Assembly (NCBI RefSeq): GCF_000006445.2
Contig: NC_006045.2
Span: 124,001 to 188,000 of the forward strand
Reading direction: 5' to 3'
DNA from: Debaryomyces hansenii CBS767
Taxonomy: Eukaryota > Ascomycota > Pichiomycetes > Serinales > Debaryomycetaceae
DNA length: 64,000 bases
Under the pieces are notes generated by a model. The model saw nothing but the letters and a program-made list of their open reading frames with translations. It did no database searches and was not told the origin of the DNA. Shown in pieces: positions 1-64,000 of this stretch. The translations under genes and the position numbers were made by a program. Numbering within the stretch: the first letter of the stretch is position 1; each line of letters starts with the position of its first letter.

Positions 1-526
1 CAGATTGTAATGCCTTAGCAACTCCTGAATCAATCAAGATTAATTCGTCCAAATTATTAATTAATGCAACTGAATCAGGCGATCCAGGCGACGGGTGAAT
101 AACCTTGACACCTTGTATATACTTTTCTTCAATATTTTCGATTTCCTTAATGATTTCAGAACCCACTTCCGATGTTACGTACTGACCCATATTAATCACT
201 TTCAAATTTCCGTCTATGACCACATAAAGCTCCGACTCATCGCAATTGAACGTCAATTGCGATACATTGGTCAAGTTTTCAATTCGTCTGATTTCATGTC
301 CCTCCGCCACATCTCCCGTCTCAAGCAACGAGAGCTTATCCAAAACTATGGACGACATATTCGAACATGCAAAATACCCCGTCAAGTTTCCAATTGATAA
401 TAGATTCAAATCATTTTTATCTCCTTCCAGAAAATCTATCGTATCATTGAAGATGCGAATACCTTCGGGCTTGGTCGAAAGTTTGAAACCTAAGTCTTCT
501 GAACTCGTTTCTTGCAAGGCAATCAT
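1..526 (-). CDS. NUP159: Nucleoporin Nup159, N-terminal part (gene runs off the left edge)
   Basis: An open frame reads leftward from an ATG at 524-526 to the window edge, about 175 codons. It begins MIALQETSSEDLGFKLS, which matches the start of S. cerevisiae Nup159 (ETSEDFGFK motif). The visible part should be the N-terminal beta-propeller that binds the mRNA-export helicase Dbp5 on the cytoplasmic face of the nuclear pore. The FG-repeat and coiled-coil regions lie outside the window. The call rests on the N-terminal motif and on propeller-like alternating strands such as the stretch ending in VIHPSPGSPDSVALI. Lesser possibility: another propeller nucleoporin. Confidence 0.8.
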   Translation of the reverse strand, partial: MIALQETSSEDLGFKLSTKPEGIRIFNDTIDFLEGDKNDLNLLSIGNLTGYFACSNMSSIVLDKLSLLETGDVAEGHEIRRIENLTNVSQLTFNCDESELYVVIDGNLKVINMGQYVTSEVGSEIIKEIENIEEKYIQGVKVIHPSPGSPDSVALINNLDELILIDSGVAKALQS

Positions 527-1062
527 CTTTCGTTGACTATTGTCCTAATATCCAATGGTTTATCTACAACTTCATATAACTAACTAACCGCTCTGATCAA
601 AAAAACAAATCCATCAGCGAAAACCCCGTCTATATACAGGCCTCATATAAAAACATGAACCTATTCATTATGAACTACACCATAACCAAGCCATCCTGGT
701 TGTCTCGCAGCACAGAGAAACCCCGTATGATGTCAGAATTGTCTTTCCTACAAGATCCGACATTGACACGGAACCATATACGCCCTAATTAGACTCTTCA
801 ACGAGAAGAAAACTGACCCATAAGGCCCAGACCTACGTCCAAATACTATTATTAAGACCCTACTGTTGCCCCTATGCGGCATTGCAATAGGGCAGTCAAG
901 GTTACACGGAAAACCTTCAAATGGAAGCAAATCCGTAAATCCGTAGGAGCTTAAAGGGGGAATTAATCCGTAAGGTTTGAGAACGGAACAAAAAAAAGCG
1001 GGTGAACACGTGATCGGAATAAAAATTTATCACCAAAATGTAACCCCAGTCGTAAATTAACC
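527..1062. other. Divergent intergenic region, NUP159 / unknown gene
   Basis: No convincing gene. It serves as promoter for both neighbours. A CACGTG E-box (Cbf1-type) lies at 1007-1012, about 50 bp before the ATG at 1063. The small open frame on the minus strand here has no coding character. Confidence 0.6.
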
Positions 1063-2136
1063 ATGATTAATTATCATCTGGCATCAATAACAGGATATAA
1101 AGCTATGTTTGGATCATCATTTGCTAGATCTAACGGACAAGGGGTGTCGTCCCCACCATCGCATTTCAAAGATTCTGCGAGAAATGCTATTTATCTGCAG
1201 TTGTCACCACTGGTGATAACGTCGACTGGTGCAGCGTCCATACGATCGGCACCGTCACAGTTCAAGAACTCACATAACCACATACTGCAGCGGTCACTGG
1301 CATCAAGTGTATTTTCTACCAACAAGCGGTCTGTGCGTTCAGCTCCTTCAATATACTCGAGTTCGACGGCCACGATACCAGAGGACTCGGAACCCATTTC
1401 TACTTCGGTGGAGCAGCTCGTCAACGATATAGCGTTGCACGAGACGTATTTTTTGGAACAGGTACAAGAGAAAGTGCGCCGGGGGTCAATGGTAAGCATG
1501 GATGATATGGATGATAGTGACGATTTATATAAGATTTCGCTTGGGTCACAGCTACAGTATCAGAACGTCCCGGAGTCGCTCATAGATTGGAATTTAAATG
1601 TGACACGATGCAAGTTGATACTAACGCATTTGCCGTTGGTATCATCAATACCTGATTTCAGCTATTCCGCCCACTCGTTACCACAGATAGTGGGTGATTT
1701 GGCAAACATGTGCCATCTTGTTCTAATTCAGCCGCATATTACTGACAAAGAATTGATATATACGTTGTTTTCTTCAAATATTTACCAGGAACACAACCTC
1801 GATTATCAGTTTAAGAAATCAGTGGCGGAAATATCTGTCAAACAATCACGTCTACTACAAATTAACTCCCCTAAGCTGAGCATTCTGTCACCTATCACCT
1901 CGTCTGACAATCAGAGTTTTTTGAAATTTAAGTTCAAAGAGATAGCTATTAGAAACTACTTAATTAACTTAGCTGCTGCTGCTACAACAGCTTACGAATA
2001 TAAAGTTAAGTCGGATAGTATTAAGAAATCATTAAAGATAGCTGATAAAAAGGGAAAGTTATCGAAAGATGAGAAAAAGAAGTTATGGGAACTGGTAAGA
2101 CTGGATGTATTCAAAAGAGCTGGCTTAGAAGAATAA
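1063..2136 (+). CDS. Uncharacterised 357-residue protein
   Basis: Open frame of 357 codons with a good ATG. I do not recognise the family. The first ~110 residues are rich in Ser, Thr, Ala and Pro and are probably disordered. The middle has an acidic DDMDDSDDLY patch near residue 148. From about residue 175 to the end the sequence is ordered and hydrophobic (ESLIDWNLNVTRCKLILTHL and later segments). It finishes with a basic helix, KGKLSKDEKKKLWELVRLDV, that looks conserved. No signal peptide or clear membrane span. It lies divergent from NUP159 and tail-to-tail with FCF2 (about 100 bp apart). Length and compositional structure make it a real gene; function unknown. Confidence 0.7.
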   Translation: MINYHLASITGYKAMFGSSFARSNGQGVSSPPSHFKDSARNAIYLQLSPLVITSTGAASIRSAPSQFKNSHNHILQRSLASSVFSTNKRSVRSAPSIYSSSTATIPEDSEPISTSVEQLVNDIALHETYFLEQVQEKVRRGSMVSMDDMDDSDDLYKISLGSQLQYQNVPESLIDWNLNVTRCKLILTHLPLVSSIPDFSYSAHSLPQIVGDLANMCHLVLIQPHITDKELIYTLFSSNIYQEHNLDYQFKKSVAEISVKQSRLLQINSPKLSILSPITSSDNQSFLKFKFKEIAIRNYLINLAAAATTAYEYKVKSDSIKKSLKIADKKGKLSKDEKKKLWELVRLDVFKRAGLEE

Positions 2137-2239
2137 TCTTACGATACTTACAATTGTTAAATAATACTTTGTATATTTATACCATATAGTCATGATTAAT
2201 GAAATTCATATTAATTTAGTTATGCAAAATGAGAATTAA

Positions 2240-2950
2240 TTAATATTTCTTTCTCATACTTTTAACCTTCTTGTAATGATTTTTACCACCACTGGTTTTC
2301 TTATCTTGAATTTCAGTATACTTTCTCCTGAAATATTTCTTTCTATCATTATCATTTAAGACTTCTTCCACCAAAGTATTTCCTCTATCACGTCTGTTCA
2401 TCCTTGCAGAATAAAACTCAGTGTTACCTTCAACGACAGTACCCATTTGAAAGAATTTTGGGATTTCCCATTTGTCCTTTTTATAATGTCTCTTTGGATC
2501 CAATGCATTTCTTTGTTTAATGATAGACAAATCCCTCTTTACGCTAGCAGTCAACTCTGGTTGTTTCATATTAAACCACTTCGATCCCGAGTCTAATTGC
2601 TCTTCCTTTCCTGCTTTCTTTGGTTTATGTATTATTGGATCGTTTATTCTGGTTATATCATTAATCTTTTTTATCGTAGCTATTTCCTTGTTTAAATTTT
2701 CTTCCAAATTTGATTCAAGTTTTGGTAGTTTCGAGATAGACTTCTGTATTTTTTTAAACTCGTCGTCTTCATCTACAACCGCTTGGTTTGCATTTTTGGT
2801 TTGTTGATTTAATTCGGAGAATAAATTCTCCAACGATAATGATGGATCTATAGTGTCCTTATGGCCTTGGTCCGAGGAGAATGATTCCGTCCCAGAGATT
2901 AATTCTGTTTCAGAAGTATCTCCTTTATGTAGAGAGTTTTGAGCTACCAT
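2240..2950 (-). CDS. FCF2: Fcf2-like rRNA-processing factor of the SSU processome
   Basis: 236 codons. The second half carries the Fcf2 domain: GSKWFNMKQPELTASVKRDL, then IKQRNALDPKRHYKK, a KFFQMGTVVEG segment and a very basic C-terminus ending MRKKY. In yeast Fcf2 is an essential nucleolar protein for early pre-rRNA cleavage (sites A0-A2) leading to 18S rRNA. The N-terminal third is acidic and low complexity, as usual in the family. Upstream (minus-strand 5' side, about 3010) lies CTCATCTC, close to the PAC element of ribosome-biogenesis genes, followed by a T-run; this is suggestive only. Confidence 0.88.
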   Translation of the reverse strand: MVAQNSLHKGDTSETELISGTESFSSDQGHKDTIDPSLSLENLFSELNQQTKNANQAVVDEDDEFKKIQKSISKLPKLESNLEENLNKEIATIKKINDITRINDPIIHKPKKAGKEEQLDSGSKWFNMKQPELTASVKRDLSIIKQRNALDPKRHYKKDKWEIPKFFQMGTVVEGNTEFYSARMNRRDRGNTLVEEVLNDNDRKKYFRRKYTEIQDKKTSGGKNHYKKVKSMRKKY

Positions 2951-3115
2951 CCTACTATGTGTTATATGATTATTATTCTTTGCTTCTTATTCCTTTCACT
3001 ATATAAAAGAGATGAGGTTTATAAAGGAATTTTTTTTTTGAAAATATAATTTATATGCAAGTCCAGACTCTACATAGTGTTAACAATAATCGTGAATATA
3101 TTCATTTATATACAT

Positions 3116-4333
3116 CTAATGTAATGTCTTAACCGATTCAGATAATAATTCTTCGTCATATTTATCTAATACGACCTTTTTAGTATCTTCATCATTAATT
3201 CCGGTGTCGGCTTTTTCTGGTAACCCAATAACTACGTTTCCATCAAGTAGAATTTGGTTCATTAACCATAATCTTCTTTTTTCTTTAACCGACGTGGATA
3301 ATTGTTTACTCACAGTTTTATTGATCTTTGTCGCAGTAGCAAGCTGCGTCTTTAAATTGTTATGAATTTTTTTCAAATCTTCAAGTTCTTCGGTATTTGC
3401 GAAATCCATACTGCCATCATCTTCTGGCGCAGTATAGCTAGAACTTATTGATTTGGCTACTTTTTGAAGCTCATCGTCATATTGTGACATATAATCCAAA
3501 TACTCATTTTCTTCAATAGAAGGTATTATTTCATCATCATTATTTTCTAAGTACGCATGATACCTGTCACTAGCCAATTTATATTGTTGCGTATTGAATG
3601 GTTGATCATAAAAGGCGCTAATACTATTATCCTTATTCGCAAGGGTATTAACAAAGTTCTTGTTGAACCACCATGGGTTTCTTAAGTCGTAATCTTGGTC
3701 GATCACCGATAAATATTCATATTCGTCAAAATCATCGTTATCGGAGGCTATTGGCGCCATCTTTTCTTTCTTGATTCTTTCTTTAATCAACGCCAACGCA
3801 TCTCGGGCCAGATGCAAGTCGTGGACCCCCTTTACATGTTTTGCCAAAGCATCTGAACGTGTGAAATGCTTTTCACATTCTGGAATCGGACAAAAATATG
3901 GCTTTTCACCCGTGTGTGTACGACAGTGGGAAATTAACGCAAACCTCGAAGGTTGTTCCATTGCATATCGCGAGCAGCCTTCCCAATGGCAAGTATATCG
4001 AATTGGTGTATTTGGACTCAAATGTGCTATGTGAGCTAAATGAGTGGAACTTAGATGCGTAACTAACGACGTGAGCGTAGGATAGTTTCTCTTCTTACAA
4101 TCAACCCATTTACAAACAAACATATTGTTATTCTTTTTCTTCTTACTATTATTGGTATTACCGCTGGTATTGGTATCGTCATTTGTATTCTTAGAAGCCG
4201 ACTTTCCTTCATGTTCATGTTCATATTCATGCTCACCATCCACCTCGGTATTCTTGTCTTCTTGCAGCTCCAAATTTACCGAATCATCATTGACCGGTAT
4301 ATCCTCTTCCTTTTCCACCTTTATATCAGACAT
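3116..4333 (-). CDS. C2H2 zinc-finger protein, YY1/Iec1-like (possible INO80 subunit)
   Basis: 405 codons. After an acidic, Asn/Lys-rich N-terminus (about residues 1-70) come three C2H2-type fingers within about residues 72-172: FVCKWVDCKK...HLSSTHL, YTCHWEGCSR...HCRTHTGEKP and YFCPIPECEK...HVKGVH. The arrangement CxWxxC followed by a TGEKPYFCP linker resembles YY1 and the S. pombe Ino80-complex subunit Iec1. The rest is acidic, with a predicted coiled coil around LEDLKKIHNNLKTQLATATK and a KRRLWLMNQILL segment that looks conserved. The finger assignment is certain; membership of INO80 is inference. It lies in the same orientation as FCF2 and FRS2. Confidence 0.7.
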   Translation of the reverse strand: MSDIKVEKEEDIPVNDDSVNLELQEDKNTEVDGEHEYEHEHEGKSASKNTNDDTNTSGNTNNSKKKKNNNMFVCKWVDCKKRNYPTLTSLVTHLSSTHLAHIAHLSPNTPIRYTCHWEGCSRYAMEQPSRFALISHCRTHTGEKPYFCPIPECEKHFTRSDALAKHVKGVHDLHLARDALALIKERIKKEKMAPIASDNDDFDEYEYLSVIDQDYDLRNPWWFNKNFVNTLANKDNSISAFYDQPFNTQQYKLASDRYHAYLENNDDEIIPSIEENEYLDYMSQYDDELQKVAKSISSSYTAPEDDGSMDFANTEELEDLKKIHNNLKTQLATATKINKTVSKQLSTSVKEKRRLWLMNQILLDGNVVIGLPEKADTGINDEDTKKVVLDKYDEELLSESVKTLH

Positions 4334-4559
4334 AGTTAGTTATAGGTGGATGTATGGCTTAATATATCACTAAAATATCGATTTCATTCATATTCCTCGC
4401 GGTTGAATTTTGTGTAGTAACCAATTTATAGCTCTATCATTTCTTCAGTATACCAAATGTACTAATTATACAAATTATTTATATTATGAATGTACTAGTC
4501 AAGAGAATACATAACCCACTAATAGAGTTACATCTATTTAAAATATGTGCAAAATTAAG

Positions 4560-6047
4560 TTAAACCAAATCTTCATCTAATCTAGCAGCTGGATTAGTTT
4601 CGACAAAATCTAAGGAAACCTTATGACCTACTAATTCCCTAATATTAGAAACACCGTACTTAATCATGGTAGGTCTCTCTAAAGACAAACCCCAACCTAA
4701 AACTCTCAAATTCTTTGGTAAGCCCATTGGTTCTAACATTTCTGGTCTGAACATACCCGAGTTACCAATTTCAACCCATTTACCCAAACCCTTGTGGTAG
4801 GCGAAGATTTCCAATGAAGGTTCGGTATATGGATTGTATGCAGCTTTAAATCTTAAACCATTAACACCCATCTTGGCAAAGAAGTCTTCCATGAAACCAA
4901 TTAAATCACCTAAAGTGATGTCGTAACCGGCCATGACACCTTCGACTTGATGGAATTCTGCCAAATGGGTGGCATCGACGGCTTCGTTACGGAAAACTCT
5001 GTCGATGGAGAATAATCTTGTTGGCTTTGGATCTTTGGCTAATTTATGCAACATAGCGGCCGAAATAGCAGTGGTGTGAGTTCTTAAGACCATTCTTAAC
5101 GATTCTTCTTCTCTCCATGGGTATCTGTAACCAATGGATCCGAATTTACCTTCTTCATGCACTTGTCTAATATTTTCCCAGTATTCCATGTCGTCAGGCT
5201 TACCGGCCTTAACTGGATCTTTCAAGTAGAAAGTGTCCTGCAAGTCACGAGCAGGGTGTTGTTGAGGAACGAACAACGTATCGAAGTTCCAGAACCCAGT
5301 CTCGACATATTGGTTCGATGGCATTTCGGTGAAACCCATTGAGAAGAAAATCTGTCTAAATTCTTCCTTGACCTTCATCAATGGATGGAGCGCACCAGAG
5401 TGTGGGTATACCCCTTCAGAGTTGAAGTTGTATGGCTTGAATTGCGCATCCTTCCACTTCCCACTGGTGATCATGTCCGAGGTGATATCGGTTTCCATCG
5501 TCACAATCTCCAACCCGAACTTGGCAGCCTTGGTGACGTTGAAACCAACAATCTTGGTCAATGTGACCAACTTTCTCTTCTTCAACTCGGTTAACTCTTT
5601 CTTGTCGTCCAACGTACCGGTTTCCTTAATAGTCTTTAACTGGCTCACAGCAGTGTCTTCCGGCAACTTGTCCACCTTAGACACCAATTTATCGTCGTTC
5701 TTTCCAATCCACCCGTTCTTGAACGCCTTACCCTGGCCCAACTTTCCAACCTGCCCCAATTTGGCATTAACGTCCGAAATCTTCAACCCATCGAGCGACT
5801 TCATCACTTCTTCCAACAACCTCATTTCATGCGAACCGGCCCCAAGAAACTCCTCCGCTTCCTTGGTCAAAATCCACTTGTCCGTCTCGATTTTCTTGAA
5901 ATTGATCATTTCCTTCGCCCAGAGCGACGTCAAGTTCGAGTGGAGCGTATTAGCATCGATTTTTGCAAATTCCGGGACTTCCAACGTACTTTCTATCCCA
6001 TCATGCTCATTAACTGACTTCAATATCTGCAACTGTAAGTCTGACAT
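4560..6047 (-). CDS. FRS2: Phenylalanyl-tRNA synthetase alpha subunit, cytosolic
   Basis: 495 codons, the usual length for the eukaryotic cytosolic alpha subunit. The N-terminal ~200 residues contain winged-helix DNA-binding-fold modules (MSDLQLQILKSVNEHDGIES...). The class II catalytic core follows, with GFTEMPSNQYVETGFWNFD (motif 1 region), HPARDLQDTFYL, FRNEAVDATHLAEFHQVEG (motif 2) and GWGLSLERPTMIKYG (motif 3). It forms an (alpha-beta)2 enzyme with Frs1 and charges tRNA-Phe. In S. cerevisiae FRS2 (YFL022C) and LPD1 (YFL018C) are also close together, so this pairing is conserved. Confidence 0.96.
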   Translation of the reverse strand: MSDLQLQILKSVNEHDGIESTLEVPEFAKIDANTLHSNLTSLWAKEMINFKKIETDKWILTKEAEEFLGAGSHEMRLLEEVMKSLDGLKISDVNAKLGQVGKLGQGKAFKNGWIGKNDDKLVSKVDKLPEDTAVSQLKTIKETGTLDDKKELTELKKRKLVTLTKIVGFNVTKAAKFGLEIVTMETDITSDMITSGKWKDAQFKPYNFNSEGVYPHSGALHPLMKVKEEFRQIFFSMGFTEMPSNQYVETGFWNFDTLFVPQQHPARDLQDTFYLKDPVKAGKPDDMEYWENIRQVHEEGKFGSIGYRYPWREEESLRMVLRTHTTAISAAMLHKLAKDPKPTRLFSIDRVFRNEAVDATHLAEFHQVEGVMAGYDITLGDLIGFMEDFFAKMGVNGLRFKAAYNPYTEPSLEIFAYHKGLGKWVEIGNSGMFRPEMLEPMGLPKNLRVLGWGLSLERPTMIKYGVSNIRELVGHKVSLDFVETNPAARLDEDLV

Positions 6048-6645
6048 ATTTATTGACTCTTATATATATCCTGCGTGTGCTCTATGTGCTCTAACCGGAC
6101 TATTTGTCGATGCCTTCGCTGTATATTTCTGGTATTAATTAGTTGTGAATCATTTTCAACGCTTTTGTGTAACTTTCACCGATTTTCGAATTTTTCACCA
6201 AAACCTGCAAATCGTGCAACATCGCAACGGTGTTCCCAAGTTAACTATGGTGGGTCATACGTTCGGTGTACCGGACTAAGTAAATTCGGTACCCGAATAA
6301 AGTATGCAAAAAACATGACATTTGTAGCAAGGTTGCCAGATGGAATGATCAGGTACAGCCAAAAATGAGTACGGCTGAGTAACGCATCGTCCGGTGATGC
6401 TTGTGAGCAATGAACAACGAGCAACAAGCAATAAGAGCAATGCGAGCCAAACAATATAAAAACGTAGAAAATCCCGATGCAGAAGTAGAAATCAAATTTA
6501 TAAATACATTCAGATTCAATTGAGTTCATATAATAGTTACTTTTAATTGATACTACTGAAATACTTTATATTTGAATTGTTATTTGATTGCTACTGGATC
6601 AGCATAATCGAATTGATATAACACAGAGACAACTACACTAGAAAT
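6048..6645. other. Divergent intergenic region, FRS2 / PMP3
   Basis: About 600 bp between divergent genes. It is A/T rich toward PMP3 with a TATA-like TATAAAAA near 6456. No RNA gene or open frame with coding character was seen; overlapping small frames on both strands are shadows. Confidence 0.5.
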
Positions 6646-6819
6646 ATGGCTTTTACATGTTCAGATATCTTCAAGATCATCATTGCAATCATCTTGCCTC
6701 CATTGGGAGTGTTCCTTGAAAGAGGATGTGCCTCGTCGTTCTGGATAAATATCGTTTTGACGATTTTGGGTTATATTCCAGGTATTATCCACGCGTTGTA
6801 CGTGATATTGAAGTATTGA
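6646..6819 (+). CDS. PMP3: Plasma-membrane proteolipid 3 (UPF0057/Pmp3 family)
   Basis: A 57-codon gene. The product is two hydrophobic helices joined by a short polar turn: MAFTCSDIFKIIIAIILPPL, GVFLERGCASSFWINIVLTI and LGYIPGIIHALYVILKY. The PPLGVFLERGC and LGYIPGIIHALYVI signatures are diagnostic of the Pmp3/RCI2/stress-induced hydrophobic peptide family. In yeast Pmp3 sits in the plasma membrane and helps maintain membrane potential under cation stress. It stands alone, divergent from FRS2 and convergent with LPD1. Identity is very secure despite the small size. Confidence 0.95.
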   Translation: MAFTCSDIFKIIIAIILPPLGVFLERGCASSFWINIVLTILGYIPGIIHALYVILKY

Positions 6820-7137
6820 GGAGTTGAAGAGCGAAAAAGAAAGAAGGGAGCGAGTGAGGTTTGGTCGGTGAATGTTGCGAAAACAAATTTTCGTGATGGT
6901 TGCGATGCTTTTATCTCGGTAATCTGCTGGAAACTCGAATGACTGGCTAGGTTGTAATTGGTGCTACACCTGTTTCCACATGTATAGATTCTACAGAGTA
7001 ATGTATTTTTATTGATTTACAACGAGCTATCAAATATTGTATATTGTAGGCCCTCGAGATCGAGATCTCGCAGGAACGAAAAATTTATAAAAAGATTAAT
7101 TTTTAGGATAAAAAAATTCTAAGCATCGTGACGGGGC
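6820..7137. other. Convergent intergenic region, PMP3 / LPD1
   Basis: About 320 bp of 3' flanks. A small inverted repeat, CGAGATCGAGATCTCG, lies near 7054-7070. Poly-T/A runs suit the 3' ends of both genes. No gene seen. Confidence 0.45.
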
Positions 7138-8625
7138 TTAGAAGTTAATTGGCTTGTCAAAAGTAGCTAAAGCAGCTTCCTTGAATGCTTCGGATAAGGT
7201 TGGGTGAGCATGACAGGTTCTGGCGATGTCTTCGGTAGAAGCACCGTATTCTAAGGCTAAACCGGCTTCAGCGATCATTTCACCGGCGTTACTACCGATG
7301 ATGTGGACACCCAAGACACGTTGGGTTTCGGCATCAGCAATGAACTTGACGAAACCATCGGTGTCCAAGTTGGTCTTAGCTCTAGAGTTGGCAATGAATG
7401 GGAACTTACCGATCTTGTATTTGATTCCTTGTTCCTTCAATTGTTCTTCGTTGGCACCAACCCAAGCAACTTCTGGGTGAGAATACATAACAGAAGGAAT
7501 GTTGGCGTAGTTGACGTGACCGTGGCCGTTCTTGATGTATTCGGCAGCAGCGATACCTTCTTCTTCAGCCTTGTGGGCTAACATAGGACCGTAGGTAACA
7601 TCACCAATAACTCTGATATGTTCATGCTTGGTTCTGAATTGGTTGTCAATGACCAATCTTCCCTTGTCATCAGCTTCTAAGCCAATCTTGTCGAAGTTTA
7701 ATCCGTTGGTAAATGGTCTTCTACCAATAGCGACTAATAAGACATCAGCATCTAAGTCTTCCTTCTTTCCGGACTTGACATCTTCAACTTCGATCTTGAC
7801 GGTTTCACCATCTCTAACACCCTTAGTGACCTTTGTGCCTAACTTGAATTTCAATCCTTGCTTGCCCAATAACTTTTGAATTTGTTTGGCGACTTCACCA
7901 TCCATACCAGCACCAATGGCGTTTTGGAATTCGATGACGGTGACTTCAGAACCTAATCTGGACCACACAGAAGCCATTTCTAAACCAATGATACCACCAC
8001 CGATGATAGACATCTTCTTTGGGACTTCCTTCAAGGCCAAGGCACCAGTGGAAGAAACAATTCTTTCTTCGTCAATTTCGATACCTGGGAATGGAGTTGG
8101 CTCAGAACCAGTGGCTACAACAATGTTCTTAGCACTGATTTGAATGTCTTCAGAACCGTCGATTGGCTTCACGTTGACATTGTTTTCATCAATAAATGAA
8201 CCCTCACCCTTGAAGTAAGTAACACCGTTCTTCTTAAGTAACATTTCAACACCACCGGTTAAACCCTTGACAGCCTTGTCCTTAGCAGCTTGCAAGGTGT
8301 CGATGTTGATGGAAACATCCCCTGAAATTTCAATACCTCTGTGCTTAGAGTCATGTTGAATTTGATGGAATAATTGGGAGTTGTTCAATAAAGACTTGGA
8401 TGGAATACAACCAACATTCAAACAAGTACCACCTAAAGAACCTCTTTTTTCTATACATGCGGTCTTCAAGTTTAATTGGGCACTCTTGATAGCCGAAACG
8501 TAACCACCTGGACCACCACCAATTACGACGACATCGAATTCTTGCGTGGAAGCATGTCTAACAAATTGGGCAATTTTAATCGCCTTGTTGTTGAGACCTC
8601 TGAAACTACTGGAACTTCTTAACAT
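7138..8625 (-). CDS. LPD1: Dihydrolipoamide dehydrogenase, mitochondrial (E3)
   Basis: 495 codons. Residues 1-27 form a Ser/Arg-rich mitochondrial presequence. The FAD motif GGGPGG is at 36-41 and the redox disulfide [13 protein letters not shown] uses C68 and C73. A second nucleotide-binding motif, [13 protein letters not shown], binds NAD. The C-terminal HAHPTLSEA supplies the catalytic His-Glu pair. The enzyme reoxidises lipoamide in the pyruvate, 2-oxoglutarate and branched-chain dehydrogenases and in the glycine-cleavage system. A CCAAT box (ATTGG on the plus strand near 8670) about 45 bp upstream could be a HAP-complex site, which would suit respiratory control. Confidence 0.97.
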
Positions 8626-10486
8626 ATTGTTTCTATTTGATATATGAATCTACTAGAAATGTTGAAGCTTATTGGCCTATAAGGTCTTTAAAAATGATTT
8701 TATGGTTGATGTTGGTCCGAAGTTGGTCCGTCGCACGACCCTCCCTGCTAGTCCCGGGCCACCCATTTTGACTCCGTCCAGACCACTGGGAACACACGGA
8801 TGGGTCAGTAGAATGGGGTTGTAAACTTCATGATGCTTCTACAAGTGAGAAATGGTGGCGAACGAGACTCTGAACTTCATCATTTTATTCCCACGCTTGT
8901 TTCGTGGCAAGAAGCCATTACCATGACCGCAGCAAGTCCGGGATGCCGTTTATGGAATACTATTCGGGGTGCAAAATCGTAGTGATAAACATGGAGATCA
9001 TACCCAGCATGTAGGGGTCCTTTGCAACCTTCACAGTGGCCAAATATAAACTATTTTCTATAAAGCCGTAAGCCCGTAAGTTAAAGCTTAAGTAGGGAAG
9101 CAGATATTCGAGGTTTGATGACTGCCGCAACTTAGATTTTTACCTATAGCTGCAAATTGTAAACAATCACAACCGGCCCGTCACTATAGACCCTCTTGAA
9201 TCAATTTTAAATTACATGCTCATAATAATCTGTGCTTGCAACTTTAGAGACAAGAATATATGCTGTTGCAGTCTGCGACTATGATCATCATGTGTCACGA
9301 GGCATGATATGGGGTCTCTGCCTTTTGTCTGAGGTTAATAGGGCTTGAAGACTTCAGACTAATAATAGGCATTGCGAGGTTGCACTTGGCACGGGTAACA
9401 TAAACACGAAAGGTTCGATACCAGCAATTTAAACATATTGAAACCCGATCTTTGTCTCAGTTCCTGCAACTTACGATAATCCGTACGGCCCTATTTGTTC
9501 ATTGCTATGATAAAAAACGCGCACTTCATTTCTACATCTCTACGGGCCCAGGCCATCTCTGACCACCGTAGATCTACATTACGTTTTCAGCTATTTACAC
9601 CTAGACCTCTGGTCCTTGTACGGAGAGAAACTAGATCGCAGGAGGGGATACTATATTATCAGCATATTTTAGCACAAGAAAATATTCGTTATCGAAAGGC
9701 ATCACCCTTTTATGCTGCAATCTCATAACAGTGTTATCCCTGTAAAGCTTATTTTGTGATTGTGAACAATAGATGATGCGGTACACAAAAGACTAAATAC
9801 TAGCAGAGTTTTTATTGGTAAACTATAACACGTAGGCCGTATTGGAAACTGTGTCTTACAGTAGTTTCACATTGCGTTGCGTATAACACGGGAAACTCAA
9901 TCAAACGTGCTTGGTGATCGTGCATGTAGAATATATTTTAGTGGACGTGGAGTAGGAAATGAGATAGCCACTTCACGTAATGTCAAAGATCAGACCTGAT
10001 ATATGTATGACAATAGTATGACAAGGGAGCCACTTGCGATTCAATTGTGAAAGATAGATATAAGGTTCATTCCCACCATCAATTAACCCACAGTTAACCC
10101 TTCTTAATTGTACGATTTGCATCATAGTGTGATACAAATACTGCGGTGGTCATAAGAATATTTAATTCCTTTTTTATTGTTCTATTATATATATGGCTGT
10201 AGATACATTTTCATATGAATACTATTGTACGTTTATCTAACCGTTTGAGATAATTGAACGTTGAACAATAGCTGCGAATTAGGTAATATTTCCTTTTCAA
10301 TAGACGAAAGGTTGTTCTAACAATCTGCTATTACATTAGTCAGAGAGATAAATCTCGATACTCACTTATATATATATGCTTTTTAACAAGCAAGGATATC
10401 TTTTGTATTGGACATTTGGAGCTATCTGAAATAGTGTCAGTACTTGGTTATTTTTTATTATACAAAAAGATCGTGCTGTAATAGAT
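8626..10486. other. Long divergent intergenic region (1.86 kb), LPD1 / serine-rich unknown gene
   Basis: No conserved gene, tRNA or snoRNA could be supported. Near LPD1 there is a short direct repeat GTTGGTCCG (about 8709-8730). The rest is mixed composition with a TATATATATA run near 10366. An open frame at about 9495-9728 has no coding character. The size suggests a large regulatory region for the gene at 10487. Confidence 0.5.
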
Positions 10487-11293
10487 ATGAATATATTCAA
10501 TGTTGAAGATTCACTTGAAGAGTTCGATATTCAGTATATGAAAGCATACAATCAGGTCTTGAATAAGTACCATGATTGTACCAATAGTTCTAGAAAGCAA
10601 AGAGCAAAATCGGTTTCTAGTACTAGGAAGGATATTGCGTTATCATCCCCTTTACTTGATAAGCATACGAACAGATTTGAGGCGGACCGAACCAGAGCCT
10701 TTGAGTTGCTAGATAATTCTCAGCAAAGTATATCACCTACTAGTAGAGTAGCATCCAAGCCTTTTGGTAAGGTATCCAAAATGAGACCTCCATTGAAGCC
10801 TTCGGTTACAATCGAGTCAATTGATACGATTGCGAAGCCCAAGCATATCTCTTATCCAACCTCGCCAAAATGCCATGCTAACAGCAAATGTGCTTCAGAT
10901 GTTGCATCCTTCAACAGTTATGTTGGTAATCCTTTCTACAAACCTTCCAACACCCGGGGAATAAAGTCAATGCCCTCTATTCCTACGGTGTCTTCATTTA
11001 ATTTCAACTTTGGCAATACGCCTGAATTGGGCGATTTTCCAGATGCTACAAATATATCTCATAAAAAGCGTAAGGTTTCTACTCAATCAGATATGCAACT
11101 CCTGGTTTATGAGGATGGGCATCCAGACCCATCCAGTTCTGATGCATCCTTATCATCATTTAATTCCATTTTATCTTTAAATGACAATGAATTCGACGAC
11201 TTCAACTTTGATTATTTCTTGTCGCAGGAGAATTCAGATATGTTTAGCGTCGATGATAAGCTAAATTTTAATGACTATTATCCCTTTGATTGA
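10487..11293 (+). CDS. Uncharacterised serine-rich protein with an SV40-type nuclear signal
   Basis: 268 codons from a clear ATG. Not recognised. The product is Ser/Pro/Asn rich and probably mostly disordered. It has HKKRKV at about residues 192-197, very like a classical monopartite nuclear localisation signal. The C-terminus (about 205-268) is acidic with spaced Phe/Tyr and Leu (NEFDDFNFDYFLSQEN), the kind of composition found in activation domains. Several S/T-P sites (SPTSR, YPTSPK) could be phosphorylated by cyclin-dependent or MAP kinases. With the very long upstream region, this suggests a regulated nuclear protein; that is inference. No DNA-binding domain is visible. Confidence 0.65.
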   Translation: MNIFNVEDSLEEFDIQYMKAYNQVLNKYHDCTNSSRKQRAKSVSSTRKDIALSSPLLDKHTNRFEADRTRAFELLDNSQQSISPTSRVASKPFGKVSKMRPPLKPSVTIESIDTIAKPKHISYPTSPKCHANSKCASDVASFNSYVGNPFYKPSNTRGIKSMPSIPTVSSFNFNFGNTPELGDFPDATNISHKKRKVSTQSDMQLLVYEDGHPDPSSSDASLSSFNSILSLNDNEFDDFNFDYFLSQENSDMFSVDDKLNFNDYYPFD

Positions 11294-11551
11294 GTAGAAC
11301 TATGGCTGGTGACATTTTTCCTTGATCATATCCGAGTAATTTATTTCTGTACTATTATTTATGTATATCAATAATCATTTGTATTATTATATATCATGAT
11401 CTTAATGAGCTTGCTTAATATTTCACTTCTACTTATTATATTAAATAGAGTACATTTAATTTAACCCTGTATTGTAACTGTATATTCTATACATATGCTA
11501 TATCCTCGTCCAAATTAGCTTTCATTCATTCTGGCAGTTCATATGTCTAGT

Positions 11552-12457
11552 CTATAAATCACCAATTAATGGCTTTAATGCTATTGGTAGTAATTCTGCA
11601 GCATCGCCTTGGAACCCCCAAGTATCCTTCTCTTCGCCATTTAAAATCTCTGATTCGATATCAGTGTTGAATATTGCAACTTTCCCTCCTTTTAATTTAA
11701 TTCTATCAACATAACTATTGGCTGGATATACCGTACCGCTGGTCCCTATTACTAAAATTAAGTCTATCTTATCCAGCTCTATAAAGTTATCTATCTTATC
11801 AATCGTTTGGAGTGGCAAAGACTCTCCAAACCACACTACCCCAGGTCGTAATAATGACCCGTCTTCACATACAGGGCATTGGGGTAATTCTTCTTCTGGT
11901 ATTTGTTTGACTGGTGCAAACTGGGGTGATAACTTATTTACCTCTGTTTCGTCAATTATTTTTCTCTTTCTGCCACTTTTATCGTATTCGAATTCTGTGT
12001 CAGCCAATGCTTTAGTTAATGGGTTCTTGAAATTGTCATGATCAACATAATTACACATGAAGCTGGTACATCGCAAATCAAATAATGATCCATGTATCTC
12101 ATGCAATTTTTCCTTAGGGTGTCCAGCTCGTATCAGTAGTCCATCCACATTCTGGGTTATTGTCATAAATTCTATATTGCTCAATTTTGATAATTTTGCT
12201 AATGCTAAATGTCCTTTATTCGGCTTGGCTTTCGATGCATTAATTCTCCTCCAAGAGTAAAACTGCCATACCAATCCTGGATCTATATAAAATGCATCTG
12301 GTGTTGCTAAATCAATCATATTGAAATTTTTCCAAAGCCCTTGTGATCCTCTGAATGTAGGCAAACCGGAAGATACAGACAATCCAGCTCCCACCAATGC
12401 CACTATTCGCTTGGACTTCATCAAATGGTCTTGAAATTCGATTAATTGCTTACTCAT
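11552..12457 (-). CDS. NAD-dependent sirtuin, SIRT5-like (class III) deacylase
   Basis: 301 codons from the first ATG; a longer frame upstream needs a TTG start and was rejected. Sirtuin motifs in order: GAGLSVSSGLPTFRG (NAD binding, residues 23-37), TQNVDGLL, the catalytic HGSLFDLRC, one CPVC plus one CTSFMC zinc pair, and VIGTSGTVYPA. After the GLW motif comes VWQFYSWRR with Y67 and R70. A tyrosine and arginine spaced YxxR at this point bind acyl carboxylates in SIRT5, so the enzyme may remove succinyl or malonyl groups rather than acetyl. S. cerevisiae has no class III sirtuin. No mitochondrial presequence is visible. Confidence 0.88.
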   Translation of the reverse strand: MSKQLIEFQDHLMKSKRIVALVGAGLSVSSGLPTFRGSQGLWKNFNMIDLATPDAFYIDPGLVWQFYSWRRINASKAKPNKGHLALAKLSKLSNIEFMTITQNVDGLLIRAGHPKEKLHEIHGSLFDLRCTSFMCNYVDHDNFKNPLTKALADTEFEYDKSGRKRKIIDETEVNKLSPQFAPVKQIPEEELPQCPVCEDGSLLRPGVVWFGESLPLQTIDKIDNFIELDKIDLILVIGTSGTVYPANSYVDRIKLKGGKVAIFNTDIESEILNGEEKDTWGFQGDAAELLPIALKPLIGDL

Positions 12458-12616
12458 AACAGTCAATATAATGCATGCATGAATCTATCTTACGAAGGAT
12501 AAGATGATAAGGTCGAGATAATATTTTTGAACTTTATCGTTAATCAGTATGCGCGAGGGCTCAATAATAATTTAACTATTGAAATCAATTATTTATACAA
12601 ACTATTTAAATATACA

Positions 12617-15022
12617 CTAATGTTCTTGTTTTAATTTCCAAGCAATATACTGTGCCGAATGACCTAAATCGGTTATATCGTTACTGAGAATTCTGTTGGA
12701 AACGGCGACTGGAGGTGCTCTATACCACACAATTTCATTTCCAGCTACTTCTTCCATTGCTTCCAACTTTCTTCTTTTGATGTTTAACGCATCACTAACT
12801 CTAGATAATTTATTCCCTTCATCGACAAGAGAGTATGAAACAATACCTCCTGTTATCAAATTCGAATATGTTGAAGTGGAAGTATGGTAAGATGGTCCTG
12901 TGTGTTGAGTCGTAAGAGGAATGGTCGAAGCAGTGGGTGTAAACCCTCTTCTAGACTCAACTCTATTTACAGCTTTATCATGCTGATTTTGCTGGAGCTG
13001 TTGCTGTTGTTGCTGAAGAAGCTGTCTGTATCTATTGACGCTGGAAGTATAAGACTTATCTAGATCTGATTCTTGTAAATTGCTAGCAATAATATTAGAA
13101 TTATATTGGATCGGAGTGCTTATGCCACTGTTATTGCCACTGTAGCTTGCTGGGAAGGAATTAGCCATTTTCATTTGCAGGATTGGTGTAAAAATATAGG
13201 CCTTACGATTAGACATGTGTTCATCATTTTCAGGACTAGAAATAACGTTGGGACTGGTAGAATATTGACCTAATTCATCATCTTCAATCGGTTCTCTTAA
13301 ATAAACCAGACCGACAATAGGTGGTGTATTTGGGTTTGGACCAGGTGTCGCATCAGGAATCGCCATTGTAGTATCAACACCATTTGGTAGCAAATTTTTA
13401 ATTGGAGATTCAAACTTAATTAATTTACGTGGTTCATTTAATGGAATTAATGGTTGTTCAGGCTTATCTCTTATTTCATCAGGTAAACATGCCTTCCAAG
13501 TTCTAATACGGTTAAAAACATGAGAATTTTCATTATATCTAAATTCACAAATAAACCATGGACATCCTTCTGGAATCACACCTTCAGGTAAATCACCCTT
13601 CTGATAACGTGTTAAGAAAATGACATAACATGGCCCAACAATCTCAGAAGCTAAATGGTCACGGTATTGTCCAGTCTTACAAACTTCGTTCATAAAAAAT
13701 AATCTATCATATCTATGACAAGTTTGTTCTGGACGATAATACCAACAAACGTTAGTATATTTTGTTCCATCCTCGGTGGACCATAAACGGAAGATCTGAC
13801 CAACCGTTGGCTTATTAGGATCGCTCGGATTATCAATAAGAACCCAATCACCAATTTTATAGCTATACCCATTAATATCAATTGAATCTAATGGTATTCT
13901 AATGATACCATCACCCCCAGGTGTGCTTGCAATCAACAAATCCTTCTCAGGCCTCAGTAATTCGTAATTTATAACGTTATTTGCTTCCGATTCAAAAAGA
14001 AGGCAATCTTGGAATGTTGGAGATAACTGGTCATTGGAGAAATAAAATTTAGTGTTTTGAAACATTAAATTTAAATCGCTAATAAATTCATCAACGTTAT
14101 GATATTTCCTGGTTCTAACTTTTGTTCTAATTTCATTCAAACTGATTGGCTGTTTGATAACCTGGTAATAGTTTGAGTTGGTCTTTGGATCAGGTAATCT
14201 GTCAAAATGAATCGATAATGGATGGTTTGGGTCATTAGGATGGCGCAATTTCTTAAAGTGCTTTAAGATCAACTTAATACGCGTTTCATAAGGCTTATCG
14301 ATTATAGGTGGACGCCCTCTCCTGATCCCCGATTCCAAAGGTCTGGAAGCTTGAGGTGATTGAAATGGTGATGGTGATTGGTCTCCCATCTGCAATTTAT
14401 TGGTCAACGCATTGTTAGCTAATAACGCGTGGTAATGGTGATCGTTTGGCTGAGCATAAATCGAGCTCTTCAAAGACGATTGACCACCCGAACCATATTC
14501 GGTATATTCTTCATCTTCTTCTTCCTCGTCATCGTCACCATCTTCGTCCTCTTCTGGATATTGAGTGTTGGGTTTGTACGATGCTCCCATATTCGGAATA
14601 GACCCATCATCTTCAGGCAAAGGTCCTAAATCCGGATAATAAATCATATTATGATCGCTAATAGATTTATCATTAGATAACCTTGGGATAATCTTATCCA
14701 AGATATATTGGTTTAAGATTAATGCGTGGTCATATATTAACGAAGTTCTCACGTTATATAACCTAGCATTCCACGTTATTTGAACTAGCTGTGTAACAAA
14801 TTCTTGCGCTGTTCGATATACATATTTCTTAATATATCTTCCGACACCGTGTAATGACACTGGAACCTTAATGACTTTATAATAATCGGTACCAGTACGC
14901 AAAGGTAATCTTTGAAATGTCTCTGAAATTTCCCTTCCTTGGGAATCTTTCAACGAATATATCCCATCATATAATGGTTGGAGCTTATTCGCCAACTTTT
15001 TCCTTTCTTTTTCACTTGACAT
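12617..15022 (-). CDS. RSC1: RSC chromatin-remodelling complex subunit, Rsc1/Rsc2 type
   Basis: 801 codons. First bromodomain about residues 10-115 (YDGIYSLKDSQGREISETFQ), an acidic linker, an AT-hook (RRGRPP, about residue 235), a second bromodomain (about 245-355), then a BAH domain (about 385-520: YKIGDWVLIDNP ... CHRYDRLFFMNEVCKT). The C-terminal part is low complexity with a polyglutamine run and a conserved-looking end (WYRAPPV...AQYIAWKL). This two-bromodomain, AT-hook, BAH layout is that of yeast Rsc1 and Rsc2, which help RSC engage acetylated nucleosomes. One gene stands for both in pre-duplication yeasts, so the paralogue name is nominal. Confidence 0.94.
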   Translation of the reverse strand: MSSEKERKKLANKLQPLYDGIYSLKDSQGREISETFQRLPLRTGTDYYKVIKVPVSLHGVGRYIKKYVYRTAQEFVTQLVQITWNARLYNVRTSLIYDHALILNQYILDKIIPRLSNDKSISDHNMIYYPDLGPLPEDDGSIPNMGASYKPNTQYPEEDEDGDDDEEEEDEEYTEYGSGGQSSLKSSIYAQPNDHHYHALLANNALTNKLQMGDQSPSPFQSPQASRPLESGIRRGRPPIIDKPYETRIKLILKHFKKLRHPNDPNHPLSIHFDRLPDPKTNSNYYQVIKQPISLNEIRTKVRTRKYHNVDEFISDLNLMFQNTKFYFSNDQLSPTFQDCLLFESEANNVINYELLRPEKDLLIASTPGGDGIIRIPLDSIDINGYSYKIGDWVLIDNPSDPNKPTVGQIFRLWSTEDGTKYTNVCWYYRPEQTCHRYDRLFFMNEVCKTGQYRDHLASEIVGPCYVIFLTRYQKGDLPEGVIPEGCPWFICEFRYNENSHVFNRIRTWKACLPDEIRDKPEQPLIPLNEPRKLIKFESPIKNLLPNGVDTTMAIPDATPGPNPNTPPIVGLVYLREPIEDDELGQYSTSPNVISSPENDEHMSNRKAYIFTPILQMKMANSFPASYSGNNSGISTPIQYNSNIIASNLQESDLDKSYTSSVNRYRQLLQQQQQQLQQNQHDKAVNRVESRRGFTPTASTIPLTTQHTGPSYHTSTSTYSNLITGGIVSYSLVDEGNKLSRVSDALNIKRRKLEAMEEVAGNEIVWYRAPPVAVSNRILSNDITDLGHSAQYIAWKLKQEH

Positions 15023-15577
15023 GGCCTTTAGTCTATCAAATGCTAAAGATATATTTGGTTATTTGTTGATATCTAGCTTGCGGTGTTTAAGCGTTCGCGA
15101 TCGACTTAAAAAATGTTTCCGAAAATACTGTATATAACTGATCACTATAACTAGGTCTAACAATATTTCAGGAAGATGTGAACAGGAATAATAGACTGAA
15201 ATCCAGCATTTGGTAAGTATAGACGTAGGGGAAGATAGAAATTTACATATTGTACTCTAGGGTTTTTTAATTACATAGTGTGTCATAAAAAATTACTGTA
15301 AAATAGCTTTTTATTGGTTTTTTGCAAAATTTGTTTTAATATCTAAATTACAATAATCATACCAACAATTATGTTTCAACAAGAGTATGAAAAGCAAATA
15401 TTCATGCATGGCTACTGATATATTGAAAGTAAAATAAATAAATAAAAAAACTACATTTTGCAACTTCATATTCCAGATATCATAGAAATTAAATATATGC
15501 ATATTTATGGTATAAGTTTAAAGATTAATTAAACAAATAAGAATTGAAAGGACCACCAAGAAAAATCTATATCTCAT
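15023..15577. other. Intergenic region between RSC1 and the GH17 gene
   Basis: About 555 bp, strongly AT rich. It holds the RSC1 5' region and the 3' flank of the glucanase gene. The one open frame (about 15311-15502) is an AT-rich artefact. Confidence 0.5.
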
Positions 15578-16873
15578 CTATGCGGAAGGATTACCAAAGA
15601 TTCCCCAATGTTGTTCAACATTAGAGGAACCTGGGTCTTTCCAGTAGTCATTATACATAGTGAACATGAATACTTGATCTGAGAACTTGCTCATAATACT
15701 CTTGATAGCAGCAAGCTGATTAGGAATAGAAGGGACACAAGAACCATATGTATCACCTTGTGTTGGCCAGCCAGTCTCGGTGATTAAAATGTCGGACGAA
15801 CCACAAGCACTCTCCAAATTAGAGATTTGTTGTGATAACCACGAACCCGAGTTAGAAGGTACAACACCACCATCCCAGTATGGATGTGCGTTAACGGCAA
15901 GATAGTCAGAAATCTTGCACAATCCAGGATTGTTGACAGTTGCAACTAATGTGTCAACAGTCACCACATACCCACTGTATTGTGAAGCATTGGCTGATAA
16001 CCAAGTTTTGGCAGTATTAATAGCAGTTTCAAGATCAGACACCGTGGATTTTCCGTCATTTACTCTTTCGTTACCAATAGAAATGGTATGGACTGCAGAC
16101 CACCCACGAGAAGAGGACTCGACTGCACTTTTGATGGCTTTTAATCCGCTGGTAATGGTATTGGTATCAATTTCGTAAATTCCTAAGAACAACTCTTGCG
16201 ACGAGGTCATCGATGCTAATATATTTTCAACTCCATCACAGTCAGTACTGTATAATCTGATTAGTGAGAAACTTGACAACTTTGCAATATCACTTTTAAC
16301 CTCACTAGCGGTCTTACAAGATCCGCTTTTGGTATATGGCGAATAAGTAATACCTTTAGCACCTTTCGCAGCAGCTATGTTGTTTGCGAACGATCCGTCC
16401 GAATCCGAGCCAGAACTCGAGCTGGGGGATGTAATATCAGACGAACTTGATGCTGTATAGATTGGAAATAATGGAGCATCTTGTGAAGATGTTGCGGTAG
16501 ATAAAGTATTAGTTCCTATCGAAGTAGTACTTGGACTTCCGAATGAACCACCACCATTATTTGCTGATGTGGTGGTGGGGGATTGGCTATCGCCATTATC
16601 AAATAAACCTTCTAAGAATCCAAGCAAACCTCCTCTGCTTTTAGATTGAGTATTCGCAGCAATAGCAGCAGCAGTTGTTGCGGCTTGTGTAGTGACAGCT
16701 TGTTGAGTAGTCTGTTTACCTGCTAAATAATCTGCCAATGGAATCTGGACCGTAGTAATCTTGGTTACATACTGGACCATTCTTTTTTCAGCACGCAAAT
16801 TGTTGGAGTCAGCAGCTGAAGCAGTGGCTATACTGCCTATCAATGAAAGTAAGACCGATTGCGAAAATTTCAT
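15578..16873 (-). CDS. Secreted cell-wall glucanase-like protein, GH17 (SCW4/SCW11/MP65 type)
   Basis: 431 codons. An N-terminal signal peptide (MKFSQSVLLSLIGSIATASA) is followed by a Kex2-type site (EKR, residues 29-31). A Ser/Thr/Gln-rich, probably O-mannosylated stretch runs to about 165. The GH17 domain starts at GAKGITYSPYTKSGSCK. Likely acid/base Glu in SIGNERVN and nucleophile Glu in ITETGWPTQ are both present. The family acts on beta-1,3-glucan at the cell surface; C. albicans Mp65 and Scw11 and S. cerevisiae Scw4/10/11 are relatives. I cannot say which of these is the orthologue. Two perfect Mcm1-type palindromes lie 338-410 bp upstream. Confidence 0.9.
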   Translation of the reverse strand: MKFSQSVLLSLIGSIATASAADSNNLRAEKRMVQYVTKITTVQIPLADYLAGKQTTQQAVTTQAATTAAAIAANTQSKSRGGLLGFLEGLFDNGDSQSPTTTSANNGGGSFGSPSTTSIGTNTLSTATSSQDAPLFPIYTASSSSDITSPSSSSGSDSDGSFANNIAAAKGAKGITYSPYTKSGSCKTASEVKSDIAKLSSFSLIRLYSTDCDGVENILASMTSSQELFLGIYEIDTNTITSGLKAIKSAVESSSRGWSAVHTISIGNERVNDGKSTVSDLETAINTAKTWLSANASQYSGYVVTVDTLVATVNNPGLCKISDYLAVNAHPYWDGGVVPSNSGSWLSQQISNLESACGSSDILITETGWPTQGDTYGSCVPSIPNQLAAIKSIMSKFSDQVFMFTMYNDYWKDPGSSNVEQHWGIFGNPSA

Positions 16874-17210
16874 CTCTTATGACTAGAACCCCGGTAGAGC
16901 TATGGTATGAAATTGGTACTAATAAAGCTATTGCCAAATAAAATATTATAAAGAAGTGATGATTCACTGATCACTTTTTTCAATATTTGTTGATAGTTAT
17001 GTCTTCGAATATACGAAACCGCTTCTTTGCACCTATTGAACAAGCGAAATTTTCAAATCAGAATTTGTTTTTTTTAGAATGTTTCAAATTCCACGATTCA
17101 ATTTTATTCGATTTTATTGTCATTATATATTCCAACAATCCCATCACTTGTGATGACTACGATTGCAATGCATCTTGAAATTGTTGCAATAATTCAATAT
17201 ATTGTCTTTT

Positions 17211-17220
17211 CCTAATTAGG
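17211..17220. promoter_or_regulatory. Perfect CArG/P-box palindrome (candidate Mcm1 site)
   Basis: CCTAATTAGG, preceded by TTTT. This is the symmetric core of the Mcm1-binding P box. It lies about 340 bp upstream of the GH17 start. Confidence 0.55.
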
Positions 17221-17273
17221 CGATCGGTTCGATTTGAATCCTTTTTAGGAAAATCAGTTTTCCACTTACATTA

Positions 17274-17283
17274 CCTAATTAGG
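17274..17283. promoter_or_regulatory. Second CArG/P-box palindrome (candidate Mcm1 site)
   Basis: TTACCTAATTAGGCAA: the same 10-bp palindrome 63 bp from the first, about 400 bp upstream of the GH17 start. Spaced MADS-box sites suggest cell-cycle or cell-type control of this wall gene. Confidence 0.55.
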
Positions 17284-18039
17284 CAATTATATATTTCATA
17301 CACCGAAGATTGTGAACTACCCCGTCTAACAGTCGAAGCTACTCGGCATGAGCATTGCAAATGATACTCGTATACCATAGAAGAACAACATGCGAAAATT
17401 GTAAATAACGAAAGAAAGTGGGGCCTTAACGAAGCCTCTATGTAATTCCTCAATTAGGTATTTTTTTGGAGCCAAATGTTAATCAGCCTAATTTAAATTT
17501 AAGTTTACGGAAGAATGTCACAGGCTGTCTAGGAAATCAAGCTTCGTTAGTGCCGATAAAAGGGGGTGGTTGTATGCCGCTGAAGCCATTAGTTTAAGGA
17601 TCAAGGACCAAGGATCTTGTGATACGGGTTTTCTCAGAGCCATATTGTAAAAAACAAAAGAATGCTCCTTTTACGAGTATAAGGCACATATGATAATACA
17701 AGGGAGGAGTAGGTGTATATCTCACATTTTTATCAATATAATTGTTCGGACATTTAGCTAGCCGATGATGAGACACAGAGCTCAAAAAGTTATTGTGAAA
17801 TAGATGTCTTACGGGGCCTTGTATAGTAAAATAAAAATATACACAGTTATATTTATTTATAGGTTTAAGCAAATACTCATACCTTATATATATATAATAG
17901 AGTATATTAGTAGTTAATCCAGAGGCTGTAATGTAATTCTTTGGGAGTGGCATATGGTGAATGCGAATTATGTATGCCCGAGTCCAATTGTAGAGGTAAT
18001 GGGGGTATTCGAATAAGTAATTGTTCCAGAATTCAGTAT

Positions 18040-18729
18040 CTAACGAAATATTTTAAGGATGTACCAGAAGCATACGAGCGTGAAAACAAATGCGGCCCAG
18101 AAAAGCCATTTGTCTTGCTTAGCTCGTTTTTCGATAGTACGAATAGTTCCCTGACTGACACCTAATGTTACGAGTCCATCTTCAAACTTACTTTGAAGCC
18201 TTCTTAATGTTTCATTCTGTTCGACGATATCTTCGAATGCCTGTTGTCCCATGTCCAAAATGTGATCCAATTGCTGAGTACCCCTAGCCAATGATGTTTT
18301 TTCCTTATATAAGCCTTCTTGGTAAGACATTTGCTGTTGCTGTTGTTGCTGAGTTGGACCGGTGTCATACGGATTTTCACCGTATTGTTGTCGTTGAGTA
18401 GTATGCCGACGTCCTAATAATTCTTGTTTGTTTGTTTCTTGGAGTGCCTGATCTCTTTGCTTCTTTAATGAGTCGAATTTAGAAGTGAAATCTTGTAAGT
18501 CTTGATTGAATTTTGCTAATCTTGCCTCATGCTTTGCGTTACTTTCATCTTTTTTATTCTGTGCTACTAAATCATTATACTCTCTTATGGTTTTCTTGAA
18601 TGCTGTTAATGACGTAGTTATGGATCCTTGTAATGATAGTGGGGAGGTGGACAAACTTTTTTCAAAAGACGACAAATCCTTTGTTATCAATTGGGTTTGC
18701 TTAATCCCATGATTATATAATGAATTCAT
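18040..18729 (-). CDS. BOS1: ER-Golgi Qb-SNARE Bos1
   Basis: 229 codons starting MNSLYNHGIKQTQL, which matches the start of S. cerevisiae Bos1 (MNALYNHAVKQ). The frame is open for 30 more codons upstream, but conservation sets the start at 18727-18729. It has an N-terminal Habc-like region, a polyglutamine run, the SNARE motif (LDHILDMGQQAFEDIVEQNE ... LGVSQGTIRTIEKR) and a C-terminal anchor (WLFWAAFVFTLVCFWYILKI). It works with Sed5, Bet1 and Sec22 in ER-to-Golgi fusion. S. cerevisiae BOS1 has an intron near its start; here none is needed. The neighbour FMP25 is also its neighbour in S. cerevisiae (YLR077W/YLR078C). Confidence 0.93.
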   Translation of the reverse strand: MNSLYNHGIKQTQLITKDLSSFEKSLSTSPLSLQGSITTSLTAFKKTIREYNDLVAQNKKDESNAKHEARLAKFNQDLQDFTSKFDSLKKQRDQALQETNKQELLGRRHTTQRQQYGENPYDTGPTQQQQQQQMSYQEGLYKEKTSLARGTQQLDHILDMGQQAFEDIVEQNETLRRLQSKFEDGLVTLGVSQGTIRTIEKRAKQDKWLFWAAFVFTLVCFWYILKIFR

Positions 18730-18955
18730 CGTTATTATATGTATGGTACTTGATGTATTAATGGACGTGTTTGCTATAGTTATGTTGATATTCGATTTTT
18801 TTGTTACACAAAATAGCAATATCTTACTTTATGCCTGTTATCAGGTTTAGCTGTTACGGCTATACATCTCGATATAAGAGATTATATACATTGCCATGTC
18901 TTCTAAGAAACTACACTAACTTCCAAAAATTGTCGTAACATTATCGTATAAACAG

Positions 18956-19573
18956 TTAACCAAAAAATCTAACAAATGCTAACATAAGAGCAAACGTACC
19001 AGACGAAACACCAATCAACCATTGCATAACCTGGGTTTTCACAGACTTGATCTGCATTTGCATATTGGAGATTTCTTCGTCAATACGCGTGTAGGTATCT
19101 TCAATTTTCAGTTCATGAATAGAACTTTCCTCTCTTATTCTACCCTTTTCCAAGTTCAAGTCTAATCTGACACCTGCTTGGCTTTTCGTTATATCCTCCT
19201 TCAACCTATTCTTCAAGTTTGTTAAATCAGTCCTTAAATTCTCCTGTTCCTTCTTAAGGTTACTGAATTCAGACTTATCCATAGTTTGTAATTCACCTTT
19301 CAACTTCGCAAAGTCCACCTTCTGCTGATACGCAGTAGACGATAATGTTTCTTTAGTAACAAGATTCCTAGTTATGGAATATATCCCGTCATTAATTGCT
19401 TTATTTACTATATTGACAGCTGTTTCTGCTTGCTGTTCTGAAAATCCACCTTTCAGCTGTAATGTTTGCACAAATTTCTTAGTATCAAACTTAGTTATAG
19501 ACATTAAATTCCGTCTACCAAGTAATTGAACGGGACCCACAATCGGCCTTATAGAATATGGTTTAACAATCAT
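18956..19573 (-). CDS. FMP32: Mitochondrial DUF1640/CCDC90-family coiled-coil protein, Fmp32-like
   Basis: 205 codons. N-terminal basic mitochondrial presequence (MIVKPYSIRPIVGPVQLLGR), then FDTKKFVQTLQLKGGFSEQQ, the head motif of the family. A long coiled coil covers about residues 85-175 and a single membrane span (WLIGVSSGTFALMLAFVRFF) ends the protein. Yeast Fmp32 and human MCUR1/CCDC90B belong here; Fmp32 has been linked to cytochrome c oxidase assembly and proline metabolism. In S. cerevisiae FMP32 (YFL046W) is next to SEC53 (YFL045C), as it nearly is here. Head-to-head with FMP25. Confidence 0.88.
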   Translation of the reverse strand: MIVKPYSIRPIVGPVQLLGRRNLMSITKFDTKKFVQTLQLKGGFSEQQAETAVNIVNKAINDGIYSITRNLVTKETLSSTAYQQKVDFAKLKGELQTMDKSEFSNLKKEQENLRTDLTNLKNRLKEDITKSQAGVRLDLNLEKGRIREESSIHELKIEDTYTRIDEEISNMQMQIKSVKTQVMQWLIGVSSGTFALMLAFVRFFG

Positions 19574-19710
19574 GATACTTAAATGTACTGTGATTTCTAT
19601 TTGTTTATTCTATCACTTTCTTTATTGATTAGATGTCATGATGATTTTGTAACACAAAAAAATAATTCCTTATATTGAAAAACATTATATGGAAGAATAA
19701 GGTGATAGTC

Positions 19711-21843
19711 ATGATTAGACATAATCTAAGGATTTCGAAGCAGTTATGCCGGTTTACAGAACTACGTGGTACTGGGGCTAGTATCAATCGTTTAAACGTT
19801 TTAAGATTCTATTCAGATGACAAATATAAGTCGATCGAAGATTTCAAGAAGCAGAAGAAGGATTATCGATTTGGACATAATTTTAGCAGTTTAGATGAAC
19901 TTGACAACCAAAACCAGAAGCATTTCACTTCAGATATGCATTCTGACTCGTCGGATTTACACGAAAAGATTTCCCAATCTAGATACAATCAATTGGATGA
20001 AAATGACATTAACTCAATAATTGAAAATGATCCAAGATTAATTAATTTGAAGCCTGGGTCAGCGGAATACAAGCACCAGCAGAATTTGATTCATAAGGAA
20101 TTCCATCAACGGGGCAAGAAGGAACAAGCTCGTTATGAGTTTATTGAAAGATTCAAGGGGATCGGTTTAGGGGCATTGGCACTCATGGGGATTGTTTCTA
20201 TCCATCAAATAGTCATGAACTACGAATACCTCAAAAATAAAGTCATGTATAACTTCAATTATAGCGTTGATGATTCTAAGATCACAAGTTTGGATGATCC
20301 ATCGAAAAATAAGAAAACAATTGACTATTTGACAAATAAATTGATCCGTGAATTGAGCAATGAAATAATCGCCAATCTTGAGAAGCTGAATGAAGTTTCG
20401 GGGTTGTATGTCTTTGGTTCCCATAACAGCCAGAAATTGCCATTTAGATTCAAATTCTTTGATGGTATGCTAATAAAGGATGTACAAATATTCCAGGACT
20501 ATTTAGCGGTAATCAATGAAAAAGGCGAATTTTATCAATACCATAAAGGCTTAAAAGAACCGGTATTAACGAAATTAGGATCAAAAGTAACGAAGTGTCA
20601 AATTTCCAATGATATGGTATATTTATTGACGAAAAATGGTGAAGTTATTTATACTCCAAGATTGGATAAGTCTGTGTCTGGGTTTGATCGCTTGAAATCT
20701 AGGAATCTTTTGGGAATTTCGTCAACGAAACCTTTCAACAAAGTATGTTTTTTAAAGGATGGCTCGAAACAAGGTTTTTTGAGCAGAAATGAATCAATTA
20801 AGGATATTGCAGCTGGACAAAGTCATATATTAATGCTTTCAAGTGAAGGAAGATTATTCGTCGCCAATACAGCGTTGGACCCAAGTAATTTTATGAACTA
20901 CGGACAGTTTGGATTACCAGCATTATCTCCATTTGGTGAGAATTTTGATCAAATTCCTAACAACCAGGCATTTGAATTAAAGTTATTAAATAATGAAATT
21001 CTTACGAATAAAGATGGTGCCAAATCCATCAGGCCAAGAAGCTTTGACAGTATTGCTGCAGGTAAATTTCACAATATAGTTGTCGATACTGAGGGTAATG
21101 TATGGTCATGGGGTAAAAATACATTTGGTGAATGTGGATCTGAAATTAGTTATAAGACTGATTTCCAACCTGTCCCAAAGAAAGTATTCACTACTGCGGA
21201 CTTCTTTTCTTTCACGAAGAACACTTTACCAGGTAAACTTGATACCCATAACTGGAATGTCGAGAATGTTTATGCTGCCGATGAATCATCGTATGTTAAG
21301 TTGAAATATAGTGATGAGACAAATGAAGCTGAAAATCAGCATGTATTAATAAGTTTTGGTAACGGCTTAAAGGGACAGTTAGGCTCAAGTAGGTTCATGC
21401 ATGTTTGTCCTCAACCACAGATTGTTAAATCGCTCAATAACTTGAGCGAATATAATGAATTTGCAGGGAAGGTTGTTAATATTGGCATTAAGGATGTGAG
21501 TATCGGTAATAACCACGGTTTCGTTACATTGAACAATATAGGTGATTATAAAGATGTCCTTACATTTGGAGATAATGAATTTGGCCAATTTGGTAACGGT
21601 AAAGTTGCAAAAAGCAGTAAACCTGTCAGACTTCCAAAATTAATTGAACCAGAGGATTTCAATAATGCTGAATTGACCAAAAATGATAAGAAAGTACAGA
21701 GGAAATTAGTCCGAAAAGTAAATGACACCACAACTAATAGGTTGCAACTATTGGATGGAGTAAAATTAGCTAATGGAACATCAATTGAACAAGTGATTTT
21801 TGCCGGCGATGATTCTTCCGCCATTTTCTACAAACGTAAATAG
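19711..21843 (+). CDS. FMP25: Mitochondrial RCC1-repeat protein, Fmp25-like
   Basis: 710 codons from the first ATG (19711); a longer frame begins with TTG at 19675 and is not used. The N-terminus is a basic presequence (MIRHNLRISKQLCRF). One membrane span, IGLGALALMGIVSIHQIV, is near residue 152. The C-terminal part carries RCC1-like blades: IAAGQSHILML, IAAGKFHNIVVDTEGNVWSW, ISFGNGLKGQLGS, TFGDNEFGQFGNG. Yeast Fmp25 (YLR077W) is an inner-membrane protein needed for assembly of the bc1 complex. Neighbour BOS1 is conserved. Confidence 0.9.
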   Translation: MIRHNLRISKQLCRFTELRGTGASINRLNVLRFYSDDKYKSIEDFKKQKKDYRFGHNFSSLDELDNQNQKHFTSDMHSDSSDLHEKISQSRYNQLDENDINSIIENDPRLINLKPGSAEYKHQQNLIHKEFHQRGKKEQARYEFIERFKGIGLGALALMGIVSIHQIVMNYEYLKNKVMYNFNYSVDDSKITSLDDPSKNKKTIDYLTNKLIRELSNEIIANLEKLNEVSGLYVFGSHNSQKLPFRFKFFDGMLIKDVQIFQDYLAVINEKGEFYQYHKGLKEPVLTKLGSKVTKCQISNDMVYLLTKNGEVIYTPRLDKSVSGFDRLKSRNLLGISSTKPFNKVCFLKDGSKQGFLSRNESIKDIAAGQSHILMLSSEGRLFVANTALDPSNFMNYGQFGLPALSPFGENFDQIPNNQAFELKLLNNEILTNKDGAKSIRPRSFDSIAAGKFHNIVVDTEGNVWSWGKNTFGECGSEISYKTDFQPVPKKVFTTADFFSFTKNTLPGKLDTHNWNVENVYAADESSYVKLKYSDETNEAENQHVLISFGNGLKGQLGSSRFMHVCPQPQIVKSLNNLSEYNEFAGKVVNIGIKDVSIGNNHGFVTLNNIGDYKDVLTFGDNEFGQFGNGKVAKSSKPVRLPKLIEPEDFNNAELTKNDKKVQRKLVRKVNDTTTNRLQLLDGVKLANGTSIEQVIFAGDDSSAIFYKRK

Positions 21844-21964
21844 TACATTGAAAATATCCTGTGAATAAACAACATGCCATATATTTATTAACGACAAATG
21901 TATTACGAATATTCTATTAAAATTACAAAGAAACAATCAAAAATCAACCAGTCAAACGGCGCGC

Positions 21965-22723
21965 TTAATTCAAGCCAAATTCTTCGTTTAAAATCTTCAT
22001 GGTCTCCTCAGGGTTTTGAACAGCGTGACCGATAGTTCTGCTATCGTTGTAAATTTCGTAATCGTTACCACCTTCGTAAGACTTGTCACCAAAGAAGTGA
22101 ATCTTCTCGAAACCTTCATCTTCAACGTGTTGTAAACAGTAGGTCTTATCCCAACCAGTTGGGAAAACATCAAAGGAAATTTGACCACCAATAGAGTAAG
22201 TTAAACCGTAGTCGGCGAAGTTTTCCTTCAAAGCATTGACCATCTTAGATCTGATGTTGTGTTCTTTGTCGTAATTTTCGAACTGGAGTCTTTCAGCAGT
22301 TGAAGCGTTTCTACCGACTGGGGAAACGTTGATCATACCAGCTCTGAATTCAATAAAAGTACCTCTTCTAACTGGAATATCAATATCCGATAAGTATCTT
22401 AAAATAAACTTGACTAATTTATTGTACTTTTCTTCACCAATCCAACCGATAAAGGACTGAGATGCCAATTCTTTACCTAACTTGTAAGCAGTTAATCCAT
22501 TTTCGGAGAAACAGTAATCGAAGTCATTCAAGACAGTTGGTCCTAATTGTTCGACTTGTTTAGCTAAATCTGAACCACCGACGAAACCAATAACGACCTT
22601 TTCACGCAATTTTTTTAAGGTCTTCAACATTTCATCAGAGACACCTAATCTTGCTGGGGTTAAAGTACCGTCAACATCGAATAAGACTAAAGTTTTTGGG
22701 CTTTCCTTGTGAGCAAATGACAT
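21965..22723 (-). CDS. SEC53: Phosphomannomutase
   Basis: 252 codons. The HAD-type catalytic motif FDVDGTLTP places the phosphorylated aspartate at D16 and the acid/base at D18. Other family blocks are [33 protein letters not shown] and [18 protein letters not shown]. It converts mannose-6-phosphate to mannose-1-phosphate, feeding GDP-mannose for N- and O-glycosylation and GPI anchors (PMM1/SEC53). Full length. It is the last core gene before the accessory region; its promoter side (after 22723) faces kinase-gene relics. Confidence 0.97.
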
Positions 22724-23158
22724 ATTTGTAATTATATTGATTTTGAATCAAAGAGCAAGAAGTAATGAAAAAAAAACGTAAATATGTCCAATATTTATAT
22801 GAGCTGGCGCTTTTAACGCGTGGCACAAAATTTTCATTTCCGCGTATAATAGTATCAGAATCGACATACAATGCTTCTGTAAGGGGAAACATCACATTGA
22901 TAGACTGTGTCTTGATGATTTTGTCTTATAATTAGTTGAGTAAGAAGATTTGAGGCTGTAGACAGAGTTTTTTGACTATTAATAGTACGTGGAAATCATG
23001 AAAATAAAGCTTGCGTGTCCTTTAATATCTGTTTTATGAAGTACGGCTTGTGTAACGTATTATGCCGGAATTATGGAGTGAAAAATGTATTCTTAGACGT
23101 AGACAAGCATCATAATCGTATATCTTTGTGAGCGGTAGAAAATTAAGATATAGCTTGA
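22724..23158. other. SEC53 promoter side and left edge of the accessory island
   Basis: The first ~120 bp are the SEC53 promoter. Beyond about 22850 the sequence contains a relic of the kinase gene (separate entry) and then sequence I cannot assign. This is where conserved gene order breaks. Confidence 0.5.
22850..22975 (+). pseudogene. Short relic of the nuclease-like/kinase gene (third copy)
   Basis: At 22876-22906 the sequence matches the intact gene (27828-27858) at 29 of 31 positions, covering the stretch that leads into the DFG motif (codons TGNTTLIDF). Weaker similarity extends left (a decayed IRSDNIHV segment) and right toward GAGTAAGAAGATTTGAGGCT, resembling the ENKRCDIEAL codons. 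No frame survives. It marks an older copy of the family next to SEC53. Confidence 0.6.
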
Positions 23159-23377
23159 GTTAAAATTGAGATTAATAGATGGAAAGCTTATCTTCAAGGG
23201 TCAATATTCAAACAAGAGAATGGAAAGCATGGAGGATGTACTATTACTTCAGGTGTAAAGGTAACTCCTGGAAACGTAGATGAGTTGGGTATTCAAATTA
23301 ATAAGAATATGTTTGGTAGGGTATTCGCATTGCTGCAAATTGATGTCGGTAGCGCAAGCAATTTAACTACCATATAA
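23159..23377 (+). pseudogene. Unidentified 3' coding remnant
   Basis: An open stretch of about 72 codons with coding-like composition but no usable start, ending TAA at 23375-23377. It reads ...INRWKAYLQGSIFKQENGKH, then GGCTITSGVKVTPGNVDELG, then an end ...LLQIDVGSASNLTTI. It looks like the tail of a lost gene. I do not recognise the family. It sits just upstream of the broken kinase copy. Confidence 0.35.
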
Positions 23378-23445
23378 AATTATAATGTTAGCTATTTGTT
23401 GGCCACATTGAAGCAACTAATTAGAAGAATAAAGTACTATTAACG

Positions 23446-25285
23446 ATGGCATCAATGTACTTTTCAGGGAAGAATAGTAATGAGATCTTCTATGATGACC
23501 CTGATAATCGATGTATCCACATATATAAATCTTTATTTATTGAACTTCTAGACGATGAAGAACAAAATGCAAGGGTCTATTTGGACACCGCTTTTGAAAA
23601 TCAGAGATTTAAACGAACACAAGGTATTACCTGCTCCAAAACGTATAATTGATAAGTTTTCAGCATCGGTTTCGGTTGGAAGTACGCCGGACTTGCCAGC
23701 ACTTTATTATATCACCAATGCGATGGTAGCGGCTGAATTTCGAGAGATTAATAGTAATGAATTCAAGATTAACTTTCTTGCACCGCTAGATACCGCTATC
23801 AGAGAATCGGATATTTGTGACATATTTTCGTCTCATATGTATGCTTATCCAGTAGCAGAATCAAAAAACGAGGAATGGATTCAAAGATACTTCAATGGGC
23901 GAATACTGGCGCCAGTTGAAACTCTTTACCAGTCCATTTGCGGTCGACACCATGTATTTGGAGGATCATTGACTGTGAAGCCATCTTTTACTAATGAGAA
24001 GAATTTACTGTTTAAGCCCGACACAATTCACTACCTGACAAATAAGCTGGCTTCGCTGTATGAATTCCCTCATATATATTTTGGGTTGGGTGATTATAAA
24101 ACAGAAAGTTATTGTTTACCGCAAGGATTTGGAGAATTGAAAGCAGCTACAAAAGATTACAAGCATAAACTGTCGAGTACTAGGATGTTAAGAAAGATGA
24201 AAGCTCCGCCCGTTTTTGAGAATTAAACAGAGTGGTCCCGAGGGGTGGTATGTGCGCTAGTGCTACGGAAATATTTGTACCAGGCCTTCCTATGTGGTAC
24301 CGATAGAGTGTTAGTTTCTGATTATCAAACGTTTTCAGGATTTTTCAAGTACAAGATTGTAAGAGACGATGATGTTGGCGATAAGATGGTTATAGACTAC
24401 TACGTTATCAATGACCCTGAGACAATTGCAGATGGAATTACATTAAGGTTTGCAATATCTGGATTCTTTTATAATAACGAGGCAGATGCACTCAAAACCA
24501 TGGAATCACTAAAAGAAGTATATAAATTAAGATGTATAGAACAAGGATCAACGCAGAAAGAAAAGGGTGATCCCCTACGTAACATTGTACCTAGACCGGC
24601 GGAAAAGTCTAAGTCTAAGTCTACGCCCACTAGTGGCAAAACAAGTGAAAAGTCCCATGGAAATCAGCTTTAGGGCAAACTAAAGCCGATTGAAGAAGAC
24701 GATGAGTATGATGACTTTGATGAAATCCACGGAAACACATATTGCCAAATAATATACGATCCTGTCAAGGCTTTTCCTAGTATAGGGCTGGACCTTCCGT
24801 CGCCAGTATTTGTTAAGTTGTATAATTATCCAGAGATGGCACGGGAACATTTTCCAAGACGACAGAGCTACTACGATATGTTTATAACGGAATTCGAGAT
24901 CAACGAAATGCTTGCACAATCTCGCTTTGCTTCAAATTATGCGAGACTTATCATGTCTGGATATTGGAAAGGACTACCAAGTCATTCGATGCATATGTTT
25001 GAATACATAGGTAAAGAGAAGCCTATTGATGAATGGGACGAGAAAGTATATTACAGTATTAAATCAAGACTTGAAGAGATACATCTGATGGGAATATCTC
25101 ACAATGATATGAGGTCCGACAACATACATGTATCTGTGATGGGAAAGATCACATTGATAGACTTTGGATTAGCGATCTATCCTTGTAGTGAGGAGGATAA
25201 GAGGTGCGATATCGAGGCTCTCGACCGGTTATTTTCTGATTTTAGTTGCGTTAGAAAAGGCGTAAATTATAGACGTTTCTACTAA
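23446..25285 (+). pseudogene. Broken tandem copy of the nuclease-like/kinase gene
   Basis: This aligns along nearly its whole length with the intact gene at 26124-28097. Lesions visible by comparison: a 2-bp deletion near 23595 shifts the frame; a ~21-bp deletion near 24220 leaves an in-frame TAA at 24224-24226; an AAG-to-TAG change gives a stop at 24671-24673; and the end after the DIEALDRLFSD segment (about 25245) is replaced by unrelated sequence. Frames before and after the two stops are otherwise preserved, so decay is recent. The PD...DYK nuclease-like signature and the kinase HND and DFG motifs remain readable. Confidence 0.9.
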
Positions 25286-25399
25286 GCTCGATATATTTGC
25301 TCCTGTCTAGTTGCCATTTAATACAACATGACTTTGACAGGAAATGGAATTAAGCTAATGAAACATGGGGACAATTGATAGCTTTTCTGCGATACCTAC

Positions 25400-25682
25400 C
25401 TAAATTATGAATCTACTCTAGATTTTCAAATATTCGTGGCTTAGGGTCAAATTGCAAAATTCTTGCGAGTTCTTCCACATCAAATGACACTATGTACTAT
25501 GATTGGCTAGGTTATATCTGTAGAATCTCCCAATGAATATTGTATATGTTCTAATAACCAAATATTTACGTAGATTATGTACGTTTGTTTCATTTTATTA
25601 TGTTTCAATAAAATTCGTTACTTACTGAAGATCTATTCCATCTTATAAAATGCCTTAAGGTTGGTGCTTCAATTGGCCAGGT
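25400..25682. repeat. Duplicated 3' flank of the kinase copy, with the last codons of an aldehyde dehydrogenase
   Basis: Similar to about 28190-28670 downstream of the intact copy: shared blocks around TCTAGATTTTCAA(A/G)TATTCG, CCACATCAAATGACA and AAATATTTACGTA, ending in TTCAATTGGCCAG. That last block corresponds to the final ~9 codons (minus strand, stop at about 25654) of the ALD gene. Similarity stops at about 25682. Hence the duplicated unit was kinase gene, flank and ALD tip. Confidence 0.75.
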
Positions 25683-25689
25683 AATTTCT

Positions 25690-26110
25690 TTATTTCAAGA
25701 CCAATCCTGACTATTACATAAGTCCAAATGGAACTGAGTTACTTGCGTTGTATCAATTCCACCAAACTATATGTACAAGGAAAGCATCAATTGTATGGAT
25801 ACATAGGGAGACATTTTATGAGGATACACCAAAAACGAGGCCATATTCTCCGTTTTGGCTTTTACACCAGTTCCTTCGGCAATGAAAGTTTTGACAGAAA
25901 GATATGATCCTGATCTAAAATTGAAAATAGATGAAGCTTCAAAAAACACATGATGGCACGAATATGCTGTTCCTCACGCAGGTGTTAGAGATAAAAAAGT
26001 TAGGCGTCGTAGAGCAAAGGAATATGATAATATATTTAACAGCCATGCAGTTGGTTGCACTACCCTATTAGTTTCGCAGTAACGAGGATAGTCTAACAAA
26101 TTTCTAATAT
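25690..26110 (+). pseudogene. Unidentified decayed coding sequence between the two kinase copies
   Basis: Open stretches in shifting frames look coding: one frame reads ETFYEDTPKTRPYSPFW, another continues FTPVPSAMKVLTERYDPDLK, and after a TGA comes WHEYAVPHAGVRDKKVRRR up to a TAA at about 26080. The pattern suits a gene tail broken by a frameshift and a stop. I cannot name the family. It is not related to the remnant at 23159-23377. Confidence 0.35.
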
Positions 26111-26123
26111 AGTAGTACTAACG

Positions 26124-28097
26124 ATGACATCAATGTACTTTTCAGGGAAGAATAGTAATGAGATCTTCTATGATGACCCTGATAACCAATGCATCCAGAT
26201 ATATCCATCCTTATTTGCTGAACTTGTATCTGATGGCGAACAAAACTCAAGGGTCTTTTTAGACACTCCACTCTTGAAAATTTGGGGTATAGATCAGCCT
26301 AAGATATTGCCTGCTCCAGAGCATATAATTAACAAGTTTTCAGCATCGGTTTCGGTTGGAAGTACGCCCGACTTGGTAGCTCTTTATTATATCACCAATA
26401 TGATGGTAACGGCTGAATATCGAGAGATTAGTAGTAATGAATTCAAGAATAACTTTCTTGCACCGCTAGATACCGTTATCAGAGAATCGGATATTCGTGA
26501 TAGAGTTTTGTCATACATGTATGCTTATCCAGTAGCAGAATCAAATAATGAGGAATGGATTCAAAAATATTTCAGTTGGTATATACTGAAAGCAATTAAT
26601 AGTCTTTACTTGTTCACTTGCGGTCGGCACCATGTATTTGGAGGGCCTCTGACTATAAAGCCATCATTTACTAATGAGAAGCATTTACGTTTTAAGCCTG
26701 ACATAGTTCACTACCTGACAAATGAGCTGGCTTCACTGTATGAATTCCCTCATATTTATTTTGGGTTGGGTGATTATAAAACAGAAAGTTATTGTTTACC
26801 GCAAGGCTTTGAAGAATTGAAAGCAGCTACAAAAGATTACAAGCAAAAACTATCGAATATTAGGCCATTGAGGGCGATGAAAGCCCCACTTGTTTTTGAA
26901 GATAAGATTGAAAATAAAAGCAGCAGAGTAGAGTGGTCTCCGAGAGTGATATTTGCCTTAGTATTACGGAAATACCTTTACCAGGCTTTCCTCTGCGGTA
27001 CCGATAGAGTGTTTGTTTCTGATCATCAAGCATTTTCTGGGTTTTTCAAGTACAAAATTGTAAGAGACGATGAAGTTGGCGATAAGATGGTCATAGACTA
27101 CTACGTTATTAATGATCCTGAGACAATTGCAGATGGAATTACATTAAGGTCTGCAATAGCTGGGTTCTTTTATAATAACGAGGCGGATGCACTAAAAACC
27201 ATGGAATCACTAAAAGAAGTATATAAATTAAGATGCATAGAGCAAGGATCAACGCAGAAAGAAAAGGGTGATCCACTACGTAACGTTGCACCTAGACCGG
27301 CGGAAAAGTCTAAGTCTAGGCCCACTAGTGGCAAAACAAGTGAAAAGTCCCATGGGAATCAGCTTAAGGGAAAACTAAAGCCGATTGAGGAAAACGATGA
27401 CTATGATGACTATGATGAAATCCACGGAAACACATACTGTCGAATAATATACGATCCTGTCAAGGCTTTTCCTAGTATAGGGCTGGACCTTCCGTCGCCT
27501 GTATTTGTTAAGTTATATAATTATCCAGAGATGGCACGGGAACATTTCCCAAGACGACAGAGCTACTACGACATGTTTATAACGGAATTTGAGATCAACG
27601 AAATGCTTGCACAGTCGCAGTTTGCTTCAAATTATGCAAGGCTTATCATGTCTGGATATTGGAAAGGACTACCAAGTCATCCGATGCATATGTTTGAATA
27701 CATAGGTAAAGAGAAGCCTATTGATGAATGGGACGAGAAAGTATATTACAGTATTAAATCAAGACTTGGAGAGATACATCTGATGGGAATATCACATAAC
27801 GATATCAGGTCCGACAACATACATGTATCTGTAACGGGAAACACCACATTGATAGACTTTGGATTAGCGATTTATCCATGCAGCGAGGAGAATAAGAGGT
27901 GCGATATTGAGGCTCTCGACCGGTTATTTTCAGATTATTTCAGTGACAGTCACAGTCAAAATAATTCCGATAACGATACTTGTGCTGAATGGAATGATGA
28001 TGTGAACTCCACGCGCGAAGCAGTTTTTGATGAACTGATTGCAGGGTCTGATGATACCCCAGAGACTACCAAGTTGGATTTCAATCAAAAGGGATGA
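26124..28097 (+). CDS. Large protein with PD-(D/E)xK nuclease-like region and C-terminal protein kinase domain
   Basis: 657 codons, intact. Residues 185-245 contain FKPDIVHYL (P192-D193) and, 24 residues on, FGLGDYKTE (D217-Y-K219), the spacing of a PD-(D/E)xK nuclease core. Residues 280-350 (LRKYLYQAFLCG...VFVSDHQAFSGF) resemble the helix that follows in fungal effector-like proteins. A Lys/Ser/Asp-rich linker covers 385-430. The kinase domain runs about 440-605: K463 (PVFVKLYN), HND at 558-560, N565, DFG at 578-580, all key residues present, with HND in place of HRD. The tail is acidic. This layout recalls the restriction-nuclease-like plus kinase proteins of the Crinkler/RHS-type class; that link is inference. 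It has at least eight CTG codons. Confidence 0.75.
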   Translation: MTSMYFSGKNSNEIFYDDPDNQCIQIYPSLFAELVSDGEQNSRVFLDTPLLKIWGIDQPKILPAPEHIINKFSASVSVGSTPDLVALYYITNMMVTAEYREISSNEFKNNFLAPLDTVIRESDIRDRVLSYMYAYPVAESNNEEWIQKYFSWYILKAINSLYLFTCGRHHVFGGPLTIKPSFTNEKHLRFKPDIVHYLTNELASLYEFPHIYFGLGDYKTESYCLPQGFEELKAATKDYKQKLSNIRPLRAMKAPLVFEDKIENKSSRVEWSPRVIFALVLRKYLYQAFLCGTDRVFVSDHQAFSGFFKYKIVRDDEVGDKMVIDYYVINDPETIADGITLRSAIAGFFYNNEADALKTMESLKEVYKLRCIEQGSTQKEKGDPLRNVAPRPAEKSKSRPTSGKTSEKSHGNQLKGKLKPIEENDDYDDYDEIHGNTYCRIIYDPVKAFPSIGLDLPSPVFVKLYNYPEMAREHFPRRQSYYDMFITEFEINEMLAQSQFASNYARLIMSGYWKGLPSHPMHMFEYIGKEKPIDEWDEKVYYSIKSRLGEIHLMGISHNDIRSDNIHVSVTGNTTLIDFGLAIYPCSEENKRCDIEALDRLFSDYFSDSHSQNNSDNDTCAEWNDDVNSTREAVFDELIAGSDDTPETTKLDFNQKG

Positions 28098-28641
28098 TGA
28101 TACGAATAAAATAAGTTGCATCTAGAATTTTCCCATGTTTTACGTATAATATCGCGATGAAACGTTGAAATAATTGATTATTATGCTGGAGACGTTTACT
28201 AAAATCGTGAATATGTCTAGATTTTCAAGTATTCGTAGCATAGAGTCAAATTGCGAAATTCGTGCAAGCTACTATTCCACATCAAATGACATTATCTACT
28301 ACGATATAGCTATACCAGATCTGTATAAATGCGCAATTAAAAATGAAAGGTTGCAGCTGCTTCTTCACTTAAGCTCTTCTATTCATTGCTTTACGCACTA
28401 GCCGCAGTAAGAATTCTATAATAAATTTTTCAGTAGCATCATGGTGTTTTCTGATAAATCACATCCCTATAAAACCAACTGTCATTTCAAACTGAGTCTC
28501 ATTATGATTCTTACATTTGTTGTCAAATTGTAAAAGATATTCTAATAACTAAATATTTACGTATGTTACGTACATCTTCTTTATTTTATTATGCTGTAAT
28601 CAAGTTCGTCACTGGGGAGCCATACAATTTTATAAAATGAC
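28098..28641. repeat. 3' flank of the intact kinase copy (source or partner of the 25400-25682 repeat)
   Basis: Holds the doubtful small frame above and the second member of the flank duplication (about 28190-28670, running into the ALD 3' end). The intergenic part is longer than in the broken copy, which has lost about 200 bp. Confidence 0.65.
28183..28401 (+). CDS. Possible small gene downstream of the kinase gene (doubtful)
   Basis: 72 codons from an ATG: MLETFTKIVNMSRFSSIRSI... The corresponding part of the duplicated flank (25430-25520) differs partly by an in-frame 3-bp indel (Tyr-Tyr-Ser versus Ser-Ser), a weak sign of past coding. There is no recognisable domain. It may equally be non-coding flank. 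Confidence 0.2.
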   Translation: MLETFTKIVNMSRFSSIRSIESNCEIRASYYSTSNDIIYYDIAIPDLYKCAIKNERLQLLLHLSSSIHCFTH

Positions 28642-30180
28642 TTAAACGGTAGTTCCATCAATTGGCCAGACAGCTTCTTCGCCATAATTCCAGTGAACAG
28701 CTTTGGTTTGGGTGTATTCCTTCAAACCCTCAATACCTAATTCACGGCCGAATCCGGATTGCTTCATACCTCCAAATGGGACGGCATTGCTTAATGCCAT
28801 ATAATGATTGCACCAAACAGTACCTCCACGGAGAGCATGTACCATGCGCATGCATTGGGAAGCATTTTGAGAGAATACACCAGCGGCAAGACCATATTCT
28901 GTATTGTTCGCCTTTTCAACAGCTTCTTCCTCAGTACTAAAACTTTGAACAGTAAGAACAGGTCCGAATATTTCTTCATCGACGATTTTCATGCCCGGTT
29001 TACAATCTGTGAAAATTGTCGGAGAAACATAATAACCATTTTTAAATTGAGCTGATAAATGAGCCAATCTTTGTTCCCCACCAGTAAAAAGAGTAGCACC
29101 TTCTTCTATACCCGATTTAATATAGGATTGAATTTTTTCTTGTTGTTGTTTAGATACTTGGGGTCCTTGGAAAGTTTTGATGTCAAATGGATCACCAATA
29201 ACGTGTGATTCAAAATTCGTTTTAAGTTTTGCAAGGAATACATCTTTAATAGTGTCTTGAACGAATAATCGAGAACCAGCACAGCAATCTTGACCATGGT
29301 TGAAAAGAATACCTTGACTGACCCAGTTTACAGCTTGATCAATATCAGCATTGTCGAAGACAACTACAGGTGATTTACCTCCAAGCTCAAGAGTAACTTT
29401 TTTGAGATTACTCTTAGCAGCCGCTTCCATAATGGTACGTCCAGTGACGGTAGAGCCCGTGAAGGCAATCTTGTCAATATCCATATGAGATGAGATAGCT
29501 TTTCCAGCTACAGCACCCAATCCATTAACAATATTAATAACACCAGGGGGAAAACCTGCTTTGGCTGCTAATTCAGCTAAAACGAGAGCACTTAAAGGAG
29601 TCTGTTCAGCCGGTTTCATAATAACAGTGTTACCAGCGGCCAAGGCAGGGCCCACTTTCCAAGCAAACATCTGGATTGGGTAATTCCACGGAATAATTTG
29701 ACCACATACACCAATTGGTTCAGGTCTAGTAAAGGCTAACTTTACTCCTTCTTCTTGCTCGATAGTGCGGCCTTCAATCTTATCAGCAAGACCAGCATAG
29801 TAACGAAGGCACGCAATACTATCTTTAATATCGACATCACGAGCCATCCATACCGGTTTTCCATTATCAAGACTTTCGAGTTCTGCAAGAGTGTCGATAT
29901 TGGCATCTATCAAATCTGCCCATTTGTGAAGGGCTTCACTACGTTGTGAAGGTGTACTTTTCTTACCCCATGTAGTTTCAAAAGCTTTTCTAGCAGCTTT
30001 AACAGCATCATCAATATCTTCAGCAGTAGCAGCACTAATAGTGGCCAATGGTTCTCCAGTGGCAGGATTTGGAGTAGTCAATTCATTTCCATTTTTGGCT
30101 TGTCTAAATTCGTTATTGATAAATAAACCTGTTTTGAAAGAAATACTGTTACCAGTGGGAGTTTTAAGTGTAACTAACAT
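28642..30180 (-). CDS. Aldehyde dehydrogenase, NAD(P)-dependent, cytosolic type
   Basis: 512 codons, full length for the ALDH superfamily. Motifs: PWNYPIQMFAWKVGPALAAG, FTGSTVTGR (nucleotide binding), LELGGKSP with general base E265, and HGQDCCAGSR with nucleophile C299. No mitochondrial presequence and no peroxisomal signal (it ends DGTTV). It oxidises an aldehyde to its acid; substrate unknown. It is divergent from the FMN oxidase, with two CGG-N7-CCG repeats in the shared promoter, and belongs to the catabolic cluster. Its last codons were copied with the kinase duplication. Confidence 0.93.
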   Translation of the reverse strand: MLVTLKTPTGNSISFKTGLFINNEFRQAKNGNELTTPNPATGEPLATISAATAEDIDDAVKAARKAFETTWGKKSTPSQRSEALHKWADLIDANIDTLAELESLDNGKPVWMARDVDIKDSIACLRYYAGLADKIEGRTIEQEEGVKLAFTRPEPIGVCGQIIPWNYPIQMFAWKVGPALAAGNTVIMKPAEQTPLSALVLAELAAKAGFPPGVINIVNGLGAVAGKAISSHMDIDKIAFTGSTVTGRTIMEAAAKSNLKKVTLELGGKSPVVVFDNADIDQAVNWVSQGILFNHGQDCCAGSRLFVQDTIKDVFLAKLKTNFESHVIGDPFDIKTFQGPQVSKQQQEKIQSYIKSGIEEGATLFTGGEQRLAHLSAQFKNGYYVSPTIFTDCKPGMKIVDEEIFGPVLTVQSFSTEEEAVEKANNTEYGLAAGVFSQNASQCMRMVHALRGGTVWCNHYMALSNAVPFGGMKQSGFGRELGIEGLKEYTQTKAVHWNYGEEAVWPIDGTTV

Positions 30181-30369
30181 GATTATTAGCGTAAAATATT
30201 AGTAAGTGGCAATTATGAAAAAAAAAAAACAATTATTAACTACGTATTTCGTTCATATTTTATATGCTACGTACTCTATATAAAATGGTCGGACTGAGTG
30301 GGGACTGTGGACACATCTTGCACTTATCATTGCACTATAATATCAAAACGTTTTATCTCGTGTTTATCT

Positions 30370-30382
30370 CGGAAACACCCCG
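30370..30382. promoter_or_regulatory. CGG-N7-CCG repeat (candidate Zn2Cys6 regulator site)
   Basis: CGGAAACACCCCG, followed by AAAA and preceded by T, in the ALD/FMN divergent promoter. Confidence 0.7.
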
Positions 30383-30410
30383 AAAATTTTCAGATCATGA
30401 AACCCCATGT

Positions 30411-30423
30411 CGGAAGGTTTCCG
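30411..30423. promoter_or_regulatory. CGG-N7-CCG repeat, fully palindromic
   Basis: TCGGAAGGTTTCCGA is a perfect palindrome about a central G, followed by AAA. Starts 41 bp after the start of the first site. Confidence 0.75.
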
Positions 30424-30547
30424 AAAACATTTAGAAACAACCCCCCAACGAGAGATATCCTTAGGATCCGGAGATCTACCAGGAGGGGATTCTGTAGATG
30501 GCTCCCATATATGCTTTCCGCTTATAAAAGGGTACTAGAACTCGTTA

Positions 30548-30592
30548 CAATTCAATTCGATTCGATTCAATTCAATTCAATTCAACTCAATC
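30548..30592. repeat. Pentanucleotide repeat (ATTCA/ATTCG)n
   Basis: About eight or nine slightly variable ATTCA or ATTCG units, ending about 32 bp before the FMN-oxidase ATG, so probably in its 5' untranslated region. Confidence 0.85.
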
Positions 30593-30624
30593 AAAAGGCC
30601 CATCTCTACCGTTTATTTTGAAAT

Positions 30625-31761
30625 ATGAATCGTGCTGTTACTTATGACGATAAAGTCCATTGCATTGCTGATCTTGAACTTGAAGCAAATAAAAAGCTTC
30701 CTCCAATGGTTCGTGATTTTTATGGTGGAGGTTCCATGGATCTTAATACCGTTCGAGAAAACAAATCTGCTTATGATCGTTACAGTTTAAGACCAAGAGT
30801 AATGGTAGATGTTACCGAGGTGGATACAAGTACTACTTGTTTGGGATCTAATGTTGCATTTCCATTAGGGTTTTCTCCATCTGCTAATCATGGACTAGCT
30901 CATCCTGATGCCGAACGTGGTACGTCCAGAGCAGCTGCTAAGAAGAAGATTAATATGGCACTTTCAAGTTGGACCAATACTTCTCCAAAAGTTGTCGCGG
31001 AACAAGGTAAGGATGCTGGTATCTCATATGCCCATCAATTGAGTGCTGTTAAAGACCAAGATGTAACTATGTCCATTATTCGTAATGCAGAAGCTTGTGG
31101 GTATAAGGCTATTTTCTTGAGTGTTGACTGTCCATTGTTAGGAAGAAGACTAAATGAAATGAAAAATACCTTTACTTTACCTTCGAATTGTAAATTCCCA
31201 TGTTATCCGTTTATCAAAGGGGGTGACATGGTGAGCAGTGATGATCGTACTCAATATGAAACTACGCTCACCTGGTCTTATATTAAAGAATTAAAGAAGA
31301 AGACCAATATGGAAATTTGGTTAAAAGGGATCCTCACTGGTGAAGATGCTGAAATGGCCGTTAATGCTGGAGCAGATGGTATTATTGTATCGAATCACGG
31401 TGGAAGACAGCTTGACGGTGCCTTGTCCACGTTGGATGCATTACCTGATGTTGTTGCGGCAGTTAATGGTAGAATCCCAGTTCACATTGATGGGGGCATT
31501 AGAAGAGGAAGTGATATTTTCAAAGCTCTTGCCTTAGGCGCTGACCATTGCTGGGTTGGCCGTGTTGCCGTTTGGGGGCTTGCTTATAAAGGAGAAGAAG
31601 GTGTTTCTATTGCATTAAATATTTTGCATGATGAATTCCGTTTAGTTATGGCATTAATGGGTTGCACTTCTGTCAAAGACATCAAGCCAGAACACCTCGC
31701 TAGGATGTCTTCCGATGGAAGATTCCACAAGGTTACACGTATAGCGGAAGCTAAGTTATAG
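30625..31761 (+). CDS. FMN-dependent 2-hydroxy-acid oxidase with C-terminal peroxisomal signal
   Basis: 378 codons. A TIM-barrel flavoenzyme of the glycolate oxidase / L-lactate oxidase family. Key stretches: FPLGFSPSANHGLAHPDAER, LSVDCPLLGRRLNE, the catalytic Lys in WLKGIL, the catalytic His and substrate Arg in SNHGGRQLDG, and the flavin-phosphate site IDGGIRRGSDIFKALALGA. There is no cytochrome b5 domain, so it is not a flavocytochrome b2 and probably passes electrons to oxygen, giving hydrogen peroxide. It ends AEAKL; AKL is a consensus PTS1, so it is likely imported into peroxisomes. Substrate unknown (glycolate, lactate, mandelate or another 2-hydroxy acid). Confidence 0.9.
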   Translation: MNRAVTYDDKVHCIADLELEANKKLPPMVRDFYGGGSMDLNTVRENKSAYDRYSLRPRVMVDVTEVDTSTTCLGSNVAFPLGFSPSANHGLAHPDAERGTSRAAAKKKINMALSSWTNTSPKVVAEQGKDAGISYAHQLSAVKDQDVTMSIIRNAEACGYKAIFLSVDCPLLGRRLNEMKNTFTLPSNCKFPCYPFIKGGDMVSSDDRTQYETTLTWSYIKELKKKTNMEIWLKGILTGEDAEMAVNAGADGIIVSNHGGRQLDGALSTLDALPDVVAAVNGRIPVHIDGGIRRGSDIFKALALGADHCWVGRVAVWGLAYKGEEGVSIALNILHDEFRLVMALMGCTSVKDIKPEHLARMSSDGRFHKVTRIAEAKL

Positions 31762-32138
31762 ATACGTAAAATACCTAGAACAAAGCTGAATATAAGTAAA
31801 TTACTAATTAGGTTACGTTAATAAACTCAGGATATTTTTTTGATTTTCTCTTGTCGTAGAGTGCTGGGAGTTAATTTTCTTGGGTTACTCTAATTATTAT
31901 ATTACAAATTTCTACAAAATGACTGAACAGAAAAAGCAGTTATCTCATTATGTTGGTATTTGCTGCTGGTAATTATCTGATAGCTATTAATTTGACGAAT
32001 GCTCTTGATCTATCAATGCTAATTCCAGTTATATTAAGGTTCAACGTCTTATTGTCGCAATCTACGTACTATAATATTAGCCCATGTTAGATTCATTTTT
32101 TTATATCTATATAGACCTGACTTGATTGAATAAAAAAA
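31762..32138. other. Convergent intergenic region, FMN oxidase / DapA-like gene
   Basis: About 377 bp, AT rich, with T-runs suited to 3' end formation. No gene and no CGG-N7-CCG site seen. Confidence 0.5.
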
Positions 32139-33026
32139 CTATTTGTACTTTCTCTTTTCAAGAATCTTTGAGAGTTTTTCAATATCTTCATCCTCTAACG
32201 GGAGAGTTGGGAGTCTGAGGGGTCCAGCGGATTGTCCAATAATATCAAGACCTGTCTTAATACCAGCTGGATAATTAACGCTCTCCAAGAAATCACTGAC
32301 TTCCCAAAGGAATTTCCACTGCTCTCTAGCCTCATCAATGTTCTTCTCCCTTGAGAAAGTGTTCCAAAGCTCAACACATTCCTTTGGAACAATAGATGCA
32401 ATACCCCAGACAATAGCTTGAGCCCCATGGGACATGGAAAAGAAAGTTAAAGTATCCCATCCATTGAAAACAGTAATCTTATCAGAAGGGTTGGTAAGAA
32501 GATCTGCATGTTCCTTGGCATTACCAGAAGTATCCTTCATATAATCAAAGCCTTTAATCTCACCTAATTGTCTAACTTGATCAGCAGTAAGGTGAACCCC
32601 AGTCGCACCTGGCAAATTATAGTACATGACAGGAATTGAGATGGATCCACAGACATCTTTATAAAATTTATAAAGAGCCTTGAAAGAAAGAGGATCGTAG
32701 AATGGAGGGACAATCATAACTGCAGTAGCGCCCATTTTTTCAGAAAACTGAGCCATTTCAATAGCGTGTTGAGTGCTGTTACTACCAAGACCTGCCACAA
32801 CTGGGATTCTTCCTTTCGCAGCATCAATATAAGCCTTAATGACACTCTTGTGTTCTTCCGTTGTAAGAGCTGGAAATTCACCAGTAGTGCCCGTTGTTAC
32901 GATACCATGAATTCCAGCATCAGCAAGTCTGTCAACTTGCTTTGCAATATTTGGAATATCAATTCCTTTAGCATCCGTAGTGAGAGGAGTTGGAACAGCA
33001 GCAAATATACCTTGAAGTTTAGTCAT
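32139..33026 (-). CDS. DapA/N-acetylneuraminate-lyase family aldolase or deaminase
   Basis: 295 codons from the first ATG; a frame 26 codons longer would need a TTG start. TIM barrel with GTTGE (46-50), Y136 in YYNLPGATG and Schiff-base K164 in DYMKDTSGN. In dihydrodipicolinate synthase the segment after the Tyr reads YNVPSRTG, with an arginine that binds the carboxylate of the semialdehyde; here it reads YNLPGATG, so lysine synthesis is unlikely (and fungi do not use that route). Candidates are 4-hydroxy-2-oxoglutarate aldolase, a keto-deoxy-sugar-acid aldolase, or hydroxyproline-pathway deaminase. Divergent from the amino-acid permease with three shared CGG-N7-CCG sites. Confidence 0.88.
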   Translation of the reverse strand: MTKLQGIFAAVPTPLTTDAKGIDIPNIAKQVDRLADAGIHGIVTTGTTGEFPALTTEEHKSVIKAYIDAAKGRIPVVAGLGSNSTQHAIEMAQFSEKMGATAVMIVPPFYDPLSFKALYKFYKDVCGSISIPVMYYNLPGATGVHLTADQVRQLGEIKGFDYMKDTSGNAKEHADLLTNPSDKITVFNGWDTLTFFSMSHGAQAIVWGIASIVPKECVELWNTFSREKNIDEAREQWKFLWEVSDFLESVNYPAGIKTGLDIIGQSAGPLRLPTLPLEDEDIEKLSKILEKRKYK

Positions 33027-33048
33027 TATTATTATTATTATTATTATA
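33025..33048. repeat. Trinucleotide repeat (ATT)n abutting the DapA-like start
   Basis: About eight ATT units running from the start codon into the 5' untranslated region of the DapA-like gene. Read as codons from the upstream TTG they give an isoleucine run, which argues against that longer start. Confidence 0.85.
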
Positions 33049-33153
33049 TGTTTTAATGAATTGGAACTAGAAAAGGAATAGAATATGGCCCCTTTTAAGT
33101 TCAATGGAATTCATGTATTATTTACGAAAGAATTTCATGAGTAGACCTATAAA

Positions 33154-33166
33154 CGGAAAGTGTCCG
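33154..33166. promoter_or_regulatory. CGG-N7-CCG repeat
   Basis: CGGAAAGTGTCCG followed by ATAA. It shares the CGGAA half with the ALD/FMN sites. Confidence 0.7.
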
Positions 33167-33186
33167 ATAACTTTAAGGCTAAATTT

Positions 33187-33199
33187 CGGCACCTGTCCG
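33187..33199. promoter_or_regulatory. CGG-N7-CCG repeat
   Basis: TCGGCACCTGTCCG, 33 bp after the previous site. Confidence 0.65.
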
Positions 33200-33282
33200 T
33201 TACCGTACGGGGATTACCGCAAAATTAAGGTACACATCATAATGCTTCTTACTAAATGTATATGTTCCTCATTTTGGGTTTC

Positions 33283-33295
33283 CGGACGATCTCCG
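33283..33295. promoter_or_regulatory. CGG-N7-CCG repeat
   Basis: CGGACGATCTCCG followed by CAAAA, nearest to the permease gene. Confidence 0.65.
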
Positions 33296-33511
33296 CAAAA
33301 CTGATATGTTTGAGTGGGGTGAAAATTGTAATGGGTAGAGTCAATAAAAATAATCAACACAAGCTCGTTAAGGATGTCTTTGTTAATAATTGTTATCATC
33401 TAAAAACATTCCCAAGTTACAAGATAAGAGTTAGCGGGGAGATAAATGAAATGAGATAAAACGAAGATAGAACGCTAAAATACTACGGTATTCTATAACT
33501 ATTCATGCAGT

Positions 33512-34987
33512 ATGTCAAGAATTGAATTAGAAGAAAAAATGTTTAAAGGTAATATCACGATTAAGAAGGAGGTGACTATTGATGGTAACCTGGAAAATGG
33601 GTCCATGTTTGATGTGGAAGACGATAATGTGTTCGTAAATAATGGCGAGGGCCCTGATTTCAGAGGTGTTTCTTGCTTGGGAGGTGCAGTTTTGATCGCA
33701 AAAATTCAATTTGGTTTAGGTGTGCTTGGCTTGCCTCAAACTTTTCAAGTATTGGGATTGGTCCCCGGTTTAATAAGTCTCATTGGTTTATGTATCCTAA
33801 GTACATGGGCGGGGTTTGTTATTGGCAAGTTCCGCCTTTCTCATCCACAAGTTCACAATGTTGGAGATGCTGCTTATCTTTTGTTTGGTAAGTACATCGG
33901 TGACCTATTCGGATTTGCGTTTTGGCTCCAATATACCCTTTTATATGGTGCTGCGGTACTTACTCTTTCCATTGCTTTCAATACATTTAGTGATCACGCA
34001 GTTTGCACTACTGCTTGGGTTGGTATTAGCGCTGCCATGGCTCTCATTGCAGGCCTTGTTATACGTACTATGAAAGTTTTATCATGGTGTGGTTATGTTG
34101 CGGTAATATCAGTTTTCCTTGGCGTTTGGGTTGTTGCAATCGCTTGTTTAACTCAAGATACTCCAGCTGCAGCTCCAAAGTCGTCTGAACCTATCGATAC
34201 AATGGTCCAAGCAGTTGCTACAGGCTCAACTTACTCAGCTATTTCCGGTGCTGTTGCTACTCAAGTTTTAAGTCTTTGTGGTACGCCTTCATTTTTTATA
34301 ATTCACGCTGAAATGAAGGACCAAACAAAATATGTTAAATCACTTCTCATGGGCCAAGGGTTTGTTGCTTTTAATTATATTGTAATTAGTTGTATTGTTT
34401 ACGGAAAGGTGGGACAATACGTTGCATCGCCATCTCTTGGATCTGCTGGTATGTTAATTCAAAAAGTAGCATACGGAGTTTCATTCCCTGCACTTTTCTT
34501 TGCATGTTTTTTCCAAGCTCACCTTTCAGCGAAATACGCACTTGTTCGTATTTTAAAAGGTTCTGTGCATTTACAAAGTAATTCTAAAACCCATTGGGCG
34601 GTTTGGATTAGTATGATGTCATTGGTTATTGCTATAGGATTTGTAGTAGCTGGTGCTATTCCATTTTTTGATGATTTATTAGGATTAATTGGTGCACTTC
34701 TTGGGACAAGTTTCACCCTCATAATCCCAGCATTCATGGCTTTATATCAATTAGGTATAGTGTCCGATGAGCCTACATATAGTGGCTTAACATGGTTAAA
34801 GAAATCTCAAAAGGAATGGAGAAGTAGTAAAGCTAACACCTTGACTGTTCTAGTGTCGTTTTTCGCAATAATTTGCGGCATTTATATTTGCGTCTCAGGA
34901 GTGTACGGGTCTGTTGCATCTATTGTTCAAAGTTATGCCGACGGCCTTGTTTCCAGTGCATTCTCCTGTGCAGATAATAGTCGCTGA
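33512..34987 (+). CDS. Amino-acid permease of the AAAP family (Mtr-like)
   Basis: 491 codons. After a polar ~50-residue N-terminus there are about 11 membrane segments, beginning LGGAVLIAKIQFGLGVLGLP, the signature first helix of amino acid/auxin permeases. Overall it resembles Neurospora Mtr, a neutral and aromatic amino-acid permease. It should sit in the plasma membrane and import an amino acid by proton symport; substrate unresolved. It uses CTT and CTC for leucine more often than the neighbouring core genes appear to. Member of the catabolic cluster by its shared promoter with the DapA-like gene. Confidence 0.85.
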   Translation: MSRIELEEKMFKGNITIKKEVTIDGNLENGSMFDVEDDNVFVNNGEGPDFRGVSCLGGAVLIAKIQFGLGVLGLPQTFQVLGLVPGLISLIGLCILSTWAGFVIGKFRLSHPQVHNVGDAAYLLFGKYIGDLFGFAFWLQYTLLYGAAVLTLSIAFNTFSDHAVCTTAWVGISAAMALIAGLVIRTMKVLSWCGYVAVISVFLGVWVVAIACLTQDTPAAAPKSSEPIDTMVQAVATGSTYSAISGAVATQVLSLCGTPSFFIIHAEMKDQTKYVKSLLMGQGFVAFNYIVISCIVYGKVGQYVASPSLGSAGMLIQKVAYGVSFPALFFACFFQAHLSAKYALVRILKGSVHLQSNSKTHWAVWISMMSLVIAIGFVVAGAIPFFDDLLGLIGALLGTSFTLIIPAFMALYQLGIVSDEPTYSGLTWLKKSQKEWRSSKANTLTVLVSFFAIICGIYICVSGVYGSVASIVQSYADGLVSSAFSCADNSR

Positions 34988-35697
34988 GGCAAAAAGTTGC
35001 AAATTATTCTATATATATGTACTGAATTCTATTTTACAATTTTAATCCGGTGTAGATGCCTAATGGTTCCTATCCATTAATATTTACAATGATAATTGAT
35101 TGTTTCACTCAGTATGAGTTTTATTTAAGGCAAATATTGATTATGACCAGCTTTTACGATTACACCCGTTAATTTTGATCCAGAAAAAAAAAAATCTTCC
35201 AAGACTAAAGCTTTCATATTAAACTATATTTTGGGTAGAAGGAAGGGGTTGATTAAAGATCTTGGGATCTTTGAATGTATCGGGAAAAGATGAACAAACT
35301 TTCGGGAATAGTCCGAAAACGATAAGAGTATTTAGGTTGTTAAGCCGGCATATTTAGAATTGCTTAGATTGTTCTCGTTTCCACATACCGTAAATGATTA
35401 CATGTTCTTACGCGGCAATATGGCGGGTTATAAATCTTGATTCTGACTCCTTCTTTATTTCTAGTTACAATGTAAAATTGACTATTCCTTTCATATTAGC
35501 TACTAAAATTGAATATGCACAAGGGTTCAAAATATTATGCACAAATAATCATATAATGAATTGCACTAAATGATGTTATCGCTATTCATATTTGCCGTTC
35601 ATCGACTGGCCCATTATATTATGGGGATAGTATGGGAGCATATTTTCATTTAAAAGCAAAATAGAACCTCTGAAAAGTTGTTGGTCGATGTTTTTTA
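34988..35697 (+). promoter_or_regulatory. Upstream region of the PTR2 transporter gene
   Basis: 710 bp. Contains the permease 3' flank, then one CGG-N7-CCG site at 35303-35315, about 385 bp before the PTR2 start, and several single CGG triplets. No gene seen. Confidence 0.6.
35303..35315. promoter_or_regulatory. CGG-N7-CCG repeat
   Basis: TCGGGAATAGTCCGAAAA: same flanks (leading T, trailing AAAA) as the ALD/FMN sites. Confidence 0.7.
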
Positions 35698-37665
35698 ATG
35701 GGAAGTATGATCAGTATTAGCCAAGATAGAGAGAAAGACTCAGACAAGGCCAAGTACAAAGTCAATGGAAAGACTCAGGGGGAGATTGAGGAGGCTCGTC
35801 TCAATGCTGTTAACGAAGATGATACGAACGACTCGAAGACATCAAGCGACGAATTTGAAGATGAGGATATCTACGATTTTGATGACAGTAACAATTATTC
35901 AACGAACTTTGTCGATGAACACAATCCTATGGGGTTGAGAAGACCTACTAAACAAGAATCGTCTTCATTAAGAAGAGTGTTGGGTAGAGCTGACTGGATT
36001 TGCTATTTGCTTTGTGTAGCCGAATTTGCTGAAAGAGCTTCTTACTACTCATGCCAGACTCTCTTGAGTAACTTTGTTACTAACAAATTGCCCGAGGGTA
36101 GCAGTACCGGTAAGCTTATGCCTGGTAGTGTTAATCCTGGTGCTTTAGGCTTGGGTGTGCCAACTGCAACCGCCATTACCTATACGTTGACATTCGTGGC
36201 TTATGTTGTACCATTATATGCTGGTTATGTCGCTGATGCTCAGATTGGTAAGTTTAAAGCGATATGGATTGGCGTTATTTGTGGAATAGTTGCTCATGTT
36301 TTACTTGTTGTAGCTGCCGCTCCTGCTGTTATTGCTGGAGGGCATGCTATTGTTCCAACTGCATTGGGTGTCATCATGTTAGCATTTGGAACTGGTTTCA
36401 TCAAACCTAATTTGCTACCACTCTTGATGGATCAATACCCTGAGCTGACAGATGTGATTAAAGTTTTGCCTTCTGGAGAATCGGTGATAGTTGACCGTCA
36501 AAAGTCGTTGGAAAGGATGACGTTAGTATTCTATTGGTCCATCAATGTCGGCGCTCTTTTCCCAATTCCAAGTGTTTACATCGAAAGAAGAATTGGATTT
36601 TGGTTCGCCTTTTTCATTCCGATCATTATATTTCTCATTATTCCTTTTGTCTTTTGGTTCGTACATCCCAAACTTAAAAAGGAGGAGCTTCAAGGCTCTG
36701 TTCTTGTAAACACTAACAAAATCTTGAGAGTTCTGTTTAGAGGAAACTGGCTTAAGAGGTTGAAGCAAAGGACCTTTTGGGATTATGCGACTCCAACTAA
36801 CATGAGGGCGAGAGGCGAAGGATACTTTAATATAAAGAAAAAGAAGCCGATCACTTGGACTGACCAATGGGTGTTAGATGTCAAGCAAATTGTTAATATT
36901 TGTAAAGTTTTTTTGTACTTCGTAGTATTCAATCTTTGTGATGCTAGTAGTAGTGGAGCAACACCAGCATTAACGGCACAGTCAGGATCTATGACGAGTG
37001 ATGGAACACCTAACGATATGTACAGTAATTTCAGTGCAATGTCGATCGTTGCACTTATACCAATATTGGATTACGGTATTTATCCTTTATTGCGTAAATG
37101 GAAAATCAACTTTTGGCCTTCATGGAGAATCACTCTTGGTTTTCTCTTGGCTGCTTTGACCCAGGCAGCAGCTGCAATTATTCAAAAAGAAATTTATAAC
37201 ACAATTGAATGTGGAGAGCATGCCACAGAATGTGTAGAAAACGGAATCGTAGCACCGATTAATGCCTGGGTCCTGGTGACACCATATATTTTATCTGCTG
37301 CAGGTGAATGTTTTGCTAACACTTCCGCTTATGAATTGGGTTATACTAGAGCTCCATCTCACATGAAAGGCTTCGTCCAGGCATTGTTCTTATTTTCAAC
37401 TGGTATAGCTGCAGCGATAGCTGATGCTATCAGCCCTGCTTTGAAAGATCCAAACTTGGTTTGGTATTTTGCAGCATTAGCAATTGTCGGTGGTGTATTT
37501 ACTGTTCTTTTCTTTATTCATTTTAGAAACTTGCATAAGACTATGGAACACGAAAGCAAGATAAGAGCCATATTGATGCGTAAACAGGAGGGTGAAATAA
37601 CTCTCGAACTCAACAACATGGAACTGGTCACGTCGACCACATGTGTTGCTGTTAAGCAATTGTGA
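35698..37665 (+). CDS. PTR2: Proton-coupled di/tripeptide transporter, PTR2/POT family
   Basis: 655 codons. An acidic cytosolic N-terminus (~95 residues) precedes about 12 membrane helices. POT signatures: AEFAERASYYSCQTLL (the E-x-x-E-R-like proton/substrate motif), FVAYVVPLYAGYVADAQIGK, LAFGTGFIKPNLLPLLMDQ, the FYWSINVGALF block and the long loop between halves. Fungal Ptr2 imports di- and tripeptides across the plasma membrane. CUG-clade yeasts often have several PTR2 copies, so this may be a paralogue dedicated to the cluster. Its promoter carries one CGG-N7-CCG repeat. Confidence 0.93.
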   Translation: MGSMISISQDREKDSDKAKYKVNGKTQGEIEEARLNAVNEDDTNDSKTSSDEFEDEDIYDFDDSNNYSTNFVDEHNPMGLRRPTKQESSSLRRVLGRADWICYLLCVAEFAERASYYSCQTLLSNFVTNKLPEGSSTGKLMPGSVNPGALGLGVPTATAITYTLTFVAYVVPLYAGYVADAQIGKFKAIWIGVICGIVAHVLLVVAAAPAVIAGGHAIVPTALGVIMLAFGTGFIKPNLLPLLMDQYPELTDVIKVLPSGESVIVDRQKSLERMTLVFYWSINVGALFPIPSVYIERRIGFWFAFFIPIIIFLIIPFVFWFVHPKLKKEELQGSVLVNTNKILRVLFRGNWLKRLKQRTFWDYATPTNMRARGEGYFNIKKKKPITWTDQWVLDVKQIVNICKVFLYFVVFNLCDASSSGATPALTAQSGSMTSDGTPNDMYSNFSAMSIVALIPILDYGIYPLLRKWKINFWPSWRITLGFLLAALTQAAAAIIQKEIYNTIECGEHATECVENGIVAPINAWVLVTPYILSAAGECFANTSAYELGYTRAPSHMKGFVQALFLFSTGIAAAIADAISPALKDPNLVWYFAALAIVGGVFTVLFFIHFRNLHKTMEHESKIRAILMRKQEGEITLELNNMELVTSTTCVAVKQL

Positions 37666-37958
37666 TCGAAAGAAGATATAAGTTATTACCTTTATATGAT
37701 ACCTTCATACTTAAAGGACATTAGCTGCGAAAAGTAGTAAGATAGTATCAAATCGTTATATTATCTAACCGAACATTTAGGTATATATAACATGAATCTA
37801 GTTCTAAATGAATAAATAACGTGTATACTACTGTTCGTGCGTTCTGTGGGAATTTCCCCGTTTGTCTTGCTCCAGAAGCAAAACAAAAGCCGCCTTATTA
37901 TACGCAAGTGTATTGTATTCACCGGCGAAGGAACCCTATTCTAGTTTACCAAAAATTT

Positions 37959-40427
37959 TTAGATTGAAAGAAATTGTTCACTTGCCTCTGGTAAAGGATA
38001 AAGGAACCAACGCTCTAATTCGGCACCCAAATTAGCTTCAGACCAATCAGGTAATATGTCCAAATCACGAATTGGTTCGGCTTCAGCCGCAACATTAGAA
38101 ATCGCTGCCAATCTTTCCATACTTGGGTCTTCAAACGTGGCCAATGGTTGCGTAGAATTATCGGAACCTGAACTTACTTCATTTAACCGATAATCTGGAT
38201 CCTGAAGAGCCTGAGTTTTATCATTTGATACACTATGTGGTTGATCTGAGAAAACTAAATTATTACGGGAACGGTCTCCCTTCACAACAGTATACGAATC
38301 CTTATCGATTTGAAAATCAAGCATACCGTTACTTGTAGACGCATCAATGTCATGTTTAGAGTAATGCTCATCACCATAGCCATTAGAACGGCTTTCCCAG
38401 AATTGTATATTAGTTTCTTGAAGAACTGTTGAGTATTCCTGAACAGGAATTAACATATCTTCAATTTGTGTCGGTCTTGATACAGAAAGATTATCTAATT
38501 TTGCAATTTGACTCCAGATACATCTTTCATGACTATCATGTTGTGGTAAAGAAGGAGCTATACTAGTAATATGTTTAAGAACATTTGATGAGATCATTTC
38601 AAAGGCATTCCTTATTCGTTCATTGGCTCCTACCTCTAAAGCAGACAACGTTTCAAGCATTGCAGTGCAAGACTGAATTTGTAGAAAAATCTCAACAAAC
38701 GATATGCACAATTGATGTGAATTTCGTCTCTCAGCAAGTTCTTTCAAAGAGCTAACGAAAGTTAACCCACACATGAAGAGATTTTGTACAGTAAGCCACG
38801 AAAAAACTGCTGATAATTCTCTATGCATCGTTTTCACTAGTTTCATGACCTCACCGGCAGAGTGGAATGCAACATGTAGTGCTTCATTAGATAGCTTTGG
38901 GCGATTAGGAGACGGGCGAAAAAGCAAAACAACGGCAATATGAAATTCTAACTCTGTCCACTCCTTCGTTATTAATGGAGTAGGAAGACAGAAACTACTA
39001 CGCCAAAGTCTAAGCTGGTCATACATTTGCCAACTCCAATTAGTCATATCTTTATGAGGTAACTTTTCCTGATTCGCAGGTGCGTATAAGCGTTGGTGTA
39101 TTTCAGATTGTAATCGATATATACGAATTTGCTGAATTTGAGCGACTTTTAGGTAGCATCGAGGACCAGGAAGTATCCCACGAACAGTAACTAGCATATC
39201 TTCAACCAATGCTGGACATTTAGCAGATATCCAAGAATCGGGAATTCCAATAGGTCTTCCCATCACCGTCGAGAGAATCCGATCAATACAGTAACAGGTC
39301 CAGAATATACGCCGACGAAGGTCCAAACTTAGCGGATCAAATTCTTGTGAGGGATTTGGTTCAGCATAGAGTCCCATTTCAGTTGCAAACCTCATAGCAG
39401 AACCTGAAAGTTGCCACAAATTTCCTGCCTTGGGAACCAATAGAGTATACTGCAATAATAGTAAAATGTTTTGAAGTTTTTCAATTCCATAACCCAATAG
39501 TACTCGGACACGAAGTTCTGTCGCTGATTTCCAGAAATCATGGGCAATTCGTCCAATCTCTGAAATGGACAGATGGGGCCGCCGAATTGAAGCAAGCGAA
39601 ATAGCTATGACCATATGTACCTGAAAATGGTCTACTAAAGAAGCTTCCTTGGGTTTCTTCCGGCATCTCTCTAGTTGAAAATGAAACATACATTCATGTA
39701 GTACTGGATGGGCGCTATTCATCCACGTAAAATATCGTTTTGCCAATCGAGTGAGTATATTATAATCATAAGCAGTAATATCTGTAATCCTATTTCTTGA
39801 GTTGTTCCGACGACCCTGCTTCAAGAAATCTCGCCCAAGTTTAGCGTTAGCCATGTTCTCCTTTTCAATATTTATTTCCCTTGCGCTTTGTCTAAAAGAT
39901 GAGCTTGAATATTGTCGGATTTCACTGTCGAGGTTATCACTTACCCGTGTGGCATCTCCCCCATTAAAAGTTGTTGCGAACAATGTATCCATCGTATCTC
40001 GGACAGAGTCTTCATTATCTTCATTCAAAGAATGTGGTGAAAGATCAGTTTCAGAACTTGTTAGACTTGAATGCCGCTGAATTTGAGACGGCGATGGAGA
40101 TCTACTGGATATTGGCAATATCGATTGATCCTTCGAACGATTTTGATTACTTGACAATCTGGTTCGTTTATGTACGCGTTCTCTATTATCTTTCTGTTCT
40201 TCAAAAATACTTTGCTCTCCTTCAAAAGCCCGAATATGCTCTTCTAAAGACCAAACATAACCTCTAGTAACAGCTTTACCCAAAACCTTATCTTTGTTCA
40301 TACATTCGGTCCCAGCCTTTACACAATTGGAGCATGATGGGAGCTGCGAATCACACTTAGTCTTCCTGGTACGACATCTCTCACAAGCCGGAAGTCGTCG
40401 CTGATTATTTTGGTTCTCTTCAACCAT
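37959..40427 (-). CDS. Zn2Cys6 transcription factor with fungal-specific TF domain (likely cluster regulator)
   Basis: 822 codons from ATG 40425-40427; a start 5 codons upstream would be TTG. The binuclear zinc cluster uses C15, C18, C25, C32, C35 and C42 (CERCRTRKTKCDSQLPSC...). A Ser/Arg-rich linker follows. The fungal-specific TF middle domain (about 225-560) includes LLVPKAGNLWQLSGSAMRFA and the LRRRIFWTCYCIDRILSTVM motif. The C-terminus is acidic and may activate. It lies tail-to-tail with PTR2. Two decayed copies lie nearby (43030-43330 and 45607-46690). Zn2Cys6 dimers bind paired CGG triplets, so it is the natural candidate for the CGG-N7-CCG sites; no perfect site was seen in its own promoter. 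Confidence 0.9.
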   Translation of the reverse strand: MVEENQNNQRRLPACERCRTRKTKCDSQLPSCSNCVKAGTECMNKDKVLGKAVTRGYVWSLEEHIRAFEGEQSIFEEQKDNRERVHKRTRLSSNQNRSKDQSILPISSRSPSPSQIQRHSSLTSSETDLSPHSLNEDNEDSVRDTMDTLFATTFNGGDATRVSDNLDSEIRQYSSSSFRQSAREINIEKENMANAKLGRDFLKQGRRNNSRNRITDITAYDYNILTRLAKRYFTWMNSAHPVLHECMFHFQLERCRKKPKEASLVDHFQVHMVIAISLASIRRPHLSISEIGRIAHDFWKSATELRVRVLLGYGIEKLQNILLLLQYTLLVPKAGNLWQLSGSAMRFATEMGLYAEPNPSQEFDPLSLDLRRRIFWTCYCIDRILSTVMGRPIGIPDSWISAKCPALVEDMLVTVRGILPGPRCYLKVAQIQQIRIYRLQSEIHQRLYAPANQEKLPHKDMTNWSWQMYDQLRLWRSSFCLPTPLITKEWTELEFHIAVVLLFRPSPNRPKLSNEALHVAFHSAGEVMKLVKTMHRELSAVFSWLTVQNLFMCGLTFVSSLKELAERRNSHQLCISFVEIFLQIQSCTAMLETLSALEVGANERIRNAFEMISSNVLKHITSIAPSLPQHDSHERCIWSQIAKLDNLSVSRPTQIEDMLIPVQEYSTVLQETNIQFWESRSNGYGDEHYSKHDIDASTSNGMLDFQIDKDSYTVVKGDRSRNNLVFSDQPHSVSNDKTQALQDPDYRLNEVSSGSDNSTQPLATFEDPSMERLAAISNVAAEAEPIRDLDILPDWSEANLGAELERWFLYPLPEASEQFLSI

Positions 40428-41192
40428 GATGTTGAATGTCAAGAATACTTCAAGAAAAGCTTTATGATTAGTGGATAATGTAGATTGTAGAATGGTTGAA
40501 GAACTCCAACTTTCGCGATCTTGGGGTTGCGGGACTCATCTCCCATATTTTCGGGTCTATATACGACAAAAACGATAAACCCCAACATGTAAGAGCTACA
40601 ATTTCTCCTATAACATAGAATACGATATAGACATAGATGCGCGAGACGCTTTCCGAAGTAGATCGAAGTTAAACTCTTAGGCTGGCGAAAAACGTAAGAT
40701 CCTCCTTTACACTCCGATACCTCCGACCACCGAATCATTTGAATTCTTAATTTGCAATAAAGGTGCAATTTCATTCCAGCACACAACCAAGATCCATTTT
40801 CATGGTTTCCACCTACTCAATTGATATAATTTGTAAGCGAATATTTATCAATTCACATCAATCATGTACTGAGTTTGTTGACTAATACTCATCGTTCGAT
40901 TCACGATTAGCTATTACGGTGGTCTTTACGACCCATAGTATTGTATCTACATAATCGAATGGACATATACATATCTTATTGAGGAGATTATATGTTTCTA
41001 GGGCGGGATCAACTTCATAGTTATAACGAATGAGCCGACGAGAAAGATATCAAAATTCTCTAAAATCAAAATAAATTCAATACATATAACGAATACAACA
41101 TAGTTTAAAAGATATTATGACATCCCTCCGCCTCAAAGACACAAATGTCCAACTCTATAAATCTTTTCTATAAATATGTAAACAATAATACT
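40428..41192. other. Upstream region of the Zn2Cys6 gene
   Basis: 765 bp. The proximal block around 40508-40535 (CGCGATCTTGGGGTTGCGGGA) recurs upstream of both dead copies of the gene. Three CCG triplets, CCGATACCTCCGACCACCG, lie at 40714-40732. No gene seen; an open frame at 40439-40786 is an artefact. Confidence 0.55.
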
Positions 41193-42701
41193 TTATACCT
41201 TACTAAAATAAAACATACGCCAGATATAACTCATAATTGTGGGCTTTAAAATATGCTCAAACTTACTCTCTAATTCTTTTTTAGTTTCATTCCTGTAAAA
41301 TTCATAAATTTTCTTTTCTTGTGACACACTTGCTTCGCTTCTTAAGCTCTCAAAATATAATGAATTTGTTTCCGTTATCTTTTGAGGCTCTTCCGTATCA
41401 AGAATTCTAATAACTAATAAAAGAAGGAAACAAGCTAAAACACACGACCCAGAAAATATTTGGGTACGTAAGTAAGGCCTACTGCTTGATTCATCTCTCA
41501 TACGATTATTTCTGCTACTAAGCAAAAAAATAATGCCAGGCTATTAACAGTCGACCATGCTGCAGGTATTTTATAGGGATCGTCAATTATATCCTCTGCT
41601 AGCGGTTACTCCATGGCATTTCCAATTCCAATAATAGCTCCTAATACAAGTACAAATGTAATCAAGGATCCATAATTGTCTGCATTAATCCAAAATGCCA
41701 ATAGCAAAATGGCATTGATTAAATTGATAATTGCCGCAGTATTACAATGCCCAAATTTATCTGCTAAATACCCTAGAAATGGTCTACCGATTCACTAACC
41801 TGTATTAAACAAAGCTGTGAGAACTGCTCCTTGTTGTGATGAAAGACCCACCAGTCTCGCATAAGGTGACACTTTAAAGAGCATAAGAATATACCCGAGT
41901 TGACAAATTGAATACCATAATTAAAATAGATCCAATCGATTTAAAGACAACTTTATCAAAAATCAAGACTAAAGAGTTTCTAAATTGCTCTTTTTTACTC
42001 GATTCATAACGCATTCTGCTTAAAGGCTTATATGATTCTATTACAATGAATACAATCAATCCAGCAAAGAAGGTAACGAAACAAATCATTCGAAGTGCCC
42101 ATTTTTGATCATCCAAATCCCCAAGCATTTTGTTGACACTAAAAAATAAGTCCTCCGAATCTACCACCACTTACTGTGACTCCCATTGCAGTAGCTCGTC
42201 TTTTTAAAAACCATGTGGTAATGGTAAGGCTTGCGGGAATGAAAGTTAGAGGAAAGGAGTCCAACCAAAATTCCCTGAAATAAATATAATTGCCAAAGCT
42301 TCCTCAAAAATGATGCCAATAAAAACCCGACAGTCTGAAGAATTATACTAATCCCTATCACAGTTCTTATACCTAATAAATTCGCTGCGATAGAGGCCCA
42401 GGGGGCTAAAAATTAGCCTAAGAAAACGACGATGCTTCTAACTAATGTAAAATATTTATCAGTAGCACCTTGAAAGGTATTGTGTGATATATAAAACTCC
42501 GTAACTAGCGCTTGTTCCCCAAGTTGCAAAATGGGAAAACATAGCTCCTATTGCTATAAACCACGCTTTTCCTCAGTCCGGAGGTTCAAAGTTCTCATAT
42601 TCCTGGCCCGATATTTCAACTTCATTTCCCAATATTTCTTCGTCAGTTTCTGCTTGAAAATTTTGGTTTTTTGTTTTTGCAGCCTGTCCTTCAACAATCA
42701 T
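41193..42701 (-). pseudogene. Dead MCH-type monocarboxylate transporter (major facilitator)
   Basis: Fragments in several frames rebuild the order of an MCH/MCT protein: start MIVEGQAAKTKNQNFQAE (ATG 42699-42701), GKAWFIAIGAMFSHFATW, FLLASFLRKLWQLYLFQG, KMLGDLDDQKWALRMICFV, GRPFLGYLADKFGHCNT, and a C-terminal cytosolic tail (41193-41525) still open. Lesions seen: in-frame stops at 42573-42575 and 42413-42415, frameshifts near 42165 and 41870, tandem stops about 41794-41799. MCH proteins are plasma-membrane carriers related to monocarboxylate transporters. Its upstream region keeps a CGG-N7-CCG site, so it was probably once in the regulon. Confidence 0.85.
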
Positions 42702-42863
42702 AACAGCATAATATATAGGTCCTTATCGAATTTTGATATTCCGAATTTCAATAAAATTCATTCCATTTATAAGAATTTACATATTTGTAATCATCATCAT
42801 TCATACCCCGTTAATACCCCTTCCGTATGAAGCGCTTGTTAGTTTGTCATATTTTACAATTTT

Positions 42864-42876
42864 CGGAAGTTCACCG
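42864..42876. promoter_or_regulatory. CGG-N7-CCG repeat upstream of the dead MCH gene
   Basis: TTTTCGGAAGTTCACCGAA; on the minus strand TTCGGTGAACTTCCGAAAA. It lies about 165 bp upstream of the pseudogene start. Confidence 0.65.
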
Positions 42877-43029
42877 AATTTGGTATGACACAAAATCATA
42901 ATAATTTTGTGCAGTATTCTTTTGGAACTACTAGCCATAAGATATTTACAGAATTAGTTATAACCATAAAGAAGCGAGACATTCATCTTATCTCGGATAA
43001 TGTCTTCATTTCAATATCAGACTTACAGC

Positions 43030-43330
43030 GTTGCATGTAGATGAGTCACGGATCTGCTGGATATTGGCAATGGCGATAGGACCTTTGAGACATGTTAATG
43101 TTAATTATCTATCAATCTAGCCCGTTAATATACTTTTTCCAGTCCCTGATTGTTGTTCATATGACACCTGTTGCCCTTCAATAGCACAGATTCGCCGTTC
43201 TAATGACCGAGGATGATTTCTATCGATTTACGCAAAACTTTATGTTCCGCGATTATGGGATGGGACAAACATTCTATAGGTTCCGATGAATGAGCTAAAT
43301 TACATAGAATCCATAGTGGCTCTAATATTC
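43030..43330 (-). pseudogene. Decayed copy of the Zn2Cys6 gene, N-terminal region and promoter
   Basis: The block GATCTGCTGGATATTGGCAA (43050-43069) closely matches the live gene at 40098-40117, and CTTCAATAGCACAGATTCGC with CTAATGACC (43177-43210) matches the codons around WSLEEHIRAFEG. Further on, CGCGATTATGGGATGGGA (from 43248) and GAGCTAAATTACATAG match the promoters of the other two copies. The zinc-cluster codons appear deleted. No frame remains. Confidence 0.7.
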
Positions 43331-43359
43331 TGGAATTCTGCCAAGGATATCAAAACAAG

Positions 43360-43960
43360 ATTGAGAGCTAAATACCAAAATAATTACACACTAATTCACC
43401 ATCTAAATCAAAGTTCCATGCATAGATAATCCACGCAGCGATATCTAGGACTGAACCGAAATTATAAGATTTTTGCTTTGCGGCAGCTTTAACAACCTAA
43501 GGAATTTGAAAAGATAGCCATCATCAATTCCAAAAATAGTAGTAATAAAATAATAACGGTTCTGATATACTGAGGATTTTCCAGTTGTATTCCTAATATT
43601 AATTTATCTGCCAGTCGATGACATTGTGAATCGGTAACAAATTAATCTCATCATCTATATCTGTAATACTTGAGTGAGAATTTCAAGGACCGTTAAACTA
43701 GGTCAAAGAAACTCAATTAACAAATAACTTCATTTTTGAATCGTGTTTTAATAACAATTGTTTTTAACTGCAAATGCATTGTCGAAGATAGAAAAGCGGT
43801 ATTTAATATTTACGCCCTACAATATTCTAGACCACTATGTAATTTCCGTAGCTCATAATTAAATCTTCCAAATGATTCTGCCAAGTACCAAAGTTCGCTC
43901 TGCATCTATAATACTCCAAGAAGCCTCAAAATATAGTTGAAGAAGGAGAACTTCACCTCA
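43360..43960 (-). other. Gene-graveyard stretch with coding-like fragments
   Basis: Minus-strand pieces look like old coding sequence: one open run reads VKAAAKQKSYNFGSVLDIAA and continues WIIYAWNFDLDGEL before a stop (about 43377-43495). Another near 43860-43910 reads NFGTWQNHLEDL. No family recognised; the stretches may be from different genes. Confidence 0.3.
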
Positions 43961-44052
43961 AGTGATTTCTAGTACCACTTTGAAAATATATTAGTCAGCC
44001 GATACGGAAAGTAAGATAAATGCCGCTGTGGTATTACCAAATCTGCATATTT

Positions 44053-44071
44053 TATATATATATATATATAT
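44053..44071. repeat. (TA)n dinucleotide repeat
   Basis: About nine TA units, roughly 50 bp before the ATG of the GAL80-like gene; it may double as a TATA-rich promoter element. Confidence 0.8.
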
Positions 44072-44120
44072 GGGCAGCTTTTGAACTCAATTGAAAACAG
44101 CTTCAATACGAAAAATAAAA

Positions 44121-45317
44121 ATGAAAAGCCTTTTATTGATAGGTTTGAGTTCAGAAAATCATCCAAATGAATTGAACAAAGACCCCAACAATGTTCAGTA
44201 TGCAAGTAATGCCTCGTGGGCTGCAATATCCCATTATCCAGCTTTGCAGCATTTGAAGAACAAATTTGTACTTCATGGATTATTGAACTCAAATGAAGAG
44301 AAAGGCAAAAAGATTGCAAAGATTCTAGAACACTCAGACCCTAATTTAAAAATTTATCGTTCAGAAGAAGAAGTGGTTCAGAATCACAAGGATATTGATA
44401 TTGCAGTTGTAAGTGTTAATGTACGCTATCATTTTAAAATTATCATGAACTTAATAGATTCACCTATGTTAATATATTCTGAATGGCCTTTAGCAAAGTC
44501 GTTAAATGAGTCGGAAACAATTTTGTCCTCGAGGAAGAATAATGCTAAATCAACTATTGTGGGCCTTCAATCTAGAAAAGCTCCTCAGATTTTAATGGCT
44601 AAACGTCTTATTGAGTCTGGTGCGTTAGGAAGAGTTCTCAGAACAAGGGCTATAGGGTATTGTGGTGCTATTTTTAATGGTCAAATTCTTGAGGGTAGTG
44701 AAGATTTTTATTTAAATCCTGAGAATGGTCATACTCTTTTCAGTATACCTTTCGCTCACTTGTTTGATGCTATAATGTACACCCTTGGGTCATATCCTAA
44801 GAAACTTTTCGCTGAAATTTTAAATAGAAATCCTGAGTATGTTGAGGTTAATAAAGAGGGGATTGCCACAGGGAGAGTAAAAAAGAATGAAAGTCCAAAT
44901 GACGTACTTGTTGCAGGTACATTTGAAAATGATGTGACTGTATCTGTGAATGCCATTCCCGGTGTACCGCTTTGTAAAGAATCGCCAGGACTAAAGTGGG
45001 AGATTTTTGGGACCGAAGGGTACATCCTAATTGAATCACAATCGTGTTTTGTGGAATTGAATAAACTAACACTAAAATATTTTGATCAGAATGGGAATAT
45101 GACATTTTCCGATATGAAAGACTACAATCCTTTTGCACAGAATGTGGCACAAATGTACGAAGCGATTGAACCAAACCATGAAGCACAAAGGTTCGCATTT
45201 TCCGGAGTACCAACTTTTAAAGATGCAGTAATTTTACACAGAATCCTTGATAAGCTCATGTTATCTTCAACTGAAGGAGTTGTGAATTTCACAGAAGATG
45301 ATTTTTACAAATTCTAA
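44121..45317 (+). CDS. GAL80-like oxidoreductase (Gfo/Idh/MocA family)
   Basis: 398 codons from the first ATG; a frame 10 codons longer would start with TTG. It has the N-terminal dinucleotide-binding half (KSLLLIGLS...WAAISHYPALQ...FVLHGLLNSNEEKGK), the IYSEWPLAK segment where sugar dehydrogenases have EKP, and a C-terminal substrate half (IPFAHLFDAIMYTLG). The EWP variant and overall likeness place it near fungal Gal80-type proteins, which may be regulators or enzymes. No GAL genes are nearby. It sits between two dead Zn2Cys6 copies, and its promoter has CCG-N3-CGG (43999-44007) but no CGG-N7-CCG, so membership of the cluster is uncertain. Confidence 0.8.
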   Translation: MKSLLLIGLSSENHPNELNKDPNNVQYASNASWAAISHYPALQHLKNKFVLHGLLNSNEEKGKKIAKILEHSDPNLKIYRSEEEVVQNHKDIDIAVVSVNVRYHFKIIMNLIDSPMLIYSEWPLAKSLNESETILSSRKNNAKSTIVGLQSRKAPQILMAKRLIESGALGRVLRTRAIGYCGAIFNGQILEGSEDFYLNPENGHTLFSIPFAHLFDAIMYTLGSYPKKLFAEILNRNPEYVEVNKEGIATGRVKKNESPNDVLVAGTFENDVTVSVNAIPGVPLCKESPGLKWEIFGTEGYILIESQSCFVELNKLTLKYFDQNGNMTFSDMKDYNPFAQNVAQMYEAIEPNHEAQRFAFSGVPTFKDAVILHRILDKLMLSSTEGVVNFTEDDFYKF

Positions 45318-45606
45318 ACAGACTGATTGCCGTCGAGATTAATGGCTATGTTTGTTTTTGGTATATAGCATTAACATTAATTTTTTTGAGAATTCTGAAT
45401 GTACGATAATTTCAAAATCATTGTCAAAAAAAAAAAAAATATTCAAGACTTACGTACAAGGTTAACATACAATCCTAATACCAAAATACAACTTCCTTTC
45501 TATTTTTGCTAAAATCATTCATAAAAAATCCTCTCTTCACACTCTACAACTAGCATTCATCGCACTGATTTTGCAGCAAATCATGCGTTATGAGTGATGT
45601 CCAACA
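45318..45606. other. 3' flank of the GAL80-like gene
   Basis: AT-rich, with a 15-bp A run near 45426. No gene seen. Confidence 0.45.
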
Positions 45607-46690
45607 ATACTTTTTTAAGTATCAGCTTCAGCATAGAGACCCATTTCAGTTGCAAATCTCATAGCTGAACCCGAAAGCTGTCCCAAGTTTCCTGCTTTTG
45701 GAACCAATAGAGTGTATTGCAATAGTAGTAATATATTCTGAAGCTTTTTAATTCCACGACCAATTAGTATTCGGGCATGAATTCGTCGCCGATTTCCAGA
45801 AAAAATCATGAGCAATTCGCCCAAGGTCAGAAACGGATAACTGTGGCCGACTCATTGAAACTAGAGAAATGGCTATGACTATATTTACCCGAGAAAGGGC
45901 TATCGAAGAAGTTTCTTGGGCCTATTCTTGCATTTCTCTAGTTGAAGATGAAATACACATTCATGTAGTACGCTATTCATCCATGCAAATAACGTCTTTC
46001 CAATCTAATGAATAGCAATCATAAGCTGTTATATCTGTAAGTCTATTTCTAGTGTTGTTCCTACGTGTCTGCTGCAAGAAACCTTTCCCAAGTTTTCTAA
46101 TAGACGCCTGTTTCTTATCCTTAAATATTTCCTCTTCACTTTGGCGAGATGATGGGCTTAAGTATTGCCGAATTTGACTGTCATGATCATCACTGACGTG
46201 GGAAGCTGATCTTACAGAAAAAGTGGTAGCGAGCAAAGAATCCGTCTTATGTCGGTTAGTGTCTTCTTTATCATTATTCAAAGGCGGTAAGCCATCACTG
46301 TCAGACCTTGTAGGGTTTGGTTGAAGATGAGTTTGGGAGGGTAATTGAGATCTACTAGAGATATGTAATGGAGATGGGTCCATTGATGTTTCTTGATTTT
46401 GATTATTTAACAATCTAGAAAGCTTAGATCCTTGCTGTAAAGATTCTGATTGTTGTTCAAAAGAAGCCTGCTCTTCATCAAAAGCAAGGATTCGCTCTTC
46501 CAATGACCAAAGAAAAAATCTAGTAATCTCTTTACCCAAATGCTTGAGTTAATGCATACATTCAGCCTCAGCGTTTGCACAGTTAGCGAATGGGAGCTGC
46601 CTGACACTTTGTCTCCCTGACACGACACCTATCACAAGCTGGAAGACGTCGTTAGCTGTTTTGGATATCTTCAAGAATTACTTTCAAAAA
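45607..46690 (-). pseudogene. Decayed, truncated second copy of the Zn2Cys6 gene
   Basis: Aligns with the live gene from its start to about codon 350 (39362-40427) and then stops, so the C-terminal half is missing. Open fragments read FFLWSLEERILAFDEEQASF and LLLLQYTLLVPKAGNLGQLS. Compared with the live copy, the start ATG has become ATT, and within the zinc cluster a deletion after the third Cys shifts the frame and brings a TAA. Homology continues into the promoter (to about 46830). Confidence 0.88.
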
Positions 46691-47115
46691 TGATGCCTTG
46701 CATCAAGAAAAACTACAGGATTATCGGAAGAATAGCTTCAAAAGTAAGATGAACTCTCCAATGTTACGCGATTATGGGGTTGTGGGATACACACAGCCTT
46801 TGCTTCGGGTCAATGGGCTAAAATACATAGTTTGTAGAGCTAGACTATCTCTTATAGCATGTAAATCCTAAATGTAAGGCAAAACAAAAAGGTTCATCCA
46901 ATTAATAGGGATAATCTTTCGAAAACGGTACTGACATCTCGGGCGAAAAATGATGGACTTTTTTTTGACCATAAATTTAGCAATGTAGTTCAGAGATATA
47001 CCTCTACTTACATAGCAACCACATATAATCACTACAATAACGAATTTAAAGAAAGATATTTTATTAAAATATACTAAAAACAGAGTTTTGAAAACCAATT
47101 AATTCACAAGCTTAT
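46691..47115. other. Right edge of the accessory island / RPL10 3' flank
   Basis: To about 46830 it matches the promoter of the Zn2Cys6 gene; beyond this it is unassigned AT-rich sequence up to the RPL10 stop. The small open frame at 46868-47098 is not credible. Confidence 0.5.
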
Positions 47116-47778
47116 TTAAACTTGGTATTGGTAGTCAGGGAATTGTCTCAAGTTTTGTTCTAACTTACCCTTCTTGGTTAAGAACTTGACGTAAGCACCA
47201 TCGTCCTTAACTTCACCATTGTTCTTCTTAGCAAGGTATTCGTCTCTGTTAAGAGGAGTGAAACCCCATTTCTTAGAGATAATAATCTTTTGTTGACCTG
47301 GGAACTTGTATCTAGCTCTTCTCAAACCTTCAATAACGACATCCTTGTTAGAGTCCTTAGTTCTAGCAGACATAAGAATTTGACCAATGTTAACTCTAGC
47401 GGCTAAACCGTGTGGTTTACCCCAAGCACCTCTCATACCTTGTTGCAATCTATCAGCACCGGCACACGACAACATCTTGTTAATACGTAAGACGTGGAAT
47501 GGATGGACTCTGATTCTCAAGTGGAAAGAATCTCTACCGGAAATCTTGGTGACATATTTGTTAGCACAGATACGAGCGGCTTCTAAAGCTTCAGATGACA
47601 ATTGTTCTAATTCGTTAGAAACTAAGTGAATACACAATGGGAATTCATCAACAGTAGCCTTCTTACGACCTAAATCGTAGATTCTGATCTTAGCGTCTGG
47701 GACAGCTCTGTTGTATCTACTCTTTGGGTATGGTTTGTTCTTACAGTATCTGTAACATCTAGCTGGTCTTCTAGCCAT
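47116..47778 (-). CDS. RPL10: 60S ribosomal protein L10 (uL16)
   Basis: 220 codons, uninterrupted. [33 protein letters not shown], the conserved loop [20 protein letters not shown] that reaches the P site, and [20 protein letters not shown] are all hallmarks. It joins late in the cytoplasm and is needed for release of Nmd3. Leucine is almost all TTG, the codon bias of a highly expressed gene. Divergent from BUD20 as in S. cerevisiae (YLR075W/YLR074C). Confidence 0.98.
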
Positions 47779-48426
47779 TTTGTCTAATAATTAATGTTAG
47801 TAATCAAAGATTCACAAATAATCCTATTAACTGTATCAATTTTTACCATGAGGTCTTTTTCCTTGCTTATATACCCATTCAATTTTTTTTATTTGATTTG
47901 TAATCATTTTTTTCCACTGTAATATTCTACTGCCAAGTACTTCTTGTCATCCATTTCTTCCTGCTCTTCTTGAATAATGTTCTGCATGGTCCTCATGTGC
48001 TTATTGATACGTAGTCATCCCTATTTTGCACTTTAAACATACCTAATTTACTATAGTAGTGATCTTGTAATAAGGAATATAGAAACGTCCCGAAAAAATT
48101 CTCTTTTAGTAAGCTCCAGAGTAAGTCTCACGCAGATTATGGCCATTATTACACAAACCCGCCGCGGGTCACAAAACTTTTCATTCCCGCTACCCGGGCT
48201 TAAACCTCATCACATGAGCGAATGTGACCGCTTTTTCACGAAATCCGCTTTCTGAGCACCGTGTCTATATACCGGATAATGGATAAGCGGGCCAAACGTT
48301 TTGACTCGACCTAAAAGGGGATGAATGTAGTATGCAGGAGATATAAAAAATTCAAAGCTCATCTCATAAGATTTATGTACGGTGAATCAAAGAGGTAAGA
48401 CGTGGATAGTGATATATATAGTCAAA
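47779..48426. promoter_or_regulatory. Bidirectional promoter of RPL10 and BUD20
   Basis: 648 bp. Contains the perfect inverted repeat ACCCGCCGCGGGT (48157-48169), a nearby ACCCGGG, an E-box-like TCACATGA near 48210, and CTCATCTCAT near 48359 resembling a PAC element. These fit coordinated control of a ribosomal-protein gene and a 60S-assembly gene, but no site is proven. Confidence 0.5.
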
Positions 48427-48918
48427 ATGGGTAGATACAGTGTGAAAAGATATAAGACAAAGAGAAGAACCAGAGATCTTGATCTTATTTATAATGACTT
48501 ATCATCGAAGGAGTCGATTATGAGATTGAAAAACCAGCCACTTGACGAGAATAAGGCCGGGTTGGGACAATATTATTGTATTGAATGTGCCAAATACTAT
48601 GAAAATCAGGAGGCATTAGACCGCCACACCAAGGGTAAGGTGCACAAGAGAAGAGCCAGAGATTTGAAGCAAAGGCCATACAGCAACTTGGAATCGGAAG
48701 CGGCCACAGGAGTCAATATGCTTAAATTCATGGAATCAGTGGAGAAATACAAGGCATTGGAGCAATTCAAGGAGCAAAATAAACAGGAGTTCGACGAGTT
48801 GAAGGACCAGAAGAAAGACAACTTGGATGCGATTATAACCGGGATCCCAAGTGGGGAGGCTGGCCAAGAAGACAAGCCAATAGTGCCCGAAGGCGAGGTC
48901 GAAATGACCGACAACTGA
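48427..48918 (+). CDS. BUD20: Bud20-like C2H2 shuttling factor for pre-60S export
   Basis: 163 codons. The start MGRYSVKRYKTKRRTRDLDL matches S. cerevisiae Bud20 exactly in pattern; the upstream in-frame extension begins with GTG and is rejected. One C2H2 finger (YYCIECAKYYENQEALDRHT...H, about residues 47-70) is followed by KRRARDLKQRPYS. The C-terminus is acidic and helical. Bud20 is loaded on pre-60S particles in the nucleus and aids their export. Neighbour RPL10 is conserved. Confidence 0.95.
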   Translation: MGRYSVKRYKTKRRTRDLDLIYNDLSSKESIMRLKNQPLDENKAGLGQYYCIECAKYYENQEALDRHTKGKVHKRRARDLKQRPYSNLESEAATGVNMLKFMESVEKYKALEQFKEQNKQEFDELKDQKKDNLDAIITGIPSGEAGQEDKPIVPEGEVEMTDN

Positions 48919-49252
48919 GGTGCTGTTGACTATTTTGTATACTAGATTTTTGTTGCACATTTGCAAACATTCTTATGATTTCATTTCGTTTAAAGTGTGT
49001 TTACACGTTTATATTTACTGCAAGAGTTAGCTACTTCACATCATACAACACCTGCATCGTCAAGGAGATGTCGGCTCTAATACACGGCAATCAGTTATGA
49101 TTCTGCTTCGTTTCGTTCAATTGTAGTCTTTAGATAGTTCGTTAGCTTGAACAGGTACGGGGAGATGTAGTTTTGTGTAACCTTATTCTTTATATCGGAT
49201 TGATAAGACATTTCGGGCACTGATTGCACAACGACCACAAACATTGTCTATT
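48919..49252. other. Intergenic region, BUD20 / OTU1
   Basis: About 334 bp: BUD20 3' flank and OTU1 promoter. No feature seen. Confidence 0.4.
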
Positions 49253-50260
49253 ATGAAGGTAAAAATCAAGTCTCGAGCCGGGGCTTCAGTAATAAGTTGT
49301 ACAAGTAACCAAGTATCGTTGAATACTTTAGTTCATGAAATCAAAACAGCACTTAAGGGTTCGATATCCGATGATGCGGTTGTTACTCTTAAGAATGGGT
49401 TTCCTCCCAAAGCCATAGATATGTCGAGATTGGAGGCGCCACTCAGTGAACTAGGCATTAAAAATGGAGATCAATTAATATTGGAAGATGAAAATGAATC
49501 TTCTTCAACTGATATGCAAGAATCCAACCCGACACAGGTGTCTAGTGGTTCACATACTAAAACAAAGTCAGATCCTAATATTCCATCCATTTATATTGAG
49601 TCATTAGACAAGCACCTAATTCTTCGGAATATACCTGACGATAATTCATGTATGTTCAACTCAATCTCGTATGGCCTCTTTGGATATGATTCGTTCGATC
49701 GCGATGGCATTTCACCACCTAGTAATCTAAGATCTATTATCAGTAGTACGATTCAGGATAATCAGGATACTTATAACGAAGTTGTACTCGGTAGAACAGT
49801 AGATAAATACTGTCAATGGATACTAAAGAAAGATTCGTGGGGCGGTGCTATCGAGTTAGGCATATTGGCTGAATGGTTCAAAGTCAGAATCAATTGTCTT
49901 GATATTGAACTGGGAAAATTCATAAGATTCGAGAATGAAGCAAATAAGCCAGACAATTTTATAATATTGATATATCTGGGTATTCACTACGACATTTTAT
50001 CTTTGAATGTTAATTTGTCAACTTCAAGTCAGGATAAGCAAACCGATACGTGCGTCTGGCCTATAAATTCGAAGATAGAAGAGTTGGTTCTTGAATATTC
50101 CCTTAAATTGTGCCACTATTTACAAACTCAAAATTATTCTACGAATACAACTACTTTCAGAATAAGGTGCTTAGATTGTTATAAGATATTGGTAGGGGAA
50201 ATGGGAGCTTCAAAACATGCAAATGAAACGGGACATTATAACTTTGGTGAAGTCAAATGA
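49253..50260 (+). CDS. OTU1: OTU-family deubiquitinase Otu1 (YOD1)
   Basis: 335 codons from ATG 49253 (a TTG 9 bp upstream is rejected). N-terminal ubiquitin-like UBX-type domain (1-80, MKVKIKSRAGAS), then the OTU domain with D130-N-S-C133 (catalytic Cys) and H245 in GIHYD. A C-terminal C2H2 finger-like segment (RCLDCYKIL...SKHANETGH) completes the YOD1 layout. It trims ubiquitin chains with Cdc48. Residue 242, just before GIHYD, is a CTG codon; Ser would suit this polar turn better than Leu. In S. cerevisiae OTU1 (YFL044C) adjoins SEC53, here 26 kb away across the island. Confidence 0.95.
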   Translation: MKVKIKSRAGASVISCTSNQVSLNTLVHEIKTALKGSISDDAVVTLKNGFPPKAIDMSRLEAPLSELGIKNGDQLILEDENESSSTDMQESNPTQVSSGSHTKTKSDPNIPSIYIESLDKHLILRNIPDDNSCMFNSISYGLFGYDSFDRDGISPPSNLRSIISSTIQDNQDTYNEVVLGRTVDKYCQWILKKDSWGGAIELGILAEWFKVRINCLDIELGKFIRFENEANKPDNFIILIYLGIHYDILSLNVNLSTSSQDKQTDTCVWPINSKIEELVLEYSLKLCHYLQTQNYSTNTTTFRIRCLDCYKILVGEMGASKHANETGHYNFGEVK

Positions 50261-50524
50261 AATTCAAAAACGTATATATACATAGCGAAATATATGTAAG
50301 CAGGCATTGCCACGTCTTTGTCTACGTGTATGATAATGTAGACACCGATGGTATAGTAGTAATGATGCACGTGATCTCTTCTTAAATATTTTGTCGAGTA
50401 TCAGCAAATCGATTTTTTATGGACGATTAATGCTAAAATTATTTGACATTTAGGACTTGGATAACGCTACATTTGAATACCAATTCATATTTCTTGTCAA
50501 AAACATTAAGAGGAAGCTACCGAT

Positions 50525-52537
50525 ATGTCAGCAACTACTCAGTTTTTCTGTATGTTTTTCTTTTTAATTTGCCTTTGAAAATACATTATACGTGGAAGTC
50601 CATTTCTTCACCATGGAACTTACTTTCAGAAGAATCGACACATTCACATTAATATCTTAATAGTTTGCCCGTTCGAGCTCATTTACTAACTATAACCAGG
50701 TCGTCAACCTAAATCTATTGATTTAATACAGGATTACGAAGAAATCACAACATTTCCTAAACCTACTGCTGAATGCCGTGCTGCTTTATATTCAAGTAAT
50801 GGCGAATATTTTGCTTATACTCAACCGAATGAAGTGGTAGTGGTTAGGACCACTAAAGAGGCACCATTGCAAACCAGAATCGATTTGCCAGAAGTCTTCG
50901 ATATATATTTTTCACCAAATGGTACTTACTTGTGCTTGTGGTGTAAACCGATTTTACAGGATAAGGAAAGTGGAGTATGGAATAAAAATGTGAAAATTTT
51001 CAATATTAATTCTAATAGCATTATTAGTGAATGGTCGAATAAACATCAAGCTGGATGGAAACCACAATTCACGCAAGACGAAAAGCTCTTTGCTAAAAAT
51101 GTCAATAACAAGGAGCTCCATTTTTTTGATGTCACGAATTCTAGTAATGAAGAAATTAATATTAATCAACCCACCTATAAGTATAAGCTTAGTGATCCGA
51201 AGGCTACTTTCCAAAGCTTTCAAATGAGTCCAGGTTTAAATCCATCCATTGCAATTTTTATCCCAGAGAAGAATGGTAAACCAGCAAGTGTCGTGATTTA
51301 CAATGTACCAAATTTCAATCAGCCAATTTGCCTGAAGAATTTCTTTAAAGCTGAAAGATGTCAATTAAAGTGGAATTCGATTGGTACTGCATTATTAGCA
51401 TTAGCATCTACAGATCACGATACCACCAACAAGTCTTACTATGGGGAAACCAACCTTTATTTGTTAGGAATTGCAGGATCATATGACTCAAGAATTGACT
51501 TGAAAAGAACTGGTCCTATTCATGATATCACCTGGTCTCCTTCTGCAAGAGAGTTTGCCGTTGTGTATGGCTACATGCCAGCCGATACAACATTTTTTGA
51601 TGCCAGAGGTAATGCTATCTTCTCATTACCAACTGCACCAAGAAATACTATATTGTATTCTCCACATGCCAGATATGTATTAGTAGCCGGTTTTGGTAAC
51701 TTGCAAGGTACAGTTGATGTATATGACCGTCAAAATAAGTTTTCAAAGGTAGTAACTTTCGAAGCTGCAAATACTTCGGTATGTGAGTGGTCGCCATGTG
51801 GAAGATACATATTGACAGCCACCACATCACCAAGATTGAGAGTCGATAATGGGTGTAAGATTTGGCATGCTAGTGGTAAATTGGTTTATTTGAAGGAATA
51901 CCAAGAATTATATTCGATCACTTGGAAGCCCCAAAGCTTGGATAAGTTTCCCCCATTAAGAAACTTGGAAGATGCACCTGTCGCACATGAATCTACAAAA
52001 GAATATTTAGCAAAGAAGCAAGCTAATGACTTGAGTGCTGCTCAGAAGCCTAGTGGAGCATATCGTCCACCCCACGCCAGAAATTCTGGCAGCAGTGCCA
52101 GAACGTCATTATATCAAAAGGAATTACAATCAAGCAGCTCGCTTTCTGGATCGAACGGCAACGGTGCCAGAACCAGAGTGGTCCCAGGTGCTGCTCCGGT
52201 AGATAACACTCCTAAAGAAAGCAAAAGTGCCGCCAAGAACAGGAAGAAGAGGGAGGCTAAAAAACAACAACAAGACGAAGGACAACAGACCGGATCGCCA
52301 TCGAACAGCGTCGAAAGTGTCCAAAAGGACAATGAAACTTCAGAAAGTGGCGTCATTGGCGGTGTAAGCTCGTTGGAAGAGAAGAAAATCAGATCGTTGT
52401 TGAAAAAATTGAGGGCCATAGAAACATTGAAAATGAAGCAGGCCAATGGCGAAATTTTGGAAGACACCCAGGTGTCCAAAATTAAAAAGGAGGACGACAT
52501 TAGAAAAGAATTACATCTGTTAGGATGGTCTGATTAG
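50525..52537 (+). CDS. Translation initiation factor eIF2A (two exons)
   Basis: Two exons: 50525-50549 and 50700-52537, together 620 codons. The first exon encodes MSATTQFF and the first base of Cys9; the second continues RQPKSIDLIQDYEEI. This rebuilds the start of S. cerevisiae YGR054W (MSSQFF...DIELFQSY). WD-like blades follow, with diagnostic SYYGETNLYLLGIAGSY, GFGNLQGTVDVYDR and TTSPRLRVDNGCKIWHASG. The end is basic, then helical (EEKKIRSLLKKLRAIETLK). The protein binds initiator tRNA and acts in alternative, stress-linked initiation. CTG at 51332-51334 (residue 220) falls where the yeast orthologue has Ser (IASKTFFKA). Confidence 0.95.
50550..50699 (+). other. Spliceosomal intron in the eIF2A gene
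   Basis: 150 bp, phase 1. 5' splice site GTATGT (50550-50555), branch point TACTAAC (50684-50690), 3' splice site AG at 50698-50699, only 9 bases after the branch point. Without splicing no ATG opens the downstream frame until well into the protein. A CACGTG E-box lies upstream at 50368-50373. Confidence 0.92.
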
Positions 52538-54418
52538 GTCGACTTCATCAATATCACCACAACAACTATCGGTGCCAATTACTCTCGTGGTTGGTGTCCC
52601 CTGATATAAGCCATTTGTGCCATTTGTGCCAAGTAGTGCCTAGATAGTCAACTGTATAGAAATAAATATTTTTGCACCTGCCTTAGCTCGCTGTATCTCC
52701 CATCTTCCAAACAGATTACTCATTTAGGGGTACTAATTGAAAACATCACTCCCAGGCTTCTTCTCTTCGCAGACGTATACCTTGTCCTGCAACCGCGCTT
52801 CGTGATTGTTCAAGAATCGCGTTTCGCATTGAAATGAAGCGTAGAATCTAGATTTTATGTCTCCTGCAACTTTGACGCATCAATTATTTTTTCATTACGT
52901 TTTACGTTGTCTATATATCGCACTTTACTTGTTGGACATCATCGCCTGTCTGTTGCCAGGTCACATGTGCTTGAAATGGCGAAAGTTCTTTAGCTACCAT
53001 GATATTGTTGGTTTTAGTTTGGGGCCTAATTCCCAAAGACCAAGCCGGAAGTGCGAAGTCTCATCCATTTACAGCTCTACTCGCCGCAAATCGCACCCAT
53101 GCGCCCAAATTATATACATACACCAATAATAACCAGGGATCTTTTTTCGTCTCGTTGCCCCGTGTCAACTTTCAAGACACGACCACGCCTGAGTCCAACA
53201 TTACCCGGCAGAAGTTATTGCTATGCACATTACGTTACGCAGCCCGTGTAAGGTACCTAATCCTTCTATTGCTCTTTTTATTGCTACTTGCGGTCTTTTC
53301 CGTACATGAGCATACTATTCTCCGTAGCGACCGCATATCGTAGGAGTTTAAGTGTTCATGTCCAGCGCCAGTGCCCGATTATAATTGTACAGACCTAAGA
53401 GCACACGAGCGTTCGAATCACCGCTGAATATTCCTACGTTTGAGTCTCCACATAGACATTACCGAAACCTTATTATCACGCCATGATTCAAAAAGTATCT
53501 CTCAGCCCAAGTTCTAGAGTTCCTTTCTGACTATCTGGATTCTCCCTTACTCTTGTTAGCAGATTAATTAAAAGTGCTCACGTGCACAAATGCCAGTCGC
53601 GAATTAGCCACTACCCTCTGGTTAACCACTCACCGGCGTTTGCATTACCAATCGCCTTTGTGGCAAGGATATTTATAGATACAATGCTTGCGCCTCTTCG
53701 TTCCACCATACAGATTGCCCTGTTCCTATCGCACTTAATTTGGGCGCTATATACACGTATTGTCCGCCAGTTGGGCGACGCGAATTCACCAGTTTGGGTG
53801 TCCCTGTACGAGAAATATAGGAAAAACGGGCAGCGAAAAAACATATGCGGTCCCGTGATCCAGTAGTAGAATACTTCAGAGGGTTATATCCCGTTTTTTT
53901 TTAATTTCAATGTACTTATTCTATTTCAGACTTTCGTTTTTTTAAACTTCCTTGTTAATTTTTAAACTATCGTTACTATCGATTTATCGAGTGTTGTATT
54001 GGAATACATAATTCACTGTATGTTAACTTTTTCTAGGGGAATTGGATATGAATGGAACATGATTTGATTCGGGATGATTTGGTACCGGCTACGTGTATTT
54101 TTTTTTAAGGAAAGGTTGATAGAAGGTTGATCCGGGGTTTTTAGATGAGCAGGACACTGTGAATACTATAGACCAAGTTTTGACAGCGATGATGGCGACA
54201 ATATTAGCCGCCATGGAAGGGATTACACAGCCATAGTGAATCAGGGGAACTTCTTTTTGTTACGAAGATGGAAGAAAGGGTGCATAATGGAACTCGAGGG
54301 ATATTAAAGCCATATAGAGACTAGGGACATGTGTAGACTTGATTCAGATAGGATATAGTGGTCTTATCGAAGCAGATCATTCTACGCCTTAAAAATGAAA
54401 GTCGCACTATTAGATCAG

Positions 54419-54428
54419 CCTAATTAGG
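54419..54428. promoter_or_regulatory. Perfect CArG/P-box palindrome (candidate Mcm1 site) before FKS1
   Basis: CCTAATTAGG, ending 197 bp before the FKS1 ATG. The same 10-mer occurs twice before the GH17 wall gene. Confidence 0.55.
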
Positions 54429-54542
54429 GAGTCTCGGTTTAAACCTCGAATTTTTTAAAACGGTAATTAAAAAGAAAAAAAAGTTTTCCGGTCCCGATTT
54501 GATGAATTGTCTCCTGTTTGAATTATACATTTCGCAGAGAAA

Positions 54543-54563
54543 CTATCTATCCATCTATCTATT
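54543..54563. repeat. Short TCTA-type microsatellite in the FKS1 leader
   Basis: CTATCTATCCATCTATCTAT, four to five imperfect units, about 60 bp before the ATG. Confidence 0.7.
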
Positions 54564-54624
54564 TATATAAAACCACATATTTGGTGGGATTTCATAATTG
54601 ATTATATTACTAACAGTAATTTAG

Positions 54625-57600
54625 ATGTCGTATAACGATAATAATCATAATTACTATGATCCGAATCAACACGGGGCTGCTGGGGACGAAGGTTATTACC
54701 AGCAACAACCGTATGATGATTTGAATCAGCCTCAACAAGACTATTATGATCCTAATGTTCAATATCAACAGCAACCGTATGATATGGACGGATATCAGGA
54801 TCAATTCACCGGAGGTCAGCAGCTTCCTGGCCAACCTGTTGGTGGCTACAATGCAGACCCTGAAGCCTTTTCTGACTTCAGTTATGGTGGACAAACCCCT
54901 GGCACTCCTGGGTACGATCAATATGGTACACAATACACCCCATCACAAATGAGTTACGGTGGCCCAAGATCATCCGGTGCCTCTACTCCTATCTACGGTG
55001 GTGGCATGGGTAGCTACGATCCAACCCAATTCCAAATGTCCTCTAGTTTGCCTTACCCAGCTTGGTCTGCTGATCCTCAGGCTCCTATAAAGATCGAGCA
55101 CGTTGAAGATATCTTCATTGACTTAGCCAATAAATTCGGGTTCCAAAGAGATTCTATGAGAAACATGTTCGATTACTTCATGACTTTGTTAGATTCCAGG
55201 TCTTCAAGAATGTCACCAGCGCAAGCTTTATTAAGTTTACATGCTGACTATATTGGTGGTGATAATGCGAATTATAAAAAGTGGTTTTTTGCCTCTCAAC
55301 AGGATTTAGACGATGCTATTGGTTTCAGCAATATGACGTTGGGTAAAGTCGGTAAGAAAGCTAGAAAAGCTTCTAAGAAGTCCAAGAAGGCTAGAAAAGC
55401 TGTCGAAGAGCATGGTCAAGACATGGATGCATTAGCGAATGAATTGGAAGGTGATTATTCCTTAGATGCTGCAGAAATCAGATGGAGAGCTAAGATGAAC
55501 GGATTATCTCCTGAAGAAAGAGTCAGGGATATTGCCTTATACTTGTTGTTATGGGGTGAAGCTAACCAAGTTCGTTTTACTCCAGAAACTATTTGTTACA
55601 TTTATAAGACTGCTTTTGATTATTTAATGTCGCCTCAATGTCAGCAAAGACAAGAACCAGTTCCCGAAGGTGATTATTTGAATCGTGTTATTACGCCTTT
55701 GTATAGATTCATCAGATCCCAAGTCTATGAAATTTATGAAGGTAGGTTTGTTAAACGTGAAAAGGATCACAATAAAGTTATTGGTTACGATGATGTCAAT
55801 CAATTATTTTGGTACCCAGAAGGTATTTCTAGAATTATTTGCGAAGACGGTTCTAGATTAGTTGATATTCCTCAAGAAGAACGTTATTTAAAATTGGGTG
55901 AAATTGAATGGTCAAATGTTTTCTTCAAGACATATAAGGAAATTAGAACATGGTTACATTTGTTAACCAATTACAATAGAATCTGGGTTATTCATGGTAC
56001 TGTTTACTGGATGTACACAGCCTACAATTCCCCAACTTTATATACGAAGAATTATGCTCAGCCATTAAACAACCAGCCTACTGCATCCTCTAGATGGGCA
56101 TCTGCTGCTATCGGAGGTGTTCTTGCTTCGTTTATTCAAATTATGGCTACTGTTTGCGAATGGTTATTTGTCCCAAGAGAATGGGCAGGTGCTCAACATT
56201 TAACCCGTCGTTTACTTTTCTTAATTATTATTTTCATTGTTAATTTGGTTCCAGTTGTGTTTACTTTCTATTATGCGGGCTTACAAACCGTTTCAAAGGC
56301 GGCACATGCTGTGTCTATCGTTGGTTTCTTTATCGCTATTGCCACGTTAATTTTCTTTGCTATTATGCCTTTGGGTGGTTTATTTACGTCGTACATGAAT
56401 AAGAGATCAAGAAAATATTTGGCGTCTCAAACTTTCACGGCAAACTTCAATAAGTTAAGAGGGTTAGACATGTGGATGTCTTATTTGGTATGGGTTGCTG
56501 TTTTCGCTGCAAAGTTTGCAGAATCTTATTTCTTCTTAACGTTGTCCATCAGAGATCCAATTAGAATTTTATCAACAACTACTATGAGATGTACTGGTGA
56601 AGTTTGGTTTAAAAACGAATTATGTAAACATCAGGCTAAAATTGTCTTAGGTTTGATTTATGCGGTTGATTTGTTATTATTCTTCTTAGATACCTACATG
56701 TGGTGGATTATTGTTAACTGTATCTTTTCGGTTGGTCGTTCATTCTACTTGGGTATCTCTATATTGACCCCATGGAGAAACATTTTCACAAGATTGCCGA
56801 AGAGAATTTACTCAAAGATTTTGGCTACTACTGAAATGGAAATCAAGTATAAACCAAAGGTTTTAATTTCTCAAATCTGGAATGCTATTGTCATTTCCAT
56901 GTACAGGGAACATTTATTAGCTATTGATCACGTCCAAAAGTTATTATATCATCAGGTTCCTTCTGAAGTAGAAGGTAAGCGTACTTTGAGAGCTCCAACC
57001 TTTTTCGTATCCCAGGATGATAATAACTTTGATACTGAATTTTTCCCTAGAAATTCCGAGGCGGAAAGACGTATTTCTTTCTTTGCTCAGTCATTGGCTA
57101 CTCCAATCTTGGAACCATTACCTGTTGATAATATGCCAACTTTCACCGTATTTACTCCTCATTATTCTGAAAAAATTTTATTGTCCTTGAGAGAAATTAT
57201 CAGAGAAGACGACCAATTTTCAAGAGTTACCTTGTTAGAATATTTAAAACAATTACACCCAGTCGAATGGGAATGCTTTGTTAAGGATACAAAAATTTTA
57301 GCCGAAGAGACTGCAGCCTATGAGAACGGCGATGATCCAGAGAAGTTATCTGAAGATGGATTGAAGTCTAAAATTGACGACTTACCATTCTATTGTATTG
57401 GTTTCAAATCTGCTGCACCTGAATATACCTTAAGAACCCGTATCTGGGCATCTTTGAGATCTCAAACTTTATACCGTACTGTGTCAGGATTTATGAATTA
57501 CGCTAGAGCTATTAAATTATTGTACCGTGTTGAAAATCCAGAATTGGTTCAGTATTTTGGAGGCGATCCAGAAGGCTTGGAATTAGCATTAGAAAAGATG

Positions 57601-60270
57601 GCTAGAAGAAAGTTCAGATTCATTGTTTCTATGCAAAGATTAGCTAAGTTCAAAGATGATGAAATGGAAAATGCGGAATTCTTATTGAGAGCTTATCCAG
57701 ATTTACAAATTGCCTACTTGGACGAAGAACCAGCCTTGAATGAAGACGAAGAACCAAGAGTATACTCTGCTTTGATTGATGGTCATTGTGAGATGTTAGA
57801 AAATGGTAGACGTCGTCCTAAGTTTAGAGTTCAATTATCTGGTAATCCAATTTTAGGTGATGGTAAAGCTGATAATCAAAATCACGCTCTTATTTTCCAC
57901 CGTGGTGAATATATTCAATTGATTGATGCTAATCAAGACAACTACTTGGAAGAGTGTTTGAAGATTAGATCTGTGTTGTCTGAATTCGAAGAATTGAATG
58001 TTGAACATGTTAACCCATACGCGCCAAACTTGAAGAATGATGAAAATGGTTCGCCAACGACGCCTGTCGCTATTTTAGGTGCTCGTGAATATATTTTCTC
58101 TGAAAATTCAGGTGTTTTAGGTGATGTGGCTGCTGGTAAAGAACAAACATTTGGTACGTTATTCGCAAGAACTTTAGCTCAAATTGGTGGTAAGTTACAT
58201 TATGGTCATCCTGATTTCTTGAATGCTACCTTCATGTTCACTAGAGGTGGTGTTGCCAAGGCACAAAAGGGATTACATTTAAATGAAGATATTTATGCTG
58301 GTATGACTGCTATCATGAGAGGTGGTCGGATCAAACATTGTGAATACTATCAATGTGGTAAAGGTAGAGATATGGGTTTTGGTTCTATTTTGAATTTCAC
58401 AACTAAGATTGGTGCTGGTATGGGTGAACAAATGTTGTCTCGTGAATACTACTACTTGTCCACTCAGTTGCCATTAGATCGTTTCTTATCGTTCTACTAT
58501 GGTCATCCAGGTTTCCACATTAATAATATGTTTATTCAATTGTCATTACAAGTTTTCATGTTGGTTTTAGCTAACTTGAATTCTTTAGCCCATGAGTCCA
58601 CCTTCTGTATCTATGATAAGAACAAGCCAGTTACAGACCTTTTGCTTCCATATGGTTGTTACAATTTTGACCCTGCTGTTGATTGGATTAGACGTTATAC
58701 TTTGTCTATTTTTATTGTTTTCTTCATTTCTTTCATTCCCTTAATTGTCCAAGAGTTAATTGAAAGAGGTGTATGGAAAGCGACGCAAAGATTTGTTCGT
58801 CATATCCTTTCTTTGTCCCCAATGTTCGAAGTTTTCGTTGCTCAAATTTATTCTTCATCGTTATTCACTGACTTAACAGTTGGTGGTGCTAGATACATCT
58901 CCACCGGTAGAGGTTTTGCTACTTCGCGTATTCCATTTTCAATATTATATTCACGTTTTGCTGATTCATCTATTTACCTAGGTGCAAGATCAATGTTGAT
59001 TATTGTATTTGGTTCCGTTTCTCACTGGCAAGCACCATTATTATGGTTCTGGGCATCATTGTCTTCGTTAATGTTCTCACCATTTATTTTCAACCCCCAT
59101 CAATTTGCGTGGGAAGATTTCTTCATTGATTACCGTGATTTTATTAGATGGTTATCTCGTGGTAACACCAAATGGCACAGAAACTCATGGATTGGTTATG
59201 TTCGTCTTTCAAGATCACGTATTACTGGTTTCAAGCGTAAGTTAATTGGTGATGATTCCGAGAAGAGCGCTGGTGATGCTACAAGAGCTCATAGATCGAA
59301 TGTTTTCTTCGCTGATTTCTTGCCATGCTTGATTTATACGGCTGGTTTGTTTGTTGCTTACACTTTCATTAATGCCCAAACAGGTGTTTATGAAGATCCA
59401 CAGGAAGTCAATTCTGTATTAAGACTTGTTATCTGTGCTTTAGCCCCTGTTGTCATTGATCTTGGATGTTTGGCTGTTTGTCTTGGTATGGCTTGTTGTG
59501 CAGGTCCATTATTGGGTATGTGTTGTAAGAAAACTGGTGCTGTTATTGCTGGTGTCGCACACGGTGTCGCAGTTATTGTCAACTTAATTTTCTTTGTCGT
59601 CATGTGGGTTTTAGAAGGTTTCGTTTTCGCAAAAATGTTGTTAGGTGTTATTACTATGATTTACATTCAAAGATTATTATTTAAATTCTTAACCTTATGT
59701 TTCTTGACAAGAGAATTTAAGAATGACAAAGCTAACACTGCCTTCTGGACTGGTAAGTGGTATGGTTCTGGTTTAGGTTACATGGCCTGGACTCAGCCAG
59801 CTCGTGAATTCTGTGCAAAGACCATTGAAATGTCTGAATTTGCAGGTGACTTTATCTTGGCTCATATCATCTTATTCTGTCAATTGCCAATTTTATGTAT
59901 TCCATTAATTGATAGATGGCATTCTACTATGTTGTTCTGGTTAAAACCTTCAAGGTTGATCAGACCTCCAATTTATTCATTAAAGCAAGCTAGATTGAGA
60001 AAGAGAATGGTTAGAAAGTACTGTACTTTATATTTTGCTGTATTGATTTTGTTTGTTATTGTTATAGTTGGGCCAGCTGTTGCTTCTGGAGCAATAGATA
60101 ATATTGAGCCTTCTGGGTTGCAGGATGGTCCTTTCAAAGGTTTGTTCCAACCAAGACACAAGGACAACAACGATACAGGCAAAAGAGGCAGCAGCTATGC
60201 CAGTACTACATACACTTATTACAGTTACACACCAAAGACCCAAAAGACTGCCTTCTCAACTAAAGCTTAA
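54625..60270 (+). CDS. FKS1: 1,3-beta-D-glucan synthase catalytic subunit
   Basis: 1881 codons. A Tyr/Gln/Asn-rich cytosolic N-terminus (1-130) is followed by the FKS1 N-terminal domain, a first membrane cluster (about 460-690), the large cytosolic glucan-synthase domain (about 800-1330: [55 protein letters not shown]) and a second membrane cluster (to about 1840). It makes cell-wall 1,3-beta-glucan from UDP-glucose at the plasma membrane with Rho1. The echinocandin hot spot 1 is FLTLSIRDP (637-645), with Ile642 where C. albicans has Leu; hot spot 2 DWIRRYTL (1353-1360) is unchanged. Confidence 0.98.
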
Positions 60271-60611
60271 GTGGTCACTTAAAATCTTCAATAAACGAAG
60301 AAGTCTTTACTCTACTTTTTTGACGAATTAATAAGGGACTTTAATGATTTTATTTCAAATAAAAATCTAATCGTTACAGTTTTGTATTTATTAGCTCATG
60401 TCATTGTGTGTATCTATACATTTATATACTTTTATTTGTTTTTATAATTGTTTATTAAATTTAAGGATTATTTTATGATTTTGCACCGTAAATTTTTGGT
60501 GAAAACAGTTCATTACACAATCGCGACAATGAAATCACGGCCACCTGTGCTATACTAGAAAATTAGACGTACATAGATATCTAGTTGTCAATCTATATAA
60601 ACAAATAAATC
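60271..60611. other. Intergenic region, FKS1 / TMEM115-family gene
   Basis: About 340 bp, AT rich, FKS1 3' end and downstream promoter. No gene seen. Confidence 0.4.
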
Positions 60612-61637
60612 ATGGCATTGTTAAGGAGGGCGTATGCATTACCCAAATCAACAAAGATCTTGCTAGGGATATTGATCTCTATAACTTCGCTTATATTTTT
60701 CATAAAACTTGCTTTCTACCGTTCAGCTATTGGTAATGGAAATAACGAACAAGATGAAGTCGTTTTCCACAACATCCAAGTATCATATTTGCAATTGATA
60801 CCACGTTACACGATATTCTACCCATGGGTCATAGTTACTGCGATCTTTGCTGAAATTTCGGTTGTTTCATTTATAATATCAGGCGCTATATTGGCCGTAT
60901 CAACCAAATACGTGGAAAAGTTCTGGGGATATAAGGAGGTCATTAAGTTTGTCTTGGTCTTAGGGTCATTTACTAATTTGATAACTGTTCTAATTACAAT
61001 TATTTGTAATTTGATGAGAGGTGATGTTGAGGGAATGGATAAACCATTAGGTGGGGGTATTTCATACTATTTTGGATTTTTGGTGGTTTTGAAGCAGCTT
61101 ATTCCAGAGCATAATATAGTATTGTTTCAAGGACTAATCAATTTCAGAGTAAAACATTTGCCGTTCATATTACTTAATGTTGTTTCTGTATGGTCTTTGT
61201 TAATAACCAGATCCTTATACCCAGCAATCCCATCTATTGGGAGCTTCATCATATCCTATAATTACTTACGGTTTTATCAATCGTTTTTAACTGACCCATT
61301 ATTGCCCATTACAATGGCGAATGGCGGTTCAGACAGTTCAGGCTCATTGATTACAGGCGATGCATCCGATACTTTCCAATTGGTTGAGTTTTTCCCTAGG
61401 ATTTTAAAGCCATATTTGACTGTTCTATTTGACGGTTGCTATGATTTGGGTTGTATGTTAGGAATCATTACCCCATTTAATGATGATTCGATTGAACAAG
61501 GTAATATAAGAGCCCAGAAAAGACTGGAGCAAGCGAACCAAACCCAAAAAAGTGTGGCCAATTCGGTGGCTGAAAGAAGAAGACAAGTGGCATTACAGGT
61601 CATTGAGGATAGAATAAATAAAGAGACTAGAAAGTAA
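60612..61637 (+). CDS. TMEM115/DUF1751-family Golgi membrane protein
   Basis: 341 codons. Several membrane spans: ILLGILISITSLIFFIKLAF, then a rhomboid-like block (YTIFYPWVIVTAIFAEISVV, GAILAVSTKYVEKFWG, FVLVLGSFTNLITVLITIIC, ISYYFGFLVVLKQLIPEHN). The cytosolic tail is basic and helical (QGNIRAQKRLEQANQTQKSV). This matches the TMEM115 family, represented in S. cerevisiae by YOL107W. Human TMEM115 is a Golgi protein in retrograde traffic and O-glycosylation. No rhomboid protease residues. Same strand as, and 165 bp before, the mannosyltransferase gene. Confidence 0.85.
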   Translation: MALLRRAYALPKSTKILLGILISITSLIFFIKLAFYRSAIGNGNNEQDEVVFHNIQVSYLQLIPRYTIFYPWVIVTAIFAEISVVSFIISGAILAVSTKYVEKFWGYKEVIKFVLVLGSFTNLITVLITIICNLMRGDVEGMDKPLGGGISYYFGFLVVLKQLIPEHNIVLFQGLINFRVKHLPFILLNVVSVWSLLITRSLYPAIPSIGSFIISYNYLRFYQSFLTDPLLPITMANGGSDSSGSLITGDASDTFQLVEFFPRILKPYLTVLFDGCYDLGCMLGIITPFNDDSIEQGNIRAQKRLEQANQTQKSVANSVAERRRQVALQVIEDRINKETRK

Positions 61638-61802
61638 CAGGCTTGTATATCTATATTAGTACATAGGCTATAATACAACGATATGATCGATTGAACGAAA
61701 AATTACACAAAATTTGAATCGATCTCAATTAAAAGAACTAATTAAAACTATTAGTAGTAAACAAATATATACAAAGCAGAATAGTAAGTGAAGCTGTGGA
61801 AG

Positions 61803-63134
61803 ATGTTCAATGCAGGCTCTAATTCATTTAAACCCAAATATCAGAAGCTGAAAGGCTCCCTACCATTCCCGGCTACTTTTAATAAAATACTGAATCTTAA
61901 AAAGCTGAACTTAACCACATACGTTGCAATTTTATTGTTTATTTGGTTTTTCTTGAATCCATTCAGTCTAGTTAGCAATATATTCCGTGGAAATTCGCTG
62001 TTAGAATATCCTCCGGGTCATCCATTAACCAGTAAGAATACTATCGAAACGACTTCCAAATATATATACCCACCCATTGAGGATGCACCATTATTGAAAC
62101 AGCTTGGTGTCAGTAAGTTAGTTCATGAGTCTAGAGTAAGAGATGCAAATGCTCCTGAGATCGAAAAAATTATTGTTAGATCATTAAATGCCTTTGATGA
62201 TCCAAATCCTGAAACCCAGAATGTGAAGGAAGAGAACGAAAATGCCGTCCTGAGTTTATCCAGAGCTAAGAATCGGTTTAAGAACCAAGATAAAGTGGTT
62301 TATAAACCAAAAAATACCAAGAATTATCCTGATATTGTGATTGTCACTGCAGTGGATTTTGAAAAATATTCGGTAGATGCTTTAACCAAAATCGTACAGA
62401 ATAAAGTTGATTACGCCCATGAGCAAAACTATGGTGTGTATGTTCGCTGGTATCAAGAGTTTCTTCCTGTTTTAAATTCTATGGATATTTTGAAATCCAA
62501 GGAAAAGGCTAAATGGATGAGGTTATATTGTTTGAGAGCTGCAATGTTTGCATTTCCTGAAGCAAAGTGGTTTTGGTATATTGATCAAGACTCATTAATC
62601 ATGGATATGTCTATTAACTTGCAGGACTACTTATTGTCCCCGGAAGCATTAAATCCAGTAATTTTAAAAGAGCAGCCAATTATCCCACCCGACGGAAGAA
62701 TTAAAACTTATCGTAACTCTAATGCGGACTTGACTAAATTAATTATAACACAATCAGAAAATAAAGTGGAATCTCATTCATTTTTAGTTAAAAATGATTA
62801 TGTTGGAAGGGCTATTATTGAAGCATGGGCATTTGAATTATTCTCGAAGTATGAGAACTTCCCATTTGGACCTGATTCTGCTTTGACACATTTGTTACAA
62901 TGGCACCCATTCATTTTAAGTAAATCAAGCATCGTGCCTGCAAGAACAATTGCTGCACAGCATAGTCCAATTGATTTACCCGTTGATAAGAATGGCAAAG
63001 CAGGTGACCATATTCATTACTACGACGGTGATTTGGCAGCCTTTTGGTCTAATTGTGGATCTCAAGAAGAGTGTGAAAAATTTTTAGATCTTTATTATTC
63101 TAAATTGAAGGGAAAGAAAAGTAACCAGGATTAG
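61803..63134 (+). CDS. MNN11: Alpha-1,6-mannosyltransferase, GT34 (Mnn11/Mnn10 type)
   Basis: 443 codons from the first ATG (61803); 5 more codons upstream need GTG. A type II Golgi protein: short cytosolic tail, anchor YVAILLFIWFFLNPFSLV (about 41-58), stem, then the GT34 domain with VIVTAVDFEKYS, VDYAHEQNYGVYVRWYQEF, the metal-binding WFWYIDQDSLIMD and the SHSFLVKNDYVGRAIIEAW and FGPDSALTHLLQW blocks. It should extend the alpha-1,6 backbone of N-linked mannan as part of M-Pol II. Mnn10 and Mnn11 are paralogues; I favour Mnn11. Confidence 0.85.
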   Translation: MFNAGSNSFKPKYQKLKGSLPFPATFNKILNLKKLNLTTYVAILLFIWFFLNPFSLVSNIFRGNSLLEYPPGHPLTSKNTIETTSKYIYPPIEDAPLLKQLGVSKLVHESRVRDANAPEIEKIIVRSLNAFDDPNPETQNVKEENENAVLSLSRAKNRFKNQDKVVYKPKNTKNYPDIVIVTAVDFEKYSVDALTKIVQNKVDYAHEQNYGVYVRWYQEFLPVLNSMDILKSKEKAKWMRLYCLRAAMFAFPEAKWFWYIDQDSLIMDMSINLQDYLLSPEALNPVILKEQPIIPPDGRIKTYRNSNADLTKLIITQSENKVESHSFLVKNDYVGRAIIEAWAFELFSKYENFPFGPDSALTHLLQWHPFILSKSSIVPARTIAAQHSPIDLPVDKNGKAGDHIHYYDGDLAAFWSNCGSQEECEKFLDLYYSKLKGKKSNQD

Positions 63135-63232
63135 ATAACACCCCGGTGTCGCGTCGCCATGAATATAGCATCTAGTTATATATGTATATTAGGTAAAGGC
63201 TTTTATAAATTCTTATAGACTCATTTTCATTA

Positions 63233-64000
63233 TCAAAAATCTTCTATGCATAAGTCTTGAATTCCTCGAGCAACATTAGATTCTAATTCCTGAGTGCTAC
63301 CTGGATTCATTTTGTATTCTCTTATCAACTCCCAACTCTTAATTATACTATCCATTTTTATTATACTTGATTCATCACTGATATTTACTGTTGGAATAAT
63401 TACTTTAATCTTCAAAAAGATTGCAAAGAATGATAATTCACGAAAAGAAGAATGTTCACTATAAGGTAGCGTGTAAATTCTGTATAAAGATTCATCATGA
63501 TTCACTTTCTTCGATTTTGAAATTAACGACAGCAAAGGAGATTGTGGTAATATATTCTCAATGAATGAAAACGTTGGCTCAGTTTTCATTATCTTCACTA
63601 GGTCCTGACAAGAACTCGAAAGCCTATTTAAATCAGAGCTATGTTGCATATTGGAATCCTGCTCATCCTTATAGGTTGACGCGTATTTATTCAGAAATGA
63701 CCAACCAGTTGGCCGAAGTCCAACACATCTTTCAAATCTTTCAAAATACCTGTTGTGATTAAAATAATTCGATAGTTCCTCAAGAGAACTAACAATTTTC
63801 ATGGGAACCAAATGAACCATACATTCAGAATCCGATCCACCCAAATCATCAGTTGTTAAGACTTGATTCAAATAGTTATCATCAAAAGACTTTACTAAGT
63901 CTACTTTATCATTTCGACTGTTAATGGTCAGAACATAAATAGGACAATTGTTTAACCTTTGCAGAATTGATATAGCTAACCTTTCCTTTCCAATAACATA
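63233..64000 (-). CDS. PSO2: DNA cross-link repair nuclease Pso2/Snm1, C-terminal part (gene runs off the right edge)
   Basis: The frame is open from the stop (63233) to the window edge, 256 codons. It begins within YVIGKERLAISILQRLN, the end of the beta-CASP region, and continues with MVHLVPM, FERCVGLRPTGWSF (the DRMBL signature), then a C-terminal segment with YTLPYSEHSSFRELSFFAIF, where the PYSEHSS motif is diagnostic of SNM1-family metallo-beta-lactamase nucleases. Pso2 removes interstrand cross-link damage. The catalytic HxHxDH motif lies beyond the window. Confidence 0.88.
   Translation of the reverse strand, partial: YVIGKERLAISILQRLNNCPIYVLTINSRNDKVDLVKSFDDNYLNQVLTTDDLGGSDSECMVHLVPMKIVSSLEELSNYFNHNRYFERFERCVGLRPTGWSFLNKYASTYKDEQDSNMQHSSDLNRLSSSCQDLVKIMKTEPTFSFIENILPQSPLLSLISKSKKVNHDESLYRIYTLPYSEHSSFRELSFFAIFLKIKVIIPTVNISDESSIIKMDSIIKSWELIREYKMNPGSTQELESNVARGIQDLCIEDF

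Follow-up and report, generated by a model that had tools for sequence, protein, structure and literature searches.

Seven CGG-N7-CCG sites mark a gene cluster of Debaryomyces hansenii with a probable role in hydroxyproline catabolism

Genes and decayed genes at the locus

The window, by which we mean the whole 64-kb stretch of D. hansenii CBS767 DNA analyzed here, carries a cluster of enzyme, transporter, and regulator genes. An aldehyde dehydrogenase (ALDH) of 512 aa (28642..30180, minus strand; Aldedh, 590 bits) is followed by an FMN-dependent protein of the alpha-hydroxyacid oxidase family of 378 aa (30625..31761, plus strand; FMN_dh, 402 bits) and by a DapA-like protein (32139..33026, minus strand), which was characterized through family searches, bacterial loci, and a tree. 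Next come an AAAP amino acid permease of 491 aa (33512..34987, plus strand; Aa_trans, 86.7 bits), a PTR2/POT oligopeptide transporter of 655 aa (35698..37665, plus strand; PTR2, 162.5 bits), and a Zn2Cys6 regulator of 822 aa (37959..40427, minus strand). The Pfam scores place the regulator in both Zn_clus (42.7 bits; cut-off, 21) and Fungal_trans (82.8 bits; cut-off, 23), and its best PDB match is the DNA-binding domain of Ppr1 (1pyi).

Two decayed genes lie beyond the regulator. The first, at 41193..42412 on the minus strand, consists of transporter pieces in several frames; it had been called a dead MCH transporter, and one of its five pieces matches MFS_1, at 28.2 bits and below the cut-off of 33.4. 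The second (45615..46675, minus strand; C3:169618-170675 on the genome contig) is a remnant of another Zn2Cys6 regulator, with three stretches of 48, 53, and 50% identity and internal stops, and is the only second close copy of the regulator in the genome.

Seven inverted repeats with a spacing of 7

The original prediction had placed seven CGG-N7-CCG inverted repeats in promoters of the cluster, at the positions given below, and all seven were found exactly there, outside the listed open reading frames (ORFs). Sites 1 (30370..30382) and 2 (30411..30423) lie in the divergent ALDH/FMN oxidase promoter and sites 3 (33154..33166), 4 (33187..33199), and 5 (33283..33295) in the divergent DapA/AAAP promoter. 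Site 6 (35303..35315) has its center 389 bp 5' of the PTR2 ATG, and site 7 (42864..42876) lies upstream of the decayed minus-strand transporter; no strand is assigned to the repeats themselves. The flank CCGAAAA, predicted for four sites, was seen by eye and in a motif search at sites 1, 2, and 6 on the plus strand and at site 7 on the minus strand. A leading T, read by eye, is present in five of the seven, as had been stated. Site 2 (TCGGAAGGTTTCCGA) is less regular than the perfect 15-bp palindrome that had been described: its arms in TCGGAA-N3-TTCCGA are complementary for 6 bp, with a mismatch at the seventh position.

Across the 14 half-sites, a T stands three bases before CGG in 12, a T directly before it in 10, and an A directly after it in 10, giving the consensus TNTCGGA-N5-TCCGANA. 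The center-to-center intervals are 41 bp between sites 1 and 2, 33 bp between sites 3 and 4, and 96 bp between sites 4 and 5, which correspond to 3.9, 3.1, and 9.1 turns for these three intervals only.

For the counts that follow, intergenic DNA is what lies outside the 32 listed ORFs, nearly all of at least 120 aa; the two stretches of decayed genes, at 41-43 kb and at 45-46 kb, are counted with it. With this mask, no such site was present in the intergenic DNA of the window outside the 30370-42864 region, in line with what had been noted by eye. The whole window holds eight matches, the eighth at 18370 within the ORF at 18040-18729, and none of 100 dinucleotide shuffles of the window reached eight (mean, 2.52; largest, 6). 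The ALDH/FMN oxidase, DapA/AAAP, and PTR2 promoters together hold six sites in 1,639 bases; dinucleotide shuffles of these promoters gave a mean of 0.093 and at most 3, and 0 of 20,000 reached six. At the genome rate, 0.34 sites would be expected per 12.5 kb, so that the cluster density is about 20-fold above that rate; the probability of at least seven is 7.6e-8, or about 7e-5 when multiplied by the number of such segments.

The spacing stands out as well. In the intergenic DNA at 28-44 kb, spacing 7 accounts for seven sites, all within 30370-42864, and each other spacing from 0 to 20 for none or one. A single CGG-N6-CCG is present, at 33208, and no CGG inverted repeat with N10 or N11. The sites of Ppr1 and UaY are CGG-N6-CCG, those of Put3 have N10, and those of Gal4 have N11; these counts bear out the earlier remark that the spacing differs from all of them. 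An origin of the sites by chance or local base composition is very unlikely indeed because of this spacing specificity and the shuffle and genome-rate statistics, even though CGG-N7-CCG is unenriched genome-wide (330 places in 12.18 Mb, against 444 for a read-backwards control and 363 for N6). The seven sites mark one cluster, a conclusion that is well supported.

The motif across the genome

A genome scan for TCGG-N7-CCGA, with enrichment at the cluster promoters, had been proposed as a check. This longer word proved ordinary genome-wide, with 43 places (4 of them in the cluster) versus 35 for the control, whereas the crowding of CGG-N7-CCG in the cluster stood. CGGN7CCGAAAA occurs at 13 places (control, 8), 4 of which are in the cluster. 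Since CGG-N7-CCG is ordinary genome-wide and crowded only here, the sites appear to be local and pathway specific. A genome-wide regulon was considered and rejected on the same TCGGN7CCGA counts and on the neighboring genes, which share no common theme. Among the 39 TCGGN7CCGA places beyond the cluster, 23 were looked at, 13 of them inside ORFs of at least 150 aa and 10 outside such ORFs. The genes near nine of these ten encode sugar transporters, an aldo/keto reductase, an SDR, a cytochrome chaperone, an NAD-glutamate dehydrogenase, a polysaccharide deacetylase, a homeodomain protein, a C2H2/Fungal_trans protein, and an MMSDH-type ALDH.

Close pairs were searched for with a leading T at the first site and 4 to 34 bases between sites. 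The matches were in this cluster, at C3:608894/608922, and in a tRNA-like sequence that is present six times; the control gave one match. Because of these requirements the search can miss other pairs, and it missed 33154/33187. The C3 pair precedes an MMSDH-type ALDH gene by about 920 bp, and the second site of the pair has exactly the sequence of the site at C2:1263175. As the control also gave one match, this pair is a lead only to a second target promoter. In open full text, a scope that leaves most subscription journals outside, neither CGGN7CCG or close variants as a written site nor, among the matches listed, a fungal hydroxyproline cluster was found.

The Zn2Cys6 protein as candidate reader

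The Zn2Cys6 protein of the cluster is a plausible reader of the N7 sites. It shares its Zn2Cys6 domain with Ppr1 of Saccharomyces cerevisiae, which serves pyrimidines, and UaY of Aspergillus, which serves purines, and the sites of these regulators are likewise CGG inverted repeats, many flanked by T...A, but with N6 where the cluster has seven N7 sites and one N6. The linker, counted from the last Cys to the Leu-Glu with which the coiled coil opens, has 18 residues, equal to that of Ppr1. Of 44 rows of regulator relatives, the pattern caught 25, with the protein of the window and its duplicate, P0121, each counted. The linker has 18 residues in 24 of these and 19 in one; the other 19 rows were left out. 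A question of protein-DNA recognition is thereby raised, namely, whether a Ppr1-length linker can serve N7. Put3 is also a Zn2Cys6 activator of a proline-type pathway that uses CGG inverted repeats, but its N10 sites differ from those of the cluster, and none occurs in the 28-44 kb intergenic DNA. In Candida albicans, the Put3 target Put2 was reportedly not induced by hydroxyproline compounds (PMC10621835).

It is unlikely that the same regulon is read by another Zn2Cys6 protein, with the cluster protein binding elsewhere or acting through protein contacts only. Such an outside reader would fit the linker, whose Ppr1 length suggests N6, as well as the regulator's own promoter (40428-41192), which holds no CGG-N7-CCG even at one mismatch, and the many related proteins in the genome (33 match rows, query and split genes included). 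It would fit poorly with sites that are dense in the cluster only, unlike the pattern of a global regulator, and with the company of the regulator gene, which accompanies DapA and FMN oxidase genes in other fungi. Shared contigs there number 10 for regulator and DapA, 8 for regulator and FMN oxidase, 9 for DapA and FMN oxidase, and 4 for all three, by a proxy in which equal longest-contig size and the same source were matched by eye. At least two chance equalities (values 1612 and 9228; DapA versus FMN oxidase rows from different sources) were left uncounted. The named fungi include Debaryomyces tyrocola, Yamadazyma tenuis, two Trichomonascus, and the basidiomycete Violaceomyces. A scan of viral_contigs with the regulator alignment gave 151 pattern-matching stretches, none of which encodes a relative.

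Bacterial relatives and the hydroxyproline pathway

Hydroxyproline is an amino acid of collagen, and the gene content suggests that the cluster probably serves its catabolism. The DapA-like protein shares 38 to 58% identity with its counterparts in 52 actinobacterial loci. With one from Thermaerobacter, these make up the 53 loci fetched, in which neighbors were counted by tblastn. A gene of the proline racemase/hydroxyproline epimerase family is present in 44 of the 53 (in 40 of them at least 50% identical to the one in locus L034), a D-amino-acid oxidase (DAO) family gene in 34 (33 at 44% or more), and one or the other in 49. ALDH is found in 40 loci, in 25 at 46% or more and in 15 at only 31 to 35%. 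The gene row of L034 consists of an amino acid ABC transporter, DAO, DapA, racemase family, and ALDH, and the enzyme set of such loci corresponds to the bacterial hydroxyproline pathway described in two reports (PMC6608401, PMC4113996).

In the DapA tree, the 12 fungal sequences included group together in a single clade (support, 1.0), which is placed among actinobacterial sequences. The protein lacks the marks of a true dihydrodipicolinate synthase: TIGR00674 scores 195.2 bits, below the cut-off of 206.15, and the Arg after YNVP-x, which has a role in the synthase, is Ala here (YNLPGATG; two solved synthases compared).

None of the 53 loci holds an FMN_dh gene like that of the cluster by tblastn, so the first pathway step was not copied from them. 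In the yeast genome, no Pro_racemase match above the Pfam cut-off, as a 4-hydroxyproline 2-epimerase would give, was found; a 297-aa ORF, which looks PhzF-like, reaches 25.1 bits (cut-off, 27). Among 14 control genomes, one gave a match above the cut-off in the same search.

A different substrate, such as trans-3-hydroxyproline, a D-amino acid, a sugar acid, or another keto-deoxy acid, with enzyme families merely in common, is improbable in our view. Room for it is left by the breadth of the DapA, ALDH, and FMN_dh families and by the NCBIfam searches, in which neither the DapA-like nor the FMN protein has a match that reaches its cut-off. The racemase-family proteins of the loci score highest, below all cut-offs, as trans-3-hydroxyproline dehydratase, so 3-hydroxyproline stays a candidate. 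The 49 loci with a racemase-family or DAO gene argue the other way, as these belong to the hydroxyproline enzyme set (PMC4113996).

On balance, we favor a joint reading in which the sites are candidate operators of the cluster's own Zn2Cys6 activator and the cluster serves hydroxyproline catabolism. As a dimer, the activator would bind TNTCGGA-N5-TCCGANA and switch on the cluster, with hydroxyproline as inducer and substrate. The AAAP permease and PTR2 would import hydroxyproline, both free and in peptides, the FMN oxidase would convert it to pyrroline-4-hydroxy-2-carboxylate, the DapA-like deaminase would turn this into alpha-ketoglutarate semialdehyde, and the ALDH would yield alpha-ketoglutarate. 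If this is right, a hydroxyproline regulon would be known from fungi, complete with its site, its regulator, and a set of enzymes open to assay. The yeast is one of cheese and dry-cured meat, foods in which products of collagen breakdown may be present.

The ALDH is 39.6% identical to that of the L034 operon, and its best NCBIfam score, below cut-off, is for betaine-aldehyde dehydrogenase. This identity of only about 40% to the bacterial enzyme, the Ppr1-length linker, and the site-free promoter of the regulator count against the joint reading, as do the absence of a similar FMN_dh gene from the 53 loci, the trans-3-hydroxyproline dehydratase scores of the racemase-family proteins, and the variable Tyr24 position of the FMN oxidase described below.

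The FMN-dependent oxidase

The cluster FMN oxidase may oxidize L-hydroxyproline directly. Its best PDB matches are two tandem lactate oxidase constructs and then glycolate oxidases. Lys234, His258, Arg261, and Asp168, invariant in a 20-sequence fungal alignment, align with glycolate oxidase residues of catalytic role. Tyr24 and Tyr129 (spinach numbering), which contact the substrate in glycolate oxidase, are replaced by Phe32 and Ser140, so that the protein shares the FMN_dh family with the plant enzyme but differs at these positions. Among the 20 fungal relatives, 9 have Phe and 11 have Tyr at the Tyr24 position, with Tyr also in P0170, from a contig with a regulator relative. Tyr129 is Ser or Cys throughout this alignment, and its loss is therefore a trait of the fungal clade; the idea that it singles out the cluster enzyme was rejected, since Aspergillus and other fungal relatives also lack this Tyr, and Tyr24 varies.

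These residues bear on a mammal-like route, in which the DapA-like protein would be a 4-hydroxy-2-oxoglutarate aldolase of the HOGA1 type and the FMN protein a glycolate oxidase, with the earlier steps encoded elsewhere. HOGA1 belongs to the DapA-like superfamily and glycolate oxidase acts downstream, and the PDB ranking of the FMN oxidase, after the lactate oxidase constructs, agrees with such a route. We nevertheless consider it quite improbable: the DapA-like protein reaches 58% identity with bacterial deaminase-type operon proteins, no HOGA1-named entry is among the best 60 of its 147 PDB matches, and both Tyr positions are altered, though Tyr24 varies among relatives.

An extension of the favored hydroxyproline reading is that the genes form a self-contained, horizontally spreading fungal module, with its own N7-reading regulator with a linker of Ppr1 length, a bacterial-type deaminase that fungi captured, and an FMN oxidase that acts on L-hydroxyproline directly, replacing epimerase and D-hydroxyproline oxidase. 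We put this forward tentatively and hold it to be rather doubtful; the variation of the Tyr24 replacement among relatives makes it less likely. Such a module would be a fungal counterpart to HypR regulons with another route to pyrroline-4-hydroxy-2-carboxylate. HypR of Streptomyces coelicolor is a GntR-type repressor, whereas the cluster has a Zn2Cys6 protein, and its operon encodes an epimerase and a three-subunit D-hydroxyproline dehydrogenase in place of the single FMN oxidase of the yeast.

Many fungal relatives of the FMN oxidase are named Oxidase FUB9, an enzyme that reportedly acts on a cyclic imino acid.

The N7 sites are crowded in the cluster

The CGG-N7-CCG element (N7 site) is real and local. 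The neighboring genes belong to the Aldedh (ALDH, 28642..30180, minus strand), FMN_dh (FMN oxidase, 30625..31761, plus), DHDPS (DapA-like, 32139..33026, minus), Aa_trans (AAAP, 33512..34987, plus) and PTR2 (35698..37665, plus) families. Seven of the eight matches in the window fall where the original prediction placed them, at 30370, 30411, 33154, 33187, 33283, 35303 and 42864; the eighth, at 18370, is within an ORF. The seven are all the N7 sites outside listed ORFs, and every one is in the cluster. At every other spacing from 0 to 20, the cluster holds at most one site outside listed ORFs, as it does for everted and direct CGG repeats, except direct CGG-N19-CGG (two). The genome rate predicts 0.34 N7 sites per 12.5 kb [P(≥7) = 7.6e-8]. 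The ALDH/FMN oxidase, DapA/AAAP and PTR2 promoters contain six, against a shuffle mean of 0.093, and none of 20,000 shuffles reached six.

The 14 half-sites give the consensus TNTCGGA, with T three bases before CGG in 12 and directly before it in 10, and A directly 3′ of CGG in 10. Site 30411 is not the perfect 15-bp palindrome once described, its perfect arms being 6 bp. Adjacent sites are separated by 41, 33 and 96 bp, close to whole helical turns, which from three intervals is weak proof.

The motif genome-wide

In the whole genome (12,181,948 bases, eight contigs; window, C3:124001-188000), CGG-N7-CCG occurs 330 times and its N6 counterpart 363 times, against 444 and 565 for controls read backwards. 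The word itself is thus ordinary, and its crowding in the cluster is special. For TCGGN7CCGA, the genome gave 43 matches versus 35 for the control, with four of the 43 in the cluster; CGGN7CCGAAAA gave 13 versus 8, again with four in the cluster. Close pairs (leading T, gap 4 to 34) were found in the cluster, at C3:608894/608922 and in six copies of one tRNA-like sequence, the control giving one. CGGTTCRANYCCG, matched at thirty genome places, resembles a tRNA T arm.

The pair at C3:608894-608936 lies ∼920 bp upstream of an ALDH that scores above the MMSDH cutoff (TIGR01722, 634.5 bits) and is a possible second target. At C2:1263175-1263192, TCGGAAACTTCCCGAAAA lies 166 bp upstream of a 795-aa C2H2/Fungal_trans protein; this site and C3:608922 have 15 identical bases.

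The Zn2Cys6 regulator

The 822-aa regulator (37959..40427, minus strand) has Zn_clus and Fungal_trans domains. Among solved structures its DNA-binding domain best matches Ppr1, and the family linker has the length of Ppr1's in 24 of the 25 rows caught by the pattern (44 tried). Ppr1 and UaY sites are N6, whereas those of the cluster are N7, so that N7 would be either a true geometry shift or a sign of a different reader. Allowing up to one mismatch, no N7 site lies in the promoter of the regulator gene itself. No second close copy was found in the D. hansenii genome except a decayed one at 45615-46675, adjoining the cluster; D. tyrocola carries a pair of intact copies (P0124 and P0125), on contigs equal in size. 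Relatives P0145, P0150 and P0162 (39 to 47%) come from the basidiomycetes Naganishia and Violaceomyces and from Candidozyma auris, a patchy distribution suggestive of transfer between fungi or of contamination.

A probable hydroxyproline link

Most likely, the N7 sites serve as operators for a pathway-specific activator of the Zn2Cys6 type, which would control a cluster for hydroxyproline catabolism. The DapA-like protein scores below the TIGR00674 cutoff and lacks the arginine present in solved synthases; among the 120 matches listed, its nearest named non-fungal relatives are mostly actinobacterial (∼55 to 58% identity). An actinobacterial alignment fetched 53 bacterial DapA loci (52 Actinobacteria, one Thermaerobacter), with 38 to 58% identity to the window protein in 52 and 29% in Thermaerobacter. 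Neighboring genes (E ≤ 1e-10, more than half of the query covered) included a proline-racemase-family gene in 44 loci, DAO in 34, either in 49, and ALDH in 40, 15 of these at merely 31 to 35%; FMN_dh, AAAP or PTR2 genes resembling the cluster's were found in none of the 53.

One locus, L034, reads ABC transporter, DAO, DapA, racemase family, ALDH, an enzyme set used in bacterial trans-4-hydroxy-L-proline catabolism according to excerpts of PMC4113996 and PMC6608401. Its racemase-family protein, read by eye, carries Ser at one active position and Cys at the other. A Ser-Cys 4-hydroxyproline epimerase is reported in PMC4113996, and PMC4364671 puts this type down as function unknown; the nearest NCBIfam model is trans-3-hydroxyproline dehydratase, below cutoff.

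In the D. hansenii genome (CUG read as serine, code 12), no epimerase exceeded the Pfam cutoff, the weak match being a 297-aa ORF. The FMN oxidase, which keeps the general family residues, has Phe32 and Ser140 where glycolate oxidase has Tyr24 and Tyr129. The latter position is Ser or Cys in all 20 fungal relatives; the former is Phe in nine and Tyr in 11, including P0170, whose contig equals in size that of a regulator relative. We infer that the FMN oxidase may convert L-hydroxyproline directly to pyrroline-4-hydroxy-2-carboxylate.

History and neighbors of the cluster

In a FastTree phylogeny of 34 DapA sequences, with the bacterial locus L082 as sole other outgroup, the 12 fungal sequences (11 named rows and the window), including two basidiomycetes, form a single clade (support, 1.0) inside actinobacterial sequences, its exact sister weakly supported (0.80). 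By a proxy for common contigs (same source and longest contigs of equal size, matched by eye, only each protein's longest being listed), regulator and DapA co-occur on ten, Yamadazyma tenuis among them, and FMN oxidase joins the pair in D. tyrocola, Violaceomyces palustris and two further contigs.

No close second FMN oxidase copy was found in the genome, the relatives being two at 34 to 36% and one broken in two pieces. The latter (C5:1983292-1984251) is close to a contig end, with a distant regulator relative at C5:1991177 and a CGGN7CCGAAAA site ∼10 kb away at C5:1994320; the region is possibly a decayed second cluster.

In the window, a decayed minus-strand transporter lies in pieces at 41193-42412 (one of five matches MFS_1, below cutoff), with an N7 site still upstream. 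A Gal80-like GFO/IDH/MocA protein (44121-45317; PF22685, 166 bits) lies near the Zn2Cys6 gene. At 23555-28097, the DUF3698/kinase-like ORF 26124-28097 seems, by eye, to have a broken duplicate in ORFs 23555-24226 and 24836-25285.
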